Notes under the pieces: generated by a model
The model's input: the letters and a program-made list of their open reading frames with translations, nothing else
Told to the model about the DNA's origin: nothing
Database searches by the model: none
Assembly (NCBI GenBank): GCA_020832105.1
Contig: JAFIFH010000039.1
Span: forward strand, 62,001 to 126,000
Direction: 5' to 3'
Source of the DNA: Idiomarina sp.
GTDB lineage: Bacteria; Pseudomonadota; Gammaproteobacteria; Enterobacterales; Alteromonadaceae
Length of the DNA stretch: 64,000 nucleotides
In this document: piece after piece, positions 1 to 64,000 of the stretch
Layout of the letters: the number at the start of each line of letters is the position of its first letter
Position numbering within the stretch: the stretch's first letter is position 1
Program-made: the position numbers and the translations under genes

Positions 1-1
1 C

Positions 2-154
2 CACAAAGCGTATGCCGAAAATGCCTATGGCATGAAAGGCGAATGCGGCTTCAGCTTTGGTAATGGCTGTAGCGGTGGTGAAAGTAACCTGAATATCTTT
101 GGTGGCAAGAACAAAGGTGTTCGTCAGGTTATCCCAGTCACCATGAAGGAGTAA
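2..154 (+). CDS. narH: Respiratory nitrate reductase beta subunit, C-terminus (partial)
   Basis: This is the last 50 codons of a gene that begins before the window. The tail contains a CGFSFGNGCSGG segment, which resembles the C-terminal end of E. coli NarH (CGFTFGDGCHG), the iron-sulfur electron-transfer subunit of membrane nitrate reductase. The stop TAA lies 3 bases before the narJ start, so the two genes are in one operon. Identity rests on this short tail plus the following narJ and narI. Confidence 0.85.
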   Translation, partial: HKAYAENAYGMKGECGFSFGNGCSGGESNLNIFGGKNKGVRQVIPVTMKE

Positions 155-157
155 TGT

Positions 158-886
158 ATGCAATTTATTCGAGTACTTTCCCTGTTGCTGGACTATCCGA
201 CAGCAGCATTGGTAGAAGCAAAAGACGACTTATTAGCGGCGGTGGAGTCTGCGCCGCTGCGTACCACCCGTAAAGAACAGCTGAAGCTATTCATTAAGAA
301 CCGCTGCAGCGGTGACCTGATGGACTGGCAGTCTCACTACGACTCGTTGTTCGAGCGCGGCCGTGCTGTGTCACTGCTGTTGTTTGAACACGTACATGGC
401 GAATCGCGGGACCGTGGTCAGGCGATGGTTGACCTGATGCGTGAGTACCGCGAAGCCGGGCTCGATATCGGAGTGCGTGAATTGCCGGATTACATTCCAC
501 TGTATCTTGAGTTCCTGAGTACCCAGGGCGAGGATAACCTGCAAATCGGACTAGCGGACGTAGCGCATATCCTCTCGGTTCTGGCATGTCGCCTGGAGCA
601 GCGGGACAGTGATTACGCAGTGATTTTCTATAGCCTGATTGATCTCTCTGGTGCTGAGTTGGACCTCGACTCAGTGCGCGAACAAATAAAATCAGAACAA
701 CGTGACGACACCAAAGAAGCAATGGATAAAGTCTGGGAAGAAGAGATGGTGACCTTCGGCCCTGACTCCGGCTCCGATGGCTGCGGTAGCGCGACTAGTC
801 GACCCTCTGCGGGTCAGCAGCGCCAGGATCACGTGCCGATTAACTGGGCAGATGCAAAAAATGCAGCTGCACCAACTGTTGAGTGA
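158..886 (+). CDS. narJ: Nitrate reductase molybdenum cofactor assembly chaperone NarJ
   Basis: The 242-residue cytoplasmic protein belongs to the NarJ/TorD chaperone family, which binds apo-NarG and helps insert the molybdenum cofactor and the iron-sulfur cluster before the complex docks on NarI. The helical core shows the family segments YDSLFERGRAVSLLLFEHVH (residues 61-80) and LPDYIPLYLEFL (109-120). The C-terminal 40 residues are rich in Gly, Ser and Gln and look disordered, as in other NarJ proteins. The gene is 3 bases after narH and its end carries the Shine-Dalgarno sequence of narI. Confidence 0.95.
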   Translation: MQFIRVLSLLLDYPTAALVEAKDDLLAAVESAPLRTTRKEQLKLFIKNRCSGDLMDWQSHYDSLFERGRAVSLLLFEHVHGESRDRGQAMVDLMREYREAGLDIGVRELPDYIPLYLEFLSTQGEDNLQIGLADVAHILSVLACRLEQRDSDYAVIFYSLIDLSGAELDLDSVREQIKSEQRDDTKEAMDKVWEEEMVTFGPDSGSDGCGSATSRPSAGQQRQDHVPINWADAKNAAAPTVE

Positions 887-897
887 GGAGTCTGACA

Positions 898-1596
898 ATG
901 AACTTCATGGATATGTTGCTGTATGGGATTTACCCATACCTGGTAACGGTCGTTTTCTTTCTGGGTTGTATTATTCGCTATGACCGGGAGCAGTATACCT
1001 GGAAGGCACAGTCTAGCCAGATGCTGCATAACAAGAACTTCCGGATTGCCAGTATTCTCTTTCATATTGGTATTATCATGATCTTCTTCGGCCATTTTGC
1101 TGGTCTGTTCCTGCCTTGGGAAATCTGGGAGTTCCTCGGTGTGTCCCTGCAAACTAAGCAGCTGATTGCAATTGGCGTGGGGGGCGTTTTTGGTGTGCTG
1201 TGCTTTATCGGCCTCACTATGCTGGTCTGGCGCCGGCTGTTTAACGACCGTGTCCGCGCTACGAGCAGCACCATGGACACGCTGATTCTGCTACTCCTTT
1301 ACTGGCAGTTGATCCTTGGCTTACTAACGTTGCCTGTTTCAACGGGTCACATGGACGGCGAGGCAATGAAGAGCCTGATGAGTTGGTCACGCTACTTACT
1401 GACGTTCCGCCCTGCGGAAGCGGTGGAGTTTATGGCTGACATCCATTGGATTTATAAAGCCCACGTGTTTTGGGGGGTAACAATTTTCTTATTGTTCCCG
1501 TTCAGTCGCCTGGTGCATATCTGGAGCGTGCCAATTAAATACCTGGCCCGGCCATACCAAATCGTTCGCCGTCGTTTTCGTGCCACGGTTAAATAG
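898..1596 (+). CDS. narI: Respiratory nitrate reductase gamma subunit (cytochrome b) NarI
   Basis: This integral membrane diheme cytochrome b takes electrons from quinol and passes them to NarH. The ATG at 898 is preferred over an upstream GTG at 883 because TGAGGAG (884-890) is well spaced and because it gives 232 residues with heme-ligand histidines at 56 and 66, the E. coli numbering. The other pair is His189 and His207, within KAHVFWG and SRLVHIWSVP. Five hydrophobic segments are visible. The gene overlaps the narJ stop region, so it is translationally linked. Confidence 0.96.
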   Translation: MNFMDMLLYGIYPYLVTVVFFLGCIIRYDREQYTWKAQSSQMLHNKNFRIASILFHIGIIMIFFGHFAGLFLPWEIWEFLGVSLQTKQLIAIGVGGVFGVLCFIGLTMLVWRRLFNDRVRATSSTMDTLILLLLYWQLILGLLTLPVSTGHMDGEAMKSLMSWSRYLLTFRPAEAVEFMADIHWIYKAHVFWGVTIFLLFPFSRLVHIWSVPIKYLARPYQIVRRRFRATVK

Positions 1597-1604
1597 AAGT
1601 CTGC

Positions 1605-1625
1605 GGCCGGGGTCGCCCCCCGGCC
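1605..1625 (+). other. GC-rich hairpin between narI and the parvulin gene
   Basis: An 8-bp perfect stem (GGCCGGGG at 1605-1612, CCCCGGCC at 1618-1625) with a 5-nt loop sits in the 47-bp gap after narI. It lacks a following T run, so it is more likely an mRNA stabiliser or attenuating structure than a terminator. Confidence 0.5.
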
Positions 1626-1643
1626 AAGTTTGTGGAGTCGATT

Positions 1644-2411
1644 ATGATTCAGGTAAATGAAGTAGAGATCTCCGAATCAGCGGTATTTGCTGAAACTCAA
1701 TACCACCCTGCTGAGACTAAGGAAGAAGCCATTAATAGCGCGGCGCGCACGCTTATCATCGCAGAATTACTAAAGCAGCGCGCTCTGGCACTAGGGCTGG
1801 AACCTGCTGCTGATGACGCTAAAAGTAGTGAAGATGATTACCTCGAGAAGCTGATTGAAGCTGAGGTGTATATACCTACTGCCAGTGACGACGCCTGCCG
1901 GCAATACTTTGACAACAACCCTCAGCGCTTTACCACTTCACCTCTGTTAGAGGTGCGCCACATACTGTTGGCTGCAGGCCCGGAAGACGATGTCGCCCGG
2001 GTCGAAAGCAAACAGCTTGCTGAGGAATTACTTAAACGCGTGCAGGCGGGTGAGAATATCAGCGAACTTGCGGCAAAGCATTCTCGTTGCCCCTCGTCTC
2101 AGACGGGCGGAAGCCTTGGTCAGATAAGTCGCGGTCAGACCGTGCCTGAATTTGAACGTCAGGTGTTCACTGCAAACGAAGGCTTGATGCCATCTCCGGT
2201 TGAATCTCGTTACGGCTTTCATATTGTGATGGTGGACCGGCATATTGCAGGTAAACCACTGCCTTATGAAGCCGTGCAGCGCAAAATTGCCGAGTACCTT
2301 GGCGAAAAAGTGCGTCGCAAGGCAGTCGCTCAATATATTGAAACCTTAATCAGCGACGCTGAGATTCAGGGCTACCATTTTGATGTCTCTGATTCTCCTT
2401 TGATGCAGTAG
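1644..2411 (+). CDS. Parvulin-type peptidyl-prolyl isomerase (PpiC/NifM-like) of the nar operon
   Basis: The 255-residue protein has an N-terminal helical region and a parvulin rotamase domain at about residues 100-200, with EVRHIL (103-108), SRCPSSQTGGSLG (147-159) and YGFHIV (190-195). No signal peptide is visible, so it should act in the cytoplasm, as NifM does for nitrogenase. The ATG at 1644 is chosen over GTG 1632 because GTGGAG just upstream is the ribosome site. Its place right after narI suggests a role in folding the nitrate reductase complex. This is inference from position. Confidence 0.85.
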   Translation: MIQVNEVEISESAVFAETQYHPAETKEEAINSAARTLIIAELLKQRALALGLEPAADDAKSSEDDYLEKLIEAEVYIPTASDDACRQYFDNNPQRFTTSPLLEVRHILLAAGPEDDVARVESKQLAEELLKRVQAGENISELAAKHSRCPSSQTGGSLGQISRGQTVPEFERQVFTANEGLMPSPVESRYGFHIVMVDRHIAGKPLPYEAVQRKIAEYLGEKVRRKAVAQYIETLISDAEIQGYHFDVSDSPLMQ

Positions 2412-2421
2412 AGGACAGCGC

Positions 2422-3615
2422 GTGAAAAAAACCAACATTATACTGGGAGGGCTGTTGCCCTCCCTTTTTATATCTCCGGTGATAGCCGCGGATGAGATAG
2501 CGTCTGCAGTGCGTGACAGTGCAGTGACGCTAAACCTGCGTTATCGTCTGGAGCATGTGGATCAGAGCGATAGAGACAACGCTCTCGCGTCCACCTTGCG
2601 CAGCCGGCTTGGAGTCACTAGCGGTGTCGCTTATGGTTGGCGCGGGCTGGTAGAGGTTGATAACGTCACAGTGATTGGCAACGACCTGTATAACAATACC
2701 CGCAATAACCGTACGAACTACGCGACGGTCGCCGACCCAAAAGGAACTGATATTAATCAGGCATTGCTGCGTTACACGGGGACGGACGGCATGCAAATTG
2801 ACCTCGGTCGACAACGCATCAATCAGCTCAACCAACGCTTTATTGGTGGGGTGGGCTGGCGCCAGAATGAACAAACCTTTAGTGGCTATCGGCTGCAACA
2901 GCAATGGCAGAACGGGGTGTATATAGATCTCAGTCGGCTGCACAATGTGCATCGAATTTTTGGTCCCCGAGGCAGCGCTGCTGAGCAACGCGGGGAGTTC
3001 TTCAATGTGTTAGCCGGGCTTAAGCAAGATCCTTTGCAATTAAGTGTTTTTTACCATGATTTTGACTTTAGGGACTGGGCACCAATGAGCAGCCTAACTT
3101 ACGGCGCTCAACTTGAGTATCAGGGGCAAGTGTCTCAAACCTTTAGTTGGACGCTCCAGTTAGTGGCAGCGAGACAGACGGATGCACACAATAATCCGCA
3201 CAGTTTCTCGCACACCTATCAGCGTTTTGCCTTGGATAGTGACTATAAACAGCTACATGTAAAAGTGGGGATAGAGCGGCTGGCCGGTGATGGCGTGACT
3301 GGGTTTCAGACACCATTGGCGACCTTACACGCGTTTCAGGGGTTCAGCGACATGTTCCTAAGCACTCCTGTTGACGGAATCAGAGACTACTTTACTCAGG
3401 TGGCGATACCGATACAGGGACTCAGAGTCAGCTTTGGCGCCCATTATTTTAGTAGTGACCATCAAACCAGAAAGTACGGCCATGAAGTGAATATAACCGT
3501 CAGCCAACCGTTAAATGAGCGTTTGTCACTGCTTTACAAGGGTGCCTATTATGACGCGGCTGACCATGGAGTAGACACAGGTAAACTTTGGTTGATGGCC
3601 AGCTATCAGCTTTAA
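2422..3615 (+). CDS. Alginate-export-family outer-membrane porin
   Basis: A GTG start follows GAGGAC closely. The 397-residue product begins with a cleavable signal peptide (MKKTNIILGG... ending near VIAA/DE). It continues with alternating amphipathic strands and the segment IDLGRQRINQLNQRFIGGVGWRQ, typical of alginate export/AlgE-like barrels (PF13372), and ends LMASYQL. Members form 16-18-strand channels in the outer membrane. The substrate cannot be read from sequence; co-location with nar genes suggests an anion channel. The stop overlaps the end of the convergent kinase gene by 4 bases. Confidence 0.75.
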   Translation: MKKTNIILGGLLPSLFISPVIAADEIASAVRDSAVTLNLRYRLEHVDQSDRDNALASTLRSRLGVTSGVAYGWRGLVEVDNVTVIGNDLYNNTRNNRTNYATVADPKGTDINQALLRYTGTDGMQIDLGRQRINQLNQRFIGGVGWRQNEQTFSGYRLQQQWQNGVYIDLSRLHNVHRIFGPRGSAAEQRGEFFNVLAGLKQDPLQLSVFYHDFDFRDWAPMSSLTYGAQLEYQGQVSQTFSWTLQLVAARQTDAHNNPHSFSHTYQRFALDSDYKQLHVKVGIERLAGDGVTGFQTPLATLHAFQGFSDMFLSTPVDGIRDYFTQVAIPIQGLRVSFGAHYFSSDHQTRKYGHEVNITVSQPLNERLSLLYKGAYYDAADHGVDTGKLWLMASYQL

Positions 3616-5342
3616 CGGCTGAGCACAAACAGGTAAATCACCAGCAGCAGAGTGACGAACCAGAATCCCGACAGCAGCTGCCAGAATAACAGGCTGCTGT
3701 TGCGGGATGTTTTATTCACCTCCTGACGCAAAAAATCAGGGTTAGGCTGCTTAATATCCTGGACAAAATCATCCAGTTTTGAGTAGCGGTGCTGGAGGTC
3801 GAATGACACACCTTTTTCCAGGGCCCTGTCTAGCCAAACCGGCACCCTGGGGTTAATAGTTCGCGCATTAATATAACGCAGGCGATCATAGTCTGCAGCT
3901 GTGCGGCACTCGGCAATGCGCGGCCCGTAGGGTAGTTTACCGGTGAAAAGCTCATAACTGATAGTAGCCAGGGCGTAGATGTCCCCCTGAATAGCTGAGT
4001 TATGCCCCATCAGGTAGTGCGGGTCTGAGTATTCTGCTGTGCCCAGCGCTGCATCGCGCTCAATGGGTACAAAAATTTCCGCTACTCCCGCCACATGGAC
4101 AGAACCGAAATCGACAATTTTAATGGTGTCGTCTGGCTGCACGAGTATGTTGCCTGGTTTTAAGTCTTGATGAATGGCTTCGCACGCATGAAAGGCCCTA
4201 AGCCCCTCGGTAATTTGTTCAATAATACGCAAAGCACGGGCTGGCTTAATCGGCTTTTCCCGTTTTAGCCATGCCTCCAGCGACACGCCGGTAACGTGTT
4301 CCATTAAGTAGTAAAGAAAGGTTCGGGGTCGGGGCTGGCGTATCACGCGAACTACGTAAGGACTGCGAATCCGGCAGCCGATCCATTCTTCACGAATAAA
4401 GCGGTCAATATAAAGACTGTCGTCGTTGTAATTGTCCGATGGGGTTTTCATTACCAGCGCTTCACCGGATTCACTATCGGTGACCAGGTAAAGCTGGCTT
4501 CTGGCGCTGACAAACAGCTCCCTGGTAACTGTAAAACCGTCCACCTTCATGCCTGGGCTCAAGGCCGGTGGAAAGGGTAGCTGAGTCAGGCGTTCATTGT
4601 ATTCATCAATACTCTCGTCAGGCAGCGTGGTCACTTTACTTACGATGACACTGACATTGTCGTCACAACCTGCATCCATCGCAAGCTGGTAGAGCGCCTC
4701 TGCGATCTCCTTAGCGGGTAGCTCTGCACTGAGCGATGCCTGGATTTGTTGAATAGAAACGAAATCATAGAGTCCATCGGTGCACAGCAAAAAAACGTCA
4801 CCCTCGGCAACGTCGCAATGGGCGTAATCCAGTTGCAAATGGTTGTCCATCCCCAATGCGCGGGCGAGGAACGACCGCTCCGCGCTGAGCCGGGTACTAT
4901 GGTCCTGGGTGAGTTGTTGCAAGCGTCGGCCGCGCAGCTGGTAAGCCCGGCTGTCACCGACGTGGAATACATGAGCCGTGCGGGACTTCAGAATCAACGA
5001 GGTAAAGGTGCATAAATGGCCTTTTAGTTCGTTACTGAAGGCGTGGCTATGCCGGTAAAGTCGCAGATTTATCGTCGATAGCACCTGTTCGGCGCTATGT
5101 TGTACCGACCAGGTGTCCGGTGTGTCGGGGTAGTCTGCAAGGAAGGTCGTGACAGCGGTTGAGCTTGCCTGCTGTCCGGCTTCAGCACTGCTCACCCCAT
5201 CGGCGAGCGCGAGGGCGGCACCTTTATAGGTTAGCTGATGCGTGTCTTCAGGCACAAAAGCGGCAGCAAAGTCTTCGTTAGTTTGCTTGCCGCCCTGTTT
5301 ACTGATGACCGCATAATCGAGCTCAAGTGCTGAGCCGCTCAT
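3612..5342 (-). CDS. Fused PP2C-type phosphatase / serine-threonine protein kinase with C-terminal membrane anchor
   Basis: The 576-residue protein has a PP2C phosphatase domain (about 1-240) with metal-site motifs DGVSSAEAG, HVGDSRAYQL, LLCTDGLYD and DDNVSV. A protein kinase domain follows (about 265-545) with catalytic loop HQDLKPGNIL and DFG. The chain ends with one membrane helix (about 550-575). The kinase has no clear glycine-rich loop and carries HQD in place of HRD. Such fusions are often found next to nitrate transporters in proteobacteria; the target is unknown. It is co-oriented with the NarK-type gene upstream, 50 bases away, so the two probably form one transcript. Confidence 0.9.
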   Translation of the reverse strand: MSGSALELDYAVISKQGGKQTNEDFAAAFVPEDTHQLTYKGAALALADGVSSAEAGQQASSTAVTTFLADYPDTPDTWSVQHSAEQVLSTINLRLYRHSHAFSNELKGHLCTFTSLILKSRTAHVFHVGDSRAYQLRGRRLQQLTQDHSTRLSAERSFLARALGMDNHLQLDYAHCDVAEGDVFLLCTDGLYDFVSIQQIQASLSAELPAKEIAEALYQLAMDAGCDDNVSVIVSKVTTLPDESIDEYNERLTQLPFPPALSPGMKVDGFTVTRELFVSARSQLYLVTDSESGEALVMKTPSDNYNDDSLYIDRFIREEWIGCRIRSPYVVRVIRQPRPRTFLYYLMEHVTGVSLEAWLKREKPIKPARALRIIEQITEGLRAFHACEAIHQDLKPGNILVQPDDTIKIVDFGSVHVAGVAEIFVPIERDAALGTAEYSDPHYLMGHNSAIQGDIYALATISYELFTGKLPYGPRIAECRTAADYDRLRYINARTINPRVPVWLDRALEKGVSFDLQHRYSKLDDFVQDIKQPNPDFLRQEVNKTSRNSSLLFWQLLSGFWFVTLLLVIYLFVLSR

Positions 5343-5392
5343 GGTGGTTCCTTCTTGGTGGCGACGAATCCGTTTTAACTAATTATTATCCA

Positions 5393-6874
5393 TTATTCAC
5401 TGCCCACTTTAATGGTGTGCACTGTACCGTCGGGCATCACTTCTGCAATGTGACCTTTCGGATCTTCCATAAAGTAGATGGCGATCAGGCCAACAGCCGC
5501 AGAAACCGCAATCACATAGAAGAATGTACTATAAGTAACGAAACTAAGTACAGTCAGATAAATCACTGCACCGACGTTGCCGTATGCGCCTGCCATGCCA
5601 GCGATCTGTCCGGTCATACTGCGTTTAATCAGCGGTATCATGGCAAACACTGCACCTTCACCGGCCTGGACAAAGAATGAACACGCCATGGTCAGTAACA
5701 CAGCAATGGCGATCCACCAGTGGCTGTCAATCATGCCCATCAGGAAGTAACCGACCGCAAGACCACTGACCAGGATGAGTAGGCTGCGACGGCGTCCATA
5801 GCGGTCGGAGAACCAACCGCCTGCCGGGCGCGACACCAGGTTCATAAAAGCAAAACCAGAGGCTAGTAAGCCTGCAGTTACAGGTGTCAGCCCTTCAAAG
5901 GTTTGCAGAAAATAGAGCGGCAGCATGGAAACCACCGCCAGCTCAGACCCAAAGGTAGCAAAATAGGCAATATTGAGAATAGCGACTTGTTTAAACGGGT
6001 ACTTTTGTAACTCGGGGACGCCCTCGCGCAGTGACTCGGCGTTGACCCGCCAAATTTGCTGCAGGTTAAATACCATCATGGCGACCAGAATCGCCTGGAA
6101 GATATACATGGTCGACACTGAGAACAGTGCGATATTCGGTGAAGCTAAGCGCCAGGCCAGAATACCTAAGGCAACGTACATAGGCACTGTCATTAGCATT
6201 AGCACCCACAGATCTTTCCAGCTCGACACTTCCATTGCGCCGGTTTTTTTCGGTTTAAAGTAAATTGAGCCTTTAGGTGTGTTGCGGGCATATTTATAAA
6301 AAACAAAGGCGTAGGCACCGCACAATACCCCAACCACGGTGATAGCGTAACGCCAGCCGTCGTCACCACCAAATGCCAGGGCTAATAGGGGTAAGGTCAT
6401 TGCAGCTGCAGCGGAACCGAAGTTACCCCAGCCGCCGTAAATACCTTCAGCGGTACCTACCTGATGGGCAGGGAACCACTCACTGACCAGGCGGATACCG
6501 ATCACGAAGCCAGCACCCACGAAGCCGAGTAAAAAGCGGAAAATGGCCAGGCTGGTATAGCTATTGGCAAAGGCAAAGCCAATACACAAGAAGGCCGAAA
6601 TAAATAGCAGCCCCGAATAAATAATCCGCGGTCCGAAGCGGTCAACCAGCACGCCCACAACAATACGGGCTGGAATAGTAATGGCGACGTTCAGAATCAG
6701 CAGTGCGCGAATCTGCGCATCGGTTAAGTCCAATGAAATCTGAATAGACGATAATAGGGGAGCATGGGCAAACCAGACCACAAATGTCAGGAAGAACGCG
6801 AACCATGACAAATGGAGCAGGCGGATTTTCGGCTCCTGAAAATTTAATACATTTAGTGAGCTTGCAGTGGTCAT
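5393..6874 (-). CDS. narK: NNP-family (NarK-type) nitrate/nitrite transporter
   Basis: This 493-residue, 12-helix major-facilitator protein has the loop signature [10 protein letters not shown] after helix 2, the nitrate-carrier segment [19 protein letters not shown] and [15 protein letters not shown]. The second signature [16 protein letters not shown] lies near residue 350. The [12 protein letters not shown] form resembles nitrate/nitrite carriers of the NRT2/NrtP branch more than E. coli NarK. The gene is driven by an FNR-type promoter just upstream and is followed by the phosphatase-kinase gene. Direction of transport (nitrate uptake or nitrite export) is not decided by sequence. Confidence 0.9.
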
Positions 6875-6913
6875 GTGACTACCTCGTCAATCGTTCATAG
6901 GCTGTATGGCGGC

Positions 6914-6956
6914 ATTATTCAACGCCTTGGGCGCAACTCTACTTGATTTAAATCAA
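6914..6956 (-). promoter_or_regulatory. FNR-type box with -10 element for the leftward narK gene
   Basis: TTGATTTAAATCAA at 6943-6956 is a perfect 14-bp palindrome matching the FNR/ANR consensus TTGAT-N4-ATCAA. On the minus strand AATAAT (6919 to 6914) matches the -10 consensus in five of six bases. Its centre is 33 bp from the box centre, the geometry of a class II FNR promoter. The predicted leader is about 35 nt. The box could also serve the rightward gene at 7192. The rest of the 317-bp gap shows no gene. Confidence 0.85.
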
Positions 6957-7191
6957 CAGCACATGTGGGGTTTTAACAGTGCTTGAACAGTGCTCGAAAA
7001 CAGCTCTACCGACGGGAGTAGGCGCCTTCCGCCTGTACAGGCGGATACTTCGGCAGGTGCTACTCATTTCGAGGTAATTCAGGTATGTGAATTTGAGCTG
7101 CTAATTATTTGGGGGTACATCCGCAGCCTGAGGTGTACGCGGGGCAATTTATCGCTAGACTGGTTCCAGTCGATCTAATCAGGAGTTGGAT

Positions 7192-8460
7192 GTGCAGCCA
7201 ACATACGGACAGGCCTGGCGCGCACTTAGCGTAGCGACCTTAGCGTTTGCAGCAAATTTTTCGGTGTGGACCATGTACGCCGTGCTGGCGATTCAGATCC
7301 AGCAGGATTTGGCGCTAAGTGGTACAGAGCTGGGTGTGATGCTGGCGGCACCAATGATTTCGGGTGCTTTACTGCGTTTTCCGGCAGGTATTTTGGCGGA
7401 ATACCTGCCCGCACGGACGCTCTGGATAGGGCTGATGATTGCGCAGATTCCGGCACTTGTTATCTTGCCTTTTATTAGTAGCTTTTGGGGCTTCTTTGCG
7501 CTGGGTTTGTGGCTGGGCATTAGCGGTGTCTCATTCACCCTTGGCGTGCGTTATGTTACGGACTGGTTCGGCCGTCGCCAACAGGGACTCGCGTTGGGTA
7601 TTTTCGGGGTGGGCAATGCTGGCGCTGCAATTTCCTTTATCTTGCTGCCGTTATTGACCAACTGGTTCAGTTGGCAGTGGGCAGGGCCAGCGTACGCAGT
7701 TGGCATGGTCATCGTGTTGTTGTTATTTATTGGTTTCGCGCCGGTAACCCCTGGTTTTATACCGGCTTATCGACCCGCCTGGAGAACTCAGCTTCACCCC
7801 CTAAAACAACTCCAGGTGTGGCGGCTTGGTCTGTATTACTTCTTCGTTTTCGGTAGTTTTCTGGCGCTGATTCTATGGCTACCCAATTACTACATGCAGG
7901 CGTATGAATTAACGCTCAACCAGGCAATGGCCTTTACCTTGTTCTTTGTGATCACTTCAAGCATGGTACGGGCGCTGGGCGGTTGGTTTGCCGACCGATA
8001 TGGCGGCAGAGCGGTGAACTGGAGCGTGTTCTGGGTTTGCCTGGTGTGCCTGTTTTTCCTTAGTTATCCACCAACCACCATGACCATTCATGGTTTACAA
8101 CAGGATGTCGTGTTGCGGATCGAGGTCAATGTCTGGTTGTTTACTGGGCTGATCTTTGTGATTGGCGTGGCTCAGGGATTCGGCCGTGCTAGTGTCTTTA
8201 AGCTTATCCACGACAAGTACCCACAACAGATGGGCAGCGTTGGTGGCTATGTGGCGACTATTGGGGCGCTCGGCGGCTGTGTTTTGCCGATTGCATTCGG
8301 GTTTATGCAGGACCTGTTAGGTATCGCCAGTGCAGCCTTTATGGTGCTTTATGCAGTTCTCGCCTGCTGTATGACAGTGATGTTTATCGCCATCAAGAGT
8401 GAGCGCTATAAGAAAGAGTTGAATGAAGCGCTGAGTAGCGATTTCTACGATGAAAGGTAG
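7192..8460 (+). CDS. NarK1-type nitrate/proton symporter-like MFS transporter
   Basis: The 422-residue, 12-helix protein resembles the short NarK1 type, thought to import nitrate with protons. It contains GVSFTLGVRYVTDWF and GIFGVGNAGAAISF, the NNP nitrate signatures, and RALGGWFADRYGG. AGGAG at 7181-7185 is six bases before GTG 7192, which is therefore the likely start; TTG 7186 would be too close and ATG 7190 is out of frame. It is followed 127 bases later by an E. coli-like NarK, giving the NarK1-NarK2 pair common in denitrifiers. Confidence 0.88.
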   Translation: MQPTYGQAWRALSVATLAFAANFSVWTMYAVLAIQIQQDLALSGTELGVMLAAPMISGALLRFPAGILAEYLPARTLWIGLMIAQIPALVILPFISSFWGFFALGLWLGISGVSFTLGVRYVTDWFGRRQQGLALGIFGVGNAGAAISFILLPLLTNWFSWQWAGPAYAVGMVIVLLLFIGFAPVTPGFIPAYRPAWRTQLHPLKQLQVWRLGLYYFFVFGSFLALILWLPNYYMQAYELTLNQAMAFTLFFVITSSMVRALGGWFADRYGGRAVNWSVFWVCLVCLFFLSYPPTTMTIHGLQQDVVLRIEVNVWLFTGLIFVIGVAQGFGRASVFKLIHDKYPQQMGSVGGYVATIGALGGCVLPIAFGFMQDLLGIASAAFMVLYAVLACCMTVMFIAIKSERYKKELNEALSSDFYDER

Positions 8461-8587
8461 TACTACCTAGCCAAGAGGAGTACTCCTGGCTATCCCTTCG
8501 GTTGAATTGTTCCCCTTTGCCTGAACCGCCATAGTAGCGGTTATATCAGCAATCTTTATGCTGGCCAATCAGGTACGGGAGCATCAG

Positions 8588-10204
8588 ATGTCAACATTGA
8601 AACGTTGGGAGCCGGAAAACGAAGAGTTCTGGCAACAGGAAGGTAAAAAAACCGCTTTTCGCAACCTGTGGATATCCATTCCTAGCCTGCTGTGTGGGTT
8701 TGCCGTATGGATGATGTGGAGTGTTATCACGGTTCAGATGATGAACCTTGGTTTTCCATATAGTGCGGGCGACCTCTTTTCACTGACCGCTATTGCAGGT
8801 TTAACGGGCGCGACGCTGCGTATCCCTTCAAGCTTTTTCGTCCGTCTTTGCGGCGGAAAATACACATTATTCCTGACCACAAGTCTTCTCATGGTACCTG
8901 CATTGGGAACAGGTCTTGCGTTGCAAAACCCGGACACCCCGCTATGGGTGTTTCAATTGATGGCATTGCTGTCAGGTATTGGTGGCGGTAACTTTGCTGC
9001 GTCGATGTCGAATATCAGCTTTTTCTTCCCCCGTAAACAGCAGGGTCTGGCACTTGGTCTGAACGCCGGCTTAGGTAATTTCGGTGTCACTACGATGCAA
9101 ATTTTGGTGCCCTTATTTATGACCTTCGCTGCATTTACCTGGATAGGTGGCGGTGGCCCAATGGAGCTGCAAAGCTCGAGTGGCACCCTGATTGGTAGTA
9201 TTCCGGCAGGCAGTGACACCTGGATTCAGAACGCGGGGTATGTCTGGTTGTTACTTCTCATACCGTTGGCATTTGCCACTTGGTTTGGTATGAACAACAT
9301 CAATACACCGGACGTAACGCCAAATTTACCGGGTGCTTTTAAATCCTTCAGTATTATTCTGGCGATGCTTGCTATTGGCTTTGTGACTTCCATTGTGGGT
9401 CTGTGGCTAATGCTGCCAGAAAGCGCCAGCGGTTCCGGATTCGGCGTGCCGAAAGAGATTGTGCTGTTACTGGTACTAGTCGGCACGGTGTTCCTGCTCA
9501 AGCTTTTACCAGGTGCCATTCGCACTAGCCTGGACCGGCAGTATAAGATCTTCAACAACAAGCACACCTGGATCATGAGTATTTTATACATCATGACTTT
9601 TGGCTCATTTATTGGCTTTGCTGCCGCGTTTCCGTTGTCGATTCAGGTCATTTTCGGTTACAGCCATGTGATGGTTGACGGCGTGATGACTCACGATATC
9701 GTCAACCCAAATGCGCCGAGCGCCTTGACCTATGCTTGGATAGCGCCATTCATCGGTGCGTTGATTCGTCCGGTCGGCGGCTGGCTATCAGACAAGCTGG
9801 GTGGCGCTCGGGTGACTCAGTTCTGTGCTATCGTGATGGTTATATGTGCCCTGGGTGCGGGTTATTACATGCGCCTGGCTTACCAATCGGAAACGCCTGA
9901 ACAGTATTTCATGCCTTTCTTCCTCATTTTCCTTGGCTTATTTGCGGCCAGTGGTATCGGGAATGGCTCGACGTTCCGCAGTATTGCGGTGGTATTCCCT
10001 CGCGAGCAGGCTGGTCCTGTGTTGGGCTGGACCTCTGCGGTGGCCGCGTACGGCGCGTTTTATATACCTCAGGTATTCGGTGAACAGATTAATGCAGCGA
10101 CACCTGAATACGCGATGATAGGCTTCGCTATCTTCTACGGGCTGTGTATTGTGCTTAACTGGTTCTACTACCTGCGCAAGTCGGCAGAATTTTATAATCC
10201 GTAA
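8588..10204 (+). CDS. NarK2-type nitrate/nitrite antiporter
   Basis: This is the E. coli NarK-like member: the start reads MSTLKRWEPENEEFWQQ, matching WRPEDPAFWQQ in NarK. The nitrate signature is GGNFAASMSNISFFFPRK followed by GLNAGLGNFGV. The protein is about 538 residues, longer than NarK (463), with an extra periplasmic/loop stretch around residues 205-225. ATG 8588 is chosen because GGGAG (8577-8581) precedes it and homology starts there, although the frame is open to ATG 8558. A strong terminator follows the gene. Confidence 0.92.
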   Translation: MSTLKRWEPENEEFWQQEGKKTAFRNLWISIPSLLCGFAVWMMWSVITVQMMNLGFPYSAGDLFSLTAIAGLTGATLRIPSSFFVRLCGGKYTLFLTTSLLMVPALGTGLALQNPDTPLWVFQLMALLSGIGGGNFAASMSNISFFFPRKQQGLALGLNAGLGNFGVTTMQILVPLFMTFAAFTWIGGGGPMELQSSSGTLIGSIPAGSDTWIQNAGYVWLLLLIPLAFATWFGMNNINTPDVTPNLPGAFKSFSIILAMLAIGFVTSIVGLWLMLPESASGSGFGVPKEIVLLLVLVGTVFLLKLLPGAIRTSLDRQYKIFNNKHTWIMSILYIMTFGSFIGFAAAFPLSIQVIFGYSHVMVDGVMTHDIVNPNAPSALTYAWIAPFIGALIRPVGGWLSDKLGGARVTQFCAIVMVICALGAGYYMRLAYQSETPEQYFMPFFLIFLGLFAASGIGNGSTFRSIAVVFPREQAGPVLGWTSAVAAYGAFYIPQVFGEQINAATPEYAMIGFAIFYGLCIVLNWFYYLRKSAEFYNP

Positions 10205-10221
10205 AAATTTTCACCACTAAA

Positions 10222-10247
10222 AACCTCGCTATTTGCGGGGTTTTTTT
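10222..10247 (+). terminator. Rho-independent terminator after the NarK2 gene
   Basis: An 8-bp stem AACCTCGC/GCGGGGTT (one G-T pair) with a TATTT loop is followed by a run of seven T (10241-10247). It lies 18 bases after the stop codon. Confidence 0.93.
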
Positions 10248-10337
10248 ATGTCTCAAATCGACCCTACCCATGACGGGGTAAAAGATCCTTTCTGAATGCG
10301 CCTTATAGCTGCTCTGAACTCGGCGGGCTCCTCAGGC

Positions 10338-10351
10338 TTGATCTGGATCAA
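10338..10351 (+). promoter_or_regulatory. FNR box upstream of nrdG-nrdD
   Basis: TTGATCTGGATCAA matches the FNR consensus in all ten fixed positions. A weak -10 (TAGGCT at 10373-10378) lies 31 bp from the box centre, as expected for direct FNR activation, which would put the transcript start near 10385. E. coli nrdDG is also FNR-activated. Confidence 0.85.
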
Positions 10352-10381
10352 TGTTTTTAGCCCCGGCTCCACTAGGCTTAA

Positions 10382-10428
10382 ACACAATATATAGTGCTTA
10401 AATTTATTAATAACACAATATGTAGGGT
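10382..10428 (+). promoter_or_regulatory. Paired NrdR boxes
   Basis: Two 16-bp sites resembling the NrdR consensus (acaCwAtATaTwGtgt) lie at 10382-10397 (ACACAATATATAGTGC) and 10413-10428 (ACACAATATGTAGGGT). Their starts are 31 bp apart, three helical turns, the known spacing for NrdR pairs. They overlap the predicted transcript start and abut the nrdG start codon, so NrdR binding should repress. Confidence 0.88.
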
Positions 10429-10430
10429 TT

Positions 10431-10883
10431 ATGCTGCGATTCAATGAAGAAACAGTTTGCTTTCAGGAAGTCCCTGGTGAGGTCTCACTGGCATATACGA
10501 TTACCGGTTGCCCGGTGGGTTGTAAAGGGTGTCACAGTGCCGATACCTGGGCACCTGGCTCGGGCGAGCCATTGACCCTGGAATACTTCCGTCGTCGTCT
10601 TAGCGATTATCAGGGCCTGATGAGCTGTGTGCTCTTCCTAGGCGGCGAGTGGCACCCTGCAGAACTGATTCAATGCCTTCGGGAAGCCAGGCAGCGCAAC
10701 CTCAATACCTGTTTGTACACCGGGCTCGATACGGTGCCCTTATCGATTAAAAAGCACCTGACCTTTCTTAAAACAGGGCCGTGGATAGCGCCACTTGGCG
10801 GGCTGGACAGCCCAACTACCAACCAGCGTTTCTACGACCTGCGCAATCAACAACTACTTAATCACCTATTTATAACGATTTAA
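10431..10883 (+). CDS. nrdG: Anaerobic ribonucleotide reductase activating protein (radical SAM)
   Basis: The 150-residue protein has the radical-SAM cysteine motif C27-x3-C31-x2-C34 in TGCPVGCKGCHSADTW, and uses S-adenosylmethionine and a 4Fe-4S cluster to install the glycyl radical on NrdD. It precedes nrdD by 11 bases, the reverse of the E. coli order. The start ATG is only two bases beyond the second NrdR box and has no well-spaced Shine-Dalgarno, so translation may be weak or initiated on a short leader. Confidence 0.9.
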   Translation: MLRFNEETVCFQEVPGEVSLAYTITGCPVGCKGCHSADTWAPGSGEPLTLEYFRRRLSDYQGLMSCVLFLGGEWHPAELIQCLREARQRNLNTCLYTGLDTVPLSIKKHLTFLKTGPWIAPLGGLDSPTTNQRFYDLRNQQLLNHLFITI

Positions 10884-10894
10884 GGATAATCATT

Positions 10895-12697
10895 ATGCTA
10901 CGCCTGACAAACGAACAAATAACCCATAAAAAGAAGTTTATTGCAGACTACCTGGCAGCACAAAATCCGGCGGACGGGTCGCAACTCGACGCCAATGCCA
11001 ATGTCACCCATAAAAATATTGCCACACTTGAAGCTGAAATCATGAAGGACTTCTTCATTCAGGTGAACCGCGCGAAAGTGAGTGACAAAATCGCTGAGCT
11101 ATTTGGCGATGACCTGGCCAAGGAGTATGTGCGTCAAATCGAAGAGCATGAAATCTACGTGCATGATGAAACCAGCCTGAAACCCTATTGTGTGTCGGTG
11201 ACAATGTACCCTTTCCTGCGTGACGGGTTGACTAAATTAGGCGGCGAGTCGCGTGCGCCGCGCCACCTGGAGTCATTTTGTGGCACGTTCGTTAACTTCG
11301 TTTTTGCAGTGAGCTCGCAGTTTGCAGGCGCTGTCGCCACGGTCGAGTTTCTCGCCTACTTTGATTACTTTGCGCGTAAGGACTATGGCCCGGATTACCT
11401 CAATACCCACCGCCGGGAGATCGAAAACCACCTGCAACACGTGGTCTATGCGCTTAATCAGCCCGCGGCTGCGCGTGGCTATCAGAGCGTATTCTGGAAT
11501 ATATCGCTGTACGATCAGCATTATTTCGACAGCATGTTTGGCGAGTTTGTATTCCCGGATTTCACTAAACCCGAATGGAACTCGGTAGACGCGTTGCAAC
11601 ACTTCTTTATGGACTGGTTTAACGCTGAACGAAGCAAAACCGTGCTGACCTTTCCGGTAGTGACGGTGGCCATGCTGACTGAGAACGGTCAGTGCAAAGA
11701 CCAGGCATTTGCCAAAGACATGGCCGGGCAACTGGCACAGGGCAACTCGTTCTTTGTCTATTTGTCTGACAATGCCGACTCACTTGCCTCCTGCTGCCGG
11801 TTGCGCAGTGAAATCAGCGATAACACATTTTCCTATACGCTCGGTGCAGGCGGAGTGGCCACTGGCTCTATCAATGTGATTACGTTAAATATGAATCGCC
11901 TGATCCAGGACGGCAGAGACCTTGACGCTGAGGTGCGTAAAATCCACAAATACCAGGTCGCTTACCGACATATGATGGAAGAGTATAAAGCCGCTGGCCT
12001 CTTAACCGTCTACGACGCAGGTTTTATCTCCCTGGACAAGCAGTTCCTCACCATCGGTATCAATGGCATGGTCGAAGCCGCAGAGTCAAAGGGCATCCAG
12101 CCGGGTAACAACGCAGAGTACAAAGCCTTTGTCAGCGATAACCTGAAAGTGATTTACGATGCGAACAAAGAAGCTAAACAGCAATATGGCTATATGTTCA
12201 ATACGGAATTTGTGCCGGCTGAGAACCTTGGGGTTAAAAATGCGCGCTGGGACCGGAAGGATGGTTACCAAGTATCGCGCGACTGCTACAACTCCTATTT
12301 TTATGTGGTAGAAGATGAGGCAACGAACGCGCTAGACAAGTTTGTTATGCACGGCAAAGAGATGATTGAATACCTCGACGGAGGTTCAGCGCTGCACCTT
12401 AATCTGGACGAAAAATTGGATCAGCAGGGCTACCTCTCGTTGCTGAATGTTGCGGCACGAACCGGGTGTAATTATTTTTGTATCAATGTGAAGATCACCA
12501 TCTGTAACGCGTGTGAACATATCGACAAGCGCACCCTACATAGCTGTTCTGCCTGTGGGTCTGAAAATGTCGACCATGGTACCCGGGTCATCGGTTACCT
12601 GAAACGAGTATCGGCGTTTAGCGAGGGGCGCAGGAAAGAGCACGCCTTGCGCCATTACCACCGGGAAACCGCCACCACGAAGCAAGAAGTAGCCTGA
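10895..12697 (+). CDS. nrdD: Anaerobic ribonucleoside-triphosphate reductase without ATP-cone
   Basis: NrdD reduces NTPs to dNTPs without oxygen. The 600-residue chain has NANVTHKNIATLEAE near the N-terminus, KPYCVS (Cys99), SCCRLRSE (Cys300), a zinc site CNAC...CSAC and the glycyl-radical segment TRVIGYL with the radical Gly at 567. E. coli NrdD has 712 residues; here the N-terminal ATP-cone with its VxKRDG motif is absent. Ribosome site AAGGA lies upstream of ATG 10895. The gene is co-transcribed with nrdG and ends at a terminator. Confidence 0.95.
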   Translation: MLRLTNEQITHKKKFIADYLAAQNPADGSQLDANANVTHKNIATLEAEIMKDFFIQVNRAKVSDKIAELFGDDLAKEYVRQIEEHEIYVHDETSLKPYCVSVTMYPFLRDGLTKLGGESRAPRHLESFCGTFVNFVFAVSSQFAGAVATVEFLAYFDYFARKDYGPDYLNTHRREIENHLQHVVYALNQPAAARGYQSVFWNISLYDQHYFDSMFGEFVFPDFTKPEWNSVDALQHFFMDWFNAERSKTVLTFPVVTVAMLTENGQCKDQAFAKDMAGQLAQGNSFFVYLSDNADSLASCCRLRSEISDNTFSYTLGAGGVATGSINVITLNMNRLIQDGRDLDAEVRKIHKYQVAYRHMMEEYKAAGLLTVYDAGFISLDKQFLTIGINGMVEAAESKGIQPGNNAEYKAFVSDNLKVIYDANKEAKQQYGYMFNTEFVPAENLGVKNARWDRKDGYQVSRDCYNSYFYVVEDEATNALDKFVMHGKEMIEYLDGGSALHLNLDEKLDQQGYLSLLNVAARTGCNYFCINVKITICNACEHIDKRTLHSCSACGSENVDHGTRVIGYLKRVSAFSEGRRKEHALRHYHRETATTKQEVA

Positions 12698-12716
12698 AGA
12701 AGTAGCTATATAACCA

Positions 12717-12744
12717 CAAAGAGGGAGTGTAACTCCCTCTTTTG
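12717..12744. terminator. Terminator after nrdD
   Basis: A long perfect stem, AAAGAGGGAGT paired with ACTCCCTCTTT around a 3-nt GTA loop, ends in TTTTG. The A run on the other side would let it work on both strands. Confidence 0.85.
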
Positions 12745-12804
12745 CTTCGCCGGGGTAGCAAAGAGCTTTGTTAAACTGGTGACTCATTTCGTCAGGAGTT
12801 CACC

Positions 12805-13209
12805 ATGCATATTAGTACCTATAGCGACCTTATCGCACTGGCTCAGCAACAGCCCGATCCGCAGCGACTGTTATTTGTTTTCGCCAAAGCCGAAATGCCA
12901 CCTGAACCCACTAAAGATCAGCAAAAGCGCTTCGAATCAGGCGAGGGCGGGTATCTGATACCGGTGACTTGTGTCGATAAACTTGCTGACGAGGTGACAG
13001 AATTTGAATCTCTGGTGGCAGAGTCAAAACACACCGGGGTCGAGTGGGACATGGTCTTTGTTGCAGGTATGTCAGGCATGGGAGGTATGCCACCAACCCC
13101 TGACCAGGCTGAGCAACCGCTTAAAATGATGGTGGAGCAGATTAAAGCTGGCACCATCGCAAATTTCGTGACCTTCGATAAAAGTGGTGACGCTGTTTCT
13201 ATTGTGTAG
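12805..13209 (+). CDS. Conserved protein often found near anaerobic RNR genes (function unknown)
   Basis: The 134-residue soluble protein begins MHISTYSDLIALAQQQPDPQRLLFVFAKAE and contains a Met/Gly-rich stretch VAGMSGMGGMPP near residues 91-101. Similar proteins in gammaproteobacteria carry the label ribonucleotide reductase subunit alpha, which seems unsupported since no RNR domain is visible. ATG 12805 is preceded by CAGGAG. It converges on ubiT, with an 11-base overlap of the coding ends. Confidence 0.75.
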   Translation: MHISTYSDLIALAQQQPDPQRLLFVFAKAEMPPEPTKDQQKRFESGEGGYLIPVTCVDKLADEVTEFESLVAESKHTGVEWDMVFVAGMSGMGGMPPTPDQAEQPLKMMVEQIKAGTIANFVTFDKSGDAVSIV

Positions 13210-13699
13210 GCATCTGTTGCTCAACGATATCGGCCATCTCAGAGGTCATTTTGTTTAAGTATGGCGGTAGCCGTGTACTGAGCTCGATGGTATCGAGCAA
13301 ATTTTTGAGCTCAAGTCCGAATTCAGTGTCGCCGGTGATCATTAGCCGCCGTCGGAAGAATAAGGTGTCAGGGTCGACACGCTGGGTGCTGAGCAGAAAC
13401 AGGTCATTGAAGTGGCCACGAAAAGACACATCGTGGTCACCGGTGTCAGGGCGTACCTGCAGCCTGCGCCCACTTAAATGGGTAATGAACGAATACTCGA
13501 GGTCCTGGATCTCAATACGTAGTTTTTTGTCGCCAATGAAGGTTAGTTTTTGTTGGTTCAGTTCGTCCTTAAAAAACTGATTCAGGGCAAGTTCCAATAC
13601 TCTGGTACTAACTACTTGTGGGGTCAGGCGTAGCGCCATTTTTACCCCTATTGGAGCGTTCCGTACCACTTTGTCGGTAATCCAATTTTTACTTATCAT
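13199..13699 (-). CDS. ubiT: UbiT, SCP2-domain accessory factor for anaerobic ubiquinone synthesis
   Basis: The 166-residue protein has a sterol-carrier SCP2-type lipid-binding domain with FIGDKKLRIEIQD and SRRLMITGDTEFGLELKNLLD, the pattern of E. coli YhbT/UbiT. UbiT is needed for oxygen-independent ubiquinone synthesis and probably binds the quinone intermediates. A GGAAG ribosome site (13707-13711) precedes ATG 13699. It is divergent from ubiU, sharing a 71-bp promoter region, which is the usual arrangement. Confidence 0.9.
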   Translation of the reverse strand: MISKNWITDKVVRNAPIGVKMALRLTPQVVSTRVLELALNQFFKDELNQQKLTFIGDKKLRIEIQDLEYSFITHLSGRRLQVRPDTGDHDVSFRGHFNDLFLLSTQRVDPDTLFFRRRLMITGDTEFGLELKNLLDTIELSTRLPPYLNKMTSEMADIVEQQMPTQ

Positions 13700-13726
13700 T
13701 CAAGTACTTCCGTTGGTTTAGTGCGA

Positions 13727-13732
13727 TATAAT
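13727..13732 (+). promoter_or_regulatory. TATAAT -10 element for ubiU-ubiV-mog-nnrS
   Basis: A consensus TATAAT sits 39 bp before the ubiU start. The -35 position (GTACTT) is poor, which suggests an activator. A weak FNR-like half site (TTCAA at 13699-13703) is centred near the class II position, but the full box is only about 6 of 10. Confidence 0.55.
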
Positions 13733-13770
13733 CAGGCTAACTTAAAAGCGCTTCCGGAGCGAGATATTTT

Positions 13771-14763
13771 ATGGAATTACTGTGCCCAGCGGGAAGTGCC
13801 CCGGCATTGAAAGCCGCCATCGAAAATGGTGCGGACGCTGTCTATATCGGCATGAAAGATCAGACCAATGCGCGCCACTTTGCTGGTCTTAATTTTGATG
13901 CTAACTCATTAAAAGACGCGGCTGATTACGTGCACAAGCACGGACGTAAAATTCACGTGGCTATTAATACCTTTGCTCACCCGAATAGCTGGGAGGCCTG
14001 GCAGCGAGCGGTAGATACAGCTGTCCGCGCCGGCGTGGATGTACTTATCGTGGCGGACATGGCGGTACTTGCTTATGTGGCAGAACGTTATCCGAAAATA
14101 GAGCGCCATTTGTCGGTACAGGCGTCTGCTACCAATGCCGCGGCCATTAACTTCTATCAGCAGTTTGGTGTGCACCGGATTGTGTTACCTCGCGTGTTGT
14201 CTATGCAACAGGTTCGTGCGTTGGCACGCACCTGTGATGTGGATCTGGAAGTATTTGCCTTTGGTAGCCTGTGCATCATGGCTGAGGGTCGTTGTTATCT
14301 GAGCTCATACCTCACCGGCGAATCGCCCAATACCGCAGGGGCCTGTTCGCCGGCTGCCTACGTGCGCTGGGAGGAGAAAGGTAATCAGCTCGAATCGCGT
14401 CTTAACGATGTGGTGATAGACCGCTTTGCTGAGAATGAAACCGCTGGTTATCCGACCTTGTGTAAAGGCCGCTTTCAAGTGGACGACCAGCTTTATCACC
14501 CGTTGGAGGAGCCCACTAGCCTGAATACGCTCGACCTGCTGCCGCAATTACACAAAGAAGGCATTCGCTCACTGAAGATTGAGGGGCGCCAACGAAGTCC
14601 GGCCTATGTGGCGAAGATCACTAAAGTCTGGCGTCAAGCTATCGATCGGGTGCTAGCCGACCCTGAACGTTTTACCGTAGAAGAAAACTGGCAGCAGGTG
14701 TTAAGTCAGTTGTCAGAAGGCAGTCAAACGACATTGGGCGCCTACCACCGAAGCTGGAAATGA
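13771..14763 (+). CDS. ubiU: UbiU, oxygen-independent ubiquinone hydroxylation protein (U32 family)
   Basis: The 330-residue protein starts MELLCPAGSAPALKAAIENGADAVYIG, the peptidase U32 signature. Four cysteines for a 4Fe-4S cluster are visible in SLCIMAEGRC, GACSPAAY and PTLCKGRF. In E. coli UbiU pairs with UbiV to hydroxylate the quinone ring without oxygen, using prephenate as donor. It is 10 bases from ubiV. Its partners UbiT and UbiV are both present. Confidence 0.95.
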   Translation: MELLCPAGSAPALKAAIENGADAVYIGMKDQTNARHFAGLNFDANSLKDAADYVHKHGRKIHVAINTFAHPNSWEAWQRAVDTAVRAGVDVLIVADMAVLAYVAERYPKIERHLSVQASATNAAAINFYQQFGVHRIVLPRVLSMQQVRALARTCDVDLEVFAFGSLCIMAEGRCYLSSYLTGESPNTAGACSPAAYVRWEEKGNQLESRLNDVVIDRFAENETAGYPTLCKGRFQVDDQLYHPLEEPTSLNTLDLLPQLHKEGIRSLKIEGRQRSPAYVAKITKVWRQAIDRVLADPERFTVEENWQQVLSQLSEGSQTTLGAYHRSWK

Positions 14764-14773
14764 GGAACGACGT

Positions 14774-15664
14774 ATGAAATTCTCAATCGGACCGATTCAG
14801 TATTTCTGGCCACGTGCGCAGGTGCTGGATTTTTATAACGAGGTTGCCCAGTCGGACGCTGATATTGCTTATTTGGGCGAAACCGTATGTAGCAAACGGC
14901 GTGAACTTAAGTTTGCTGATTATATGAACCTCGCGCATATGCTGCGCGAAAGCGGTAAGCAGGTCTTGTTGTCGACCATGACTTTGCTTGAGGCACCTTC
15001 AGAGCTGCGCGAGCTGCGCCGTTATTGTGAGAACGGCGACTTTCAGATAGAAGCGAACGATTTCGGCGCCGTTGGAATTTTACAAGAGGCCGGCTTACCT
15101 TTTACCGGCGGTGCTGCGCTCAATTGCTATAACCAGCATACCCTACGGCGTTTAGTGGGGATGGGCATGAACCGTTGGGTAGTGCCCGTAGAGCTGTCCG
15201 AGCAATGGTTACGCGACATCCTCCAACAAAGCGTAATTCAGGACATTCGCAGTTGTTTTGAAACAGAGGTGTTCGCGTTTGGGCATATGCCTTTGGCATG
15301 GTCAGGGCGCTGTTTTACCGCGCGCTCTGAGAATCGTGACAAGGACAAATGCGAACTGTGCTGTATTAAGTACCCGCAAGGGCGGGAAGTGAAAAGCCAG
15401 GACGGTCAGCAGGTATTTGTGCTCAATGGTATCCAGACCCAGTCAGGGGACCGCTATAACCTGATCAATCAACTGCCGCAAATGGACGGCATAGTTGACA
15501 TCGCACGGCTGAGCCCTCAGCCGAAGGGAACCTTTGAATGGTTACACAAATTTCAGAGCAATGTTGCCGGGAAGCAGCCGGTTGCTCTGCAGCACGGTGA
15601 TTGTAACGGCTACTGGCTAAACCTCGCGGGTATGCAAAGACAACCACTAGGAGATATTTTATGA
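14774..15664 (+). CDS. ubiV: UbiV, partner of UbiU (U32 family)
   Basis: The 296-residue U32-family protein begins MKFSIGPIQYFWPRAQVLDFY. It has the cluster cysteines in ETVCSKRRE (Cys39), SGRCFTAR and DKCELCC. It forms the UbiU-UbiV heterodimer. The stop overlaps the mog start as ATGA, so translation of the next gene is coupled. Confidence 0.95.
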   Translation: MKFSIGPIQYFWPRAQVLDFYNEVAQSDADIAYLGETVCSKRRELKFADYMNLAHMLRESGKQVLLSTMTLLEAPSELRELRRYCENGDFQIEANDFGAVGILQEAGLPFTGGAALNCYNQHTLRRLVGMGMNRWVVPVELSEQWLRDILQQSVIQDIRSCFETEVFAFGHMPLAWSGRCFTARSENRDKDKCELCCIKYPQGREVKSQDGQQVFVLNGIQTQSGDRYNLINQLPQMDGIVDIARLSPQPKGTFEWLHKFQSNVAGKQPVALQHGDCNGYWLNLAGMQRQPLGDIL

Positions 15665-16191
15665 CAGCAAAAATTGGCATCGTGACGGTCAGTGACCGCG
15701 CCAGCGCAGGCGTGTATGAAGATATTTCAGGACCTGCGATTATCGACAGCCTGAATGACTACTTGAGCTCAGCGTGGCAGGCGGTCACGCGGGTCATCGC
15801 CGATGAGCAGGACCTGATTGAGCAAACATTGCGGGAACTGGTTGATCAGGAAAAATGCGCCCTTGTGGTGACCACTGGCGGCACTGGGCCGGCTAAGCGA
15901 GACGTAACCCCGGAAGCGACTGAAGCGGTTTGCGACCGGATGATGCCCGGGTTTGGCGAACTGATGCGAACTGAGTCACTCAAGTACGTGCCTACCGCGA
16001 TTTTGTCACGGCAAACTGCGGGCTTACGTGGGCAGTCACTGATTATTAATTTACCAGGTAAGCCTAAAGCCATCCGTCAATGCCTGGATGCGGTGTTTCC
16101 GGCAGTGCCTTACTGCCTGGACTTGATGGACGGGCCCTACCTTGAGTGCAACGAAGACGTAATCAAGCCCTTCCGACCCAAAGCGAAATAA
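15661..16191 (+). CDS. mog: Molybdopterin adenylyltransferase (Mog)
   Basis: Mog adenylates molybdopterin before molybdate insertion. The 176-residue chain starts TAKIGIVTVSDRASAGVYED and has TTGGTGPAKRDVTPEAT, GFGELMR, TAILSRQ and NLPGKPKAIRQCL, all very close to E. coli Mog rather than MoaB. It supplies cofactor for NarG, which fits the surrounding nitrate genes. ATGA overlap with ubiV makes it part of that operon. Confidence 0.93.
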   Translation: MTAKIGIVTVSDRASAGVYEDISGPAIIDSLNDYLSSAWQAVTRVIADEQDLIEQTLRELVDQEKCALVVTTGGTGPAKRDVTPEATEAVCDRMMPGFGELMRTESLKYVPTAILSRQTAGLRGQSLIINLPGKPKAIRQCLDAVFPAVPYCLDLMDGPYLECNEDVIKPFRPKAK

Positions 16192-16208
16192 CCACAGCAG
16201 GCAAAAAC

Positions 16209-17414
16209 ATGCAGCAGATGACCGACATGAAAAAAGAGCAGGCGATGACGCCGATACTCCGCCAGGCCTTTCGCCCGATGTTTTTATTTGGGGCCGTATT
16301 TAGCATCATTGCGATGGCGTTGTGGGGGCTCGCCCTGGCAGGGGTTATAAGGCTTAATCCCTATGCCAATATTATGTTTTGGCATCAGCATGAGATGTTG
16401 TTTGGGTTCGTCGCGGCGATCATTGTGGGTTTTTTGCTAACGGCGGTGCAGAACTGGACGGGGCGCCGGGCGACCCATGGTAAAACGTTGCTGGTGCTGA
16501 GCCTTGTGTGGCTGGCCGGGCGACTGTTGATGTTATTTGGAGGCGGGTTACCCGCCTGGCTGGTGGTTGCTGTAGATCTTCTGTTTTTACCCCTCGCCGC
16601 GGTGTTATTTGCGAGAATTGTGGTGATGGCGGGTAATAACCGAAACCTGTTTTTTGTGCCTGTGTTGGTTTTGCTCACGCTGGCGAATGTGGTTATGCAT
16701 GCGGGAGTTCAGCTCGGTCAGTTTGCCTGGATTCAGTATGGTAGCCATAGCGCTGTGCTGGTTATTACCCTGATTATGGCGATTGTCTCCGGTCGGGTGT
16801 TGCCAATGTTTACTGCCAACGGCACACAGACCCCAAAAGTGGCGCCGCTCCTCTGGCTCGACCGAACAGCGCTGGGTAGCTTGTGGTTATTGGTGGTGCT
16901 ACATCTATTCTTGCTCACTGGCTACTTACCAGGCTGGTTTATGGCCGCACTTTTTGGCTTAAGTGCGGTGGCCACGGCATGGCGTTTATTACGAGTTAAA
17001 TTCTGGATTACCGGGCGCGTCCCGTTGTTATGGTCACTGCATGCCGCGGTGGCTTTCATTCCCCTGGGGCTCGCCTTGTTTGCACTGCGTTATGCTGGCT
17101 TCGCAATCAGTCAAAGCGCTGCTGTGCATTCGCTGACTGCTGGCGCTATGGGCGTGATGATCCTCTCGATGATGGCGCGGGTGTCACTTGGTCATACCGG
17201 GCGCATGCTGAAGCCGAAAACGATTATGTCAGTAGCGTTCGTATTAATTATTGGTGCTGCGCTGATTCGTGTGTTGGCTGGGTGGGCAATTCCCGGGGCA
17301 ACCATGGGCTGGTATTTATATGCTACAGCGGGTTGGGTTATTGCATACTCACTTTACGTTATTGTTTACACACCTATTTTGGTTAAACCCCGTGAAGACG
17401 GCCGGCCAGGATGA
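16209..17414 (+). CDS. nnrS: NnrS-family membrane protein (nitric oxide stress)
   Basis: This 12-helix inner-membrane protein begins with MTPILRQAFRPMFLFGAVFS and FWHQHEMLFGFVAAIIVGF, hallmark NnrS segments with histidines proposed to bind heme. NnrS proteins protect against nitric oxide stress. The ATG at 16209 follows AGCAGG by seven bases; in-frame ATGs at 16218 and 16227 are alternatives. It is 17 bases after mog and probably the last gene of the ubiU operon, linking quinone, molybdenum cofactor and NO defence. Confidence 0.92.
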   Translation: MQQMTDMKKEQAMTPILRQAFRPMFLFGAVFSIIAMALWGLALAGVIRLNPYANIMFWHQHEMLFGFVAAIIVGFLLTAVQNWTGRRATHGKTLLVLSLVWLAGRLLMLFGGGLPAWLVVAVDLLFLPLAAVLFARIVVMAGNNRNLFFVPVLVLLTLANVVMHAGVQLGQFAWIQYGSHSAVLVITLIMAIVSGRVLPMFTANGTQTPKVAPLLWLDRTALGSLWLLVVLHLFLLTGYLPGWFMAALFGLSAVATAWRLLRVKFWITGRVPLLWSLHAAVAFIPLGLALFALRYAGFAISQSAAVHSLTAGAMGVMILSMMARVSLGHTGRMLKPKTIMSVAFVLIIGAALIRVLAGWAIPGATMGWYLYATAGWVIAYSLYVIVYTPILVKPREDGRPG

Positions 17415-17446
17415 TCTATCCATGAAGGGGTAGCCGTGGCCAGAGC

Positions 17447-17460
17447 TTGATACGTATCAA
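17447..17460 (+). promoter_or_regulatory. Perfect palindromic FNR box upstream of the DGC-domain gene
   Basis: TTGATACGTATCAA is an exact 14-bp palindrome and a full FNR consensus match. A TACACT -10 (17482-17487) is 31 bp downstream of the box centre, so direct activation is predicted with a leader of about 26 nt. Confidence 0.88.
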
Positions 17461-17519
17461 TTTGTCGAGCGTATAGGGGGCTACACTGCATTGAACCTAA
17501 CCTAGTGGAGGGCAATGTA

Positions 17520-17951
17520 ATGAGTGAACAGCAAGACGTAGAACGACCTTTAGTATATTCCTGTTCGGGCTGCTCTAACGTAGCGCAACTGGCGAACGAC
17601 CTGGCGGTGTGGTTGCAGCGCGAAGGCGTGGCTGAAATGTCCTGTATTGCCGGGGTCGGCGGCGACGTCAAGCAACTGGTGAAGACAGCGACTTCCGGGC
17701 GCAGGATCATTGCGTTGGACGGCTGCCCGTTAAACTGCGTCAAGCAGACGCTGGCAAAAAAGCAGGTGGCGCCGACCTGGCATATACAACTGACCGACAT
17801 GGGGCTGAAAAAACGTGATGGTGAGAGCTGTACGCTGAGCGACACCTATCGCGCGCTGGAATATATTCACGACGAAATAGGTGAGTGCTTTAACAACGAT
17901 ATCAGCGCGCCCCTGCGCAAACTGGACAAGTCGGCGAACAGGTCAGCTTAA
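17520..17951 (+). CDS. DGC-domain (putative zinc-binding) protein
   Basis: The 143-residue soluble protein has YSCSGCSNVAQLAND near the N-terminus, CIAGVGGDVK and the name-giving ALDGCPLNCVKQTL (PF08859, DGC). The cysteines are placed for metal binding, but no activity is established for the family. ATG 17520 follows GGAGGG and a full FNR box, so it should be made without oxygen. Its last 50 bases overlap the end of convergent moeB. Confidence 0.85.
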   Translation: MSEQQDVERPLVYSCSGCSNVAQLANDLAVWLQREGVAEMSCIAGVGGDVKQLVKTATSGRRIIALDGCPLNCVKQTLAKKQVAPTWHIQLTDMGLKKRDGESCTLSDTYRALEYIHDEIGECFNNDISAPLRKLDKSANRSA

Positions 17952-18663
17952 ATTGCTGCCAGTCTCCCCGCGTGGCGTCGAATAAGGTAACCTGCCCCTC
18001 AAGCTGGCTACCTATGCCCGCCAGTACCTGCATTGCCATGGTCGCCTGTAAGCTACCAATCACGCCGACGACCGGAGCCAGTACGCCCGCTTCCATGCAG
18101 CTTAAATCCTGCTCGCCAAAGAACTGGCTAAAACAGGCGTAGCAGGGGGTCTCCGGCTGCATGCTGAAATATGCCAGTTGCCCTTCCATGCGAATCGCTG
18201 CCCCAGAGATAAGGGGGGTCTTTGCCCGGTGACAGGCCTGGTTAATGAGGTTTCTGGTGGCCAGATTGTCACAGCAGTCGACGACCAGGTCGTGATTAGC
18301 AACCAACGTGTCGAGTGCCTCAGCATCTAGTCGCTGCACTAAACTGTCTATCCTGATTTCGGAGTTAAGCCGGCGTAAGTGGCGCGCTGCCACTTCAGCT
18401 TTGGCCTGGCCGATGTCTTGCTCAGTAAACAGGATCTGGCGCTGTAAATTATGAAACTCAATCACATCGTCATCGGCCAGGGTCAACTGCCCCACGCCGC
18501 CAGATGCAAGATAGGGGGCACATGCACAGCCAAGGCCACCCATTCCAACCACCAGTATTTTCGCGGCAAGCAGCTTTTCCTGCCCTTCGAAATCCATCGC
18601 AGGCAGCATTATGTGGCGGCTGTAGCGCATACTTTGATGGTGAGTGAGTTCAGCGTTCGGCAT
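17902..18663 (-). CDS. moeB: Molybdopterin-synthase adenylyltransferase (MoeB/ThiF family)
   Basis: The 253-residue E1-like enzyme activates the MoaD C-terminus with ATP. The Rossmann motif VVGMGGLGCACAPYLA and the QRQILF segment that follows are typical, and the structural zinc site is CYACF...CPTCPVC. It is 11 bases downstream of ybaN in the norR-ybaN-moeB unit. HesA or ThiF function is possible, but length and zinc motif favour MoeB. Confidence 0.88.
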   Translation of the reverse strand: MPNAELTHHQSMRYSRHIMLPAMDFEGQEKLLAAKILVVGMGGLGCACAPYLASGGVGQLTLADDDVIEFHNLQRQILFTEQDIGQAKAEVAARHLRRLNSEIRIDSLVQRLDAEALDTLVANHDLVVDCCDNLATRNLINQACHRAKTPLISGAAIRMEGQLAYFSMQPETPCYACFSQFFGEQDLSCMEAGVLAPVVGVIGSLQATMAMQVLAGIGSQLEGQVTLFDATRGDWQQFKLTCSPTCPVCAGAR

Positions 18664-18674
18664 ACAGTTCGACC

Positions 18675-19049
18675 TTATTGAGTTGGCTCAGGACGCCGCC
18701 ATAGCCAAATAGCGACACAAATGAGAAATAAAGGCAGTGCGATTTTGAGCATAGCAGGCGCGTTAGAAACGAATAGCATTAACGCGCTAGCCACCATCAT
18801 CAGGGTCGCAATGTACTTAGCTTTACGTGGCACCGCACGGCTATGTCGCCAGGCTAAAATGGAGGGGCCATAGGTTGGGTGTTGCACCAGTTTTGCTTCC
18901 AGCGATGGCCAGCCACGGGAACCTGCCCAGGCTGCGACTAATACGAAAGGCACAGTGGGTAGGCCCGGCAAGGGGACACCGATGGCAGCTAACGCCAGTG
19001 CGAATACCGCAAGGGCTCGCCAGCAGAGAACCCGTAAGGTATGTAACAT
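18675..19049 (-). CDS. ybaN: YbaN-like DUF454 inner-membrane protein
   Basis: The 124-residue protein has the DUF454 pattern: a first helix ending in IGVPLPGLPTVPF, the segment AGSRGWPSLEAKLVQHPTYGPSILAWR, a basic loop SRAVPRKAKY and two more helices. Function is unknown. Its ATG overlaps the norR stop as TAATG, so it is translated with norR. Confidence 0.85.
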   Translation of the reverse strand: MLHTLRVLCWRALAVFALALAAIGVPLPGLPTVPFVLVAAWAGSRGWPSLEAKLVQHPTYGPSILAWRHSRAVPRKAKYIATLMMVASALMLFVSNAPAMLKIALPLFLICVAIWLWRRPEPTQ

Positions 19050-20581
19050 TAGCTGACTCCTTTAAGGCCAAGCTTGCGTGCTAGTTTGTGCAGGTTGCTG
19101 GGGTCGACTTCAAGCTCGCGAGCGCTCGGTGCCCATCGTTGCTCATTGCGCTGCAGTGCTGCGCTAATAGCCGCGCGCTGAGCTTCAGTGACTGCCTGTC
19201 GCAGGCTTACAGGCGAGTGCTGGCTGGTTGTGACAGTGCGCGGTCTTACGTCGTCGGTTTCCGACGCAATATCGTTGAGCATGTCCCGGGTAATGGTGAC
19301 AATGCCGCCACATTGCTGTTGCAAGCTAAGGGCTTTGACGGCGACCCGGCTGATCACATGTTCCAGCTCACGCACGTTGCCTGGCCATGAGTAGTTCAGT
19401 AGAACCGCTTCCGCTTCGCTATCCAGCCTTAAATTACGGAAACCAAGTCGGGCACGGTTCTGTTCGAGAAAGTATCCGGCAAGATGAAGAACATCGGTGT
19501 CCCGCTCGCGTAGCGGTGGCACCACCACTGGGTAGACCGATAAACGATGATAAAGATCGGCGCGAAACAACTCGTCTTTAACCAGTGATTTCAGATTACG
19601 GTTGGTGGCAGCAATTACGCGCACATCAACCTGCTTGGTATGGTCTGCGCCGACCCGTTGAATGTCACCGGACTGCAGTACCCGCAACAGCTTGGCCTGA
19701 ATGCTTAGGGGCAGTTCACCGACTTCATCCAGAAACAGCGTGCCCTGGTGAGCGGCTTCGAAGCGTCCGCCTCTTGCTGACGTTGCACCTGAAAACGCCC
19801 CTTTCACATGGCCAAAAAGTTCGCTTTCAACCAAAGACTCAGGCAGTGCTGCGCAGTTAATGTATATCATAGGACGTGCGCTGCGATTTGAATTCTGGTG
19901 CAGCCTGCGTGCAATCAGTTCTTTGCCGGTGCCGGTTTCCCCTTGCAGTAGTACGGGTAAATCCGAGCGCGCAACGACGTCGATTTCTGCCAGCAAACTA
20001 CTCAGCTTTTCACTGCGACCAATGATATCCGCATGCCCCTGCGCTGGGGCCGGACCTGAATAAGTTTCCCGGCTCACTGTGCGCAGGGCGCGAACTTCCC
20101 GTTCCAGCCGGTTGGTGCGTAGAATCGCTTCCAATAGGAAGCTGTAGCGTTGCAGATCTCTTAAGCATGGTTCGTTAAAGGTGCCCGCAGCCTGCGCGTC
20201 GAGCGTGACTACGCCCCAGCATTGGCCGTCAATATAGAGTGCCATGCCCAGACAGTCGTGTACGGCTAAAGAACCTGTGGTGTGTTCGTCCAGTAGCCCG
20301 TCATAAGGGTCGGGAAGATCGCTATCCGGCGGGAACAGGTGTGGCTGGCGCGCTTTAAGCAACATCGCGAGCCGCGGGTGCTCGGCAATTTTAAAGCGCC
20401 GCCCATTCGCTTCAGTCACCAGGCCATGGCTTGCAACAGGCACCAGGTAATCGCCGTCCAGCTTAAGCAAGACTACCGCGGTACAGGCAAACTGAGTACG
20501 TAGGCAACTGACTGCATGTTGCAGGCGTAAACCAGTGTTCACCTCTGTGGTGAGGTCGGCGATGAGCGTCTGTTCAAGCAT
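19049..20581 (-). CDS. norR: NorR, nitric-oxide-responsive sigma-54 activator
   Basis: The 510-residue regulator has an N-terminal GAF sensor (about 1-165) that in E. coli holds a ferrous iron bound by NO, with conserved DPYDG and VHDC. The AAA+ domain (about 185-420) has GETGTGKE (214-221), GAFSGA (261-266) and LFLDEVGE (282-289). A C-terminal Fis-type helix-turn-helix follows. ATG 20581 is chosen by homology. The first NorR-like site starts one base upstream of the start codon, so autoregulation is likely. GAFSGA replaces the usual GAFTGA. Confidence 0.93.
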   Translation of the reverse strand: MLEQTLIADLTTEVNTGLRLQHAVSCLRTQFACTAVVLLKLDGDYLVPVASHGLVTEANGRRFKIAEHPRLAMLLKARQPHLFPPDSDLPDPYDGLLDEHTTGSLAVHDCLGMALYIDGQCWGVVTLDAQAAGTFNEPCLRDLQRYSFLLEAILRTNRLEREVRALRTVSRETYSGPAPAQGHADIIGRSEKLSSLLAEIDVVARSDLPVLLQGETGTGKELIARRLHQNSNRSARPMIYINCAALPESLVESELFGHVKGAFSGATSARGGRFEAAHQGTLFLDEVGELPLSIQAKLLRVLQSGDIQRVGADHTKQVDVRVIAATNRNLKSLVKDELFRADLYHRLSVYPVVVPPLRERDTDVLHLAGYFLEQNRARLGFRNLRLDSEAEAVLLNYSWPGNVRELEHVISRVAVKALSLQQQCGGIVTITRDMLNDIASETDDVRPRTVTTSQHSPVSLRQAVTEAQRAAISAALQRNEQRWAPSARELEVDPSNLHKLARKLGLKGVS

Positions 20582-20636
20582 GGTGAAAATAACCCGCGTG
20601 GTGAATTTAACCCGTAAATGCAGGGTATAAATTACC
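20582..20636. promoter_or_regulatory. Three NorR-type enhancer sites (GGT-N7-ACC)
   Basis: The sites lie at 20582-20594, 20600-20612 and 20624-20636, each GGT and ACC separated by seven mostly A/T bases. E. coli NorR binds three sites with a GT-N7-AC core upstream of norVW. Centres are 18 and 24 bp apart. They sit between norR and a sigma-54 promoter pointing to ric. Confidence 0.88.
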
Positions 20637-20677
20637 AGAGCTGGCAAAAAACCTATATAAATCAGAGGGGGTAGTTT

Positions 20678-20693
20678 TGGCGCGAAAGTTGCT
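20678..20693 (+). promoter_or_regulatory. Sigma-54 promoter of ric
   Basis: TGGCGCGAAAGTTGCT has the invariant -24 GG and -12 GC separated by ten bases and matches the consensus TGGCAC-N5-TTGC except for one base. It lies 60 bp before the ric start and about 40-100 bp after the NorR-like sites. Confidence 0.9.
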
Positions 20694-20753
20694 CTTTAGT
20701 AGGTAGTTTGCGGACATTACGCAGCACCTGAACTCTAAATGAGGTAAATAACT

Positions 20754-21437
20754 ATGCAGTTTCTTGAACAATCCCTTGGTCGTATCGCCACTGAAGTTGC
20801 TGGCGCCACAGCAGTATTCCATCAGTATGGCCTGGATTTTTGTTGCGGCGGTGAACGCTCTCTACAGGACGCACTGGCCAGAAAATCGTTACCAGCAGAC
20901 CCGGTGATAGCCCAGCTCACTAACTTACTCGCCAACGAGGGTGAACATGCAGACTGGCGCAACGCCTCTAACCAGGAGCTGATAGATCATATATTGGTGC
21001 GCTACCACGAGCGTCACCGCCAACAACTCACCGAACTGATTCGTTTAGCCCGCCGCGTAGAGCATGTCCATGGTGACAGCCCTGAATGTCCGCTGGGGTT
21101 GGCGGAGCACCTGTTTGAGACTTTCCATGAACTGGAAAGCCATATGGCCAAGGAAGAGCAAATACTGTTCCCGATGCTGGCTGGCGATACTTATCCGGAC
21201 GGGCCTATCATGGTGATGGAAGAAGAGCACGTGCAGCATGGTGACGCCCTGGCTAAAATTGACGAACTGACCAATGGTATTCAGCTCCCGCAGGGCGCAT
21301 GCAATACCTGGACAGCACTTTACATAGGGTTAGCCGAATTTAAGCGTGACGTGATGGATCACATTCATCTGGAGAATCAGATCCTGTTTAAACCCCGCGA
21401 AGTACATGACGGACAGTGTTGTGGTGGATGCCAGTAA
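20754..21437 (+). CDS. ytfE: RIC/YtfE-type iron-sulfur cluster repair di-iron protein
   Basis: The 227-residue protein has the ScdA N-terminal domain with YGLDFCCGG and a hemerythrin-like domain with metal-ligand histidines in YHERHRQQL, FHELESHMAKEEQILFP, EEEHVQHG and DHIHLENQILF. It repairs iron-sulfur clusters damaged by NO. The C-terminus adds CCGGC, an unusual cysteine cluster. It is preceded by NorR-type sites and a sigma-54 promoter, so it should be NO-induced. Confidence 0.92.
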   Translation: MQFLEQSLGRIATEVAGATAVFHQYGLDFCCGGERSLQDALARKSLPADPVIAQLTNLLANEGEHADWRNASNQELIDHILVRYHERHRQQLTELIRLARRVEHVHGDSPECPLGLAEHLFETFHELESHMAKEEQILFPMLAGDTYPDGPIMVMEEEHVQHGDALAKIDELTNGIQLPQGACNTWTALYIGLAEFKRDVMDHIHLENQILFKPREVHDGQCCGGCQ

Positions 21438-21454
21438 CAACAGGCACCAACAGC

Positions 21455-21483
21455 AAGAAGGCCAGCTTATGCTGGCCTTCTTT
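21455..21483. terminator. Bidirectional terminator between ric and hemN
   Basis: A 12-bp perfect stem (AAGAAGGCCAGC at 21455-21466 with GCTGGCCTTCTT) and a TTAT loop separates the convergent genes; it is followed by a short T run. Confidence 0.82.
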
Positions 21484-21508
21484 GTATCGTTACTTAAAGC
21501 ATCGCTAC

Positions 21509-22873
21509 TTAAATAACTTTTGAATATTGCTGCTGATCTGGGTTGAGGTAGGCGTCAAACGCGCTGCATATCACCCGGACCCAGAGTCGCCCTTCATCGG
21601 TGACTTGCAAAGAATCACTGTTCATTACGATGAGGCCGTCAGCCTGGTAGGACTCGAGCAGCGGAATACTATCGGCAAAATACTGATGAAAATCGATGCC
21701 CCAGATTTGTGCAAAGTCGGCGAAATTGACCTCAAAGTGACAGATGGTCTGGGCAATCAACGCTGCGCGCAATTGATCGTCGCGGCACAAAGAAACACCT
21801 TTAATGACCGGCAGTTCGGCTTGCTCAATAAAATGATAGTACTCGGGTAAGTCTTTGGCGTGCTGCCAGATAACACCATTTACCTGACTAATAGATGACA
21901 CGCCCAAGCCTAATAATGAGTCGCTGCCATGGGTGGTATACCCCTGAAAATTACGCTGCATACGGCCTTCACGCTGTGCTTTGGCCAGTTCGTCGTCCGC
22001 TTTGGCAAAGTGGTCCATACCGATAAACTGATACCCTGCTGCGGTCAGTGCTTCGATACCTTGTAGCAATAGAGCCTGCTTTTCTTCGCCCTGTGGCAGT
22101 GTGTGGTCCGGGATCTTGCGCTGGGCAGCAAAGCGTTGCGGCAAGTGCGCATAGCTAAAGAGCGATATCCGATCCGGGTCCAGTTCGATAACTTTGTTTA
22201 ATGAAAGCGCAAAGTTCTCGCTATTCTGGTGGGGTAGCCCATACACCAGATCAAGATTAATCGAGGTAAACCCAAGTGCCTTTGATTCGTTGACCAGGTC
22301 GCGAACCAGCATTTCACTCTGTACCCGGTTAATTGCAATTTGCACATGCTCGTTAAAGTCCTGCACGCCATAACTGACCCGGTTAAAGCCGAGTTTTCGT
22401 AAATGTGCTAACTTTTCCAGCGAGCAGCTGCGTGGGTCAATTTCGATACTCACTTCGTCGGCTGACGCTGGCTCGAAATTGAGTTCTACCTTAAGCATGG
22501 CGATCAGGCGAGTGAGTTGCGCTTCGGTCAGGAACGTCGGGGTGCCGCCGCCTAAATGCAGATTGGCAATATTGCGGTGGGCGGTGAGTGGGGCATAGCT
22601 GCGCATTTCCAACTCAAGGGCATCAAGGTACCGATCAGCTTTGTGCTGATGGCGGGTAATCACTTTATTGCACCCACAGTAATAGCAAAGCTGATGACAG
22701 AAGGGTAAGTGTATATAGAGGCTCAACGCCTCGTTTGAACCCATTAAAGCAGTTTTGACCCGGGCAGTATCGAATGTATCTTCAAGCGCCAGGGCAGTGG
22801 GGTAAGAGGTGTAGCGTGGGCCATTTATATTGTATTTTTTTACCAACGCAGAGTTCCAGTTAAAAGATGTCAT
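21509..22873 (-). CDS. hemN: Oxygen-independent coproporphyrinogen III oxidase
   Basis: This radical-SAM enzyme performs the anaerobic heme step. The 454-residue chain has the motif C59-x3-C63-x2-C66-x-C68 in FCHQLCYYCGC and GGGTPTFL nearby. ATG 22873 gives a start (MTSFNWNSALVKKYNINGPRYTSYPTA region) aligned with E. coli HemN; an upstream extension to 22963 crosses the promoter and is rejected. It supplies heme to NarI and other anaerobic cytochromes. Confidence 0.95.
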   Translation of the reverse strand: MTSFNWNSALVKKYNINGPRYTSYPTALALEDTFDTARVKTALMGSNEALSLYIHLPFCHQLCYYCGCNKVITRHQHKADRYLDALELEMRSYAPLTAHRNIANLHLGGGTPTFLTEAQLTRLIAMLKVELNFEPASADEVSIEIDPRSCSLEKLAHLRKLGFNRVSYGVQDFNEHVQIAINRVQSEMLVRDLVNESKALGFTSINLDLVYGLPHQNSENFALSLNKVIELDPDRISLFSYAHLPQRFAAQRKIPDHTLPQGEEKQALLLQGIEALTAAGYQFIGMDHFAKADDELAKAQREGRMQRNFQGYTTHGSDSLLGLGVSSISQVNGVIWQHAKDLPEYYHFIEQAELPVIKGVSLCRDDQLRAALIAQTICHFEVNFADFAQIWGIDFHQYFADSIPLLESYQADGLIVMNSDSLQVTDEGRLWVRVICSAFDAYLNPDQQQYSKVI

Positions 22874-22901
22874 ATGGCGCTCCGGTGCAGAAATTGAACT
22901 G

Positions 22902-22943
22902 ACTATACCTCTTTGGGTGGAATAGTAAGTTGATCCGGGACAA
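22902..22943 (-). promoter_or_regulatory. FNR-like box and -10 for hemN
   Basis: On the minus strand TTGTCCCGGATCAA (22943 to 22930) matches FNR in eight of ten fixed positions. TATAGT (22907 to 22902) is centred exactly 32 bp away, giving class II spacing. hemN is FNR/Anr-controlled in other gammaproteobacteria. Confidence 0.75.
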
Positions 22944-22947
22944 CTTA

Positions 22948-22962
22948 TGATGCACTGCATCA
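22948..22962. promoter_or_regulatory. 15-bp perfect palindrome in the hemN-sirB2 gap
   Basis: TGATGCA-C-TGCATCA is a perfect inverted repeat 22 bp before the SirB2-like start codon and upstream of the hemN FNR box. It does not match the FNR spacing, so a different regulator may bind. Confidence 0.55.
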
Positions 22963-22983
22963 AACGCTGAAGTGAGGACTCAC

Positions 22984-23358
22984 ATGGACTGGTATTTCCC
23001 GGTTAAAAACCTGCATATGGCTACCGCTGTATTTACCGTTACCTTGCTGCTATTGAGGCTCGGGCTCGACGTGATCAATCGACCAGGCTGGCGCAATACA
23101 TTGTTAAAGCGCTTACCGCATGTCAACGACACGCTGTTGCTTGCTTCAGCAATATTCTTACTGGTTGTCACCGGCTGGAATCCGTTTCAGCATTTTTGGC
23201 TGGGCGTCAAACTACTATTGGTGGTGGGGTACATTGTGACTGGCTGGTTTGCGCTAAGGCTCACCATGCGTGCGAGGTTTAGGGCTATGGCCGCCATTCT
23301 GGCGCTGGTCCAGATGTGCGTTATCTTCGTTTTGGCAACAACCAAACCCATGTTATGA
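22984..23358 (+). CDS. SirB2-family membrane protein
   Basis: The 124-residue protein has four hydrophobic helices and the family pattern MDWYFPVKNLHMATAVFTV, LKRLPHVNDTLLLASAI and a basic loop. SirB/SirB2 proteins have no settled biochemical function. ATG 22984 is preceded by GTGAGGA. It is divergent from hemN and shares its regulatory gap, so the two may be co-regulated. Confidence 0.8.
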   Translation: MDWYFPVKNLHMATAVFTVTLLLLRLGLDVINRPGWRNTLLKRLPHVNDTLLLASAIFLLVVTGWNPFQHFWLGVKLLLVVGYIVTGWFALRLTMRARFRAMAAILALVQMCVIFVLATTKPML

Positions 23359-23366
23359 GGTGCATG

Positions 23367-23390
23367 CGGAGCCAGCGCTTGCTGGCTCCG
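23367..23390. terminator. Hairpin between the SirB2-like gene and amtB
   Basis: CGGAGCCAGC and GCTGGCTCCG form a perfect 10-bp stem with a GCTT loop between convergent genes. The T tail is poor, so termination is likely but not certain. Confidence 0.6.
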
Positions 23391-23396
23391 GTATAC

Positions 23397-24569
23397 TTAG
23401 TCCTGTCGATTAGCAACAAACTCAGGGTAGGCTTGCACCCCACAGTCGCTGATATCACTACCGCGATACTCTTCAGCGCCGGTGACGCGAATGCCGAGAG
23501 TGACTTTCAGCAGCCCCCAGATTACCAGGCTGGTGACAAACATCCAGCCAAAGATAACCCCGGCGCCTGCTAATTGGCTAACAATGTTCGCCCCTGAATT
23601 GGTCAGTGGTACCACCATCAAACCGTAGAAACCGACCACCCCATGCACCGAGATGGCGCCCACCGGGTCATCCAGTTTGATCCGATCTAACCCCAAAATA
23701 GACAGCACCACGATAATGCCTGCAACCGCGCCGATCGCGATAGCCATGCCAGTACTTGGTGTATCAGGACTGGCGGTAATCGCAACTAACCCCGCTAATG
23801 CGCCGTTTAAGATCATGGTTAAGTCGGCTTTTTTCCAGATTAAACGCACTAATACAAATGAGGCAATAGCCCCTGCCGCGGCTGACGCGTTGGTATTTAC
23901 AAAGACCGTGGCGATGGCATTGGCGTTATCGGGACCGCTCAGTTGTAATTGTGAGCCGCCGTTAAAGCCAAACCAGCCCATCCACAGAATCAGCGTGCCT
24001 AACGTGGCTAACGGCATATTTGCACCTGGAATGGCGTTGATAGTGCCGTCTTTGCGGTATTTGCCTGCGCGAGATCCGATTAAAATGACTGCGGCCAGGG
24101 CTGCCGCCGCACCTGCCATGTGCACAATGCCTGAGCCTGCAAAGTCGACGAATTCCATCTCTTCCAGGAAGCCGCCGCCCCAGCTCCAGCTGCCCTGAAT
24201 TGGGTACAGGAAGCCGGTTAGCAGAACACAAAAGATCAAAAAGCTAATGAGTTTCATCCGTTCGGCCACTGCGCCTGAAATAATTGACATAGCGGTGGCC
24301 ACAAAGACCATCTGGAAGAACAGATCCGCCTGCAACGCATGGCTGGTCACGTCAGGTGTGCCATACATCAATGAATACCCAATCAGCATGAACATCACAC
24401 AGGCAATTGAGTAAAGCATGACGTTTTTGACTAAGATTTCTGTGGTATTTTTGCTGCGAACCAGACCTGCTTCAAGCATGGAAAAGCCCGCGGCCATCCA
24501 CATCACGAGTGTAGCGCTCATTAGCAGGTAAAATGTGTCCAGCGAAAATGCCAGTTCCGTGGTTGTCAT
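23397..24569 (-). CDS. amtB: Ammonium transporter
   Basis: The 390-residue, 11-helix Amt channel begins MTTTELAFSLDTFYLLMSATLVMWM. It has the twin-His pore residues in GSGIVHMAGAAAALAAV and AISVHGVVGFYG. No cleavable signal peptide is apparent. It conducts ammonium and is normally blocked by GlnK. It is 11 bases downstream of glnK and shares its sigma-54 promoter. Confidence 0.95.
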   Translation of the reverse strand: MTTTELAFSLDTFYLLMSATLVMWMAAGFSMLEAGLVRSKNTTEILVKNVMLYSIACVMFMLIGYSLMYGTPDVTSHALQADLFFQMVFVATAMSIISGAVAERMKLISFLIFCVLLTGFLYPIQGSWSWGGGFLEEMEFVDFAGSGIVHMAGAAAALAAVILIGSRAGKYRKDGTINAIPGANMPLATLGTLILWMGWFGFNGGSQLQLSGPDNANAIATVFVNTNASAAAGAIASFVLVRLIWKKADLTMILNGALAGLVAITASPDTPSTGMAIAIGAVAGIIVVLSILGLDRIKLDDPVGAISVHGVVGFYGLMVVPLTNSGANIVSQLAGAGVIFGWMFVTSLVIWGLLKVTLGIRVTGAEEYRGSDISDCGVQAYPEFVANRQD

Positions 24570-24580
24570 GATAGTGCTCC

Positions 24581-24919
24581 TTAAATAGCTTGGGCGTCAG
24601 TTTCGCCTGTGCGAATGCGCAGAACCTGCTCGAGATTGAGGACAAACACTTTACCGTCGCCGGTATTACCAGTGCTGGCCGCCTTTTGAATAGCCTCAAC
24701 GACCCCCTGGGTTTGCTCGCTATTGACCGCGATGTCGAGTCGTAACTTGGGCAGGAATTCGGCGCGTACGGTTGCGCCGCGGTAAAGCTCTTCGGTACCT
24801 CGTTGCTGACCAAACCCTTTAACTTCAGTGACTGTCAGTCCGTTACAACCGACCTCGTGTAAAGCATCACGAACATCGGCGAGCTTTGCTGGTTTGATGA
24901 TGGCGATAATGAGCTGCAT
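24581..24919 (-). CDS. glnK: PII-family regulator GlnK lacking the uridylylation tyrosine
   Basis: The 112-residue PII protein has the T-loop VKGFGQQRGTEELYRGA and the C-terminal TGNTGDGKVFVLNLEQVLRIRTGE. Direct counting against E. coli GlnB/GlnK puts Val at position 51, where Tyr51 is normally uridylylated by GlnD; Tyr46 is kept. It should still bind ATP and 2-oxoglutarate and block Amt. It precedes amtB in a nitrogen-controlled operon. Confidence 0.93.
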   Translation of the reverse strand: MQLIIAIIKPAKLADVRDALHEVGCNGLTVTEVKGFGQQRGTEELYRGATVRAEFLPKLRLDIAVNSEQTQGVVEAIQKAASTGNTGDGKVFVLNLEQVLRIRTGETDAQAI

Positions 24920-24957
24920 CTAAAGTTCCTCTGATTGTTATGGTTCAAAGGTCTATA

Positions 24958-24972
24958 GCAAGGGCGGTGCCA
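24958..24972 (-). promoter_or_regulatory. Sigma-54 promoter of glnK-amtB
   Basis: On the minus strand TGGCACCGCCCTTGC is a perfect TGGCAC-N5-TTGC. It ends 38 bp before the glnK start. Confidence 0.93.
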
Positions 24973-25064
24973 ATGTTTATCTTGTTGATTTTGTTGTTGA
25001 TTATACTTGTGAAAGTATGAGGGGCAGATTTTCGTGCGTTTTTTGTGCGTCTGTAGTGCGTGGC

Positions 25065-25079
25065 GCACCATTTTAGTGC
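25065..25079. promoter_or_regulatory. NtrC-like binding site upstream of glnK
   Basis: GCACCATTTTAGTGC matches the NtrC pattern GCACCA-N3-TGGTGC with one change, within a longer inverted repeat (25063-25081). It lies about 105 bp upstream of the sigma-54 promoter, a normal enhancer position. The remainder of the 375-bp gap contains a TTGTTGATT direct repeat and no gene. Confidence 0.8.
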
Positions 25080-25294
25080 GCGGTCCAGAACCGTGGGAAT
25101 GACATTCGAAGTCCGGATAAAAACAGGGAAGTTTGGTGATGACTCGTTACCCTAGGGCGATAATGGTGATAAGTCATGATAACAGCTCTATCAGCGAGGC
25201 AGGTATTGGTCAGGTGCTGGAATTGACCGCCGACTAAGCGCATTATAGTACAGGCTATCTCGCATACTACTGCTCCAAGGAACTTCGAATCACC

Positions 25295-26752
25295 ATGGAA
25301 GACCAGACCCCCCCGACAAAGAACATGTTTTCTTTCTGGTGGCTTTTTGCACTGCTGATGGCGGTACTCATTGCTATCGGTGTTTATCAGGTTTACAAAC
25401 CTTTGCCTGCGGGTTTGAATCTGGAAGGCCCTGTACGTAGCGTCTCAAATGTCGAGTTTTTGGTGGATGCAACATACGTCGATGCCAGCGGTGAGCGCCA
25501 GATAGAGCAGCAGATATTCGATAGTGTATTTGAAATGATCGCCGACGCACGCCGCTTTGTGTTGGTGGATATGTTTTTGTTTAATGATTTTCAGGGAGAG
25601 GTCAGTGAAACCCATCGCTCGCTTTCTACTGAGCTGACGCAGGCCTTGATAGCACAGAAACAGCGGTATCCTGAACTGGAGATGTGGGTCATTTCAGATC
25701 CATTAAATAATTTGTATGGCGGCCAGCCATCGGTGCATTTTGCGCAACTTGAAGCGGCTGGTATTCCAGTGGTGATCACCGATCTCACGCGCTTGCGCGA
25801 TAGCAACCCAGTTTACTCCGCTCTGTGGCGTCCTTTTTTCCAGCCATTTGGTAATAGTGAAGGAGATACGCTGCCAAATCCCTTTGGGGAAGGGGAGGTT
25901 TCGTTGCGCACCTATTTGGCATTGCTTAATTTTAAGGCTAATCACCGTAAGTTAGTGATTACTGACAGTGGTGAGCAACTCAACGCGCTGGTGACCTCTG
26001 CTAATCCCCACGATGGCAGTAGCGCGCATAGTAACGTGGCGCTGCGCTTTAACGGCAAAGCAGCATGGGACTTACTCGACAGTGAAACGGCTGTACTAGC
26101 GTTCTCAGGGGGGCACACCCCATTCCCAGGCTTACCCAGACACCAGCAAGCGCCAGAGGAAAGCGAGCTAACCGTGCAGGTTGTGACCGAACGCGCTGTG
26201 GAGCGCGCTTTACTGGGTATGATTGATAATGCCGGAGCAGGGGACACATTGGATTTTGCGATATTTTATCTATCAGATCGTCACGTGATGCGAGCACTGC
26301 GTCGCGCTGCAGCACGAGGTGTGCAGGTAAGGGTGCTGCTAGATCCCAATAAAGATGCATTTGGTCGAGAGAAGAATGGTGTACCGAATCGTCCGGTGGC
26401 GCATGAGCTCACCGAAGCGGGCGTGAGCGTGCGTTGGTGTAATACCCAGGGGGAGCAATGTCATTCGAAATGGGTTTTGCACCGCAATCAGCAGGGGCGT
26501 GGGACTATGTTGATTGGCTCAACCAACTTTACCCGGCGCAATATGCATAATCTTAATCTGGAAACCAGTGTGGTTCTGCAGGGATCTGTGGACGCAGATG
26601 CCTTAGCCCAGGGCGCAAACTGGTTCGAAGATCAGTGGTACAACCGAGACGGCCGCCAATACAGCCTGGATTATGAAAGCTATGCAGATGACAGCTTATG
26701 GCACCGGTTGCTGTATCGAGTCATGGAAACCACTGGTTTTAGTACGTTTTAG
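25295..26752 (+). CDS. Membrane-anchored phospholipase D-family protein
   Basis: The 485-residue protein has one N-terminal membrane helix (about 11-32) and two PLD-like halves. The first HKD motif NHRKLVITD is intact. The second reads CHSKWVLHR followed by GSTNFTRRN, so the HxK is kept but the Asp is Arg. It may be a cardiolipin-synthase-like phosphatidyltransferase or a nuclease-type PLD; substrate is not clear. Its promoter must lie near the NtrC-like box region. Confidence 0.85.
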   Translation: MEDQTPPTKNMFSFWWLFALLMAVLIAIGVYQVYKPLPAGLNLEGPVRSVSNVEFLVDATYVDASGERQIEQQIFDSVFEMIADARRFVLVDMFLFNDFQGEVSETHRSLSTELTQALIAQKQRYPELEMWVISDPLNNLYGGQPSVHFAQLEAAGIPVVITDLTRLRDSNPVYSALWRPFFQPFGNSEGDTLPNPFGEGEVSLRTYLALLNFKANHRKLVITDSGEQLNALVTSANPHDGSSAHSNVALRFNGKAAWDLLDSETAVLAFSGGHTPFPGLPRHQQAPEESELTVQVVTERAVERALLGMIDNAGAGDTLDFAIFYLSDRHVMRALRRAAARGVQVRVLLDPNKDAFGREKNGVPNRPVAHELTEAGVSVRWCNTQGEQCHSKWVLHRNQQGRGTMLIGSTNFTRRNMHNLNLETSVVLQGSVDADALAQGANWFEDQWYNRDGRQYSLDYESYADDSLWHRLLYRVMETTGFSTF

Positions 26753-26776
26753 TTCAGGCTCTCAATTGCCTGACAT

Positions 26777-27823
26777 CTACTTGTGTTCATGTTGCCGCTC
26801 ATGCTCAATGAGCCAGCGCTTGCGCTCAAGCCCGCCGCCATAACCGCCCAACTGACCGTTGGTATTAATTACCCGGTGGCACGGAATAATAATCGCCAAT
26901 TGGTTTTTACCATTGGCGTTGGCAACGGCGCGAAAAGCAGTGCGACGACCAATATTGTCGGCTAATGTCAGGTACGCGGTAGTTTGGCCGACGGGGATCT
27001 GTCGCAATGCCGCCCATACTGTCTTTTCAAATTCGCTGCCCACTAAGTGGCAGGGGGTATTGAAAGTCAGCGAGCTGCCGACAAAATACGCCTCAAGCTC
27101 ACTCTCAATCTGATTGGTAATCAATGTCTTGCCGGGGACAACCGCGGCCTTTAAGCGTAGCCGCAATCGTTCAATTTCTCGCTCTAATGCCCTGCGGTCA
27201 GCAAACTCAAGTAAATAAAGATACTCATGGTCAGCGATGGCAAGCATGGGCCCAAGGGGGGTATCAAGCCAGCTTGCAAATAAAGTCATTGCGGGCTGTT
27301 TTGAAGGGGGCGTACCCAAAGTACGAAAGAATGCGTCACGAAATCCACTGGCAGATTCATAGCCTGCATTCAACTGCGCATCTATGACCGGCTGTCCCGC
27401 TCGTATTTGTTGCGTGGCAAGTCCAATTCGTCGTGCTCGGGCATATTCTACAAAGGTCATCCCTAAGCGCTTTTTAAACTGACGCCGGGCTGTTGACTCA
27501 TCTACGCCGAGTGCCTTGAAGTCACTGTCGCGCCAGCGCTTATCCGGGTTTTCCTCGACCGCTTCAATAAGCCGCTTAATCACGTCGGACGTCTGATTTG
27601 GTGGTGACAAGGGTTTACAACGCTTGCAAGGCCGATATGACGCTATCAACGCCTCTTTTGCAGTCAGGAAAAACTCACAGTGGTCAAACTTAGGCTTACG
27701 AGCTGGGCAGGTGGCATGGCAAAAAATGCCGGTGGTGGTAATGCCAACGAAGAACACGCCGCTATAGCTGGCGTCGCGCGATAACAGAGCCTGGTAGTAG
27801 CGTTGTTTGGTGTCGGTATTCAT
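26777..27823 (-). CDS. ada: Ada, methylphosphotriester/O6-methylguanine-DNA methyltransferase and activator
   Basis: The 348-residue protein has the Ada zinc site with C35, C39, C66 and C69 (GIFCHATC, YRPCKRC), an AraC-type DNA-binding region (about 85-180) and the O6-alkylguanine transferase domain with acceptor Cys315 in IPCHRV. It repairs alkylated DNA and, once methylated, activates transcription. All catalytic residues are in place and the length matches E. coli Ada (354). Confidence 0.96.
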   Translation of the reverse strand: MNTDTKQRYYQALLSRDASYSGVFFVGITTTGIFCHATCPARKPKFDHCEFFLTAKEALIASYRPCKRCKPLSPPNQTSDVIKRLIEAVEENPDKRWRDSDFKALGVDESTARRQFKKRLGMTFVEYARARRIGLATQQIRAGQPVIDAQLNAGYESASGFRDAFFRTLGTPPSKQPAMTLFASWLDTPLGPMLAIADHEYLYLLEFADRRALEREIERLRLRLKAAVVPGKTLITNQIESELEAYFVGSSLTFNTPCHLVGSEFEKTVWAALRQIPVGQTTAYLTLADNIGRRTAFRAVANANGKNQLAIIIPCHRVINTNGQLGGYGGGLERKRWLIEHERQHEHK

Positions 27824-28001
27824 ATGCGCAGATCTTCAACCGTTAGACATGAGTCTAGTGTAACCAACAAAATATACCCTGCAGCCGAAAATCAGGCAGT
27901 AAATTTATTCGCCCTTTTTTAACCACTCCGAAGCTTTGGCTTGGTTGAAAAGTAGACTAAATTGTTATTACCTAATTTAGCAAAGAGCAAGGGGATTCAT
28001 T

Positions 28002-28553
28002 ATGAAACAAAAATCATGGTCTGAATCCACATTGGCACCGTGGAACTGGTTTTCAAACGAAAATAAGGAACAAGAGGTTTCAACTCAAACTCACCCCATA
28101 TCGCAGTTTCATCGTGATATTGACCGTATGTTTGAGGGGACGCTGAGAGCACTCAATGTACCCGGTCTGTTTGATCCAGGTGCAGTTGAAAAGTCACTGG
28201 TAGATGGTTCGGCGATATTGCGGCCAAGTCTGGATATTAAGGAAAAAAATAGTCACTATGAAGTAACCGTTGAGCTTGCGGGGGTAAGTAAAGACGATGT
28301 GAAGGTTTCTGTAGACGGTAACGTTTTAACCGTTAGCGGTCATAAAAAGCATGAATCCGAGTCAACCGACGATGATGGAAAGTATCATCGCATCGAGCGG
28401 AGCTACGGTAGTTTTAGCCGTACACTGACGCTCCCCGATGATGCGGATCTCAGTGGAATCGATGCGCAGTTTAAAGAGGGAGTACTACGTATTGAGGTAA
28501 AACGGACGACGGATAAGAGAACTTCGGCCAAGCAAATCCCGATTAAGAATTAA
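28002..28553 (+). CDS. Hsp20/alpha-crystallin small heat-shock protein
   Basis: The 183-residue protein has an N-terminal variable arm, an alpha-crystallin domain (about 75-170) with VTVELAGVSKDDVKVSVDGNVLTVSG, the linker RIERSYGSFSRTLTLP and a GVLRIEVKR strand, then a short tail ending IPIKN, an IxI-type contact. The N-terminus is rich in Trp and Glu. It holds unfolding proteins in soluble complexes. It stands alone with its own promoter region. Confidence 0.9.
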   Translation: MKQKSWSESTLAPWNWFSNENKEQEVSTQTHPISQFHRDIDRMFEGTLRALNVPGLFDPGAVEKSLVDGSAILRPSLDIKEKNSHYEVTVELAGVSKDDVKVSVDGNVLTVSGHKKHESESTDDDGKYHRIERSYGSFSRTLTLPDDADLSGIDAQFKEGVLRIEVKRTTDKRTSAKQIPIKN

Positions 28554-28556
28554 TCA

Positions 28557-28591
28557 CCATGCCTTGGGTTAAGCAGGTCCCCAGGGCATGG
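28557..28591. terminator. Hairpin after the hsp20 gene
   Basis: CCATGCC-T-TGGG pairs with CCCA-G-GGCATGG, giving a stem of about 12 bp around a large loop between two convergent genes. No strong T run follows. Confidence 0.5.
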
Positions 28592-28598
28592 TTCATCC

Positions 28599-29429
28599 TT
28601 ACGGTACTTCTCCACGAATAAGGAAATCCATGACCAGTTGCTGGCGCTGGTGATGGGCATTTACCCCATCCATAAAGGGGTGGTCGAATTCAGCACCATG
28701 GTGGGTATAAGCGCCCATCTCTTCAGCTTTTTGGCGTAGTGGTGCTGTCATACCCTGATTGAGCACACGATCTCTGGCACCCGTAATGATCAGTAATTTG
28801 CCTGCAGTGTCGCTTGCAATGTGATGGACCGGGTCGAGCCACTCGGGACAACCAAAGTCGGACAGCCGGGACGGACTCGAATCAATCACTGCACGGGTGA
28901 AACTTGGTTGCGCTTTGAGCACATTTAGCAGCACCAGCCCCCCAAGAGAGGTGCCGTAGAGATAGCCTTGTTGGTAATTCTTGCTTAAATCAGTAATGAT
29001 TTCTTCGTAGTCTTTGACAATCGCCTGAATGCGCCGCCGCCCTTCAGAATCGGCGTAGCCTCGGTAGTCATACACATAGGCATTTATGCCGGCTCGTGCG
29101 TAGCGCTCAAGGTAGGGAATCACCTGGTCGCTGACCATGGCATTACCCATCGCAATGAGCATATAGCTGTCGGCTTCTACCTCTTGCTGGTCTTCATCGT
29201 GAGCCTGAAAGCGATACCCGCGCAAAACCCGATCATCACCGGTGGTAAATGCCACCTCTTCAATATGCGGGTGAGCGGTGATTCGCGATGCATTGCGTTC
29301 AGGTGCTTGCGAACTCCACAAGGTAAAATATGCGCGCTCCTTAACAACGCCGCACACGGTGCGCTCACGGTCGTCAGCAGCCAAGGCAAAGGATGTGATG
29401 ATTAGAAGCGGGGCAATTAAATATTTCAT
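28599..29429 (-). CDS. Secreted alpha/beta hydrolase
   Basis: The 276-residue protein has a signal peptide (MKYLIAPLLIITSFALA) and an alpha/beta hydrolase fold with the nucleophile elbow GTSLGG, YDYRGYADSEGR before it, and a C-terminal acid/His pair in ITGARD and FDHPFMDG. It probably acts in the periplasm as an esterase or peptidase; the substrate is unknown. Confidence 0.8.
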   Translation of the reverse strand: MKYLIAPLLIITSFALAADDRERTVCGVVKERAYFTLWSSQAPERNASRITAHPHIEEVAFTTGDDRVLRGYRFQAHDEDQQEVEADSYMLIAMGNAMVSDQVIPYLERYARAGINAYVYDYRGYADSEGRRRIQAIVKDYEEIITDLSKNYQQGYLYGTSLGGLVLLNVLKAQPSFTRAVIDSSPSRLSDFGCPEWLDPVHHIASDTAGKLLIITGARDRVLNQGMTAPLRQKAEEMGAYTHHGAEFDHPFMDGVNAHHQRQQLVMDFLIRGEVP

Positions 29430-29527
29430 ATCTTTATTTTAGACTATCTTGACTGCCCAACCTGAAGATCAACCGCAACCAACGATCTTTGGCAGCACAA
29501 CCAGGGCAGGCATCAATCAGCAAGGGC

Positions 29528-30091
29528 TTAAAAGTGGTACGCGGCTCTGAAGCTATAGCCGCTATAACCGCCTTGGGTGCCAGAGGCCGCCAGCGAAAAC
29601 TGGGGTGTCACGTAATAACGTGCGGTCAACTCAACTGCGAAACTTGTCTCATTAAAGAGTTTGGTGATAAGTGCTTCGGCGTTGATCGATATGCTCTCGG
29701 TGACTTGATTATGAAAACCTGCGAAGCCGCCGTAGCCTGTGTCAGAGAACGTATTTCCCATAAACGTATATTCGCCGCGAATAATTTCAGGCCCCACGTA
29801 AAGCGTGAAATTATCAGTTGCCTGATTGATATACCCACCCCGAACTGAGATGACGTCGGTATCAACGTCAAAACCACGTACTTCACTATTGAATTTGCCA
29901 TAGGTGCCAGCGACAAAAAAATGCTCCGTGAACGCCTTTGATGCAGTTAATTCAAAACCCTCTAACACCAGGTTATAAGGGTCAGATTCGCCGAAACTAA
30001 GCTCTACCAGACTAAATGAAGCTGGCGCAGCCTGGACCGAGGTTGCAACAAGGCTAATAGAAGCGGCAAGCAGAGACATGCGAAAGGCCAT
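29528..30091 (-). CDS. Small outer-membrane beta-barrel protein (paralogue 1)
   Basis: The 187-residue protein has a signal peptide ending VQA/AP and about eight amphipathic strands, closing with RAAYHF, a terminal aromatic typical of outer-membrane insertion. Segments such as LEGFELTASKAFTEHFFVAGTYG and LYVGPEI resemble the two barrels at 59869 and 61230. Function is unknown; the fold recalls OmpX/Ail. Confidence 0.72.
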   Translation of the reverse strand: MAFRMSLLAASISLVATSVQAAPASFSLVELSFGESDPYNLVLEGFELTASKAFTEHFFVAGTYGKFNSEVRGFDVDTDVISVRGGYINQATDNFTLYVGPEIIRGEYTFMGNTFSDTGYGGFAGFHNQVTESISINAEALITKLFNETSFAVELTARYYVTPQFSLAASGTQGGYSGYSFRAAYHF

Positions 30092-30289
30092 ATTAAAATC
30101 CTTTTTAATTTTTATTTTGATTGAATTTCAACCATATCAATAGATCGAAATAAAATCACGTTCAAATTCTGAACGAAAAAAGTCGCCTTGTTGGTGGTGA
30201 CGGTGAGTACTGGTATTCATTTGGCGAACTTGATACTTTCAAGCATTCCCTAAAACCTAACTTTTTGTTAACAGTCAAAGGACGTCATC

Positions 30290-32680
30290 ATGGTACATCG
30301 CATCTATCGAGTGGCTACTTTCGCGCTTTTGCTCGTCGCATTTTCAATCTCCGCCGCTGATATTGATGATTTTACCAACGGCATGCAAAAGCAGACCGGG
30401 TACTACACCTTTTATTTCGACTCTGCTGAGGACAAACTTTATGTCGAGGTCCCAAAGCAAGCTGACGCCTTTATTTTCCAGAGTAGCTTACCCCGTGGCG
30501 CGGGCTCGAATGACCTTGGGTTGGATCGAGGGCAACTGGGACAGACCCGTCTGGCGCAATTCTCGGTTCATGGAAATCGTGTGTTACTAACTGAGAAAAA
30601 TACTGCTTACCAGGCACTAACGGACAACGAAGCGGAGCGCAAAAGTGTTGAAGAGGCGTTCGCTGAGTCGGTATTGTGGGGCTTTGAAGTTGTTGCACAC
30701 GCTGAAGACCGGGTTCTTATCGATTACACGCCATTTCTTTTTACCGACATTCATAATGTTGGACCACGCTTAAAGAATCTTAATGAAGGTGACTTCAGTG
30801 TAGACGCGACACGTTCTGTGTTGTGGCCTGAGCGCACGAAATCGTTTCCGGAAAATACCGAGCTCGAGGCTAAAGTGACATTCACCGGCCAGGGGGCAGG
30901 GCGGTATGTGCGTTCGGTCACACCAGACCCATCGGCAATGACTGTGCACCTCCACCATTCTTTGATTAAGCTGCCTGACGATGGCTACGAAACGCGCTCT
31001 TTTCACCCTAATAGTGGTTACTACGCACGTGGTTTTCAGGATTACGCGGCGCCTTTAGGTGAGTCGATGGACCATCGCTTTATAGCCCGCCACCGACTAG
31101 AGAAGAAAGATCCGACAGCGGAGATGAGCGAAGCAGTGGAGCCTATCGTGTACTACCTGGACCCCGGTGCGCCAGAGCCTGTGCGTACAGCGCTTTTAGA
31201 CGGTGCTCGCTGGTGGAACGAGGGTTTTGAAGCGATCGGTTACAAAGATGCCTTTGTGGTCAAAGACCTGCCGGAAGATGTGGACCCTATGGATGTGCGC
31301 TACAACGTTATTCAGTGGGTGCACCGGGCGACGCGTGGCTGGTCGTACGGTTATTCTGTGACGGATCCGCGCACTGGTGAAATCTTAAAAGGGCACGTGA
31401 CCTTAGGTTCGCTGCGCGTACGCCAGGACATGCTGATTGCCCAGGGGCTGCTGGCGCCATTTGCTGACGGGCAGAATAGTGAGCAGGTGATGGCAGACAT
31501 AGAAACTATGGCGTTGAACCGTATCCGTCAGCTGTCTGCACACGAAATCGGCCATACATTAGGGATTGCGCATAACTTTGCAGCGAACTCGCAAGATCGT
31601 GCATCCGTCATGGACTACCCGCACCCCTTAGTGACGCTCACCGATGACGGCGACATCACTCTGCGCGATGCGTATGACACTGGCCTTGGCGTGTGGGATA
31701 AATTTACCGTCGCCTATGGCTATTCTGAGTTTGCATCTGCGGACGAGGAGCGCGAGGGGTTGCAGGCGCTGTTGGAGAAAACCAAAGCGCAGGGTCTGAA
31801 CTTTATTTCTGACCGTGATGCACGCCCGGTGCATGGTGGCCACCCAACAGCCCACCTATGGAACAATGGCGCCGACGCAACTGAAGAACTCGAGCGCCTT
31901 AAAGATATTCGGCGCACTGTCATCGAACAATTTGGTTTGGCCAACCTGGCACCAAACCGACCGCTGGATGAGATTCAACAGGTCTTTGTTCCTATGTACC
32001 TGTTGCATCGCTATCAAGTTGAAGGCGCGGTCAAAAAAATTGGCGGTATGCACTACCGGTATGCCCTTAAAGGGCAGGGTAATTCAGACTATTATCCAGT
32101 TGCCGCGGACGCACAAAACCGCGCACTGACTGCACTGTTAGGCACTTTACAGGCGGATTTTTTAGCCATCCCTGAGCATGTCGAAGCGTTGCTGGTACCA
32201 AAGTCATACGGCGCATGGGATTCGCGAGAAGACTTTCCATCCCGCTGGGGCCTATTTGTTGATCCGGTGACTATTGCTGAAGCCAGTGCCAGCCACACCC
32301 TGGATTTACTCTTTAATGCTGAGCGTATGAACCGCCTGCATTGGCAGTCACGCGGCAATGGATATGCAGAGCTGGCGCCGGTAGCCATCGCTGAGCGATT
32401 GCTTGATCAGGTTTTCAGTGACATGGATGGCGAGCCGCTGCGTCAACGCGTTGCTTATCTATCGCTCTATCACCTGGTTAGCACTATGCATGATGAGCAG
32501 ACTGTACCGGAAGTCCGTGGGCAGCTGCAGCATGCACTGAATCAAGCCCAGCAGGAACTGGAATCGCAGTCAAATTACTACGCGACCTATCTGGCTGGCC
32601 TGATAGAAGGTGCGTTGGGCGCCGGCGAATGGCCAGAAGCCTTTACGCCTGCCTCTTTGCCACCAGGTTCACCAATTTAG
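30290..32680 (+). CDS. Secreted zinc-dependent metalloprotease (metzincin, DUF5117/DUF4953-like)
   Basis: The 796-residue protein has a signal peptide, a large N-terminal domain of DUF5117 type and the metzincin zinc motif HEIGHTLGIAH at residues 418-428, with a Met-turn SVMDY near 441. The C-terminal half matches DUF4953-like domains of the same family. The zinc ligands and catalytic Glu are all present. It probably acts in the periplasm or outside. No dedicated partner is visible nearby. Confidence 0.88.
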   Translation: MVHRIYRVATFALLLVAFSISAADIDDFTNGMQKQTGYYTFYFDSAEDKLYVEVPKQADAFIFQSSLPRGAGSNDLGLDRGQLGQTRLAQFSVHGNRVLLTEKNTAYQALTDNEAERKSVEEAFAESVLWGFEVVAHAEDRVLIDYTPFLFTDIHNVGPRLKNLNEGDFSVDATRSVLWPERTKSFPENTELEAKVTFTGQGAGRYVRSVTPDPSAMTVHLHHSLIKLPDDGYETRSFHPNSGYYARGFQDYAAPLGESMDHRFIARHRLEKKDPTAEMSEAVEPIVYYLDPGAPEPVRTALLDGARWWNEGFEAIGYKDAFVVKDLPEDVDPMDVRYNVIQWVHRATRGWSYGYSVTDPRTGEILKGHVTLGSLRVRQDMLIAQGLLAPFADGQNSEQVMADIETMALNRIRQLSAHEIGHTLGIAHNFAANSQDRASVMDYPHPLVTLTDDGDITLRDAYDTGLGVWDKFTVAYGYSEFASADEEREGLQALLEKTKAQGLNFISDRDARPVHGGHPTAHLWNNGADATEELERLKDIRRTVIEQFGLANLAPNRPLDEIQQVFVPMYLLHRYQVEGAVKKIGGMHYRYALKGQGNSDYYPVAADAQNRALTALLGTLQADFLAIPEHVEALLVPKSYGAWDSREDFPSRWGLFVDPVTIAEASASHTLDLLFNAERMNRLHWQSRGNGYAELAPVAIAERLLDQVFSDMDGEPLRQRVAYLSLYHLVSTMHDEQTVPEVRGQLQHALNQAQQELESQSNYYATYLAGLIEGALGAGEWPEAFTPASLPPGSPI

Positions 32681-32963
32681 CGCGGCACGGGCCGCCCATT
32701 TTAAATGCTTCTTGATTCAACCTGTTGCCCGTTTATTTGCCAAGATTTTGGCCGAAGTGCTTTGAAAAAAGGATAACAAACATTCACCCCAGACGTAAGT
32801 TGAGCAATGGTTTACTCGTCAGAAACCGTGTATAACGGTCGATTGTACTATGCGTTTTGTTAAGGCGTTTCGAGTTAGACCTATGACTCCTGCCTCGACT
32901 TTTGTGTTTGTAACGGCGTTTAGGCCCCGTCATATCCTCAAATTTTAAAGGACCGCGCCTGCA

Positions 32964-33701
32964 TTGAACTCAATCAAGCAAATGGAAAACGGCGATTTCC
33001 CGCTGCCATCCCGAGAGCAGAACTACCTGCTCGGCGCGATGCCGGTTGATGTGATGGCGCGACTTGCGCCACACCTGGAGTTGGTAACATTGCCGCTGGG
33101 GTTATCGTTATACGAATCTGGCGATAAATTTAAGCATGTGCTTTTCCCGACAGACTCTATTGTGTCGCTGATCTATGTCATGGCGAATGGAGATTCGGCA
33201 GAGCTCGCAGTCATTGGTAATGACGGTATTCTTGGGGTGCCTTTATTGCTGGGGGGAAACAGCGCCCCTCATCGTGCCGTCGTGCAAAGTGCGGGTAATG
33301 CCTACCGCTTACCGGGGCACCTGTTAAAAGAAGAATTTGATCGCAGCAGTGACTTTCGCCAATCATTGCTTTGTTATACCCAATCGTTGATGACCTTAAT
33401 GGCACAGACCAGTGCATGTAATCGTCATCATTCAGTGGACCAACGTTTGTGTCGTTGGTTATTGCTGTCGCTTGATCGAACTCCCTCAAATGTGCTCACC
33501 GTAACCCAGGAACTGATCGCCAATATGCTGGGGGTCCGCCGCGAAGGCGTGTCATTGGCAGCCGCTAAGTTACAAAGGTTGGGGGCTATTGAATATCAGC
33601 GAGGTCGACTCATTATCCAGGACCGTGCAAAGCTGGAGTTGCTCAGTTGTGAATGCTACGACGTGGTGAAAGAAGAATGTGTGCGGTTGCTGCAAGACTA
33701 A
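32964..33701 (+). CDS. Crp/Fnr-family transcription regulator without iron-sulfur cysteines
   Basis: The protein of about 245 residues has an N-terminal cNMP-binding-like domain (GLSLYESGDKFKHVLFPTDSIVSLI) and a C-terminal winged helix with VTQELIANMLGVRREGVSLAAAKLQRLGAIEY. The FNR-type N-terminal cysteine set is missing, so it is not the oxygen sensor. The TTG start 32964 follows AAAGGA; ATG 32982 is an alternative. Its signal is unknown. Confidence 0.85.
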   Translation: MNSIKQMENGDFPLPSREQNYLLGAMPVDVMARLAPHLELVTLPLGLSLYESGDKFKHVLFPTDSIVSLIYVMANGDSAELAVIGNDGILGVPLLLGGNSAPHRAVVQSAGNAYRLPGHLLKEEFDRSSDFRQSLLCYTQSLMTLMAQTSACNRHHSVDQRLCRWLLLSLDRTPSNVLTVTQELIANMLGVRREGVSLAAAKLQRLGAIEYQRGRLIIQDRAKLELLSCECYDVVKEECVRLLQD

Positions 33702-33718
33702 GCAAGTGGATATCACGC

Positions 33719-33745
33719 AAAAAAAAGCGTGTGCCAGGCACACGC
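33719..33745 (-). terminator. Terminator of the DUF3494-ompA unit
   Basis: A perfect 9-bp GCGTGTGCC/GGCACACGC stem is followed on the minus strand by eight T. It serves the minus-strand genes. Confidence 0.88.
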
Positions 33746-33780
33746 TCCTTATGGTTCACCATGACATGTAACCGTTGAAG

Positions 33781-35220
33781 CTACTTAGGATAACCTAAGA
33801 TAATATTTACCCGGCGGTTGTCTTGACGGTTTTCAGCGGTCACATTGTAAGTGTCGCGGCGAGTCGCCCCGAAACCTTCAACATTTAGCCGTGAGCGGTC
33901 GATACCGAAGTTGCTTACCAGGTAATCAGCAACGTTCTGTGCGCGTTGCTCAGACACCCGTTGTGCAGTCGCAGGGCGGGCGTTATCCGTGTGACCCTCC
34001 AGCATGACAATCAGCTCTGGATTTGACGTCATGTATTCTGCAACACGTTGTAGCTGCTGATGATACTTAGCATCCACCGCTGAGCTATTGGCATCAAACT
34101 CAAGCTTCAGTGCCAGCGTGGTCCGCTCTGGTAACGTTTCCAATCCCGCGATATCTTCAGCACAGTCAATCACTGCTTTGATCCGACGGTTCGCCTGCTG
34201 ACCGGCGGCGGTGCTATTGTCAGCCACTGGGCGACTCTCACCATAGCCGATCGCGGTTAACCGACGATTGGCGATAGCATGTTCCTGAACCAGGTAATCT
34301 ACGACGCTCTGAGCCCGCTGCTGTGATAAGCGCAGGTTGTCTGCTTCACTACCGACACTGTCGGTGTGCCCTTCGATAGACGCATTGGTCTGTGGGTATT
34401 TATTGAGGAAGGTCGCGAGCACCAGAATAGGCTCTTGATTGATCTGCTCAATACTTTCATTACCAATCTCGAACTGAATTTCAAGGGCACTGCAGTACTC
34501 TGCTCTGGCTGCAACAGGTTGCGTTGGGCGTTGCGCTGGCGCTTCGGCAGGGGCCGCGACAGCGGCTTGCTTAGGTGCACCGAAGCGGTAAATGGCGCTC
34601 AGGGAATAGAGGTCGATGTCGCCTTTATTGCCCACCGCGTCATCCATCCGGTAGCGTTCAACCTCAACGCGTAAGCTAACCGCTTCACTTAAGTGATACT
34701 GATAGCCTAAACCTATTTTATAGTCAGAACCGGTGTTGCTGTATTCTGGGGTCAGTACGTTGACTGCCCCAGTTCCAGCAAAGCTGGCCGTTGACTTGCC
34801 ATGGTGCATGCCTACTCTGGCAAGCAGCGACGAGCGTTCGGTTAGCGGCAAGATACCCACTACATCCAAATTCCAGCCGCTGAAGCTAAGCGCGCCGTTC
34901 AGACTCCCGTCTGGGAACGTGGTTGCAGTATAATCGAACTCGCCAAGGTCAAAATAGCCACCTTCGATAGCGAAGTTCTTGTTGAACTGGTAGCCGGCGA
35001 ACAGCTTGAACCCAAAGTCGCGATCATTTTCGCTAAAATCAGTCGTCTCGAAACCTGATGCGAATAAATCCGCAGTAATCTCATCATCGGCGATGCTGCT
35101 CAGTGCGCTGCCCAGACCGCCACCCAAATACCAACCATTCGTCTCGGTGGCCATTGCTGGCAATGCCATACCAAGTAGGGCTATCGTACCAATCGCTTGA
35201 GTAATTTTATTAATTTTCAT
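33781..35220 (-). CDS. OmpA-like protein with two C-terminal OmpA domains
   Basis: The protein of 479 residues has a signal peptide (MKINKITQ... ALPAMA), an N-terminal eight-strand barrel, then two tandem OmpA-type peptidoglycan-binding domains. The first has IEGHTDSVGSEADN...LRLSQQRAQSVVDYLV and ANRRIKAVI; the second has LEGHTDNARP...RVSEQRAQNVADYLV and NRRVNIIL. ATG 35220 is preferred to the upstream ATG because GGAG precedes it and the signal peptide then begins normally. It is 35 bases after the Ig/DUF3494 gene. Confidence 0.85.
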   Translation of the reverse strand: MKINKITQAIGTIALLGMALPAMATETNGWYLGGGLGSALSSIADDEITADLFASGFETTDFSENDRDFGFKLFAGYQFNKNFAIEGGYFDLGEFDYTATTFPDGSLNGALSFSGWNLDVVGILPLTERSSLLARVGMHHGKSTASFAGTGAVNVLTPEYSNTGSDYKIGLGYQYHLSEAVSLRVEVERYRMDDAVGNKGDIDLYSLSAIYRFGAPKQAAVAAPAEAPAQRPTQPVAARAEYCSALEIQFEIGNESIEQINQEPILVLATFLNKYPQTNASIEGHTDSVGSEADNLRLSQQRAQSVVDYLVQEHAIANRRLTAIGYGESRPVADNSTAAGQQANRRIKAVIDCAEDIAGLETLPERTTLALKLEFDANSSAVDAKYHQQLQRVAEYMTSNPELIVMLEGHTDNARPATAQRVSEQRAQNVADYLVSNFGIDRSRLNVEGFGATRRDTYNVTAENRQDNRRVNIILGYPK

Positions 35221-35255
35221 TTTGTTCTCCACTGAAACCGTATTCGTGCGATGCA

Positions 35256-37229
35256 TTACTCTGCTGGTACATTTATGACAGTGTTCACCACTGTGACTGA
35301 TGCGGTCAGAGAGAGCGCGCGACCATCAAGGGTCACAATGTTGACGTTGCCAGCGGTCGAAATACTTACACCGTCCTGCGCAATAATAGTGCCCTTCATG
35401 TTGCCACCACCTGCTGCATTAATGGTCGCTGCACTACCAACCTGCCAGAAGATATTCTTGGCTTGAGCACCATTTGTCAGAATCACACTTTGTGGGAAGT
35501 CAGCGCCCGGTCCACCAACGGTGAGGGTAGTCGCCATTTGGAAAACCCATACCGCGTTTTGGTCGCCTTGCGCATCAAGAGTGAGATCGCCGCCTTGGAT
35601 ACGAAAAGCACCACCTGGCGCGCTATACACACCTGGAGTTAAGGTCAGGCTACCAAGATTCGCATCACCTGGATTTTGCCCCCCTGGCATATTAGCCGGT
35701 GACAGTGCAATGAACGCAGCTTCCGCATCAAGTCGAGCCTGAATCGCAATGGCTTCGGTTGCTGCAGTACCGTCTTGTGGGCAAGCCACCGTCGGCGCTG
35801 GTGGCGCAGTAAAGATTTTACCGTTTACCTGACCTTCGTTTAGTGGCGTGACGGTATACATACAGGCTGGTTCAGACACAAAACCAGTGACTAAAGTAGA
35901 TACGCCTGTGGTTCCTAAATCACCGTTAATGATGGTCAGTAACCCTTGGTTGGTCATCCCAGCGCTGCCGCCAAGCATTCCGAACGGCGCTGCAGTGCCA
36001 AGGTCTGCAGGCTGCATGCAGCTTTCGCTGGGCGCTTCTGTAGTAAATGTCCAGACATAGTCTTGCTGCATTTCATTGCCAGGGACAATCAGGTCTTTAA
36101 CGCCATCTGGGCCGCCTTTGATGGTCACCCGGTAAGTCGTATTTTCGTCCAACAGGTCCTGCGGGATAAAGGTCATGATTGAACCGGTGTCCGCATCAAG
36201 ACGAATAGACTCGGCCACAACTGCATTGGCAGGCTCGTTGTTTTCAACCACGATGAACGTCATCTCATTAACCGTTGTAGGGCTCAGGCGCACACCTGAG
36301 GGTATTTCAAAGCTGACGTTTATGCTGTTGGTTGAACACACTGCGATAAAGCCAGCATCCATCGGCGCGGTAGATTGCACTGATATTGGCTGTGTAGGTA
36401 ATGCAGCAACGGTGGTAAACATCCAGGTGTAATCGCTCGGGCTGGTAACAGGTCCCTGATTACCTGCAAGTCGATTGCCAGCAAGGTCGGTCACGTCGCT
36501 GGTAATGGTCGCGGTGTAGGTTATGCCCTGTTGCAGATTTTGTTCAGGGGTAAATACCGCGCTGTTTGAACCTTCCACATAAGACACTTCGCCCGCTGGC
36601 ATTGTGCATGGGATTTCGCAGCTCAGGGTAAAGCTCGCATCTGTTATGGTCTCCGCTAACATGGCCTCACTGAACACTGCGCTAATCGCAGTGTTGGCAG
36701 GAACGCCCGAAGTAGGGCCAGGGTTGGTCGTTTGCGGATTCGTCACACTCACCCGTGGGCGTGTAGTGTCTGCTACACGGCCAGTGGTAAATTCCCAGTA
36801 ATAAGGGTCATCGATGCGCACACCACTGGCGCGACTGGTCGCGTTATGGATGGTCGCGGTATAGCGGGTTAACGCCTCAAGTGGAGCCTGATCGGTGACG
36901 TTGAACGTCGCCACGGTGCCAGCGTCATTCATGGTAACGGTGCCAGTTGGGCTGGTACAGGCGTCATCGCAGCTGACGGTGAAATCAGATGCCGTTAATG
37001 CAGATACGGCTTCACTAAACTCCGCGGTGATCGCAGGGTTGGTGATATCCACATTGGTGGAATTATTCTCAGGTGTGACTTCAGTCACAGTAGGTGACAA
37101 TGCGGCATTGCCGTCATTACCAAGGATAGGGTCGCGGCCACTGTCATTACAAGCGACCAGGAAAGAGCTGGCTATTGCCAGCATCAGCCATTTTTTCGGG
37201 CTGGAGACATTGAGTAAAGTAGTGCGCAT
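35256..37229 (-). CDS. Lipoprotein with bacterial Ig-like repeats and a DUF3494 (ice-binding-like) domain
   Basis: The 657-residue protein has a lipobox (SSFLVAC with Cys27), three Ig-like (Big_5 type) repeats with the pattern TxPAxTAEFSEAV...FTVSCDD...FTT at about 45-420, and a C-terminal DUF3494 domain (about 420-657). That domain shows LGTAAPFGMLGGSAG, GDLGTTG, LTLTPGVYSAPGGAF and LDGRALSLTASVTVVNT. DUF3494 domains include ice-binding proteins, but many act as surface or adhesion modules. It probably sits on the outer membrane with the following OmpA protein. Confidence 0.82.
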   Translation of the reverse strand: MRTTLLNVSSPKKWLMLAIASSFLVACNDSGRDPILGNDGNAALSPTVTEVTPENNSTNVDITNPAITAEFSEAVSALTASDFTVSCDDACTSPTGTVTMNDAGTVATFNVTDQAPLEALTRYTATIHNATSRASGVRIDDPYYWEFTTGRVADTTRPRVSVTNPQTTNPGPTSGVPANTAISAVFSEAMLAETITDASFTLSCEIPCTMPAGEVSYVEGSNSAVFTPEQNLQQGITYTATITSDVTDLAGNRLAGNQGPVTSPSDYTWMFTTVAALPTQPISVQSTAPMDAGFIAVCSTNSINVSFEIPSGVRLSPTTVNEMTFIVVENNEPANAVVAESIRLDADTGSIMTFIPQDLLDENTTYRVTIKGGPDGVKDLIVPGNEMQQDYVWTFTTEAPSESCMQPADLGTAAPFGMLGGSAGMTNQGLLTIINGDLGTTGVSTLVTGFVSEPACMYTVTPLNEGQVNGKIFTAPPAPTVACPQDGTAATEAIAIQARLDAEAAFIALSPANMPGGQNPGDANLGSLTLTPGVYSAPGGAFRIQGGDLTLDAQGDQNAVWVFQMATTLTVGGPGADFPQSVILTNGAQAKNIFWQVGSAATINAAGGGNMKGTIIAQDGVSISTAGNVNIVTLDGRALSLTASVTVVNTVINVPAE

Positions 37230-37434
37230 TCGGTAAATCCTCTCGTTGTTACATAGGTATTACCAACCCACGTAGATTGCAGGAATCGGTATGTTGGGCA
37301 CTATGCGCTCATTAACGAGACCGGTCTGTGCGCTAACGCGCTTATAGATATTTACCTGGGGTGTAGTTTCGTCGGGGGTGTTGCTTAAGAACTCGGGGGC
37401 CAGTCCTTTTAATCTAGGGCGCTTCCCAATTTAG

Positions 37435-37457
37435 AAAAAGGGCTCCCTCGGGAGCCC
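37435..37457 (-). terminator. Terminator downstream of the 30-residue basic peptide gene
   Basis: GGGCTCCC and GGGAGCCC form an 8-bp perfect stem. On the minus strand it is followed by five T. It lies just seven bases after the small gene's stop codon. Confidence 0.85.
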
Positions 37458-37463
37458 TGTTCT

Positions 37464-37556
37464 TTATCCGCTTACTGTGTGCTTTTTATTCTTTTTCTCG
37501 CGACGCTTTTCTTTCAACGTTTTCGCTGCTGGTTTTTTCGCTTTTTCTTTACTCAT
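37464..37556 (-). CDS. 30-residue highly basic peptide
   Basis: ATG AGT AAA GAA ... to TAA encodes 30 residues with 12 Lys, 2 Arg and 4 Glu. Reading from the start the peptide is MSKEKAKKPAAKTLKEK, then RREKKNKKHTVSG. AGGTGA precedes the ATG by six bases and a terminator follows the stop, so it has both signals of a real gene. The likely role is nucleic-acid or ribosome binding; no homolog function is known to me. Confidence 0.75.
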   Translation of the reverse strand: MSKEKAKKPAAKTLKEKRREKKNKKHTVSG

Positions 37557-37662
37557 GAATTCACCTATAAAAATGTTAAACGCTTACTGCAACTTTCCTG
37601 CAGTTCGTAATCCAACACCTTGGTTACTCCATGGCGCTACCCTCCTCAAAACAACTGATGAA

Positions 37663-38058
37663 TCAGACATCTCCAGAGCGTTGTCGTACATCGCTAACGA
37701 TCCATTGGCCCGCACCTTTGGGCGCGGTCAGATCGACTTCAGACCCTATGCGTAAACCGACGAGTGCAGCACCGAGTGGTGAAAAGTAAGAAATTCTGTT
37801 GCGGGACGGGTGGCTATCGCAGGGTTCAACCAACTGTATTTCAAGGCTTTCATTACAGTTAGCGGACATTAAAGTCACATAGCTCCCAATTCGGACTCGT
37901 TGCTCTAGCGCAGCCCGACTCGTTGAGGCGAGCTTAAAGCGATCAAGTAATGAGGCAAGCTGGACATCATCTAACAGCAATTGACGGCTAGCATCCTGCA
38001 GCATGGGGTTTTCGGGGCAAATTGAGGTTTTGCAAAACCTGAACATTCGAGCAAGCAC
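37663..38058 (-). CDS. GreA/GreB C-terminal-like (Rnk-type) protein
   Basis: The 131-residue protein lacks the long coiled-coil of GreA but has the FKBP-like C-terminal domain: RVRIGSYVTLMSANCNESLEIQLVEP, ISYFSPLGAALVGLRIGSEVDLTAP and WIVSDV. This fits the Rnk family that binds RNA polymerase. GGAGAT is eight bases before the GTG 38058 start. Confidence 0.75.
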   Translation of the reverse strand: MLARMFRFCKTSICPENPMLQDASRQLLLDDVQLASLLDRFKLASTSRAALEQRVRIGSYVTLMSANCNESLEIQLVEPCDSHPSRNRISYFSPLGAALVGLRIGSEVDLTAPKGAGQWIVSDVRQRSGDV

Positions 38059-38429
38059 GGTACTATCTCCAACCGAACTAACAAAAAAGAGGTGAACAGG
38101 GTGTAACGCCGAGTAAAGGCTACTCGGCTTTAGACAGGGCGGGTGAGGGATGTGCTCAGGAAACAGTGCTTAAACTTATAACGGAACATAATGGCCTCAT
38201 TAAGTAGTCAGAGCATCATAGCCACTTAAAAATTTAAAGCAACAGGTGGGCATGATGAGCTTGAAGACTGCCATGCAGTCTATCTGGTGAAAAATCTTTT
38301 TCCGATTACTGACATCGAGTTTCTGCGCTTACCGAAACCAGGATAGGGGCGTAAGGTGACCATCTTTAAGACCTAAGTTAAGCGCCCAACTGCGGGCGCT
38401 ACTGTTTCTGATCGTCATGGAGTTCAAGC
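38059..38429. other. Gene-poor gap with one terminator-like hairpin
   Basis: I see no supported gene in these 371 bases. AGCGCCC and GGGCGCT (38381-38387 and 38394-38400) form a stem 29 bp before the next start codon, and are the only clear structure. A longer open frame around 38240-38346 has no start codon and was rejected. Confidence 0.6.
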
Positions 38430-39518
38430 ATGTCTGCATTATTTAGTAGTTTCCGGTTGAAGGATGTCACGTTGCGCAACCGCATCGCCGTGCCGCCAAT
38501 GTGCCAGTACATGGCCGAAAATGGCGTACCAAACGATTGGCATCAAACTCACTATAGCAGTATCGCTCGTGGGGGTGCTGGCCTGGTGATTGTAGAAGCC
38601 ACTGCGGTCGCTCCGGAAGGTCGAATCACGCCACACTGCACGGGACTTTGGAACAATGAACAGTTTGAAGCGTTCAAGCCTATCGTTAAAAGCATTAAGA
38701 AGGGCGGCGCCGTAGCCGGCATTCAAATCGCTCATGCCGGACGCAAAGCCAGTGCAAACCGCCCATGGGATGGTGATCAACATATAGATCAAGACGCTGC
38801 TAGCGGCTGGGAAACCATTGCTCCGTCAGCAGTGCCCTTCGGTGCCAATTTGCCACGCACACCTACGGCGATGAGCAAAGCCGATATTCAACGCGTGCAG
38901 GGCGATTTTGTGAAGTCTGCGGAGCGCGCCCGAGATTTAGGTTTTGAATGGTTAGAGCTGCATTTCGCTCATGGCTACCTGGGACAAAGCTTTTTCTCAC
39001 CGCTTTCCAACCGGCGCGATGACGAGTACGGCGGGTCTTTTGCCAACCGTGCGCGCTTCTTAGTCGAAACCGTGCGTGCTGTGCGTCAAGTATGGCCTCA
39101 GAACTTGCCGCTCACCGCCCGTTTTGGGGTCATTGAGTTTGATGGCAATGATGAAGAACAGTTAAAAGAAAGTGTAGAGCTGACCAAGCTATTAAAAGCA
39201 GAAGGCCTGGATTTTCTAAGCGTCAGCATCAGTTTCTCGACCCCCGAGGCAAATATTCCCTGGGCGCCGGGTTTTACCGCATCGCTTGCTGAGCGTATCC
39301 GTAGCGGTGCAGATATTCCCGTGGCCTCAGCCTGGGGGCTCGGCGAACCTGAAATTGCGGAAAAAGCCGTTGCCGATAAGCAAATGGATATCGTCATGGT
39401 AGGCCGGGCTCACCTTGCGAACCCTCACTGGCCTTATCATGCGGCCAAAGTACTTAAGGTAAAAGACCCAAGCTGGGTATTGCCAGCACCTTATGCCCAT
39501 TGGTTAGAACGTTACTAA
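38430..39518 (+). CDS. Old yellow enzyme family NADH:flavin oxidoreductase (XenA/YqjM-like)
   Basis: The 362-residue FMN TIM-barrel enzyme has RNRIAVPPMCQYMAENG near the start, the active-site pair in QIAHAGRKAS and the catalytic HFAHGYLGQSFFSP segment. The class of short OYE proteins (XenA, YqjM) reduces activated C=C bonds and nitro compounds with NAD(P)H. Substrate is not given by sequence. The start ATG follows ATGGAGTTC. Confidence 0.9.
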   Translation: MSALFSSFRLKDVTLRNRIAVPPMCQYMAENGVPNDWHQTHYSSIARGGAGLVIVEATAVAPEGRITPHCTGLWNNEQFEAFKPIVKSIKKGGAVAGIQIAHAGRKASANRPWDGDQHIDQDAASGWETIAPSAVPFGANLPRTPTAMSKADIQRVQGDFVKSAERARDLGFEWLELHFAHGYLGQSFFSPLSNRRDDEYGGSFANRARFLVETVRAVRQVWPQNLPLTARFGVIEFDGNDEEQLKESVELTKLLKAEGLDFLSVSISFSTPEANIPWAPGFTASLAERIRSGADIPVASAWGLGEPEIAEKAVADKQMDIVMVGRAHLANPHWPYHAAKVLKVKDPSWVLPAPYAHWLERY

Positions 39519-39559
39519 CACGTTAGCGTAACAGCCCCGCCTGCGCTGCGTATATTTCT

Positions 39560-40177
39560 CTATGCCTTCGCTGAGGCGCGGCTGTCTATGCGGTCATGCC
39601 AGGCCTTCAGGTGAGGGTGCTGGTCCTGAATGCGGATGTCGACCACCTTAGCAAACTGCACGGTCACGTAGGCATTGATATCTGCGATGGTGAAGCGGTC
39701 GGCACAGATGAATTCGTTGTCTTTCAGGTGTTGATCAAGAAACTCAAAAAACTTCCAGACTTTCTTGCCGCACTCTTTGCCAAAGTCGGGAAAGGTTTTC
39801 ATATGCGCTTTGAAATAGCCGCTGCAATGCTGAAAGCAGCTTCCAAGGGGCACCAAAAACTCGAAGTCAATCCAACGCAGCCATTGCTCGATGGTCGCTT
39901 TTTCTAACGCTGTCGTACCAAAAAGATTTGGTGAATCGGGATGTAACTCTTCCATATACCGACAAATAGCCGTGGTCTCGGAAATGCAGGTGCCATCGTC
40001 CAGTTCAAGTACAGGAACACGATAAAAGGGGTTCTTTTGGGCAAATCCAGGGGTGCGGTGCTCGCCTTTTGCTAAGTCGAGTTCAACACGCTCCACTTGA
40101 TCCAATAACATCTTTTCATGCAGAAACATCCGCACACGTCGTGGATTTGGCGCAATGGCCATTTCATACAGTTTCAT
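39560..40177 (-). CDS. Glutathione S-transferase
   Basis: The 205-residue protein has the thioredoxin-like N-terminal domain with MKLYEMAIAPNPRRVRMFLHEK, VPVLELDDGTCISETTAICRYMEE (cis-Pro and SET glutathione contact) and an all-helical C-terminal domain with FTIADINAYV. It conjugates glutathione to electrophiles. Confidence 0.9.
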   Translation of the reverse strand: MKLYEMAIAPNPRRVRMFLHEKMLLDQVERVELDLAKGEHRTPGFAQKNPFYRVPVLELDDGTCISETTAICRYMEELHPDSPNLFGTTALEKATIEQWLRWIDFEFLVPLGSCFQHCSGYFKAHMKTFPDFGKECGKKVWKFFEFLDQHLKDNEFICADRFTIADINAYVTVQFAKVVDIRIQDQHPHLKAWHDRIDSRASAKA

Positions 40178-40387
40178 CAGTGGCTCGTTATTATTTGTGT
40201 ATTAAGACTCGATTATAGAATGCACAATTGGTTAATGTGCAAAAGAATTCAGTGACGTTTAGTTGGCTATTTAACCCGCAGCAGAATTGTCCACCTTTGT
40301 TACAACTGCTAACACTATAATGCTCGCTTAAATTTAAGAATCCCACTATTCTGCGTAATATTATTAGTTAGTGTACCTGAGGAATGT

Positions 40388-41530
40388 ATGAAAACCTGGC
40401 TCAAAGTATCATTGCCCATCGTGGTCATTGTAGTTGGCATTGCAGGCGCAACTATGATTAACGCAACGGGCACCCCGCCAGTTGAGCCAGTCAACGAAGC
40501 GTCCCCGGGACCCGTGGTGACTGTACGAAATATCGCCCCAGAGCCCCATCAATTTAGCGTGGTCTCGTGGGGCGAGTTGCACCCACGGGAAAAAACCACC
40601 TTAACGCCTGAAGTGACAGGGCGCGTGATCGCCTTTCATGACAACTTTATTGACGGTGGCCTAATTCGTGAGGGTGAAGTCCTGGTCACGCTGGACGACT
40701 CCGATTACCGCTCAGCGTTACTGACCGCCGAATCAAATCTCGCCGCTGCTCAAGCCAAATTGCAAGAGGATCAGGCGCTGGCTCGTGTTGCTCAGCAGGA
40801 GCTACGCAACACTGAGAACCCAACCGCACTCGCCTTGAGATTACCTCAGTTGCAAAGCTCTGAAGCTGCAGTGAAATCAGCTGAAGCTGGGTTGCAAAAA
40901 GCACAAAGAGATTTAGCCAGAACAAAGATAGTCGCACCTTACGACGCCCTGGTGAAATCCCGCAATACTGGAGTCGGTCAGGTGGTGTCTATGGGGACCA
41001 TGCTCGGTGAAATATACAACGTTGAGCGGGCGGAAATACACTTACCTATCGCCAGTTTTGATCTGCAGTTTTTGCAGGAGCAGGTGGTGGGGAGCCAGGC
41101 TTATGTTGACACCCCATCCGGGCCTCGACCAGTGCGTATTGTGCGTGACTTAGGCATTATTGATTCGCAAACTCGCATGACACGTTTGGTAGCCAGCGTG
41201 GATGACCCTTACGCACTACATAGTGACACGCCGGTTCTGCGGTTTGGCCAGTTCGTCGCCGTTCACATCGATGGGCAGGCGGTGAGTGAAGTCTACCGCT
41301 TACCCCAGGAAGCGCTGGTACGGGATAGTATCTGGCTGGTCAGCGATGACAACACACTTCAGCGGCAGCAGGTTAATATTCTGCGCAAGGAAGGTCGCGA
41401 TGTATTAGTGACCGAAGGTATTTCAGCTACGGATACACTGGTAGTGATGCCGCCTAATTTCCCGCAACACGGCATGAAGGTTCGCCCTGTGGCTGAAGCG
41501 ACACAGACAGCGCAGGATGCATCCAGATGA
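40388..41530 (+). CDS. RND efflux pump periplasmic adaptor
   Basis: The 380-residue membrane-fusion protein has an N-terminal membrane anchor, a lipoyl-like half (GEVLVTLDDSDYRSALLTAESNLAAAQAKL), a coiled-coil hairpin and the beta-barrel KIVAPYDALVKSRNTGVGQVVS. It links the inner-membrane pump to an outer-membrane channel. Its stop overlaps the pump start by ATGA. Confidence 0.9.
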   Translation: MKTWLKVSLPIVVIVVGIAGATMINATGTPPVEPVNEASPGPVVTVRNIAPEPHQFSVVSWGELHPREKTTLTPEVTGRVIAFHDNFIDGGLIREGEVLVTLDDSDYRSALLTAESNLAAAQAKLQEDQALARVAQQELRNTENPTALALRLPQLQSSEAAVKSAEAGLQKAQRDLARTKIVAPYDALVKSRNTGVGQVVSMGTMLGEIYNVERAEIHLPIASFDLQFLQEQVVGSQAYVDTPSGPRPVRIVRDLGIIDSQTRMTRLVASVDDPYALHSDTPVLRFGQFVAVHIDGQAVSEVYRLPQEALVRDSIWLVSDDNTLQRQQVNILRKEGRDVLVTEGISATDTLVVMPPNFPQHGMKVRPVAEATQTAQDASR

Positions 41531-44500
41531 CTCAGGACCATGTGAATCAGGAGCAGCTTCGTCCTACAGGTATTATCGCCTGGTTTGCCAATAACCCGGT
41601 GGCCGCTAACTTGTTGATGGTGTTTATCATCGTACTTGGCCTGATCGGTTATGGTACGTCCCAGCGCCAGATGTTTCCGCAAATGGAAATTAATTATATT
41701 CACGTCAACACGGTGTTTCGCGGGGCGGCCCCTCAGGAAATTGAAGAAGGCATACTGATCAAGATAGAAGAAGCGCTGCAGGACGTCGAAGGGATTAAAC
41801 GGATTCGCAGTGTTGCCTGGCGTGGTGGCGGACAGGTGTCTATCGAACTTGATGAAGGCGAGGATATTAGCCAGCGCCTTGACCAGGTGAAGCTCAATGT
41901 CGACTCTATTGCGACCTTTCCGGCTGGGATGGAGCCCTTGACTATCTATCAGCTTGAATTTCGTCAGCAGGCAGTTGAGCTGGTGCTCACCGGCAGTGAC
42001 AACCCTATTGAGTTAAAAGAGATGGGACGCGACATTGAGCGTGAATTATTGCAGCTGAATAATGTCAGTTTTGTTGATTTCAACAGCATGCCAGCCTGGG
42101 AGATCGGTGTTGAGATTGCCCCGGAGACCTTGCGTCGTTATGGGATTACGTTACAGGACATAGCCACCGCGATTCGTCAGTATTCAGACAATTTGTCCGC
42201 TGGCAATATCCGCACCGAGTCGGGCATGATTGCCATTCGCTCCGAGCAGCGTGCGTATAGAGGCGATGATTTCGCTCAGATTCCTGTCATTGTAGGTACT
42301 CAGGGCGAAATCGTCAGATTAGGCGACATCGCCACCATTCATGATGGCTTTGAAGAACGTATTAACTACATGCGCTATAACGGTCAGCCTTCTGCATATA
42401 TGGGCGTCAACGCCAGCAGCTCGCAGTCCTTGCCTGATGTGGCTGGCGCGGTTAATGATTATGTTGAATGGAAAAATACCGACTTGCCGCCTGGCTTTCA
42501 ATTACAGGTGCTGGTCGATATGACGTACTACCTGAATGGCCGGCTGAATATGATGCTGACCAACATGTTGCAAGGTGGTGTGCTGGTATTCCTGATGCTG
42601 ATGCTGTTCTTACGCATGCGGGTCGCGTTTTGGGTCATGCTGGGTCTGCCGGTCGCCTTTTTGGGCGCCTTCTGGCTGATGCCGTTCTTTAGTATCAGCA
42701 TCAATATTATTTCGCTGTTCGCGTTTATTATGGTGCTTGGTATCGTGGTGGATGACGCCATTGTCACCGGGGAAAGTGCCTATGCTGAAACCGAAGATAA
42801 GGGGCATAGTATCGATAATATCGTGCGCGGTGCTCAGCGCGTGGCAGTGCCTGCGACCTTTGGGGTGCTGACGACGATAGCGGTATTTGCGCCGTTTTTA
42901 ATGACCCGGGGTATGGAGGCTGCCTTCTTCAAACCCCTGGCGGGGGTGGTCATTCTCTGTCTTATTTTTAGTTTGATTGAGTCAAAGCTAATTTTGCCTG
43001 CTCACCTGGCACACACCAAGCTGAAACCACTTAAAGACAATGATATCCGAGCGCGCTTTAACCGCCGGTTCCAGGCATTCATTAACAATGTGTATCAGCC
43101 ACTGTTACGCCGTTGTATCGCGCATCGATACCTGACGTTTGCGGTATTCATTGCGATGCTGATTATCAGTATCAGTTTGATTACGTCAGGCCATGTACGT
43201 AACGTGGGTCAGCCAAAAGTATCTCATGACTACCCGTCAATTAACTTTGAAATGAATCAAAGCGCCTCTGAGCAACAAACCTTGGCCGCATTACAGTCAC
43301 TTGAACAAATGTTCCACGAGGTCGAGGCACAAAGCCAGGAAGAATTTGGCAAACCTATGATGGTAAACATTCTAGCGTTTCTGAATGGTCAGACGCGGGG
43401 GCGTATACTCATGACCCTGGTGCCCGAAGATGACCGCCCTTACGATTCATTCGAACTGTCCCGGCGCTGGCGCGAGGCCATGCCAGAAATTCCGGGGCTG
43501 CGCGAAATGACGATCTATGATTCGGTGATGTCCGGCGGCGGCGATGGCGACTTAGGTTACCGTTTGTTTGGGCGCAACCTGAATGAACTGAATGACGCCG
43601 GCAACTGGCTGGCAGCTGAGCTGCGGCGTATCCCAGGGTTTACTGATATCAGTTCGACTATTGATAGCTCCGCCCGAGAGTTCAATATTGAGCTAAAACC
43701 CTTGGCGCATCAGTTAGGCCTGACACCGGCCGGCATTGTGTCCCAGGTCGGTCATGGCTTTTATGGCTCAGAAGCGCAGCGCATGATTCGTGATGGAGAC
43801 GAAGTACGGGTTATGGTGCGTTACCCGCGCAGTAACCGGGAGCAAATATCGGAGTTAGAGTACACCCGCATTCGCCTGGCGAATGGTGATTTTGTCATGC
43901 TGGGTGATGTCGCGCGCTTACAGGAAGTGCCTGGTGTCGCTCGGGTAAATCGCGAATCAGGGTTTCGCACGGTGCGCGTGTTTGGCAGTGTCGATCAGGC
44001 TGTTACCACCAGTGGCGATGTTGCCACATCCGTGCGCGAGAATATCATGCCGGAACTGCGTGAGCGGTTCCCAGGGGTGACCACTGAGCTAGGTGGGGAC
44101 TTTGCTGAGCAACAGCAACAAGTGACCGAAATGACCATGTTCTTTGTCGCTGGTTTGCTTGCTGTCTATATCTTGCTCGCGATTCCGTTGAAGAGCTACG
44201 GGCAACCACTGATTGTCATGTCGGTGATACCCTTTGGCATGATCGGCGCTGTCTGGGGGCATTTCATTCTTGGCTACGATTTATCAATCATGTCGTTTTT
44301 CGGCATCATTGCTGCTGCTGGGGTGGTAATCAATGACAGCCTGGTGCTGACCTCTTACGTTAACTATGCGCGTAGCCAGGGTATCTCAATGTATGAGTCG
44401 GTGGTTGGCGCGGGTAAGCGGCGTTTTCGGGCTATTATTCTGACCTCACTGACCACCTTCTTTGGCCTGTTGCCGATTATGTTTGAGAAGAGTTTACAGG

Positions 44501-44685
44501 CGCAGTTTGTTATTCCAATGGCGATTTCACTGGCCTTTGCTGTGCTCTTTGCCACCATGATTACACTGGTCCTGGTGCCTTGCCTGTACCTCATTCTGGA
44601 TGACTTGAAAGCAGCTCTGGTGAGACTTTTCGCGCGCATATTCCGGCGTCAGTCTCGTCTGCAGGCATCTTCCACCAATCCTTAG
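41527..44685 (+). CDS. RND-family efflux permease
   Basis: The 1052-residue pump has 12 membrane helices in two similar halves, two large periplasmic loops, the TM4 proton pair in VLGIVVDDAIVTGESA, and FFGIIAAAGVVINDSLVL in the second half. It is of the AcrB-like superfamily; the substrate range is unknown. No TolC-type gene is nearby. Confidence 0.93.
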   Translation: MTQDHVNQEQLRPTGIIAWFANNPVAANLLMVFIIVLGLIGYGTSQRQMFPQMEINYIHVNTVFRGAAPQEIEEGILIKIEEALQDVEGIKRIRSVAWRGGGQVSIELDEGEDISQRLDQVKLNVDSIATFPAGMEPLTIYQLEFRQQAVELVLTGSDNPIELKEMGRDIERELLQLNNVSFVDFNSMPAWEIGVEIAPETLRRYGITLQDIATAIRQYSDNLSAGNIRTESGMIAIRSEQRAYRGDDFAQIPVIVGTQGEIVRLGDIATIHDGFEERINYMRYNGQPSAYMGVNASSSQSLPDVAGAVNDYVEWKNTDLPPGFQLQVLVDMTYYLNGRLNMMLTNMLQGGVLVFLMLMLFLRMRVAFWVMLGLPVAFLGAFWLMPFFSISINIISLFAFIMVLGIVVDDAIVTGESAYAETEDKGHSIDNIVRGAQRVAVPATFGVLTTIAVFAPFLMTRGMEAAFFKPLAGVVILCLIFSLIESKLILPAHLAHTKLKPLKDNDIRARFNRRFQAFINNVYQPLLRRCIAHRYLTFAVFIAMLIISISLITSGHVRNVGQPKVSHDYPSINFEMNQSASEQQTLAALQSLEQMFHEVEAQSQEEFGKPMMVNILAFLNGQTRGRILMTLVPEDDRPYDSFELSRRWREAMPEIPGLREMTIYDSVMSGGGDGDLGYRLFGRNLNELNDAGNWLAAELRRIPGFTDISSTIDSSAREFNIELKPLAHQLGLTPAGIVSQVGHGFYGSEAQRMIRDGDEVRVMVRYPRSNREQISELEYTRIRLANGDFVMLGDVARLQEVPGVARVNRESGFRTVRVFGSVDQAVTTSGDVATSVRENIMPELRERFPGVTTELGGDFAEQQQQVTEMTMFFVAGLLAVYILLAIPLKSYGQPLIVMSVIPFGMIGAVWGHFILGYDLSIMSFFGIIAAAGVVINDSLVLTSYVNYARSQGISMYESVVGAGKRRFRAIILTSLTTFFGLLPIMFEKSLQAQFVIPMAISLAFAVLFATMITLVLVPCLYLILDDLKAALVRLFARIFRRQSRLQASSTNP

Positions 44686-44689
44686 TAAC

Positions 44690-44725
44690 CAGTCGCGCTC
44701 AGCCTTACCCGGTTGTGCGCGACTG
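44690..44725 (+). terminator. Hairpin after the RND permease gene
   Basis: CAGTCGCGC pairs perfectly with GCGCGACTG around an 18-nt loop, five bases after the stop codon. The T tail is weak. Confidence 0.5.
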
Positions 44726-44881
44726 TGCTCTGTTTGGCACAACCTTCTCTTCTAAACCACATTCAAACACGTTAACTCGAGTTTTGCTGACGTAGGCTGG
44801 TTGCGTTCATCGGCCTAATTTCGGGCACATCGGCTTTAGCGGTCTATCCTTATAACGAGCGCTTATCATAAGGAGTCATCA

Positions 44882-46870
44882 ATGCCTGAACAGGCGAGTC
44901 CACAACGAGTGACCAAGAGCAGTCAGTGTGTTGACCAGGTTATTCGGCAGGTCGGTAACACCATCACATTGGGCTTACCCTTAGGTTTGGGGAAACCGAT
45001 CCACTTTGCCAATGCAATGTATCAACGCGCAAAAGAGGACCCGTCCATTGAGCTTCATATTGTGACAGCATTGTCTTTGCTGGCACCGAAGCCGGCTGAG
45101 GGGCTAGAGCAACGCTTTATGGATCCGTTGTTAGAACGACTGTATGGCGATCTTCCAGAGCTTGAATACGCCCGGGACGTGTTGGAACATAAGTTGCCCG
45201 ACAATGTGAAAGTCTCAGAGTTTTTCTTTCAGGCAGGTAATTTTCTTAACCATGCTGAGCAACAGCGCCGCTATATTTGCACAAATTACACCCATGCCAT
45301 GCGGGATTTGCTGGCGGTCGGCGTTAATGTCGTGGGGCAGTTAGTCGCACCAGACACAGACGCAGCCTACCCGGGGCAATTCAGCCTCAGCTGTAACCCT
45401 GACCTCTCGTTAGATCTTTTACGTGAACTGCGCGCGGCCGCAACGCCGGACAAACCCGTGGTGCTGGTGGCTGAATGTAACGCCCACCTGCCTTTCTTCG
45501 GTCGAGACGCGGCAGTGCCTGTGGAGACGTTTGATATCGTGCTGCAACAGCAAGAAGGGCCATACCCGCTATTTTCTGTGCCGCAAACGCCAATCAGCGA
45601 TGCTGACCACCTAATTGGCTTTTATGCCAGTACATTACTGAAAGACGGTGGCACCTTGCAGGTGGGTATTGGCTCCCTGGGGTCAGCTCTCATCTACAGC
45701 ACCTGTTTGCGGCACGAGAATAACGCGGCATGGCGGACGCTGTATGAGGCGCTTGACGTTGCCCAGCGCTTCCCGGTAGCCGTGGCATATGGTGGAACTC
45801 GCCCATTTACGCAAGGCCTTTACGGGTGCAGCGAAATGATGGTCGACGGCTTTATTTACCTGCTAGAGGCCGGCATTCTTAGTCGTAAGGTTTACCCTGA
45901 CGCCGATTTGCAGGAGCAGATAAACCAAGGAGTGATAGACCCGGCCAGCAGCGACGACCCCAGATTAAAAGGCGGGGTGGTGATGCATGGTGGTTTTTAT
46001 CTCGGGCCACGCAGCTACTATGAAAAATTATCTCAATTGACCATTAGTCAGCGCGAGCTAATATGCATGAGTAGCGTGAACTTTATCAATGATCTGACGG
46101 ACCATCGCTTTGGCGATCAACGGCTCAAGGTTGCGCAGCGAGCGTCGGGTCGTTTTGTGAATTCAGCCATGCAGTGCACCCTTGACGGTGCGGCAGTGTC
46201 TGACGGCCTTGAAGATGGTCGGGTGCTTAGCGGTGTCGGTGGGCAATACAATTTTGTCGCCATGGCCCATGAGCTCGCAGGCGCGCGCTCAATTTTAACC
46301 ATTCGTAGCACGCGTACCGCAGGCGGCAAAACCAAGTCAAATATTGTGTTCTCGTACGGGCACTGCACCATTCCCCGGCATTTACGCGATATTGTGGTGA
46401 CCGAATATGGTATCGCAGATTTACGCGGCAAGTCTGATGAGGATGTTTACCTGGCGCTTATTCGGATAGCTGACTCGAGGTTCCAGCGAGAGCTGTTAGA
46501 GAAGGCCCAGAGTGCAGGCAAAGTAGATCCTGATTTTACACTACCGGATGACTGGCAGCGCAATACCCCGGACGCAATAGCGAAACACCTAAGTGAACTG
46601 CGCGAGCAAGAGTTGTTTGAGCCCTTTCCGTTCGGCTGTGAATTCACTGATGATGAACTAAACATTGGCAAGGGGCTGAAACAACTGAAAGCAGACACCG
46701 CAACCCGCACCGGTAAAGCACAAACTTTACTGCAAGCTCTAGCGCCCGGCGCCAGCGCTAACGACTACACGCCATTGTTACAACGCATGGAGCTGGACAA
46801 GGTCAATGGGTTCAAGGAATGGATTGACCGGCGTTTATTGATTCATGGTTTAAAGAAAGCCGGGGTGTGA
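44882..46870 (+). CDS. Acetyl-CoA hydrolase/CoA-transferase family protein
   Basis: The 662-residue protein has an N-terminal family-I CoA-transferase fold and a C-terminal acetyl-CoA hydrolase domain with GVGGQYNFVAMAHEL, the acyl-binding loop LTIRSTRTAGGKTKSNIV and the typical EYGIADLRGKSDEDVYLALI. It exchanges CoA between acids or hydrolyses acetyl-CoA. It is longer than the usual 430-500 residues because of an extra N-terminal region. Confidence 0.85.
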   Translation: MPEQASPQRVTKSSQCVDQVIRQVGNTITLGLPLGLGKPIHFANAMYQRAKEDPSIELHIVTALSLLAPKPAEGLEQRFMDPLLERLYGDLPELEYARDVLEHKLPDNVKVSEFFFQAGNFLNHAEQQRRYICTNYTHAMRDLLAVGVNVVGQLVAPDTDAAYPGQFSLSCNPDLSLDLLRELRAAATPDKPVVLVAECNAHLPFFGRDAAVPVETFDIVLQQQEGPYPLFSVPQTPISDADHLIGFYASTLLKDGGTLQVGIGSLGSALIYSTCLRHENNAAWRTLYEALDVAQRFPVAVAYGGTRPFTQGLYGCSEMMVDGFIYLLEAGILSRKVYPDADLQEQINQGVIDPASSDDPRLKGGVVMHGGFYLGPRSYYEKLSQLTISQRELICMSSVNFINDLTDHRFGDQRLKVAQRASGRFVNSAMQCTLDGAAVSDGLEDGRVLSGVGGQYNFVAMAHELAGARSILTIRSTRTAGGKTKSNIVFSYGHCTIPRHLRDIVVTEYGIADLRGKSDEDVYLALIRIADSRFQRELLEKAQSAGKVDPDFTLPDDWQRNTPDAIAKHLSELREQELFEPFPFGCEFTDDELNIGKGLKQLKADTATRTGKAQTLLQALAPGASANDYTPLLQRMELDKVNGFKEWIDRRLLIHGLKKAGV

Positions 46871-46975
46871 CGGGCAACTGCGTAAATAGTCATGTAAATG
46901 TCATTGTGGCTTGCTAGCATGATTGAGTACTTATCACCCCCTGAGTAACAAAACTTTATTACGAGGATCTTAGAA

Positions 46976-47410
46976 ATGGATATTCTCAGCAGAACCTTCT
47001 TACTTGCCGCCATCACTGGCGTGTTCGCGTTGACAGCGTGCTCGAGCGACGATCCGTCAGTCAACGAACAACTCAGTTTTCAAGCTGACTTTGCCGACGT
47101 GGTGAGCATGCGTGCCGTCGGTGACGACCTCCTTTTCACCGCAGGCAGCAGCCTATATCGTCTAGACTCAAGCGGCGAGTACTCGTTGGAAGTTTCAGCT
47201 GCTACATCAGGGCGAGCGTTTGTCGAGGTGTTGGACCAAGACCATTACATTTTGGTCAATGCCGATAGACGAGTTTTCCGCGAGACCACGGACGGAGGGG
47301 CGACCTGGTCGTTGGGTGCGGCTGAATCAGCCCAGTGCATCAGCCCTGGCTTTAAGGTTGGCACAGCTGAAGCTACTAACTTAAGGAGCACCTGTGAAAT
47401 ATATTTTTGA
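46976..47410 (+). CDS. Putative lipoprotein with an Asp-box-like segment
   Basis: The 144-residue product has a signal peptide with lipobox LTAC (Cys22) and a DGGATWSLG segment like an Asp-box/BNR repeat. It looks like a single unit of a propeller-type protein. The last 17 bases overlap the start of the next gene. It is not recognised further. Confidence 0.6.
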   Translation: MDILSRTFLLAAITGVFALTACSSDDPSVNEQLSFQADFADVVSMRAVGDDLLFTAGSSLYRLDSSGEYSLEVSAATSGRAFVEVLDQDHYILVNADRRVFRETTDGGATWSLGAAESAQCISPGFKVGTAEATNLRSTCEIYF

Positions 47411-47708
47411 AGTGCGAATTAAAGACGGATATACCGCGGAACATTATGCTGAAGCCTGGCTAAAAGCCAGTGCGATTATTCAACGCGCGCCAGGGGCGCT
47501 GGGCACGGAACTACACCGAAATTTAGGTGACCCTAAGATATTAATCGCTATCGCCCATTGGGAGAGCAAAGCTGCGCGAGACGCCATGGAAGCGCAACAT
47601 AATGCTGAGGTCGCTGACATCATTCGCGGCGCGGCGCCATGCTGCGACATACGCCCACTCGGGGAGTTCGCCGACCCCGAGTGGGTGGTGTCGCCATCGT
47701 CAGGCTAA
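47394..47708 (+). CDS. Antibiotic biosynthesis monooxygenase (ABM)-type small protein
   Basis: The 104-residue protein has the ABM ferredoxin-like fold with YIFEVRIKDGYTAEHYAEAWLKA, PGALGTELHRNLGDPKILIAIAHWES and RDAMEA. ABM proteins include small quinol and heme monooxygenases. The GTG 47394 start follows AAGGAG; a role here is unknown. Confidence 0.7.
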   Translation: MKYIFEVRIKDGYTAEHYAEAWLKASAIIQRAPGALGTELHRNLGDPKILIAIAHWESKAARDAMEAQHNAEVADIIRGAAPCCDIRPLGEFADPEWVVSPSSG

Positions 47709-47751
47709 TCTGACTGCCCCACGCTGGCCCCTTTGGGCAATACTCACCAAC

Positions 47752-48579
47752 CTAGAATATGTAAATAAACCCGATGCCGACTTCAGTCTCATAATTGCTG
47801 CGAGCGATTGGGCTAGAGCGAACGTCGCTGCTGAAGTATTCATAAAGTGCTTCACCGTAAATCTGCCAATTCTTGTTGATGTTGTAACGGTAATTGTAAT
47901 CGATTCCAACCGAGCGGAGCCCACTGCTCAATCTGGTTTCATTCAACCCTGATGCAGCTGCTTGTTGCGCGTTGATACCGAAATCATTATTGGCATACTC
48001 GCTATCATGAAATACCGCAACAAGGTTAATTTCGGATCCTGAACCGTCGAGTTGTTGACCGAAGCGGCGCCCTACACCGAATAGACCCAGGTTGCCGTTT
48101 TCGCTGGCGACTACTCGGCTCACTAGCCAGTAACGCCAATCGGCGCTAAACGCGTAGCGACCTTGCAGGACGAGTTCAAAGCCTTCGTCGTTGTCACCAA
48201 GTCCGTCCAAATAGCCCTTGTCGGAATCACTCTCTTCACGACCTTCCTCAAAGCCCACCAATGCTTCGAGGAGCCAGGTATCAGACCGAAGGCCACGCCA
48301 GCCTATGGCTTCACCGGCCCAATAGAAAATGTTATTTCCTCTGCGCCATTGCACGGCGCCGGCAGGCTGAAGCTCAAAATCAAATTCGTCTGACCCTTCG
48401 TAGGCGGTTTCATACTCAATACCGAGGCCTAGACCGAAGGCCCAGCCGTCTTCACCTCGGGTGAAGTCGTCGAGTGAAGGTAGTGGAACCAAAGCTGTTC
48501 TTTCTTCTTGAGCCACAGCTGTTTGAGATAAAAGGCCCTGTAGTAAAAGGGCTAACATTAAACTTGTGACTTTTTTCAT
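47752..48579 (-). CDS. MipA/OmpV-family outer-membrane protein
   Basis: The 275-residue protein has a signal peptide ending VAQ/EER and MipA/OmpV segments: GWAFGLGLGIEYETAYEGSDEFDFELQPAGAVQWR, LVSRVVASENGNLGLFGVGRRFG and a final YIF. The family scaffolds cell-wall enzymes or responds to ion stress. It is divergent from the TonB receptor across a 216-bp gap. Confidence 0.88.
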   Translation of the reverse strand: MKKVTSLMLALLLQGLLSQTAVAQEERTALVPLPSLDDFTRGEDGWAFGLGLGIEYETAYEGSDEFDFELQPAGAVQWRRGNNIFYWAGEAIGWRGLRSDTWLLEALVGFEEGREESDSDKGYLDGLGDNDEGFELVLQGRYAFSADWRYWLVSRVVASENGNLGLFGVGRRFGQQLDGSGSEINLVAVFHDSEYANNDFGINAQQAAASGLNETRLSSGLRSVGIDYNYRYNINKNWQIYGEALYEYFSSDVRSSPIARSNYETEVGIGFIYIF

Positions 48580-48795
48580 GGTAAAAATTCCTGTGTATAA
48601 CTGGGTGATGAGCGCCCGATAGGTGGTTATTTTTCAAGTATACGCCCAACTTAAAAGAAAAGTTCTGAGATAAATATTTTAATTTGACTGCGCCATTCAC
48701 GACTTATAACTCAGCGACTTCTTAGTCACATTGTCTTTGTTAGCCTATCAGCGATTAATTAACTCACCAGGGCTGATAGCTAGAGGATTACGAAT

Positions 48796-51180
48796 ATGAG
48801 TAGGTACTTGAAACAGGTATCGTTGTTAATGTTGTGTGGGCTTCTGGTGAGCTTCCCATTCTTAACGCATGCAGCAGAGGCAAACGGTGCGCTGACCTTT
48901 ATCATCAAGAATCAGAAAACTGACCGGCCTCTGCCAACTGCAGAGATTACCCTCACGGAACGCAGAACCAATGCCATACAAACGGTAGAAACCGATCCAC
49001 AAGGTCGCGTCGTTGTGGAAGGCCTTGAGCCTGGTTTATATTCCGTCAGGGTCGGCAAAAGCGGATTCGCTCCGGCTTTTGAACCTAGTATTCGCGTGCT
49101 TACTCGGCGAAATGTCCGAGTTGAGTTCGAGCTGGTAGAGCAGGCAGTTGAGCGAATTTTAGTCCAGGGACAGCGTGCTGAGGCATATGCATCAGGGAGC
49201 AGCACTTACCTTAGTAGAGAAGCATTGCGAAGTGCAGTTGGCGGTGGCGCAGACCCGCTCCTGTCGCTTGACGGTTTACCTGGCCTGGCTTCCTCTAGTG
49301 AATTCGCGAGCTTCAGCGTACGCGGCCGAGGCCCGAGAGATAACTTATTATTTGTCGATGAATTTCCGTTTGATAAAGCCATTCATTTTGATGCCACCCT
49401 GGGTGAAGAAGAAGATGTCGGTGGGGGTGGTCGTTTCTCCATTTTTGCACCCAACGTGATCAGTGGCGCAGAGTTTTCACCGGGTGGCTGGAGTGCGGCT
49501 TATGGGGGGCGGGCGGCGTCTTTGCTTAAGCTAGAAGTCGCTGATGGTAACCCAAGCCCTTCCGCCAGTTTTCGCTACGACCTTGCGGGTTATGAAGTGG
49601 GTTACGACGGTCCGAGCGGTCTTACTGAGGGCGCTACCATGCTCGTTTCTGCGCGAAGACTCGATTTCGGTAGATTATTTGAGACCATTGAAGAGCTCGA
49701 CATTGGCGAGCCTGTATTACGAGATATTATCGTAAAATCAGTTACACCCATTAACGAAAACCACACCTTAGAAGTGTTGCTGATAGATACACAAGAGGAT
49801 TACACCCGCGGCGTGACCCACGTTGCAGAATCGCCTAACTTCGAAGACGTGTCGCTGCAGGACGCTGAGCAAGATAGTAATTTGTACGGTCTGACATTGC
49901 GGTCCTGGATTGGTGACGCAGCGACCTTGACCAATAGGTTTTATTATCGCAGCAGCGATAAAGTCAGTTCAGAAGGTGAAGCATTTCCTGATCTTGTACC
50001 AGAGGGCTCTCCCCCGTCGAGTTTTCCGGTAAGAGAAAACATTATTACCATCAGAGAGGGGGAAACGGAGAGCGGTTGGCGCAGCGACTTCGAGACCATA
50101 AATCAATGGGGTGTGTTCAAAGCTGGTCTTCGATTAACGCAACTGGAACTGGATTACGACACTGTTTTAGACGGCGATTGGATCCGATTCGTTTACGATG
50201 ACGAAGATTTTAGGCCCGACCCTGAGCAGAAATATATTGTACTGACGCCTGAGAATATTAACTCGTCATTTAATCAAAAAGAAACCAATTACGTAGGGTA
50301 CGTCGAGCAGATTTTTGAGCGCGGAGATTGGGATTATAGTACAGGGCTGCGCTTAGAGCGGGATGGCTTTACAGACGAAAATTTAGCGTCGCCCCGTTTC
50401 AGCGTGAATTGGCGGCCGAACACCACAATAAGATACTTTGCTACCGCCGGACGCTTTTATCAGTCACCTCGGTTTTTAGACCTGGCTGCTAATGAGTCGA
50501 ACAACCTTGAAAACGAAGAAATCATCCATAGCAGTGTTGGCTTTCAACTCTTCCCGAGCGAGCGCTGGTCGGTATTAACCGAAGCCTACTATCAGAGCCT
50601 CGACAATTTAGTGATCGATCTTGATAGGGCAAGCGGGACATTTGCAAATCGAGGTGATGGCACATCGTATGGCCTGGATATCGTGGCTAATGGCACCATT
50701 ACCGAGGGAGTTTACGCTACCGCAAGCTACTCCTATAACGATGCTGTAGTTGACCGCAAAGACGGCCGCGGTGACGTAGCCGCAGAGTTCAACCGTCGGC
50801 ATGTTGCTACCATTGGTTTGACTTGGGAAATCAATAATCGCTGGAAGGTTGCTGGACGCTACAAGTACCTTTCTGGCAGACCCGACGACGCCTTCATTAT
50901 TCACGCTGACGTATTAGGACCAGATGAACCTTTGCGCTACTCTAAGGAAATCATAGAGCGTAACGTCGGTCGTAAAAGTGGCTCCGGTTCGTTGAATGTT
51001 CGCGTTGACTATCGGCGAGCACTTGGCCCTGTCGATGTCACAGCGTTTCTTGACGTTATCAACGTAGCGGCGGCATCTTCGAGTGACGACACCGAGTTTG
51101 ATTATCGTCGGGGTGTGCAAGTGAAAGATGATAGTGAAGCGGAACCTCTGATTGGACTGCGCTTTGATTACGCGTGGTAA
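48796..51180 (+). CDS. TonB-dependent outer-membrane receptor with carboxypeptidase-regulatory-like N-terminus
   Basis: The 794-residue protein has a signal peptide (ending THAA/EA), a CarboxypepD_reg-like domain (about 30-105), a plug with the PLLSLDGLPGL/FSVRGRGPRDNLLFVDEFP segment, and a C-terminal beta-barrel ending in LRFDYAW. The usual TonB box is not obvious. The receptor and the two-component system behind it probably form a sensory-transport unit; the ligand is unknown. Confidence 0.85.
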   Translation: MSRYLKQVSLLMLCGLLVSFPFLTHAAEANGALTFIIKNQKTDRPLPTAEITLTERRTNAIQTVETDPQGRVVVEGLEPGLYSVRVGKSGFAPAFEPSIRVLTRRNVRVEFELVEQAVERILVQGQRAEAYASGSSTYLSREALRSAVGGGADPLLSLDGLPGLASSSEFASFSVRGRGPRDNLLFVDEFPFDKAIHFDATLGEEEDVGGGGRFSIFAPNVISGAEFSPGGWSAAYGGRAASLLKLEVADGNPSPSASFRYDLAGYEVGYDGPSGLTEGATMLVSARRLDFGRLFETIEELDIGEPVLRDIIVKSVTPINENHTLEVLLIDTQEDYTRGVTHVAESPNFEDVSLQDAEQDSNLYGLTLRSWIGDAATLTNRFYYRSSDKVSSEGEAFPDLVPEGSPPSSFPVRENIITIREGETESGWRSDFETINQWGVFKAGLRLTQLELDYDTVLDGDWIRFVYDDEDFRPDPEQKYIVLTPENINSSFNQKETNYVGYVEQIFERGDWDYSTGLRLERDGFTDENLASPRFSVNWRPNTTIRYFATAGRFYQSPRFLDLAANESNNLENEEIIHSSVGFQLFPSERWSVLTEAYYQSLDNLVIDLDRASGTFANRGDGTSYGLDIVANGTITEGVYATASYSYNDAVVDRKDGRGDVAAEFNRRHVATIGLTWEINNRWKVAGRYKYLSGRPDDAFIIHADVLGPDEPLRYSKEIIERNVGRKSGSGSLNVRVDYRRALGPVDVTAFLDVINVAAASSSDDTEFDYRRGVQVKDDSEAEPLIGLRFDYAW

Positions 51181-51191
51181 GATTAGTTTTA

Positions 51192-51221
51192 GTTAGATTA
51201 GGTCTGGTTAGATTAGGCTTG
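51192..51221. repeat. 15-bp direct repeat before the response-regulator gene
   Basis: GTTAGATTAGGTCTG (51192-51206) is followed immediately by GTTAGATTAGGCTTG (51207-51221), in the gap between the TonB receptor and the response regulator. It could be a regulator binding site, but that is untested. Confidence 0.65.
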
Positions 51222-51237
51222 GTAGAGGGAGCGACAC

Positions 51238-51942
51238 ATGGGACTGGTGCTTGCGCCAACGCCGATCAGAGCACTGATTGTCGAAGACAATCGTGACATT
51301 TGCAGCAATATTGCCGAGTACCTTGAACGGCATCTTTATGTTTTAGATTTCGCTTACGACGGTATGAGTGCGTTGCAACTCGCCTTGACGAATACTTACG
51401 ACGTCATTGTTCTGGACTTGATGCTTCCCAAAATGGATGGTCTGAGCGTGTGCCAAAAATTGCGCACAGACGCGGCATTGGAAACGCCTATCTTAATGCT
51501 AACGGCAAGGGATACGCTTGATGATAAGCTTAAAGGGTTTTCGGTGGGGGCAGATGACTATTTAAGTAAGCCGTTCGAGTTGCAAGAACTGCATGCGAGG
51601 CTGCAGGCCCTTTATAAACGAAGTCATAGAAAAGCTGCCAACCTGCTAACCGTAGGGGATCTGACGATGAACAGGTCCACGCTGCAAGTGCATCGAGCGG
51701 GGCAACGTATTGATATCACACCTGCGGGCATGAAAGTGCTGCAACGATTGATGGAAGCGGCACCCTCGGTAGTGGCTCGCGATGAGCTCGAAATGATATT
51801 GTGGGCTGATGAGCCGCCTGACGGTGATGGGCTGCGCTCGCATATGTACAAGTTACGCCAGCTTATCGATAGGCCGTTTAATAGCCCGCTTATTCATACC
51901 GTGCATCGTATCGGCTATCGAATTGCCGAGGAACCTGAGTAA
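51238..51942 (+). CDS. OmpR-family response regulator
   Basis: The 234-residue regulator has a receiver domain with phospho-acceptor Asp60 in IVLDLMLPKMDG, the conserved TARD/SVGADDYLSKPFE block, and a C-terminal winged helix (about 135-232) of the OmpR type. ATG 51238 follows AGGGAG. Its stop overlaps the start of the sensor kinase by one base (TAATG). Confidence 0.92.
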   Translation: MGLVLAPTPIRALIVEDNRDICSNIAEYLERHLYVLDFAYDGMSALQLALTNTYDVIVLDLMLPKMDGLSVCQKLRTDAALETPILMLTARDTLDDKLKGFSVGADDYLSKPFELQELHARLQALYKRSHRKAANLLTVGDLTMNRSTLQVHRAGQRIDITPAGMKVLQRLMEAAPSVVARDELEMILWADEPPDGDGLRSHMYKLRQLIDRPFNSPLIHTVHRIGYRIAEEPE

Positions 51943-53174
51943 TGTACCGCCACAGCCTGCGCAAGCGTGTCGCCATTGCATTTGCGGTCTGTGTTGCGGT
52001 GCTCAGTGTGGCGTGGGGCTTCGCTTTTTTCGCTGCAATTAAGCTGAGCGAAGACCGTGTGATGATACAGCAGCTCGAGCATGCTGCTGGAAGCTACCCT
52101 GCGATGACGATGAACCCGCGCGGTTACGATGAGATTGAGAGCTTACCGGAAGCGCTCAGAGGGTGGGCGCTAAGCAAGCCGGCTGAGGGAACTTACGAAT
52201 TTACTGCCGCAGAGTTTCATGTCGCGGTCATACCTAGCGACAATGAGCTGGGGCGCGCCTTTGTGGTGTTTGATGTCGCTGGCATTGAGGCTGACTCGGC
52301 AGAGGATTGGTGGTGGTTACTGGTCATAGCCGGTGTCGTAGGTACGCTTGGCTTGCTAGGCTTCGGGCTGGGTATGATGGTGATGCGCAGAGCGGTCGCC
52401 CCGGTCGCAGAACTCGCTCAAGTGGTCGCTAGCATCGATCTGGAGCATTTATCCGCCGGTGACCATGAACGTATCGAATCCAGCCGCTTTGGTGATGATG
52501 AAGTGGGCATGTTGGCCGCGACTATTGAGAAGACGCTTGAGCGTATCAGTGCATTTATTGCGAGGGAGCGATATTTTACCGGCTCGGCTAGTCATGAGTT
52601 GCGCACGCCAATCACGGTCATAGCAGGTGCACTTGAGCTGCTGGAGCAAAGCGAGTTATCAGCGGCTAATAAAAAGGTGTTAGATCGGGTTCGACGTGCG
52701 ACGCACGAAATGAAAACGACGATTGAAATGTTCCTGTGTCTTGCCCGCGAAACCGATGACGGATTATATGAAGCGCAGTTTACCGTGATGCCGATGGTGA
52801 GTCAGGCGGTCGAACAGCATCTCCACCTGTTAAACGGTAAGTTCGTCGATGTTCATATCGATGACCGCGCAACCCCCTTAGTCAGTGGACATCCTCAGGC
52901 CTTTTCTATTGCAGTTAAGAATATAGTGCGCAATGCGTTCGAGCATGCCCACGAAGGGCAGGGGCCGATTACGATTTTGCTTAATGAGCGCGAGTTGTTA
53001 GTCGCCAATCATGTGAGCAGTGATGTTGATGCTCAAGATAGGCCAACTGAGGCAGTATCGTCTCATGGCTATGGGCTGGGCCTGGGCATCGTGGAGCGGT
53101 TGTGTGAGCGCAATGGTTGGTCATTTGTCCTAAATGTGGATGGTACACGCGTCGCTGCTCGGCTTTCGTGGTGA
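51942..53174 (+). CDS. Sensor histidine kinase
   Basis: The 410-residue kinase has two membrane helices flanking a periplasmic domain of about 90 residues, a HAMP-like linker, and the phospho-accepting His218 in SASHELRTPIT. The ATPase end has NIVRNAFEHA and GYGLGLGIVER, while the ATP-lid Gly pair is in SHGYGLGLG. It pairs with the regulator before it; the signal is unknown. Confidence 0.92.
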   Translation: MYRHSLRKRVAIAFAVCVAVLSVAWGFAFFAAIKLSEDRVMIQQLEHAAGSYPAMTMNPRGYDEIESLPEALRGWALSKPAEGTYEFTAAEFHVAVIPSDNELGRAFVVFDVAGIEADSAEDWWWLLVIAGVVGTLGLLGFGLGMMVMRRAVAPVAELAQVVASIDLEHLSAGDHERIESSRFGDDEVGMLAATIEKTLERISAFIARERYFTGSASHELRTPITVIAGALELLEQSELSAANKKVLDRVRRATHEMKTTIEMFLCLARETDDGLYEAQFTVMPMVSQAVEQHLHLLNGKFVDVHIDDRATPLVSGHPQAFSIAVKNIVRNAFEHAHEGQGPITILLNERELLVANHVSSDVDAQDRPTEAVSSHGYGLGLGIVERLCERNGWSFVLNVDGTRVAARLSW

Positions 53175-53264
53175 GGTTCGCGTCTTTGCGGATTGCTAAA
53201 AGCGTGGTTTATAAATTAGAACCTGATTCACCCCACCAGGCGCTGGCTATATTTGCGCATGCCT

Positions 53265-53783
53265 TCAAAAATTGGCTCTGAAATAAATGTAGGAAATAAA
53301 CAAGGCTGTTTTTTCTTGGGCACCGGCGAGCGAAATACGAAAGTCGGCTTCAGCGTCTAACATGCCCAGTGGTGTATTCGACTGATATCCCTTTAAAATT
53401 TTTGCTATATGGTCCTCGCTTAGTGGCGTTGCATCGATTGTGTGCACGTTTGGCGCTTTAGAGCCGTGTGGAACAAGCTGAACAGCGCCGACGCAATCAC
53501 GACCAATTTGCGACAAGATATCGAATGGCTCGGTAGAGTTAGCATGAAAACGAGCCACGATGCGCTTACGAATTTCGCGAGAGTCAGGGATGAGATTGTC
53601 AAAGTAGTTATAGACTTGAGGGCCTTTGTAGGGCGTAGTGCTAAGGGGTAATGACAGTGACAGGCTGCGTCGGCCTGGCGACTCGTGCCAATCCTTGTCG
53701 TAGATAAATGTGTTGGCACCACTGCGTGTGCGCGTATATTCGCCCGTTTTTATGCCGTTCATGTAAACATCAAGCGTATCCAT
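53265..53783 (-). pseudogene. hipA: Truncated HipA-family toxin
   Basis: The product (172 residues) matches the N-terminal HipA region, from LDVYMNGIKTGEYTR to GMLDAEADFRISLAGAQEKTAL, but stops right after it at FISYIYFRANF. The kinase domain that a full HipA (about 430 residues) needs is missing. It is very likely an inactive remnant, and it is 3 bases after hipB. Confidence 0.85.
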
Positions 53784-53786
53784 CTA

Positions 53787-54041
53787 TTACCACCCTTCAG
53801 TCCATTGGTTTTGCTTGTCGTTCGGCGCGTGATCGCGAGTGGCAAGGCCCATTTGTAGGTTAAGCGCTGCGAGTATTTTAAAAAAAGTTTCTAACTTGCA
53901 TGACTCCGGCTTGTTCTCAAAATCGGAAATGGTTGCGACGCGAATGCCCACAAGCTTAGCAATCTCGGCTTGAGTGATACCATGCTTTTTGCGGTGCTCT
54001 TTTATGAACGTACTGAGCTGTTGGGGTCGTGTGATATTCAT
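53787..54041 (-). CDS. hipB: HipB-type antitoxin
   Basis: The 84-residue protein has a helix-turn-helix with TQAEIAKLVGIRVATISDFE and KLETFFKILAALNL, the HipB pattern. It would bind the operators just upstream and repress its own operon. The kinase partner is truncated, so it may now act only as an autorepressor. Confidence 0.85.
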   Translation of the reverse strand: MNITRPQQLSTFIKEHRKKHGITQAEIAKLVGIRVATISDFENKPESCKLETFFKILAALNLQMGLATRDHAPNDKQNQWTEGW

Positions 54042-54060
54042 GCTGCAACCATCCTAAATA

Positions 54061-54101
54061 TACGCTAAACCGTAAAAATTTAATTTGTACGCTATAGCGT
54101 A
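54061..54101. promoter_or_regulatory. HipB-like operators
   Basis: TACGCTATAGCGTA (54088-54101) is a perfect 14-bp palindrome. TACGCTAAACCGTA (54061-54074) is a near-copy, 27 bp away, both directly upstream of hipB. They fit repressor binding for HipB but the motif differs from E. coli HipB. Confidence 0.75.
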
Positions 54102-54203
54102 AATAATCCTGCTCGCACAAAGCAGCCTTAGATGTCTCTTTTGGGGTGTGTCCGTAAAATCTGAGTAGAACCCTAGCTATGAATCTAATGCCAGAAGGAC
54201 TTA

Positions 54204-54312
54204 ATGGCAAAGACTAAAGGGTTGAATGGGAAAAGGAGGGAAGCCTTTTGCTGCAACGGGCCGACAGCTGAGCGCTGATACGTCCCGTGTAAAAAGAGAG
54301 GAGATCGATGAT
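54204..54312 (+). pseudogene. Frameshifted 5' remnant of a mobile-element ORF (possibly group II intron RT)
   Basis: ATG 54204 follows AGAAGGA. Its frame begins MAKTKGLNGK and stops at 54276. A shifted frame then reads GGKPFAATGRQLSADTSRVK and ends near 54312. Together they look like one frameshifted and truncated reading frame. From memory the segment resembles the N-terminus of group II intron reverse transcriptases, but I cannot confirm it. GTGTG at 54147 resembles an intron 5' end, but the distance is too short for an intact intron. The remnant abuts the serine hydrolase stop. Confidence 0.35.
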
Positions 54313-55448
54313 TAGATATCGGGGTTTTCCATTAAAAAAGCGGTCATATGTTTAACGATATTCCAGGCACTTTTTCTGGCGGGCTTTAAATCGCCATAAT
54401 TGGTTGTGACGGCTATAGAGATTTGCAACTCCGGAATAATCACTAACAGCGCAAACCAAAAGCGGTTAGAGCCGTTGTGATATAACACTTTGTGTTCATT
54501 CGCCCAGGAATCATCCAACGCCAAAATCCAACCATAGGCATAGTCTTCCATACCGGGTTCGTGGAGTCGTTGATAGGTTTGGGCACTCAACAGCTCGCTG
54601 TTACCCTGACTGCCCAAAAGATGTTCATTCGCATAGGCAGATAAGTCTTCGAGCGACATGTGAATCATGCCAGCAGGCCCCATGATAGGAGAGTTATCAG
54701 TGTCGGTGGTTACCGCTTGCGGGCCTCTAAACCAGGTGGTTTTATGACCTCGTGGTTGTTCCATCGTTTCGTTTACATCGACAGGTGGACCGAAGCCACC
54801 GCTCGACAACTCCAGCGGTTGAAACACCTCTTCACGAATGAGATCTTCCCAGGTTTTCCCGGTTTTGGTGGTGGTCAATACAGCAGCAATTGTATAGCCA
54901 ACATTGGAATATTCGAAATCAGTGCCCGGCTTATAATCGGGCTTTTCCTCTAGTATTTTCAGGACTTCTTCTTTACGTAGCGCGTCGCGCTCTGTCCCTT
55001 CTTCTGGGTGCAGCGACTGGATTCGCCGGGGAAAATCAGTTTCAGCACCACCAGTGTGAGTGAGCAGCTGCGACAAAGTGGCGTCTCGCCATTGAGGTCT
55101 CACCCTGCTGTCAGTGAGGATGTCACCCACTGTGGTATCCCATTGCAACACGCCTCTTTCCACCAGTCGGGCTATCATGGTGGCAGTCATTGATTTAGTG
55201 ACGGAGCCAATATGCCATTTGTCATCGATTGATACAGGTACACCGCTTTTGGTTTCTCTTTCACCGTATACCGCCGTCGCCAGATGTACTCGATTTCTGG
55301 AAATTGCTGCGCCCAGAGAGACTAAGCCACTGCCTGCATGTTCTTCAGAGACGATAGCTTGCAGTTCTTCTGCTATTTTAGTATCTGTTGTCTGTGCAAA
55401 TGTGGCTGAGAAAGTGACACTCAATGTAATGGCAACCATTAGCTTCAT
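54312..55448 (-). CDS. Secreted serine hydrolase (beta-lactamase/class C-like)
   Basis: The product of about 378 residues has a signal peptide (MKLMVAITLSVTFSATFA) and the serine beta-lactamase/PBP motifs: SxxK in SVTKS, YSNVGY, and HNGS in place of HTG/KTG. It may be an esterase, D-Ala carboxypeptidase or peptide hydrolase. ATG 55448 gives a clean signal peptide; the frame is open to GTG 55490. It lies in the accessory segment. Confidence 0.8.
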   Translation of the reverse strand: MKLMVAITLSVTFSATFAQTTDTKIAEELQAIVSEEHAGSGLVSLGAAISRNRVHLATAVYGERETKSGVPVSIDDKWHIGSVTKSMTATMIARLVERGVLQWDTTVGDILTDSRVRPQWRDATLSQLLTHTGGAETDFPRRIQSLHPEEGTERDALRKEEVLKILEEKPDYKPGTDFEYSNVGYTIAAVLTTTKTGKTWEDLIREEVFQPLELSSGGFGPPVDVNETMEQPRGHKTTWFRGPQAVTTDTDNSPIMGPAGMIHMSLEDLSAYANEHLLGSQGNSELLSAQTYQRLHEPGMEDYAYGWILALDDSWANEHKVLYHNGSNRFWFALLVIIPELQISIAVTTNYGDLKPARKSAWNIVKHMTAFLMENPDI

Positions 55449-55840
55449 TTGTCGCTGAAACCCTACACGATATTTTTTCAAAACTCTCACTTACTCGCTG
55501 TGGATTAAAAACCAAATAATTCAAGGCCTGAAGAATAGCCAGCACCTGACGGATAATAAACTTATTTATTCGATCTGAAATCTTCAAGGATCTTGTTATC
55601 ACACCATTTTATTTGCTGTTTTTTTAGACATTGAGATGTTTTACAACGTAAAACGCCGCCATGGTTTTAATGATTAGCTATCGCCAGTAGAGTATGAAAG
55701 ACGATATGAAAAAGCGGCTACTGAGTGTCTAGTGAACTAGTGGCGATTCATTCCGGACGGCTTTACAACCCACTTTGCCAGATACTTCAGTTTGATCCAG
55801 TAGTGCAACACGGGCATAGTTATGAAAAAAGGAATAAACA
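55449..55840. other. Gap between the serine hydrolase and the amidohydrolase
   Basis: The 392-bp gap holds a ribosome site (AAGGA) just before 55841. I see no supported gene; the short open frames in it are shadows. The promoter of the amidohydrolase should lie here, but no consensus is clear. Confidence 0.5.
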
Positions 55841-57220
55841 ATGAAAACAATAACAACTTTGCTATTAACCTTTTTACTGGCCGCGCCGGCTTCTGCTGAA
55901 CAACTAGCGTTGGTGGGTGGTCGCCTGATTGACGGCTTCGCCGGCGAACCTGTGCTGCGCAGCGTGATTTTAATTAAAGACGGTACCATCGAAAAAACCG
56001 GTACCGTAGACAGTCTCCCTATTCCTGAAGGCTACCGGGAAATTCCGTTGTGGGGGCACGACGTTATGCCCGGCCTGTGGGAAAGCCATGCTCATCTGCA
56101 ACTGGTCGGGCACTCAGATTATATACACTGGCAGGAACATTACGCCGACAGATTCCAGGACGAGATTATGCCTGCAGCTGCTGTGCAACTATTACTGGCT
56201 GGTGTTACCAGCGCACGAGATCTGGGAGCAGCACTCGACGACTCTATTGAAATAAAACGCATGCTGGAAAGCGGTGAGATTCCCGGTCCTACGCTGTATC
56301 TTTCCGGTCCCTTTTTACAACACGAAGTGGACGACTGGCAAAAGAGTTACCGCTGGGAAGTGCGCACCGTCGGTGAAGCACGTGAACGGGTGAAGCAACT
56401 TCATGACGCAGGAATGCATATCGTCAAACTCATCGACCAGGACGACATGGAGCGGGAAGTTGCCCAGGCCATTGTAGATGAAGCGCATGCACGTAATATG
56501 AAAGTGGTAGCCCATGCCCATAAACCCGACGAAGTTCGTGTGGGGCTTGAGATAGGCGTAGATAACTTTGAACACACCGGACTGACCACCGCGCCGGGTT
56601 ATCCCGATGATGTGCTGAGCGCCTTGGCAGAACGAACGGCCACTGGCATATTTCACGGTTTATTATTCTGGACTCCCACCGTGGAAGGCTTATGGAATTA
56701 TTCCAATACGCTGAAGAACCCTACCCATCTTGATAATCAATGCTGGGAACGCGGACTACAGGCGGACACCATTGAAGACATTCGCGGCTCCATACAGGAT
56801 CCGGCCAGCCTGAGTTACACGCAACTTATGCCCCTGCGTCGCTCAACCCTGAAAAATAAAATTGCCCAGTTAAAAGAGAGCGGTGTGGTCATGCTGATCG
56901 GCACGGACAGCGGCATTCCAATGAAATTCCACTGCCAGTCGACCTGGAAAGAAATGGCCTGGTGGGTCGAAGAAATGCAGTTTGACGCGCATGAAACCAT
57001 TCGTGCCGCCACCTACTGGCCAGCAGTCATGATGGGCGTGCAGGATCGTTATGGCAGCGTGTCACCGGGCAAATCCGCTGATATCATTGCTGTGCAGGGT
57101 GACGTGCTTCGCCACATTAACCTGCTACAGCGGGTCGACTTTGTAATGAAAGAAGGTGTGGTTTATAAGCAAAACGGACAGGCAAATAACGATGCCCTGC
57201 CCGAACGCTTTCACCAGTAA
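55841..57220 (+). CDS. Secreted amidohydrolase-family protein
   Basis: The 459-residue protein has a signal peptide ending SAEQ and the metal-binding HxH motif WESHAHLQL, a His at FEHTGL, and IGTDSGIPM with the catalytic Asp. The C-terminus has GSVSPGKSADIIAVQGDVLRHI. It resembles the imidazolonepropionase-like amidohydrolases often annotated as prolidases; the substrate is unknown. Confidence 0.88.
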   Translation: MKTITTLLLTFLLAAPASAEQLALVGGRLIDGFAGEPVLRSVILIKDGTIEKTGTVDSLPIPEGYREIPLWGHDVMPGLWESHAHLQLVGHSDYIHWQEHYADRFQDEIMPAAAVQLLLAGVTSARDLGAALDDSIEIKRMLESGEIPGPTLYLSGPFLQHEVDDWQKSYRWEVRTVGEARERVKQLHDAGMHIVKLIDQDDMEREVAQAIVDEAHARNMKVVAHAHKPDEVRVGLEIGVDNFEHTGLTTAPGYPDDVLSALAERTATGIFHGLLFWTPTVEGLWNYSNTLKNPTHLDNQCWERGLQADTIEDIRGSIQDPASLSYTQLMPLRRSTLKNKIAQLKESGVVMLIGTDSGIPMKFHCQSTWKEMAWWVEEMQFDAHETIRAATYWPAVMMGVQDRYGSVSPGKSADIIAVQGDVLRHINLLQRVDFVMKEGVVYKQNGQANNDALPERFHQ

Positions 57221-57232
57221 AGCAGGCTGCGC

Positions 57233-57355
57233 TTATTCGGCCTGCCACAGGTCAGGATACTCGGTCACAAAACCAGCGCTGTTAACCTGCAGATCACGGA
57301 TAAATGTGCCGCCAGCGGACTCATACCGTTACTGCTGATTATCCATGCGCTGAAA
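57233..57355 (-). pseudogene. C-terminal remnant of a glycolipid-binding-domain-like protein
   Basis: Minus-strand reading gives RYESAGGTFIRDLQVNSAGF then VTEYPDLWQAE and a stop at 57233. A stop at 57329-57331 interrupts the upstream reading MDNQQ. The pattern recalls the end of PF06475 proteins (YES.G.F......G.V..YP.L), from memory. It is next to a tRNA gene and has no start, so it is a remnant at best. Confidence 0.4.
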
Positions 57356-57400
57356 AATTTACTTTGTAAGTAATTACTATCGCTGAGGGTGTTGCAGTAA

Positions 57401-57477
<77 letters not shown>

Positions 57478-57711
57478 ATGTTGGGATAGTTCAAGTGAAA
57501 TTCAAATAGAACTCAACAAGCGAGCGCGATTGTAGGGAATTTGGCGGCCCATGTCTAGCGCTGTGAGGCTAAATCCTCATCCTAGCTGGCGCTGAAGCCT
57601 TTCCTGGGCTGCAATCGGGAATCAAAAACGAGCGATTGTAAATAATAATTGTCACACCCAGTCTCTTTGCCGTGTCTTGGTTAAACACACACCACAGACA
57701 AGGCAATTGAA

Positions 57712-58614
57712 ATGAATAAATTCTACTTACTACTCGTCCTGCTCATAGGAATTCACACCAACGCCGCCAGCGCTACAGCGGATTTCGACGGCGATCTATT
57801 CACAGTCAAGATAGAAGGTGAGGGCCCACCACTCCTATTAATCCCTGGTCTGATGTCAGACGCCCGAGTTTGGCAACCGCTGCAAGCTGAGCTGGCTACT
57901 CACTATGAACTGCACCTGGTTAGCGTGAAAGGATTTGGTGAAACCGCGCCGCCAAATCAATCCGAGATGATTACCACGGGCTGGTTGCAGGCGCTCAGCG
58001 GTGAGCTTGGCGAGTACATTTACGCGCACGCTGAGCAGGATTTTCGCATTGTCGGCCACAGTATGGGCGGCTTTCTGGCCATGGCAATCGCCATCGAGAA
58101 CCCGGACAAGGTCATTAGCCTGGTGTCTGTTGACGGAATGCCGTATCTGGCACCGATATTCTCCCGTAATCCTGAGACTCGGCCTGACGATATGCGTGTT
58201 AACGCTCAGCAGATGCTCGCCTATTATCAAAGCCTGCACACTGAGCAGGCACTGGCAGCGGTGGTTGCTCAAGGGGTGGTTTTGCACGCTGCCAGCGACG
58301 AGCATCAACGTATGGTTGTTGATATGAGCGCGCAGTCTGACGCCGATGTGGTGGGGGTTGCAGTGCATGATTTGCTGCAATGGGATCTTCGCGATGACCT
58401 GCCTAAGCTTACGCAGCCGCTACTGTTGCTCGGTGCTACAGGGGCATTACCTGACAACATGCAAGACCAGGCTACTGCTTTATATGCGCAGCAGCTGGAA
58501 AACTTGCCAGCGACCCAGAATGGGGAAATACTTAAAATTCGCCGTTCGAGCCGGCATTTTATGATGTACGACGATCCTGAGTGGTTGATCGCGCAAATAT
58601 TAGGACACCTATAA
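57712..58614 (+). CDS. Secreted alpha/beta hydrolase coupled to an ECF sigma gene
   Basis: The 300-residue protein has a signal peptide ending ASATA, LLIPGLMSDARVWQPL (oxyanion loop), the nucleophile elbow GHSMGG and a C-terminal His in SSRHFMMYD. It is a lipase or esterase. Its stop overlaps the sigma-factor start as TAATG, so the two are co-translated. Confidence 0.85.
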   Translation: MNKFYLLLVLLIGIHTNAASATADFDGDLFTVKIEGEGPPLLLIPGLMSDARVWQPLQAELATHYELHLVSVKGFGETAPPNQSEMITTGWLQALSGELGEYIYAHAEQDFRIVGHSMGGFLAMAIAIENPDKVISLVSVDGMPYLAPIFSRNPETRPDDMRVNAQQMLAYYQSLHTEQALAAVVAQGVVLHAASDEHQRMVVDMSAQSDADVVGVAVHDLLQWDLRDDLPKLTQPLLLLGATGALPDNMQDQATALYAQQLENLPATQNGEILKIRRSSRHFMMYDDPEWLIAQILGHL

Positions 58615-59759
58615 TGAGCATTTCATCCTTTGAACTCAGTTTGTCTGCAGACGTGACTGCAGCGATGCAGGGAAGTGAACCAGCATTGACCCGGGTGCTC
58701 GGGCGCTGCCGCCACGTGGTAACCAGTATCGCGCTGGCTATCGTACGCGATTTGGATGCCAGTGAAGAGGTCGCCCAAGAAGTGTTCGTACAGGTGTGGA
58801 AGCAGCTACCAAAGTTGCGCAAGCCCGCCAGTTTTATGCCGTGGCTGCGCCAACTAACCCGGCGTCGTGCGTTAAATTATCTACGAGATGAGCGGGTTAA
58901 TAAACGTTTGAGTAGTGACGAGGCTGAGCAGCTACTGTTAAACGTGACCACTCACACTGAATTGGCGCAAGATTTTGCCCGTGAACAACAGGATATTTTA
59001 GTGCGCGACCTGCTGGATAAATTAGCACCCGACGAGCGAGAGGTCGTGATGTTGTATTACCGAGAGGAGCAATCCAGCCAGCAGGTAGCGGCGTTACTTG
59101 GTATTAGTGAAGCGAATGTACGTAAGCGGTTGCAGCGGGTGCGAGCACAGTTAAGGGAAGACTGGTTGGCAGCGTATGGTAAGGCCGTTCTGCAATCATC
59201 AGCCCCGCTTAGTATTGTCACTGGTGTGTTTGCCAATGCAGTCTTGCCCGCGGCCCTGTCAACGGCCACGCCGACAGCGGTGACAATGACTGGTAGCGCT
59301 TCTTCAGGTGGGCTTTTAGCCAAATTTGCCTGGTTGTTCAGCGGCGCAATGATCGGCACATTAGTGGCGGTGGTGGGTGTTATCGCTGGGATGCACGGGC
59401 CATTGAAGGCTGCTAAAACCGATGCCGAGCGCAAATCACTGATGATTATTCGTAAATGGACGGTCATTTGGGTGGTGGGCAGCGGCATTTGCTTTGCGTT
59501 ATCGTATGCACTCACTGACGGCTGGATCGGGCCGGTAACTGCCTTTCTCATTATATTAAGCGGTCTTATCTATCAAAATGTAGCGGTGTGGCGAGTGATC
59601 GGACCGAACTTGCGAGAGCAAGCTGCGCAAAGTGAAAAAGGGTTACGTAGCTATCGCAACAGTTTAATCGGCGGCTGGTTTGGCATGGTAGTTGGTTACG
59701 GTGGAGGTTTTACTGGTGTGCTATTGGGTCTGTGGCAAAGCGGGCGTCTTTTCCTTTAG
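58614..59759 (+). CDS. ECF sigma factor fused to a C-terminal membrane domain
   Basis: The 381-residue protein has sigma region 2 (about 25-95: LAIVRDLDASEEVAQEVFVQVWK), region 4 (about 125-175: LDKLAPDEREVVMLYYREEQSSQQVAALLGISEANVRKRLQRVRAQLRE), then about four membrane helices (about 205-375). The C-terminal domain may act as a built-in anchor or anti-sigma. ATG 58614 is favoured by the stop overlap; an upstream GTG at 58581 is rejected. No separate anti-sigma gene is adjacent. Confidence 0.85.
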   Translation: MSISSFELSLSADVTAAMQGSEPALTRVLGRCRHVVTSIALAIVRDLDASEEVAQEVFVQVWKQLPKLRKPASFMPWLRQLTRRRALNYLRDERVNKRLSSDEAEQLLLNVTTHTELAQDFAREQQDILVRDLLDKLAPDEREVVMLYYREEQSSQQVAALLGISEANVRKRLQRVRAQLREDWLAAYGKAVLQSSAPLSIVTGVFANAVLPAALSTATPTAVTMTGSASSGGLLAKFAWLFSGAMIGTLVAVVGVIAGMHGPLKAAKTDAERKSLMIIRKWTVIWVVGSGICFALSYALTDGWIGPVTAFLIILSGLIYQNVAVWRVIGPNLREQAAQSEKGLRSYRNSLIGGWFGMVVGYGGGFTGVLLGLWQSGRLFL

Positions 59760-59786
59760 CCGCTCTATTCACAAATTGCGACGAAT

Positions 59787-59824
59787 AAAAAAGGAAGGTA
59801 GTGCATGTCATAGCATTACCTTCC
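59787..59824 (-). terminator. Terminator of the barrel gene at 59869
   Basis: GGAAGGTA and TACCTTCC pair perfectly with further pairs inside (GTGC/GCAT, one wobble). On the minus strand a run of six T follows (from A at 59787-59792). Confidence 0.85.
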
Positions 59825-59868
59825 CATTACTTACTTAAGCAGTATGCACGGTCGCACAGATGCGGAGC

Positions 59869-60489
59869 TTAAAAAGCGTAAGACACACCTACTGCAAAGC
59901 CGTCTAAATCACCCATGCGTAGCTGGCCCGTTGCTGCCAGGTTCCGTGTCAGGTAAATCCGTGTGCCAGCGCTATACGAGGTCAGGCTTTCACGGTCAAA
60001 ATCGATGAAACTGATTTCACCATTGAGTTCGACACGAGGCATGACCATTGCGCGGACGCCAGCGAATGCACCCCAATCGGTGGTGCTGTCAGAACCGATC
60101 TGCCAGTCACCGTCGGAGCCGAGGCCGTAGTTGGTTTTGATATAGGCAACCTGAGGGCCTACATAGGCTGCAACCCGCTCGTCGCGACCAAAAATAAAGC
60201 CTAAACGACCGGTTGTGATATCTAGGTCAGTGTTACCTAAGCCTGATACGCTACCAGATACTTCACTGTAATTACCTGATAAAAACATGTACTGCCCGAT
60301 ACGGCCTGAAGCTTCCACCTCAAACCCGTCAAACGTAGTGTTCGCTTCATCAAGTTCAACGTACTTACCTTCGATATACGAGAATGCGGGTGTCTCTGAT
60401 GGCGAGACCTGCGCCAACGCGGCACTACTACCCAATCCCAAACCTAAAGCTGCGAGTGTAGATACTACAAGTGACTTCGTTTTCATCAT
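59869..60489 (-). CDS. Small outer-membrane beta-barrel protein (paralogue 2)
   Basis: The 206-residue protein has a signal peptide ending ALAQ, repeated strands and a terminal GVSYAF. It shares with the barrel at 61230 the segments YVGPQ, GAFAGVR and IELNGEL-like runs, so the two are paralogues. The first codons are MMK; the start may be the second ATG at 60486. Confidence 0.78.
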   Translation of the reverse strand: MMKTKSLVVSTLAALGLGLGSSAALAQVSPSETPAFSYIEGKYVELDEANTTFDGFEVEASGRIGQYMFLSGNYSEVSGSVSGLGNTDLDITTGRLGFIFGRDERVAAYVGPQVAYIKTNYGLGSDGDWQIGSDSTTDWGAFAGVRAMVMPRVELNGEISFIDFDRESLTSYSAGTRIYLTRNLAATGQLRMGDLDGFAVGVSYAF

Positions 60490-60581
60490 ACGTCTCCTTC
60501 CATTTAAAGTACGCCTTAAGTGTTACTCAAAATGCTTGAAGGGCAAGGAGAATGGGGGGCTTGGAGTGTAAATTAGGCGTT

Positions 60582-60618
60582 AAAAAAAAGAGCAAGGGTA
60601 TTCAAACACCTTACTCTT
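60582..60618 (-). terminator. Terminator after the four-helix membrane protein gene
   Basis: AAGAG-C-AAGG pairs with CCTT-A-CTCTT (one mismatch) around a loop, and on the minus strand is followed by eight T. It serves the gene at 60648. Confidence 0.7.
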
Positions 60619-60647
60619 TTATCAGTGAACGTTGTTTCGCTTACCTA

Positions 60648-61115
60648 CTAAACAATATGTTTTGCCAACATATGCGGGCTTGGAGCAATCTGTACTTCAG
60701 CGCGAGCTGGGGTGTCTTCTGTATCAATATCAGTGTTCTGCAGGTTTAACATGGCTGCAAGAATCATAAAGAAACCAATGACTGCCACCAAACCATGACC
60801 CCAGACAATTGCCGGTGGTATTAAGATCTCTTTGCGATGGTAATTAAAGTACATCCATAGGCCAAAAAAGGCGGCCAGTGCAATTAACGCGACCCCGATG
60901 TTAGCGAGCAAGGGATAACCGACAAAGAAACTACCGTATAAAAGAATTAAAAAACCAACAATCGCGAAGCCGCCGTGCCACCATACCAATACCGGAGGCG
61001 GGTTGACGTCTTTACCAAAGCGTGCGAATGCGAGCATGATGCCGAGAATAACTGCCCATAAGAAAAGTATACAGGCAAGGCCGAGCATGAGCGCAGGCGT
61101 AAGGGTTTGAGTCAT
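60648..61115 (-). CDS. Four-helix membrane protein of unknown function
   Basis: The 155-residue protein has four hydrophobic helices with paired His motifs PVLVWWHGGFAIVGF and PAIVWGHGLVAVIGFF, an internal repeat of about 70 residues. The C-terminal tail is polar. I do not recognise it; the paired WxHG motifs could bind heme or metal. It sits between two paralogous barrel genes. Confidence 0.75.
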   Translation of the reverse strand: MTQTLTPALMLGLACILFLWAVILGIMLAFARFGKDVNPPPVLVWWHGGFAIVGFLILLYGSFFVGYPLLANIGVALIALAAFFGLWMYFNYHRKEILIPPAIVWGHGLVAVIGFFMILAAMLNLQNTDIDTEDTPARAEVQIAPSPHMLAKHIV

Positions 61116-61229
61116 AAGGTTCCCCTGATTAAAAGTTCACCATTAAAGTTAGCTGGCTTTCGCGTTTTTGTCACATAATAATCAATTAGTTATAGCGAAC
61201 GTAATAGACATCCACTGACCCGCTATGGA

Positions 61230-61826
61230 TTAAAAATGAACACTGCCCCCGAGCATGAAGCCTTCCCAGTCTCCAAACTGGGCGCGAGCCTCAAGAGCGA
61301 ACCGGTAGCTGAGAAATGTGCGCAGGCCCACGGTGTATTGGGTGAAGTTACTACTGTTACCGTGGGAGAAGTTAGCGTAATTCAGCTCTCCATTGAGTTC
61401 GATGCTGGGTGTCATCATGTAGCGAACCCCGGCAAATGCGCCGACGCTGGTGTCGCTGTTGGTACTGCTGGTGAACGGGATTTCATAACTGACATACATG
61501 ATTTGCGGCCCTGCATAAACCGCCAAACGACGTTGGTGGTGGGCAAGGTAGCCAAGCCGTCCATAGGTCAGGTCGCGGTCGATACTGGCGTTGTCTGCGT
61601 CACTGTCGATCTGTGCGTAACTGCCGCTAATGAACCAGCGTTCACTCAAGTGACCTGAGATCTCAAGATTAATACCGTCGAAATTACGGCCATCGTCGGC
61701 CTCAAACTCTTGGTAATGGACCGCAGCGTAATTAAATGAAGGGGCGTTATCAGCCGCGAGAACCGCTGTGCTCGCTGATGCAGCACACAGCAACCCGGTA
61801 AGCAGACGAAGACTAAGGACTGACAT
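61230..61826 (-). CDS. Small outer-membrane beta-barrel protein (paralogue 3)
   Basis: The 198-residue protein has a signal peptide ending VLAA, strands with FDGINLEISGHLSERWFISGSYAQID, YAGPQIMYV, GAFAGVRYMMTPSIELNGELNYANF and a final GGSVHF. It is a close paralogue of the barrel at 59869. Function is unknown. Confidence 0.78.
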   Translation of the reverse strand: MSVLSLRLLTGLLCAASASTAVLAADNAPSFNYAAVHYQEFEADDGRNFDGINLEISGHLSERWFISGSYAQIDSDADNASIDRDLTYGRLGYLAHHQRRLAVYAGPQIMYVSYEIPFTSSTNSDTSVGAFAGVRYMMTPSIELNGELNYANFSHGNSSNFTQYTVGLRTFLSYRFALEARAQFGDWEGFMLGGSVHF

Positions 61827-62024
61827 AAAGGACCCTCTGTTTAGCTATTTTATGAGTGTAGTAAAGCGAAGTGTTTAAAGCCTGTAGATTTACTTACAGT
61901 TTTGCAACTCTAACATCTGGTATTGGCACAGTCTTTCTATTATGGTGCGATAGAGACGATTGGCAGTAAAGTAAGCCTGTTAACCCTGAGTCAGACAATA
62001 ACAATAAAAAAGCCTGAGAGAGCT

Positions 62025-64000
62025 ATGTCACCATCGGTTGCTGCGGTTCATGAGAATCGTGAGTCTGTATTACGAACTTTTGCGCGCCTGTTTTTCATTA
62101 TTTTTATGATTGCGGCGATGCTTATTGCTTTTTTCAGCTGGCAACGTGCTGTCGAACAGTCACGCCAGCAACTGTCTCATAGTAGTCAGTTGATGGCGCA
62201 AGGCATGCGCAGTCACTTGCTGACTTTTGAGCTGGTGCTCACGAGCATGGCTGAAGAGCTGGTTTATCGTGATGTCTTTAATGATCCAGCTGCAGGAGAC
62301 GCCTTGCTGGCTCGGGCTCAGGAAACTGAAATGGGGTTAGTTGGCTATGGCTTACTGGATCTGCAGGGCGGCTTCGTCGCTACTAGCACCCGAGACCTGC
62401 GCGCACCCTTGCCAGACATCGTAACGCACGGTCAAACCAGCGAGAGCTTCCGCCGAGTGGTTGAGGATGAGCAGTTTCATATCGGGCGCCCTTATTATTT
62501 TGCCGCTGTAGGCGAGTGGATTATTCCACTGCGCGTGCCGGTTTACGGTCGCGATGGCGAACTGGCGGGGGTCCTGACCGCAGGTAATCAGATAGATGGT
62601 GGCTCTGCCAGTTGGGCGCGGATGCCGACGTCCTCAGATTATTCTCTTAGTGTCGTGCGCAATGACGGCTTTCTCAATTATGTCCATCCGCTTCCAGCAG
62701 ATTCCGCTGACTTAGATAAGACTTTTTCTCACCGAGTAAACCTCGAATTACGTGACATGGTGCATCGGGGCCAAGGCTTCCAATCGTTGGGTAGAGACCT
62801 CGTGGACCAACGAACTGCCACCTACTTTTGGGTGGAGCCGCTGCAAGATTATGAACTAAGCGTGGTGGCGAGTATGCCGCGTACACAGGTTATTCAGGCC
62901 TGGCTACACAGCATGCTGACCCCTATGACTTTATGGGCCTTTTTCGCGTTGGTTACCTTGCTAGGTTATTACAATGCCCGCCGATTGCTGCGCAAAGCTG
63001 ATTATGATGTGCGCGATAAACGAGAAGCTTTACAGCATTCAGTCGCTCAGTACCATGAGCTTACCCGGCTTATTCCGATTGGTGTTTATCAGTTCCGTCT
63101 GACCCGCGACGGTCGCCATGAGATGACCTATACCAGTGAGCGGTTTCGGGACATTCTTGGCCTGGCCGATCCACTGCCACCGTCTACCTCGTTGTCTGAG
63201 CATGTATATAAGCAACTGCATGGTGATGATGCGTTGGCATTCTTCAAGCAACAGGAATTTGCCACCAAAAATCAACGTGAGTTTTACTGGGAAGGTCGCC
63301 TGGTGCAGCCGACGGGCGAACGTTGGGTGAGTGTACACTCAGTGCCTGGCAAAGCGATTGATGAAAATACCCAGCTGTGGAATGGCGTCGTGGCCGATAT
63401 TACCGAACGCAAAGCGGCTGAGGAGCAGATCAATTTGCTTGCCTATTATGATGCGCTCACCCAGTTACCAAATCGGCGATTGTTGCGGCAGCGACTTGAG
63501 CGAGCGATAAAAAACTCCGTGGAGAACATCGAGTATGCGGCACTGTTATTTATTGATGTGGACAAGTTTAAGCAGCTGAATGATTCCTTTGGTCATGCGG
63601 AAGGCGACCGAATGTTACGTGAGGTGGGTGGCCGTTTAGAGGACTTGGTGCGCGACCATGACACTGTTGCCAGGCTTGGGGGTGACGAGTTTGTGGTGTT
63701 GCTGACCAGATTGGCCACTTGTGACGATCGCGCAGCGAGCCAGGTAGAAGTGGTATTGCAAAAAATTGAGCGACTGTTAAATGAGCCTTTTGAAGTGGGC
63801 GGGCAACCGGTACGGATTACTTTAAGCACCGGGATCGCGTTAATCGATGGCGCTGAACAGGATATTGATGCGGTGCTACAACAAGCCGACCAGGCAATGT
63901 ACCGAGCGAAAGAGGCGGGTCGCAATACGCAGTGTTTTTATGATGCCCATATTCAGCAATTAATCACCGAGCAATTGGAGTTGCAGCAAGAGCTGCGCGA
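62025..64000 (+). CDS. Membrane-bound GGDEF-domain diguanylate cyclase (partial; probably GGDEF-EAL)
   Basis: ATG 62025 follows GAGAG and opens a frame that runs out of the window with at least 658 residues. It has a membrane helix near 20-40, a periplasmic sensor domain of about 260 residues, a second helix (about 290-310), a PAS-like domain (about 340-460) and a GGDEF domain with RLGGDEF at residues 550-556. The end (AHIQQLITEQLELQQELR) is the usual lead-in to an EAL domain, which would lie outside. It makes or breaks down c-di-GMP; the signal is unknown. Confidence 0.88.
   Translation, partial: MSPSVAAVHENRESVLRTFARLFFIIFMIAAMLIAFFSWQRAVEQSRQQLSHSSQLMAQGMRSHLLTFELVLTSMAEELVYRDVFNDPAAGDALLARAQETEMGLVGYGLLDLQGGFVATSTRDLRAPLPDIVTHGQTSESFRRVVEDEQFHIGRPYYFAAVGEWIIPLRVPVYGRDGELAGVLTAGNQIDGGSASWARMPTSSDYSLSVVRNDGFLNYVHPLPADSADLDKTFSHRVNLELRDMVHRGQGFQSLGRDLVDQRTATYFWVEPLQDYELSVVASMPRTQVIQAWLHSMLTPMTLWAFFALVTLLGYYNARRLLRKADYDVRDKREALQHSVAQYHELTRLIPIGVYQFRLTRDGRHEMTYTSERFRDILGLADPLPPSTSLSEHVYKQLHGDDALAFFKQQEFATKNQREFYWEGRLVQPTGERWVSVHSVPGKAIDENTQLWNGVVADITERKAAEEQINLLAYYDALTQLPNRRLLRQRLERAIKNSVENIEYAALLFIDVDKFKQLNDSFGHAEGDRMLREVGGRLEDLVRDHDTVARLGGDEFVVLLTRLATCDDRAASQVEVVLQKIERLLNEPFEVGGQPVRITLSTGIALIDGAEQDIDAVLQQADQAMYRAKEAGRNTQCFYDAHIQQLITEQLELQQELR

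What the first reader, a model, noticed from the sequence alone, without database searches (positions are those of the whole stretch)
20582..20693. NorR-type triple enhancer and sigma-54 promoter control ric, with norR itself at the far end
Three GGT-N7-ACC sites at 20582, 20600 and 20624, plus TGGCGCGAAAGTTGCT with correct -24/-12 spacing, lie between norR and the RIC/YtfE gene. In E. coli NorR drives norVW; here it appears to drive repair of NO-damaged clusters. The first site starts one base upstream of the norR start codon, which predicts autoregulation.
Basis: partly seen in the sequence, partly recalled or inferred. Interest (0 to 1): 0.7.

Follow-up and report, generated by a model that had tools for sequence, protein, structure and literature searches.

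The report
Nitric-oxide switch for a repair gene
A nitric-oxide sensing regulator sits back to back with a gene thought to repair nitric-oxide damage, and the DNA between them carries the three binding sites and promoter it would use to switch that gene on; the arrangement is already known from other bacteria.

Summary
GGT-N7-ACC sites at 20582, 20600 and 20624 and a sigma-54 promoter at 20678-20693 lie between norR (start codon 20581, minus) and ric (20754, plus). No shuffle of the 172-base gap gave three sites (0 of 20,000); the exact trio occurs once in the genome. NorR and YtfE/RIC pass NCBIfam cut-offs; rpoN is present.

The reading "NorR switches on ric" is well supported by comparison but not new. 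It is the Cupriavidus necator norR-norA layout. A review says NorR upregulates that ric/norA; Ralstonia solanacearum NorR controls norA alone. E. coli is the wrong yardstick.

What I add: of 134 distinct NorR loci, 28 carry GGT-N7-ACC chains, 64 GTC-N5-GAC chains and 42 fit neither rule. The GGT users fall in one clade with helix SNLHKL, 25 of 28 beside ric. Site 3 to promoter is 52-56 bases in 25 of 29 loci; four genus-mates with a shortened RIC are the exceptions.

Autoregulation is plausible but untested. Verdict: ordinary new member of a known kind.

The parts
19049..20581 (-). norR: NO-responsive sigma-54 activator (GAF, AAA+, Fis-type HTH)
   Evidence: NF003451 NorR 678 bits, cut-off 476; Pfam GAF and Sigma54_activat; residues at the positions of E. 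coli R75, D99, H111, C113, D131 invariant in 11 NorRs; GAFSGA loop
20582..20594 (.). NorR site 1, GGTGAAAATAACC, next to the norR start codon
   Evidence: conserved position
20600..20612 (.). NorR site 2, GGTGAATTTAACC
   Evidence: 18 bases after site 1
20624..20636 (.). NorR site 3, GGTATAAATTACC
   Evidence: 24 bases after site 2; 54 bases before the sigma-54 element
20660..20665 (+). AATCAG, candidate degenerate IHF half-site 18 bases before TGG
   Evidence: WATCAR 17-18 bases before TGG in 14 of 29 loci, window included; the full IHF consensus is absent in the window and present in 10 of 25 loci
20678..20693 (+). sigma-54 promoter TGGCGCGAAAGTTGCT (-24 GG, -12 GC)
   Evidence: same place in 25 of 29 loci
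20741..20744 (+). GAGG, likely ribosome-binding site of ric
   Evidence: read from the sequence
20754..21437 (+). ric/ytfE/norA: di-iron repair-of-iron-centres protein, ScdA_N plus hemerythrin domain, 227 aa
   Evidence: NF008221 YtfE 295 bits, cut-off 254; TIGR03652 239 bits, cut-off 204.7; PF04405 and PF01814

Best explanation
A NO-inducible, sigma-54-dependent promoter for ric. NorR dimers sit on three GGT-N7-ACC sites beside norR and build an AAA+ oligomer there. Without NO the GAF domain holds the ATPase off. NO binding to the GAF iron releases it; the NorR complex, perhaps brought round by an IHF-type bend, opens the sigma-54 polymerase parked at 20678-20693, and ric is made to restore NO-damaged iron centres. 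Shown here: genes, sites, promoter, spacing, conservation, presence of rpoN. Inferred from homologues: NO sensing, activation, RIC function. Inferred only: IHF bending, and repression of norR by NorR bound over its leader or promoter. In this genome ric is the only NorR target I can point to.
For: Sites and promoter; significance; protein families; conserved GAF residues and AAA+ loop; rpoN at 517 bits over a 277 cut-off. Same layout in C. necator pHG1, spacing 19/26/52 against 18/24/54 here. Site 3 to sigma-54 element 52-56 bases in 25 of 29 loci. Published: R. eutropha ric/norA upregulated by NorR (PMC9268430, passages); R. solanacearum norA falls 15-fold in a norR mutant (PMC9045102, passages); three enhancer sites essential for E. 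coli norVW (PMC2941729, passages). Similar neighbourhood in the genus and NorR grouped with genus-mates at 93/95, just under the program's mark for a firm branch. No NorB or NorV match and only a reductase-part match for Hmp in the genome.
Against: No expression, binding or NO data for this organism. No norR promoter was found, so autoregulation rests on position. The IHF match in the window is partial (no hit with 0-2 mismatches at that place). The genome is 92.8% complete, so absence of other NO genes is not proof; the NorB search has a positive control, the NorV search none. Targets with degenerate sites elsewhere in the genome would have been missed by the exact patterns. In four genus-mates the enhancer-promoter step is 67-114 bases, so the step is not fixed even among close relatives.
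Confidence: 0.9

Rival explanations
1. ric is governed mainly by an NsrR repressor or an FNR/DNR-type activator, as in E. coli or P. stutzeri, and the NorR sites are minor.
For: NsrR represses ric in several species and DnrD activates it in P. stutzeri (PMC9268430 passages).
Against: In 20561-20760 no NsrR-like match better than 4 mismatches and no FNR/DNR-like match with up to 3 mismatches. The NorR trio and sigma-54 element are conserved. I did not search the genome for nsrR or dnr genes.
Confidence: 0.05
2. The three sites serve norR autorepression only; ric is expressed from another promoter.
For: Site 1 touches the norR start codon, and lies 0-5 bases from the inferred start in 25 of 28 loci.
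Against: Distance to the sigma-54 element is 52-56 bases in 25 of 29 loci, which autorepression alone would not preserve. Three sites upstream of a sigma-54 promoter is the activating layout of E. coli.
Confidence: 0.04
3. Chance clustering of a short degenerate motif.
For: Single GGT-N7-ACC sites are common (21 in the window).
Against: 0 of 20,000 shuffles; exact trio once in the genome; conserved at near-fixed spacing in relatives.
Confidence: 0.01

Closest known systems
Cupriavidus necator (Ralstonia eutropha) H16 norR-norA-norB on pHG1
   Same: Divergent norR and ytfE/norA, three GGT-N7-ACC sites, sigma-54 element; spacings 19/26/52 against 18/24/54; NorR 54.7% and RIC 55% identical
   Different: There a nitric-oxide reductase gene follows norA; here ric stands alone and no norB was found in the genome
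Ralstonia solanacearum norA-norR (PMC9045102, passages seen)
   Same: NorR controls norA and no other protein-coding gene
   Different: Read only in print; sequence not compared here
E. coli norR-norVW
   Same: NorR, three tandem sites, sigma-54 promoter, divergent target
   Different: Target is flavorubredoxin; sites are GTC-N5-GAC; recognition helix VANLHRL, not PSNLHKL; E. coli ytfE is under NsrR
Pseudomonas stutzeri dnrN, predicted NorR target (PMC1274295, passages and the NorR section seen)
   Same: Tandem NorR sites and sigma-54 promoter predicted before dnrN
   Different: norR was not found in that unfinished genome

Membership tests
NorR regulator | GAF, sigma-54 AAA+ and HTH domains; score over the family cut-off | tested here: met
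   678 bits against 476 over nearly the whole model; Pfam GAF and Sigma54_activat; HTH by alignment with E. coli NorR
NorR regulator | GAF iron-ligand residues (E. coli R75, D99, H111, C113, D131; R75 seen, the rest recalled) | tested here: met
   window R70, D94, H108, C110, D128 invariant in 11 sequences
NorR regulator | NO activates its ATPase | not testable with these tools
   needs protein or reporter work
NorR-dependent sigma-54 promoter | three tandem GT-N7-AC sites upstream of a -24/-12 element | tested here: met
NorR-dependent sigma-54 promoter | RpoN present | tested here: met
   TIGR02395 517 bits, cut-off 277
NorR-dependent sigma-54 promoter | IHF site between enhancer and promoter | tested here: inconclusive
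   half-site at the conserved place; full consensus in 10 of 25 loci, not here
RIC/YtfE/NorA | ScdA_N plus di-iron hemerythrin domain; score over the family cut-off | tested here: met
   NF008221 and TIGR03652 over cut-off; PF04405, PF01814
C. necator-type norR-norA module | divergent norR/norA with GGT-N7-ACC trio; NorR in the same clade | tested here: met
NorR autoregulation | NorR bound at the sites lowers norR expression | not testable with these tools
   position is suggestive only; no promoter found

The most novel reading that the evidence does not exclude
NorR has split into operator-code clades. One clade (helix SNLHKL) reads GGT-N7-ACC and is largely dedicated to ric; others read GTC-N5-GAC and drive norVW, hmp or nnrS. 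The code follows the regulator even where the target has changed (norB in L137; hmp in L138 and L141). Paralogous NO sensors could therefore be insulated in one cell, and recognition-helix residues (S495, K499) may set the code. Against it: 42 of 134 loci fit neither rule, among them the second, norV-side NorR of the L138 genome (L218), and the GGT class is a single clade, so clade and code cannot be told apart.
Probability: 0.45. Interest if true: 0.4.

Novelty: new member of a known kind. Interest (0 to 1): 0.25.

Why it matters
It places this bacterium's iron-centre repair under likely direct NO control in a genome where I found no NO reductase of the NorB or NorV type and no full Hmp (genome 92.8% complete), a one-target setting like that reported for R. 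solanacearum. The comparison shows that E. coli NorR is a poor stand-in: its operator letters and helix differ. The two-code pattern can be tested directly and would sharpen genome-wide prediction of NorR targets.

Tried and rejected
Looked for NsrR, FNR/DNR and sigma-70 signals in the gap: none convincing. A second NorR target: the exact triple occurs once. One site plus a sigma-54 element gives 14 places against 4 in the reversed control; two of the 14 are this promoter, and I did not study the other 12. Horizontal replacement of norR: a quick tree, which warned of long branches, put the window NorR first in its clade; a careful tree puts it with its genus-mates at 93/95, just under the mark for a firm branch, and the neighbourhood is similar, so I do not favour it. 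HTH residues as proven cause of operator choice: not claimed, because the GGT class is one clade (one change on the tree) and columns outside the HTH separate the classes equally well. The 'x' class (42 of 134) is what my two simple motif rules missed, not a third class. In the IHF count the sigma-54 element of L138 was misplaced (348 bases away) and L132, L136 and L141 had none by the strict rule; one search corrects the distances, but the IHF count was not rerun. Structure prediction was not used: the families are clear from sequence.

Full report
What is there. norR (19049-20581, minus) and ric (20754-21437, plus) diverge from a 172-base gap. It holds three perfect GGT-N7-ACC sites (20582, 20600, 20624) and TGGCGCGAAAGTTGCT at 20678-20693. 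The first site begins on the base next to the norR start codon. An in-frame TTG upstream would lengthen norR to 532 aa, but similarity to other NorRs begins at the ATG at 20581, so I keep that start.

Is it more than chance? Single sites are common (21 in the window, 11.5 expected). Three in this gap never arose in 20,000 dinucleotide shuffles (two arose in 24), and a sigma-54-like element arose in 16 of 20,000. In the 3.03-Mb genome the exact triple (gaps 0-30) occurs once, here; reversed control 0.

The proteins. norR scores 678 bits against the NCBIfam NorR cut-off of 476. ric scores 295 bits against 254 (YtfE) and 239 against 204.7 (RIC). Residues at the E. coli NorR iron-ligand positions R75, D99, H111, C113 and D131 are invariant in an alignment of 11 NorRs; R75 is named in a passage of PMC2941729, the others are recalled. 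The AAA+ loop reads GAFSGA. rpoN is present (517 bits, cut-off 277). A NorR protein search of the own genome gives nine matches, norR included, the other eight over its AAA+ region.

The precedent. The nearest annotated plasmid relative of the NorR is that of C. necator H16 pHG1 (54.7%), where norR diverges from ytfE (norA), followed by a nitric-oxide reductase gene. The gap there carries the same trio (19/26) and a sigma-54 element 52 bases after site 3; in the window the figures are 18/24 and 54. A review states that R. eutropha ric (norA) is upregulated by NorR (PMC9268430, passages). In R. solanacearum norA expression fell 15-fold in a norR mutant, and norA is reported as the only protein-coding gene of the NorR regulon (PMC9045102, passages). 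Rodionov et al. predicted NorR sites before dnrN in P. stutzeri (PMC1274295, passages and the NorR section). So the wiring is known; the window is a new member.

Regulon in this genome. C. necator NorB found nothing in the own genome; the same query found its own gene and a distant homologue in another plasmid (2 of 2 records). E. coli NorV found nothing (no positive control). E. coli Hmp gave three weak matches (25-27%) that begin at residue 184 or later, so not its globin part. The genome is 92.8% complete. ric is the only target I can point to. I did not search for nitrite reductases, nsrR or dnr.

Survey of NorR loci. From the relatives, order and class searches, stretches fetched, four plasmid loci, E. 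coli and the genome-contig scan I collected 154 NorR places, 134 distinct after identical copies were dropped (hits over 400 aa and 380 bits). Of the 124 matches listed, mostly the lowest-scoring, were not fetched. By simple rules (a chain of at least two sites 15-30 bases apart), 28 loci carry GGT-N7-ACC chains, 64 carry GTC-N5-GAC chains and 42 fit neither. The 28 lie before ric (25), norB (1) and hmp (2). The 64 lie before norV (27), hmp (26), nnrS (5) or a gene I did not identify (6). Among the 42 are 18 with no identified gene, 15 hmp, 5 norV, 2 nnrS, 1 norB and 1 ric. All 28 have S495 and K499 (window numbering; helix SNLHKL); all 64 have R at 499. With the DNA-binding domain left out, the 28 plus one unclassified ric locus (L127) form one clade (SH-aLRT 100, quick method), and the operator type changes once on the tree when unclassified rows are not counted. 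Being one clade, this does not show which residues cause the operator choice. Rodionov et al. already reported that NorR1 and NorR2 of Vibrio differ at operator positions in a way that would let them tell their targets apart. In the listings of searches (capped at 10-15 rows) I saw no paper on the GGT/GTC split, but two papers on NorR operators that I tried, of 2004 and 2010, are not held.

Geometry. In 29 loci (the 28 plus L127, whose sites 2 and 3 I placed by eye) the step from site 3 to the sigma-54 element is 52-56 bases in 25, and 67, 99, 113 and 114 in four (there I let the base after the -12 G vary, which four loci need: L132, L136, L138, L141). A full IHF consensus lies between enhancer and promoter in 10 of 25 loci, 0.29 expected from shuffles (one of the 25, L138, was scanned over a wrong stretch). 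Relatives share ancestry, so these are not independent. In the window only the half-site AATCAG is there, 18 bases before TGG; 14 of 29 loci have WATCAR 17-18 bases before TGG. A review figure legend places IHF bending in the E. coli norVW model (PMC4601167, passages).

Within the genus. nnrS, DGC-domain, moeB, DUF454, norR and ric lie together in the four genus-mates that have norR and in another genus (G032), with hemN beyond ric in two of the mates (L224, L225) and the DGC gene moved beyond ric in the two others (L223, L226). Of 17 genomes of the genus, own included, five have a NorR over the cut-off. The careful NorR tree groups the window with its four genus-mates at 93/95. Those four are the loci with the stretched enhancer-promoter distance, and their RIC lacks the ScdA_N domain. 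A fifth short RIC (L227/L127, genome G409, another genus) keeps the 54-base step, so the two changes are not tied together.

Autoregulation. Site 1 begins 0-5 bases from the inferred norR start in 25 of 28 loci (starts inferred by alignment). Any norR promoter must then overlap the sites or lie beyond them, so bound NorR would be in its way. E. coli NorR is described as regulating both norR and norVW (PMC8249747, passages). No norR promoter was found here, so this stays a prediction.

Verdict. Observation confirmed, reading supported, precedent corrected; an ordinary member of the C. necator-type NorR-RIC module.

Noticed in passing
window 24958-24972 (minus): Perfect sigma-54 element TGGCACCGCCCTTGC just upstream of two genes that look like glnK-amtB (24919-23397; named by eye, not searched), probably an NtrC-type promoter.
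   Followed up: no
L018, L019, L020, L021 (and L227): NorR-linked RIC genes that have lost the ScdA_N domain but keep the hemerythrin domain and a CCGGCQ tail; in the four genus-mates (L018-L021) the enhancer-promoter distance is 67-114 bases instead of about 54.
   Followed up: partly
L218, L219, L220: Two norR genes about 2 kb apart in genomes G327, G391 and G282: a GGT-type one before hmp (seen for G327 and G282) and another before norVW (seen for G327), whose operator my rules did not find.
   Followed up: partly
L137: A GGT-N7-ACC trio and sigma-54 element before a norB homologue instead of ric, with a ric-clade NorR.
   Followed up: no
window 158-17414: Nitrate-respiration and anaerobiosis cluster: narJ, narI, three narK-like genes, nrdG/nrdD, ubiV, mog and nnrS upstream of the norR-ric pair; no NorR trio before nnrS.
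   Followed up: partly
window 3612-5342 (minus): 576-aa protein with PP2C-phosphatase and Ser/Thr-kinase matches in one chain (below the curated cut-offs), next to a narK gene.
   Followed up: no
window 77-89 and 26861-26873: Single GGT-N7-ACC sites with AT-rich cores (GGTGAAAGTAACC before narJ; GGTATTAATTACC inside an ORF that looks ada-like by eye), probably chance.
   Followed up: no
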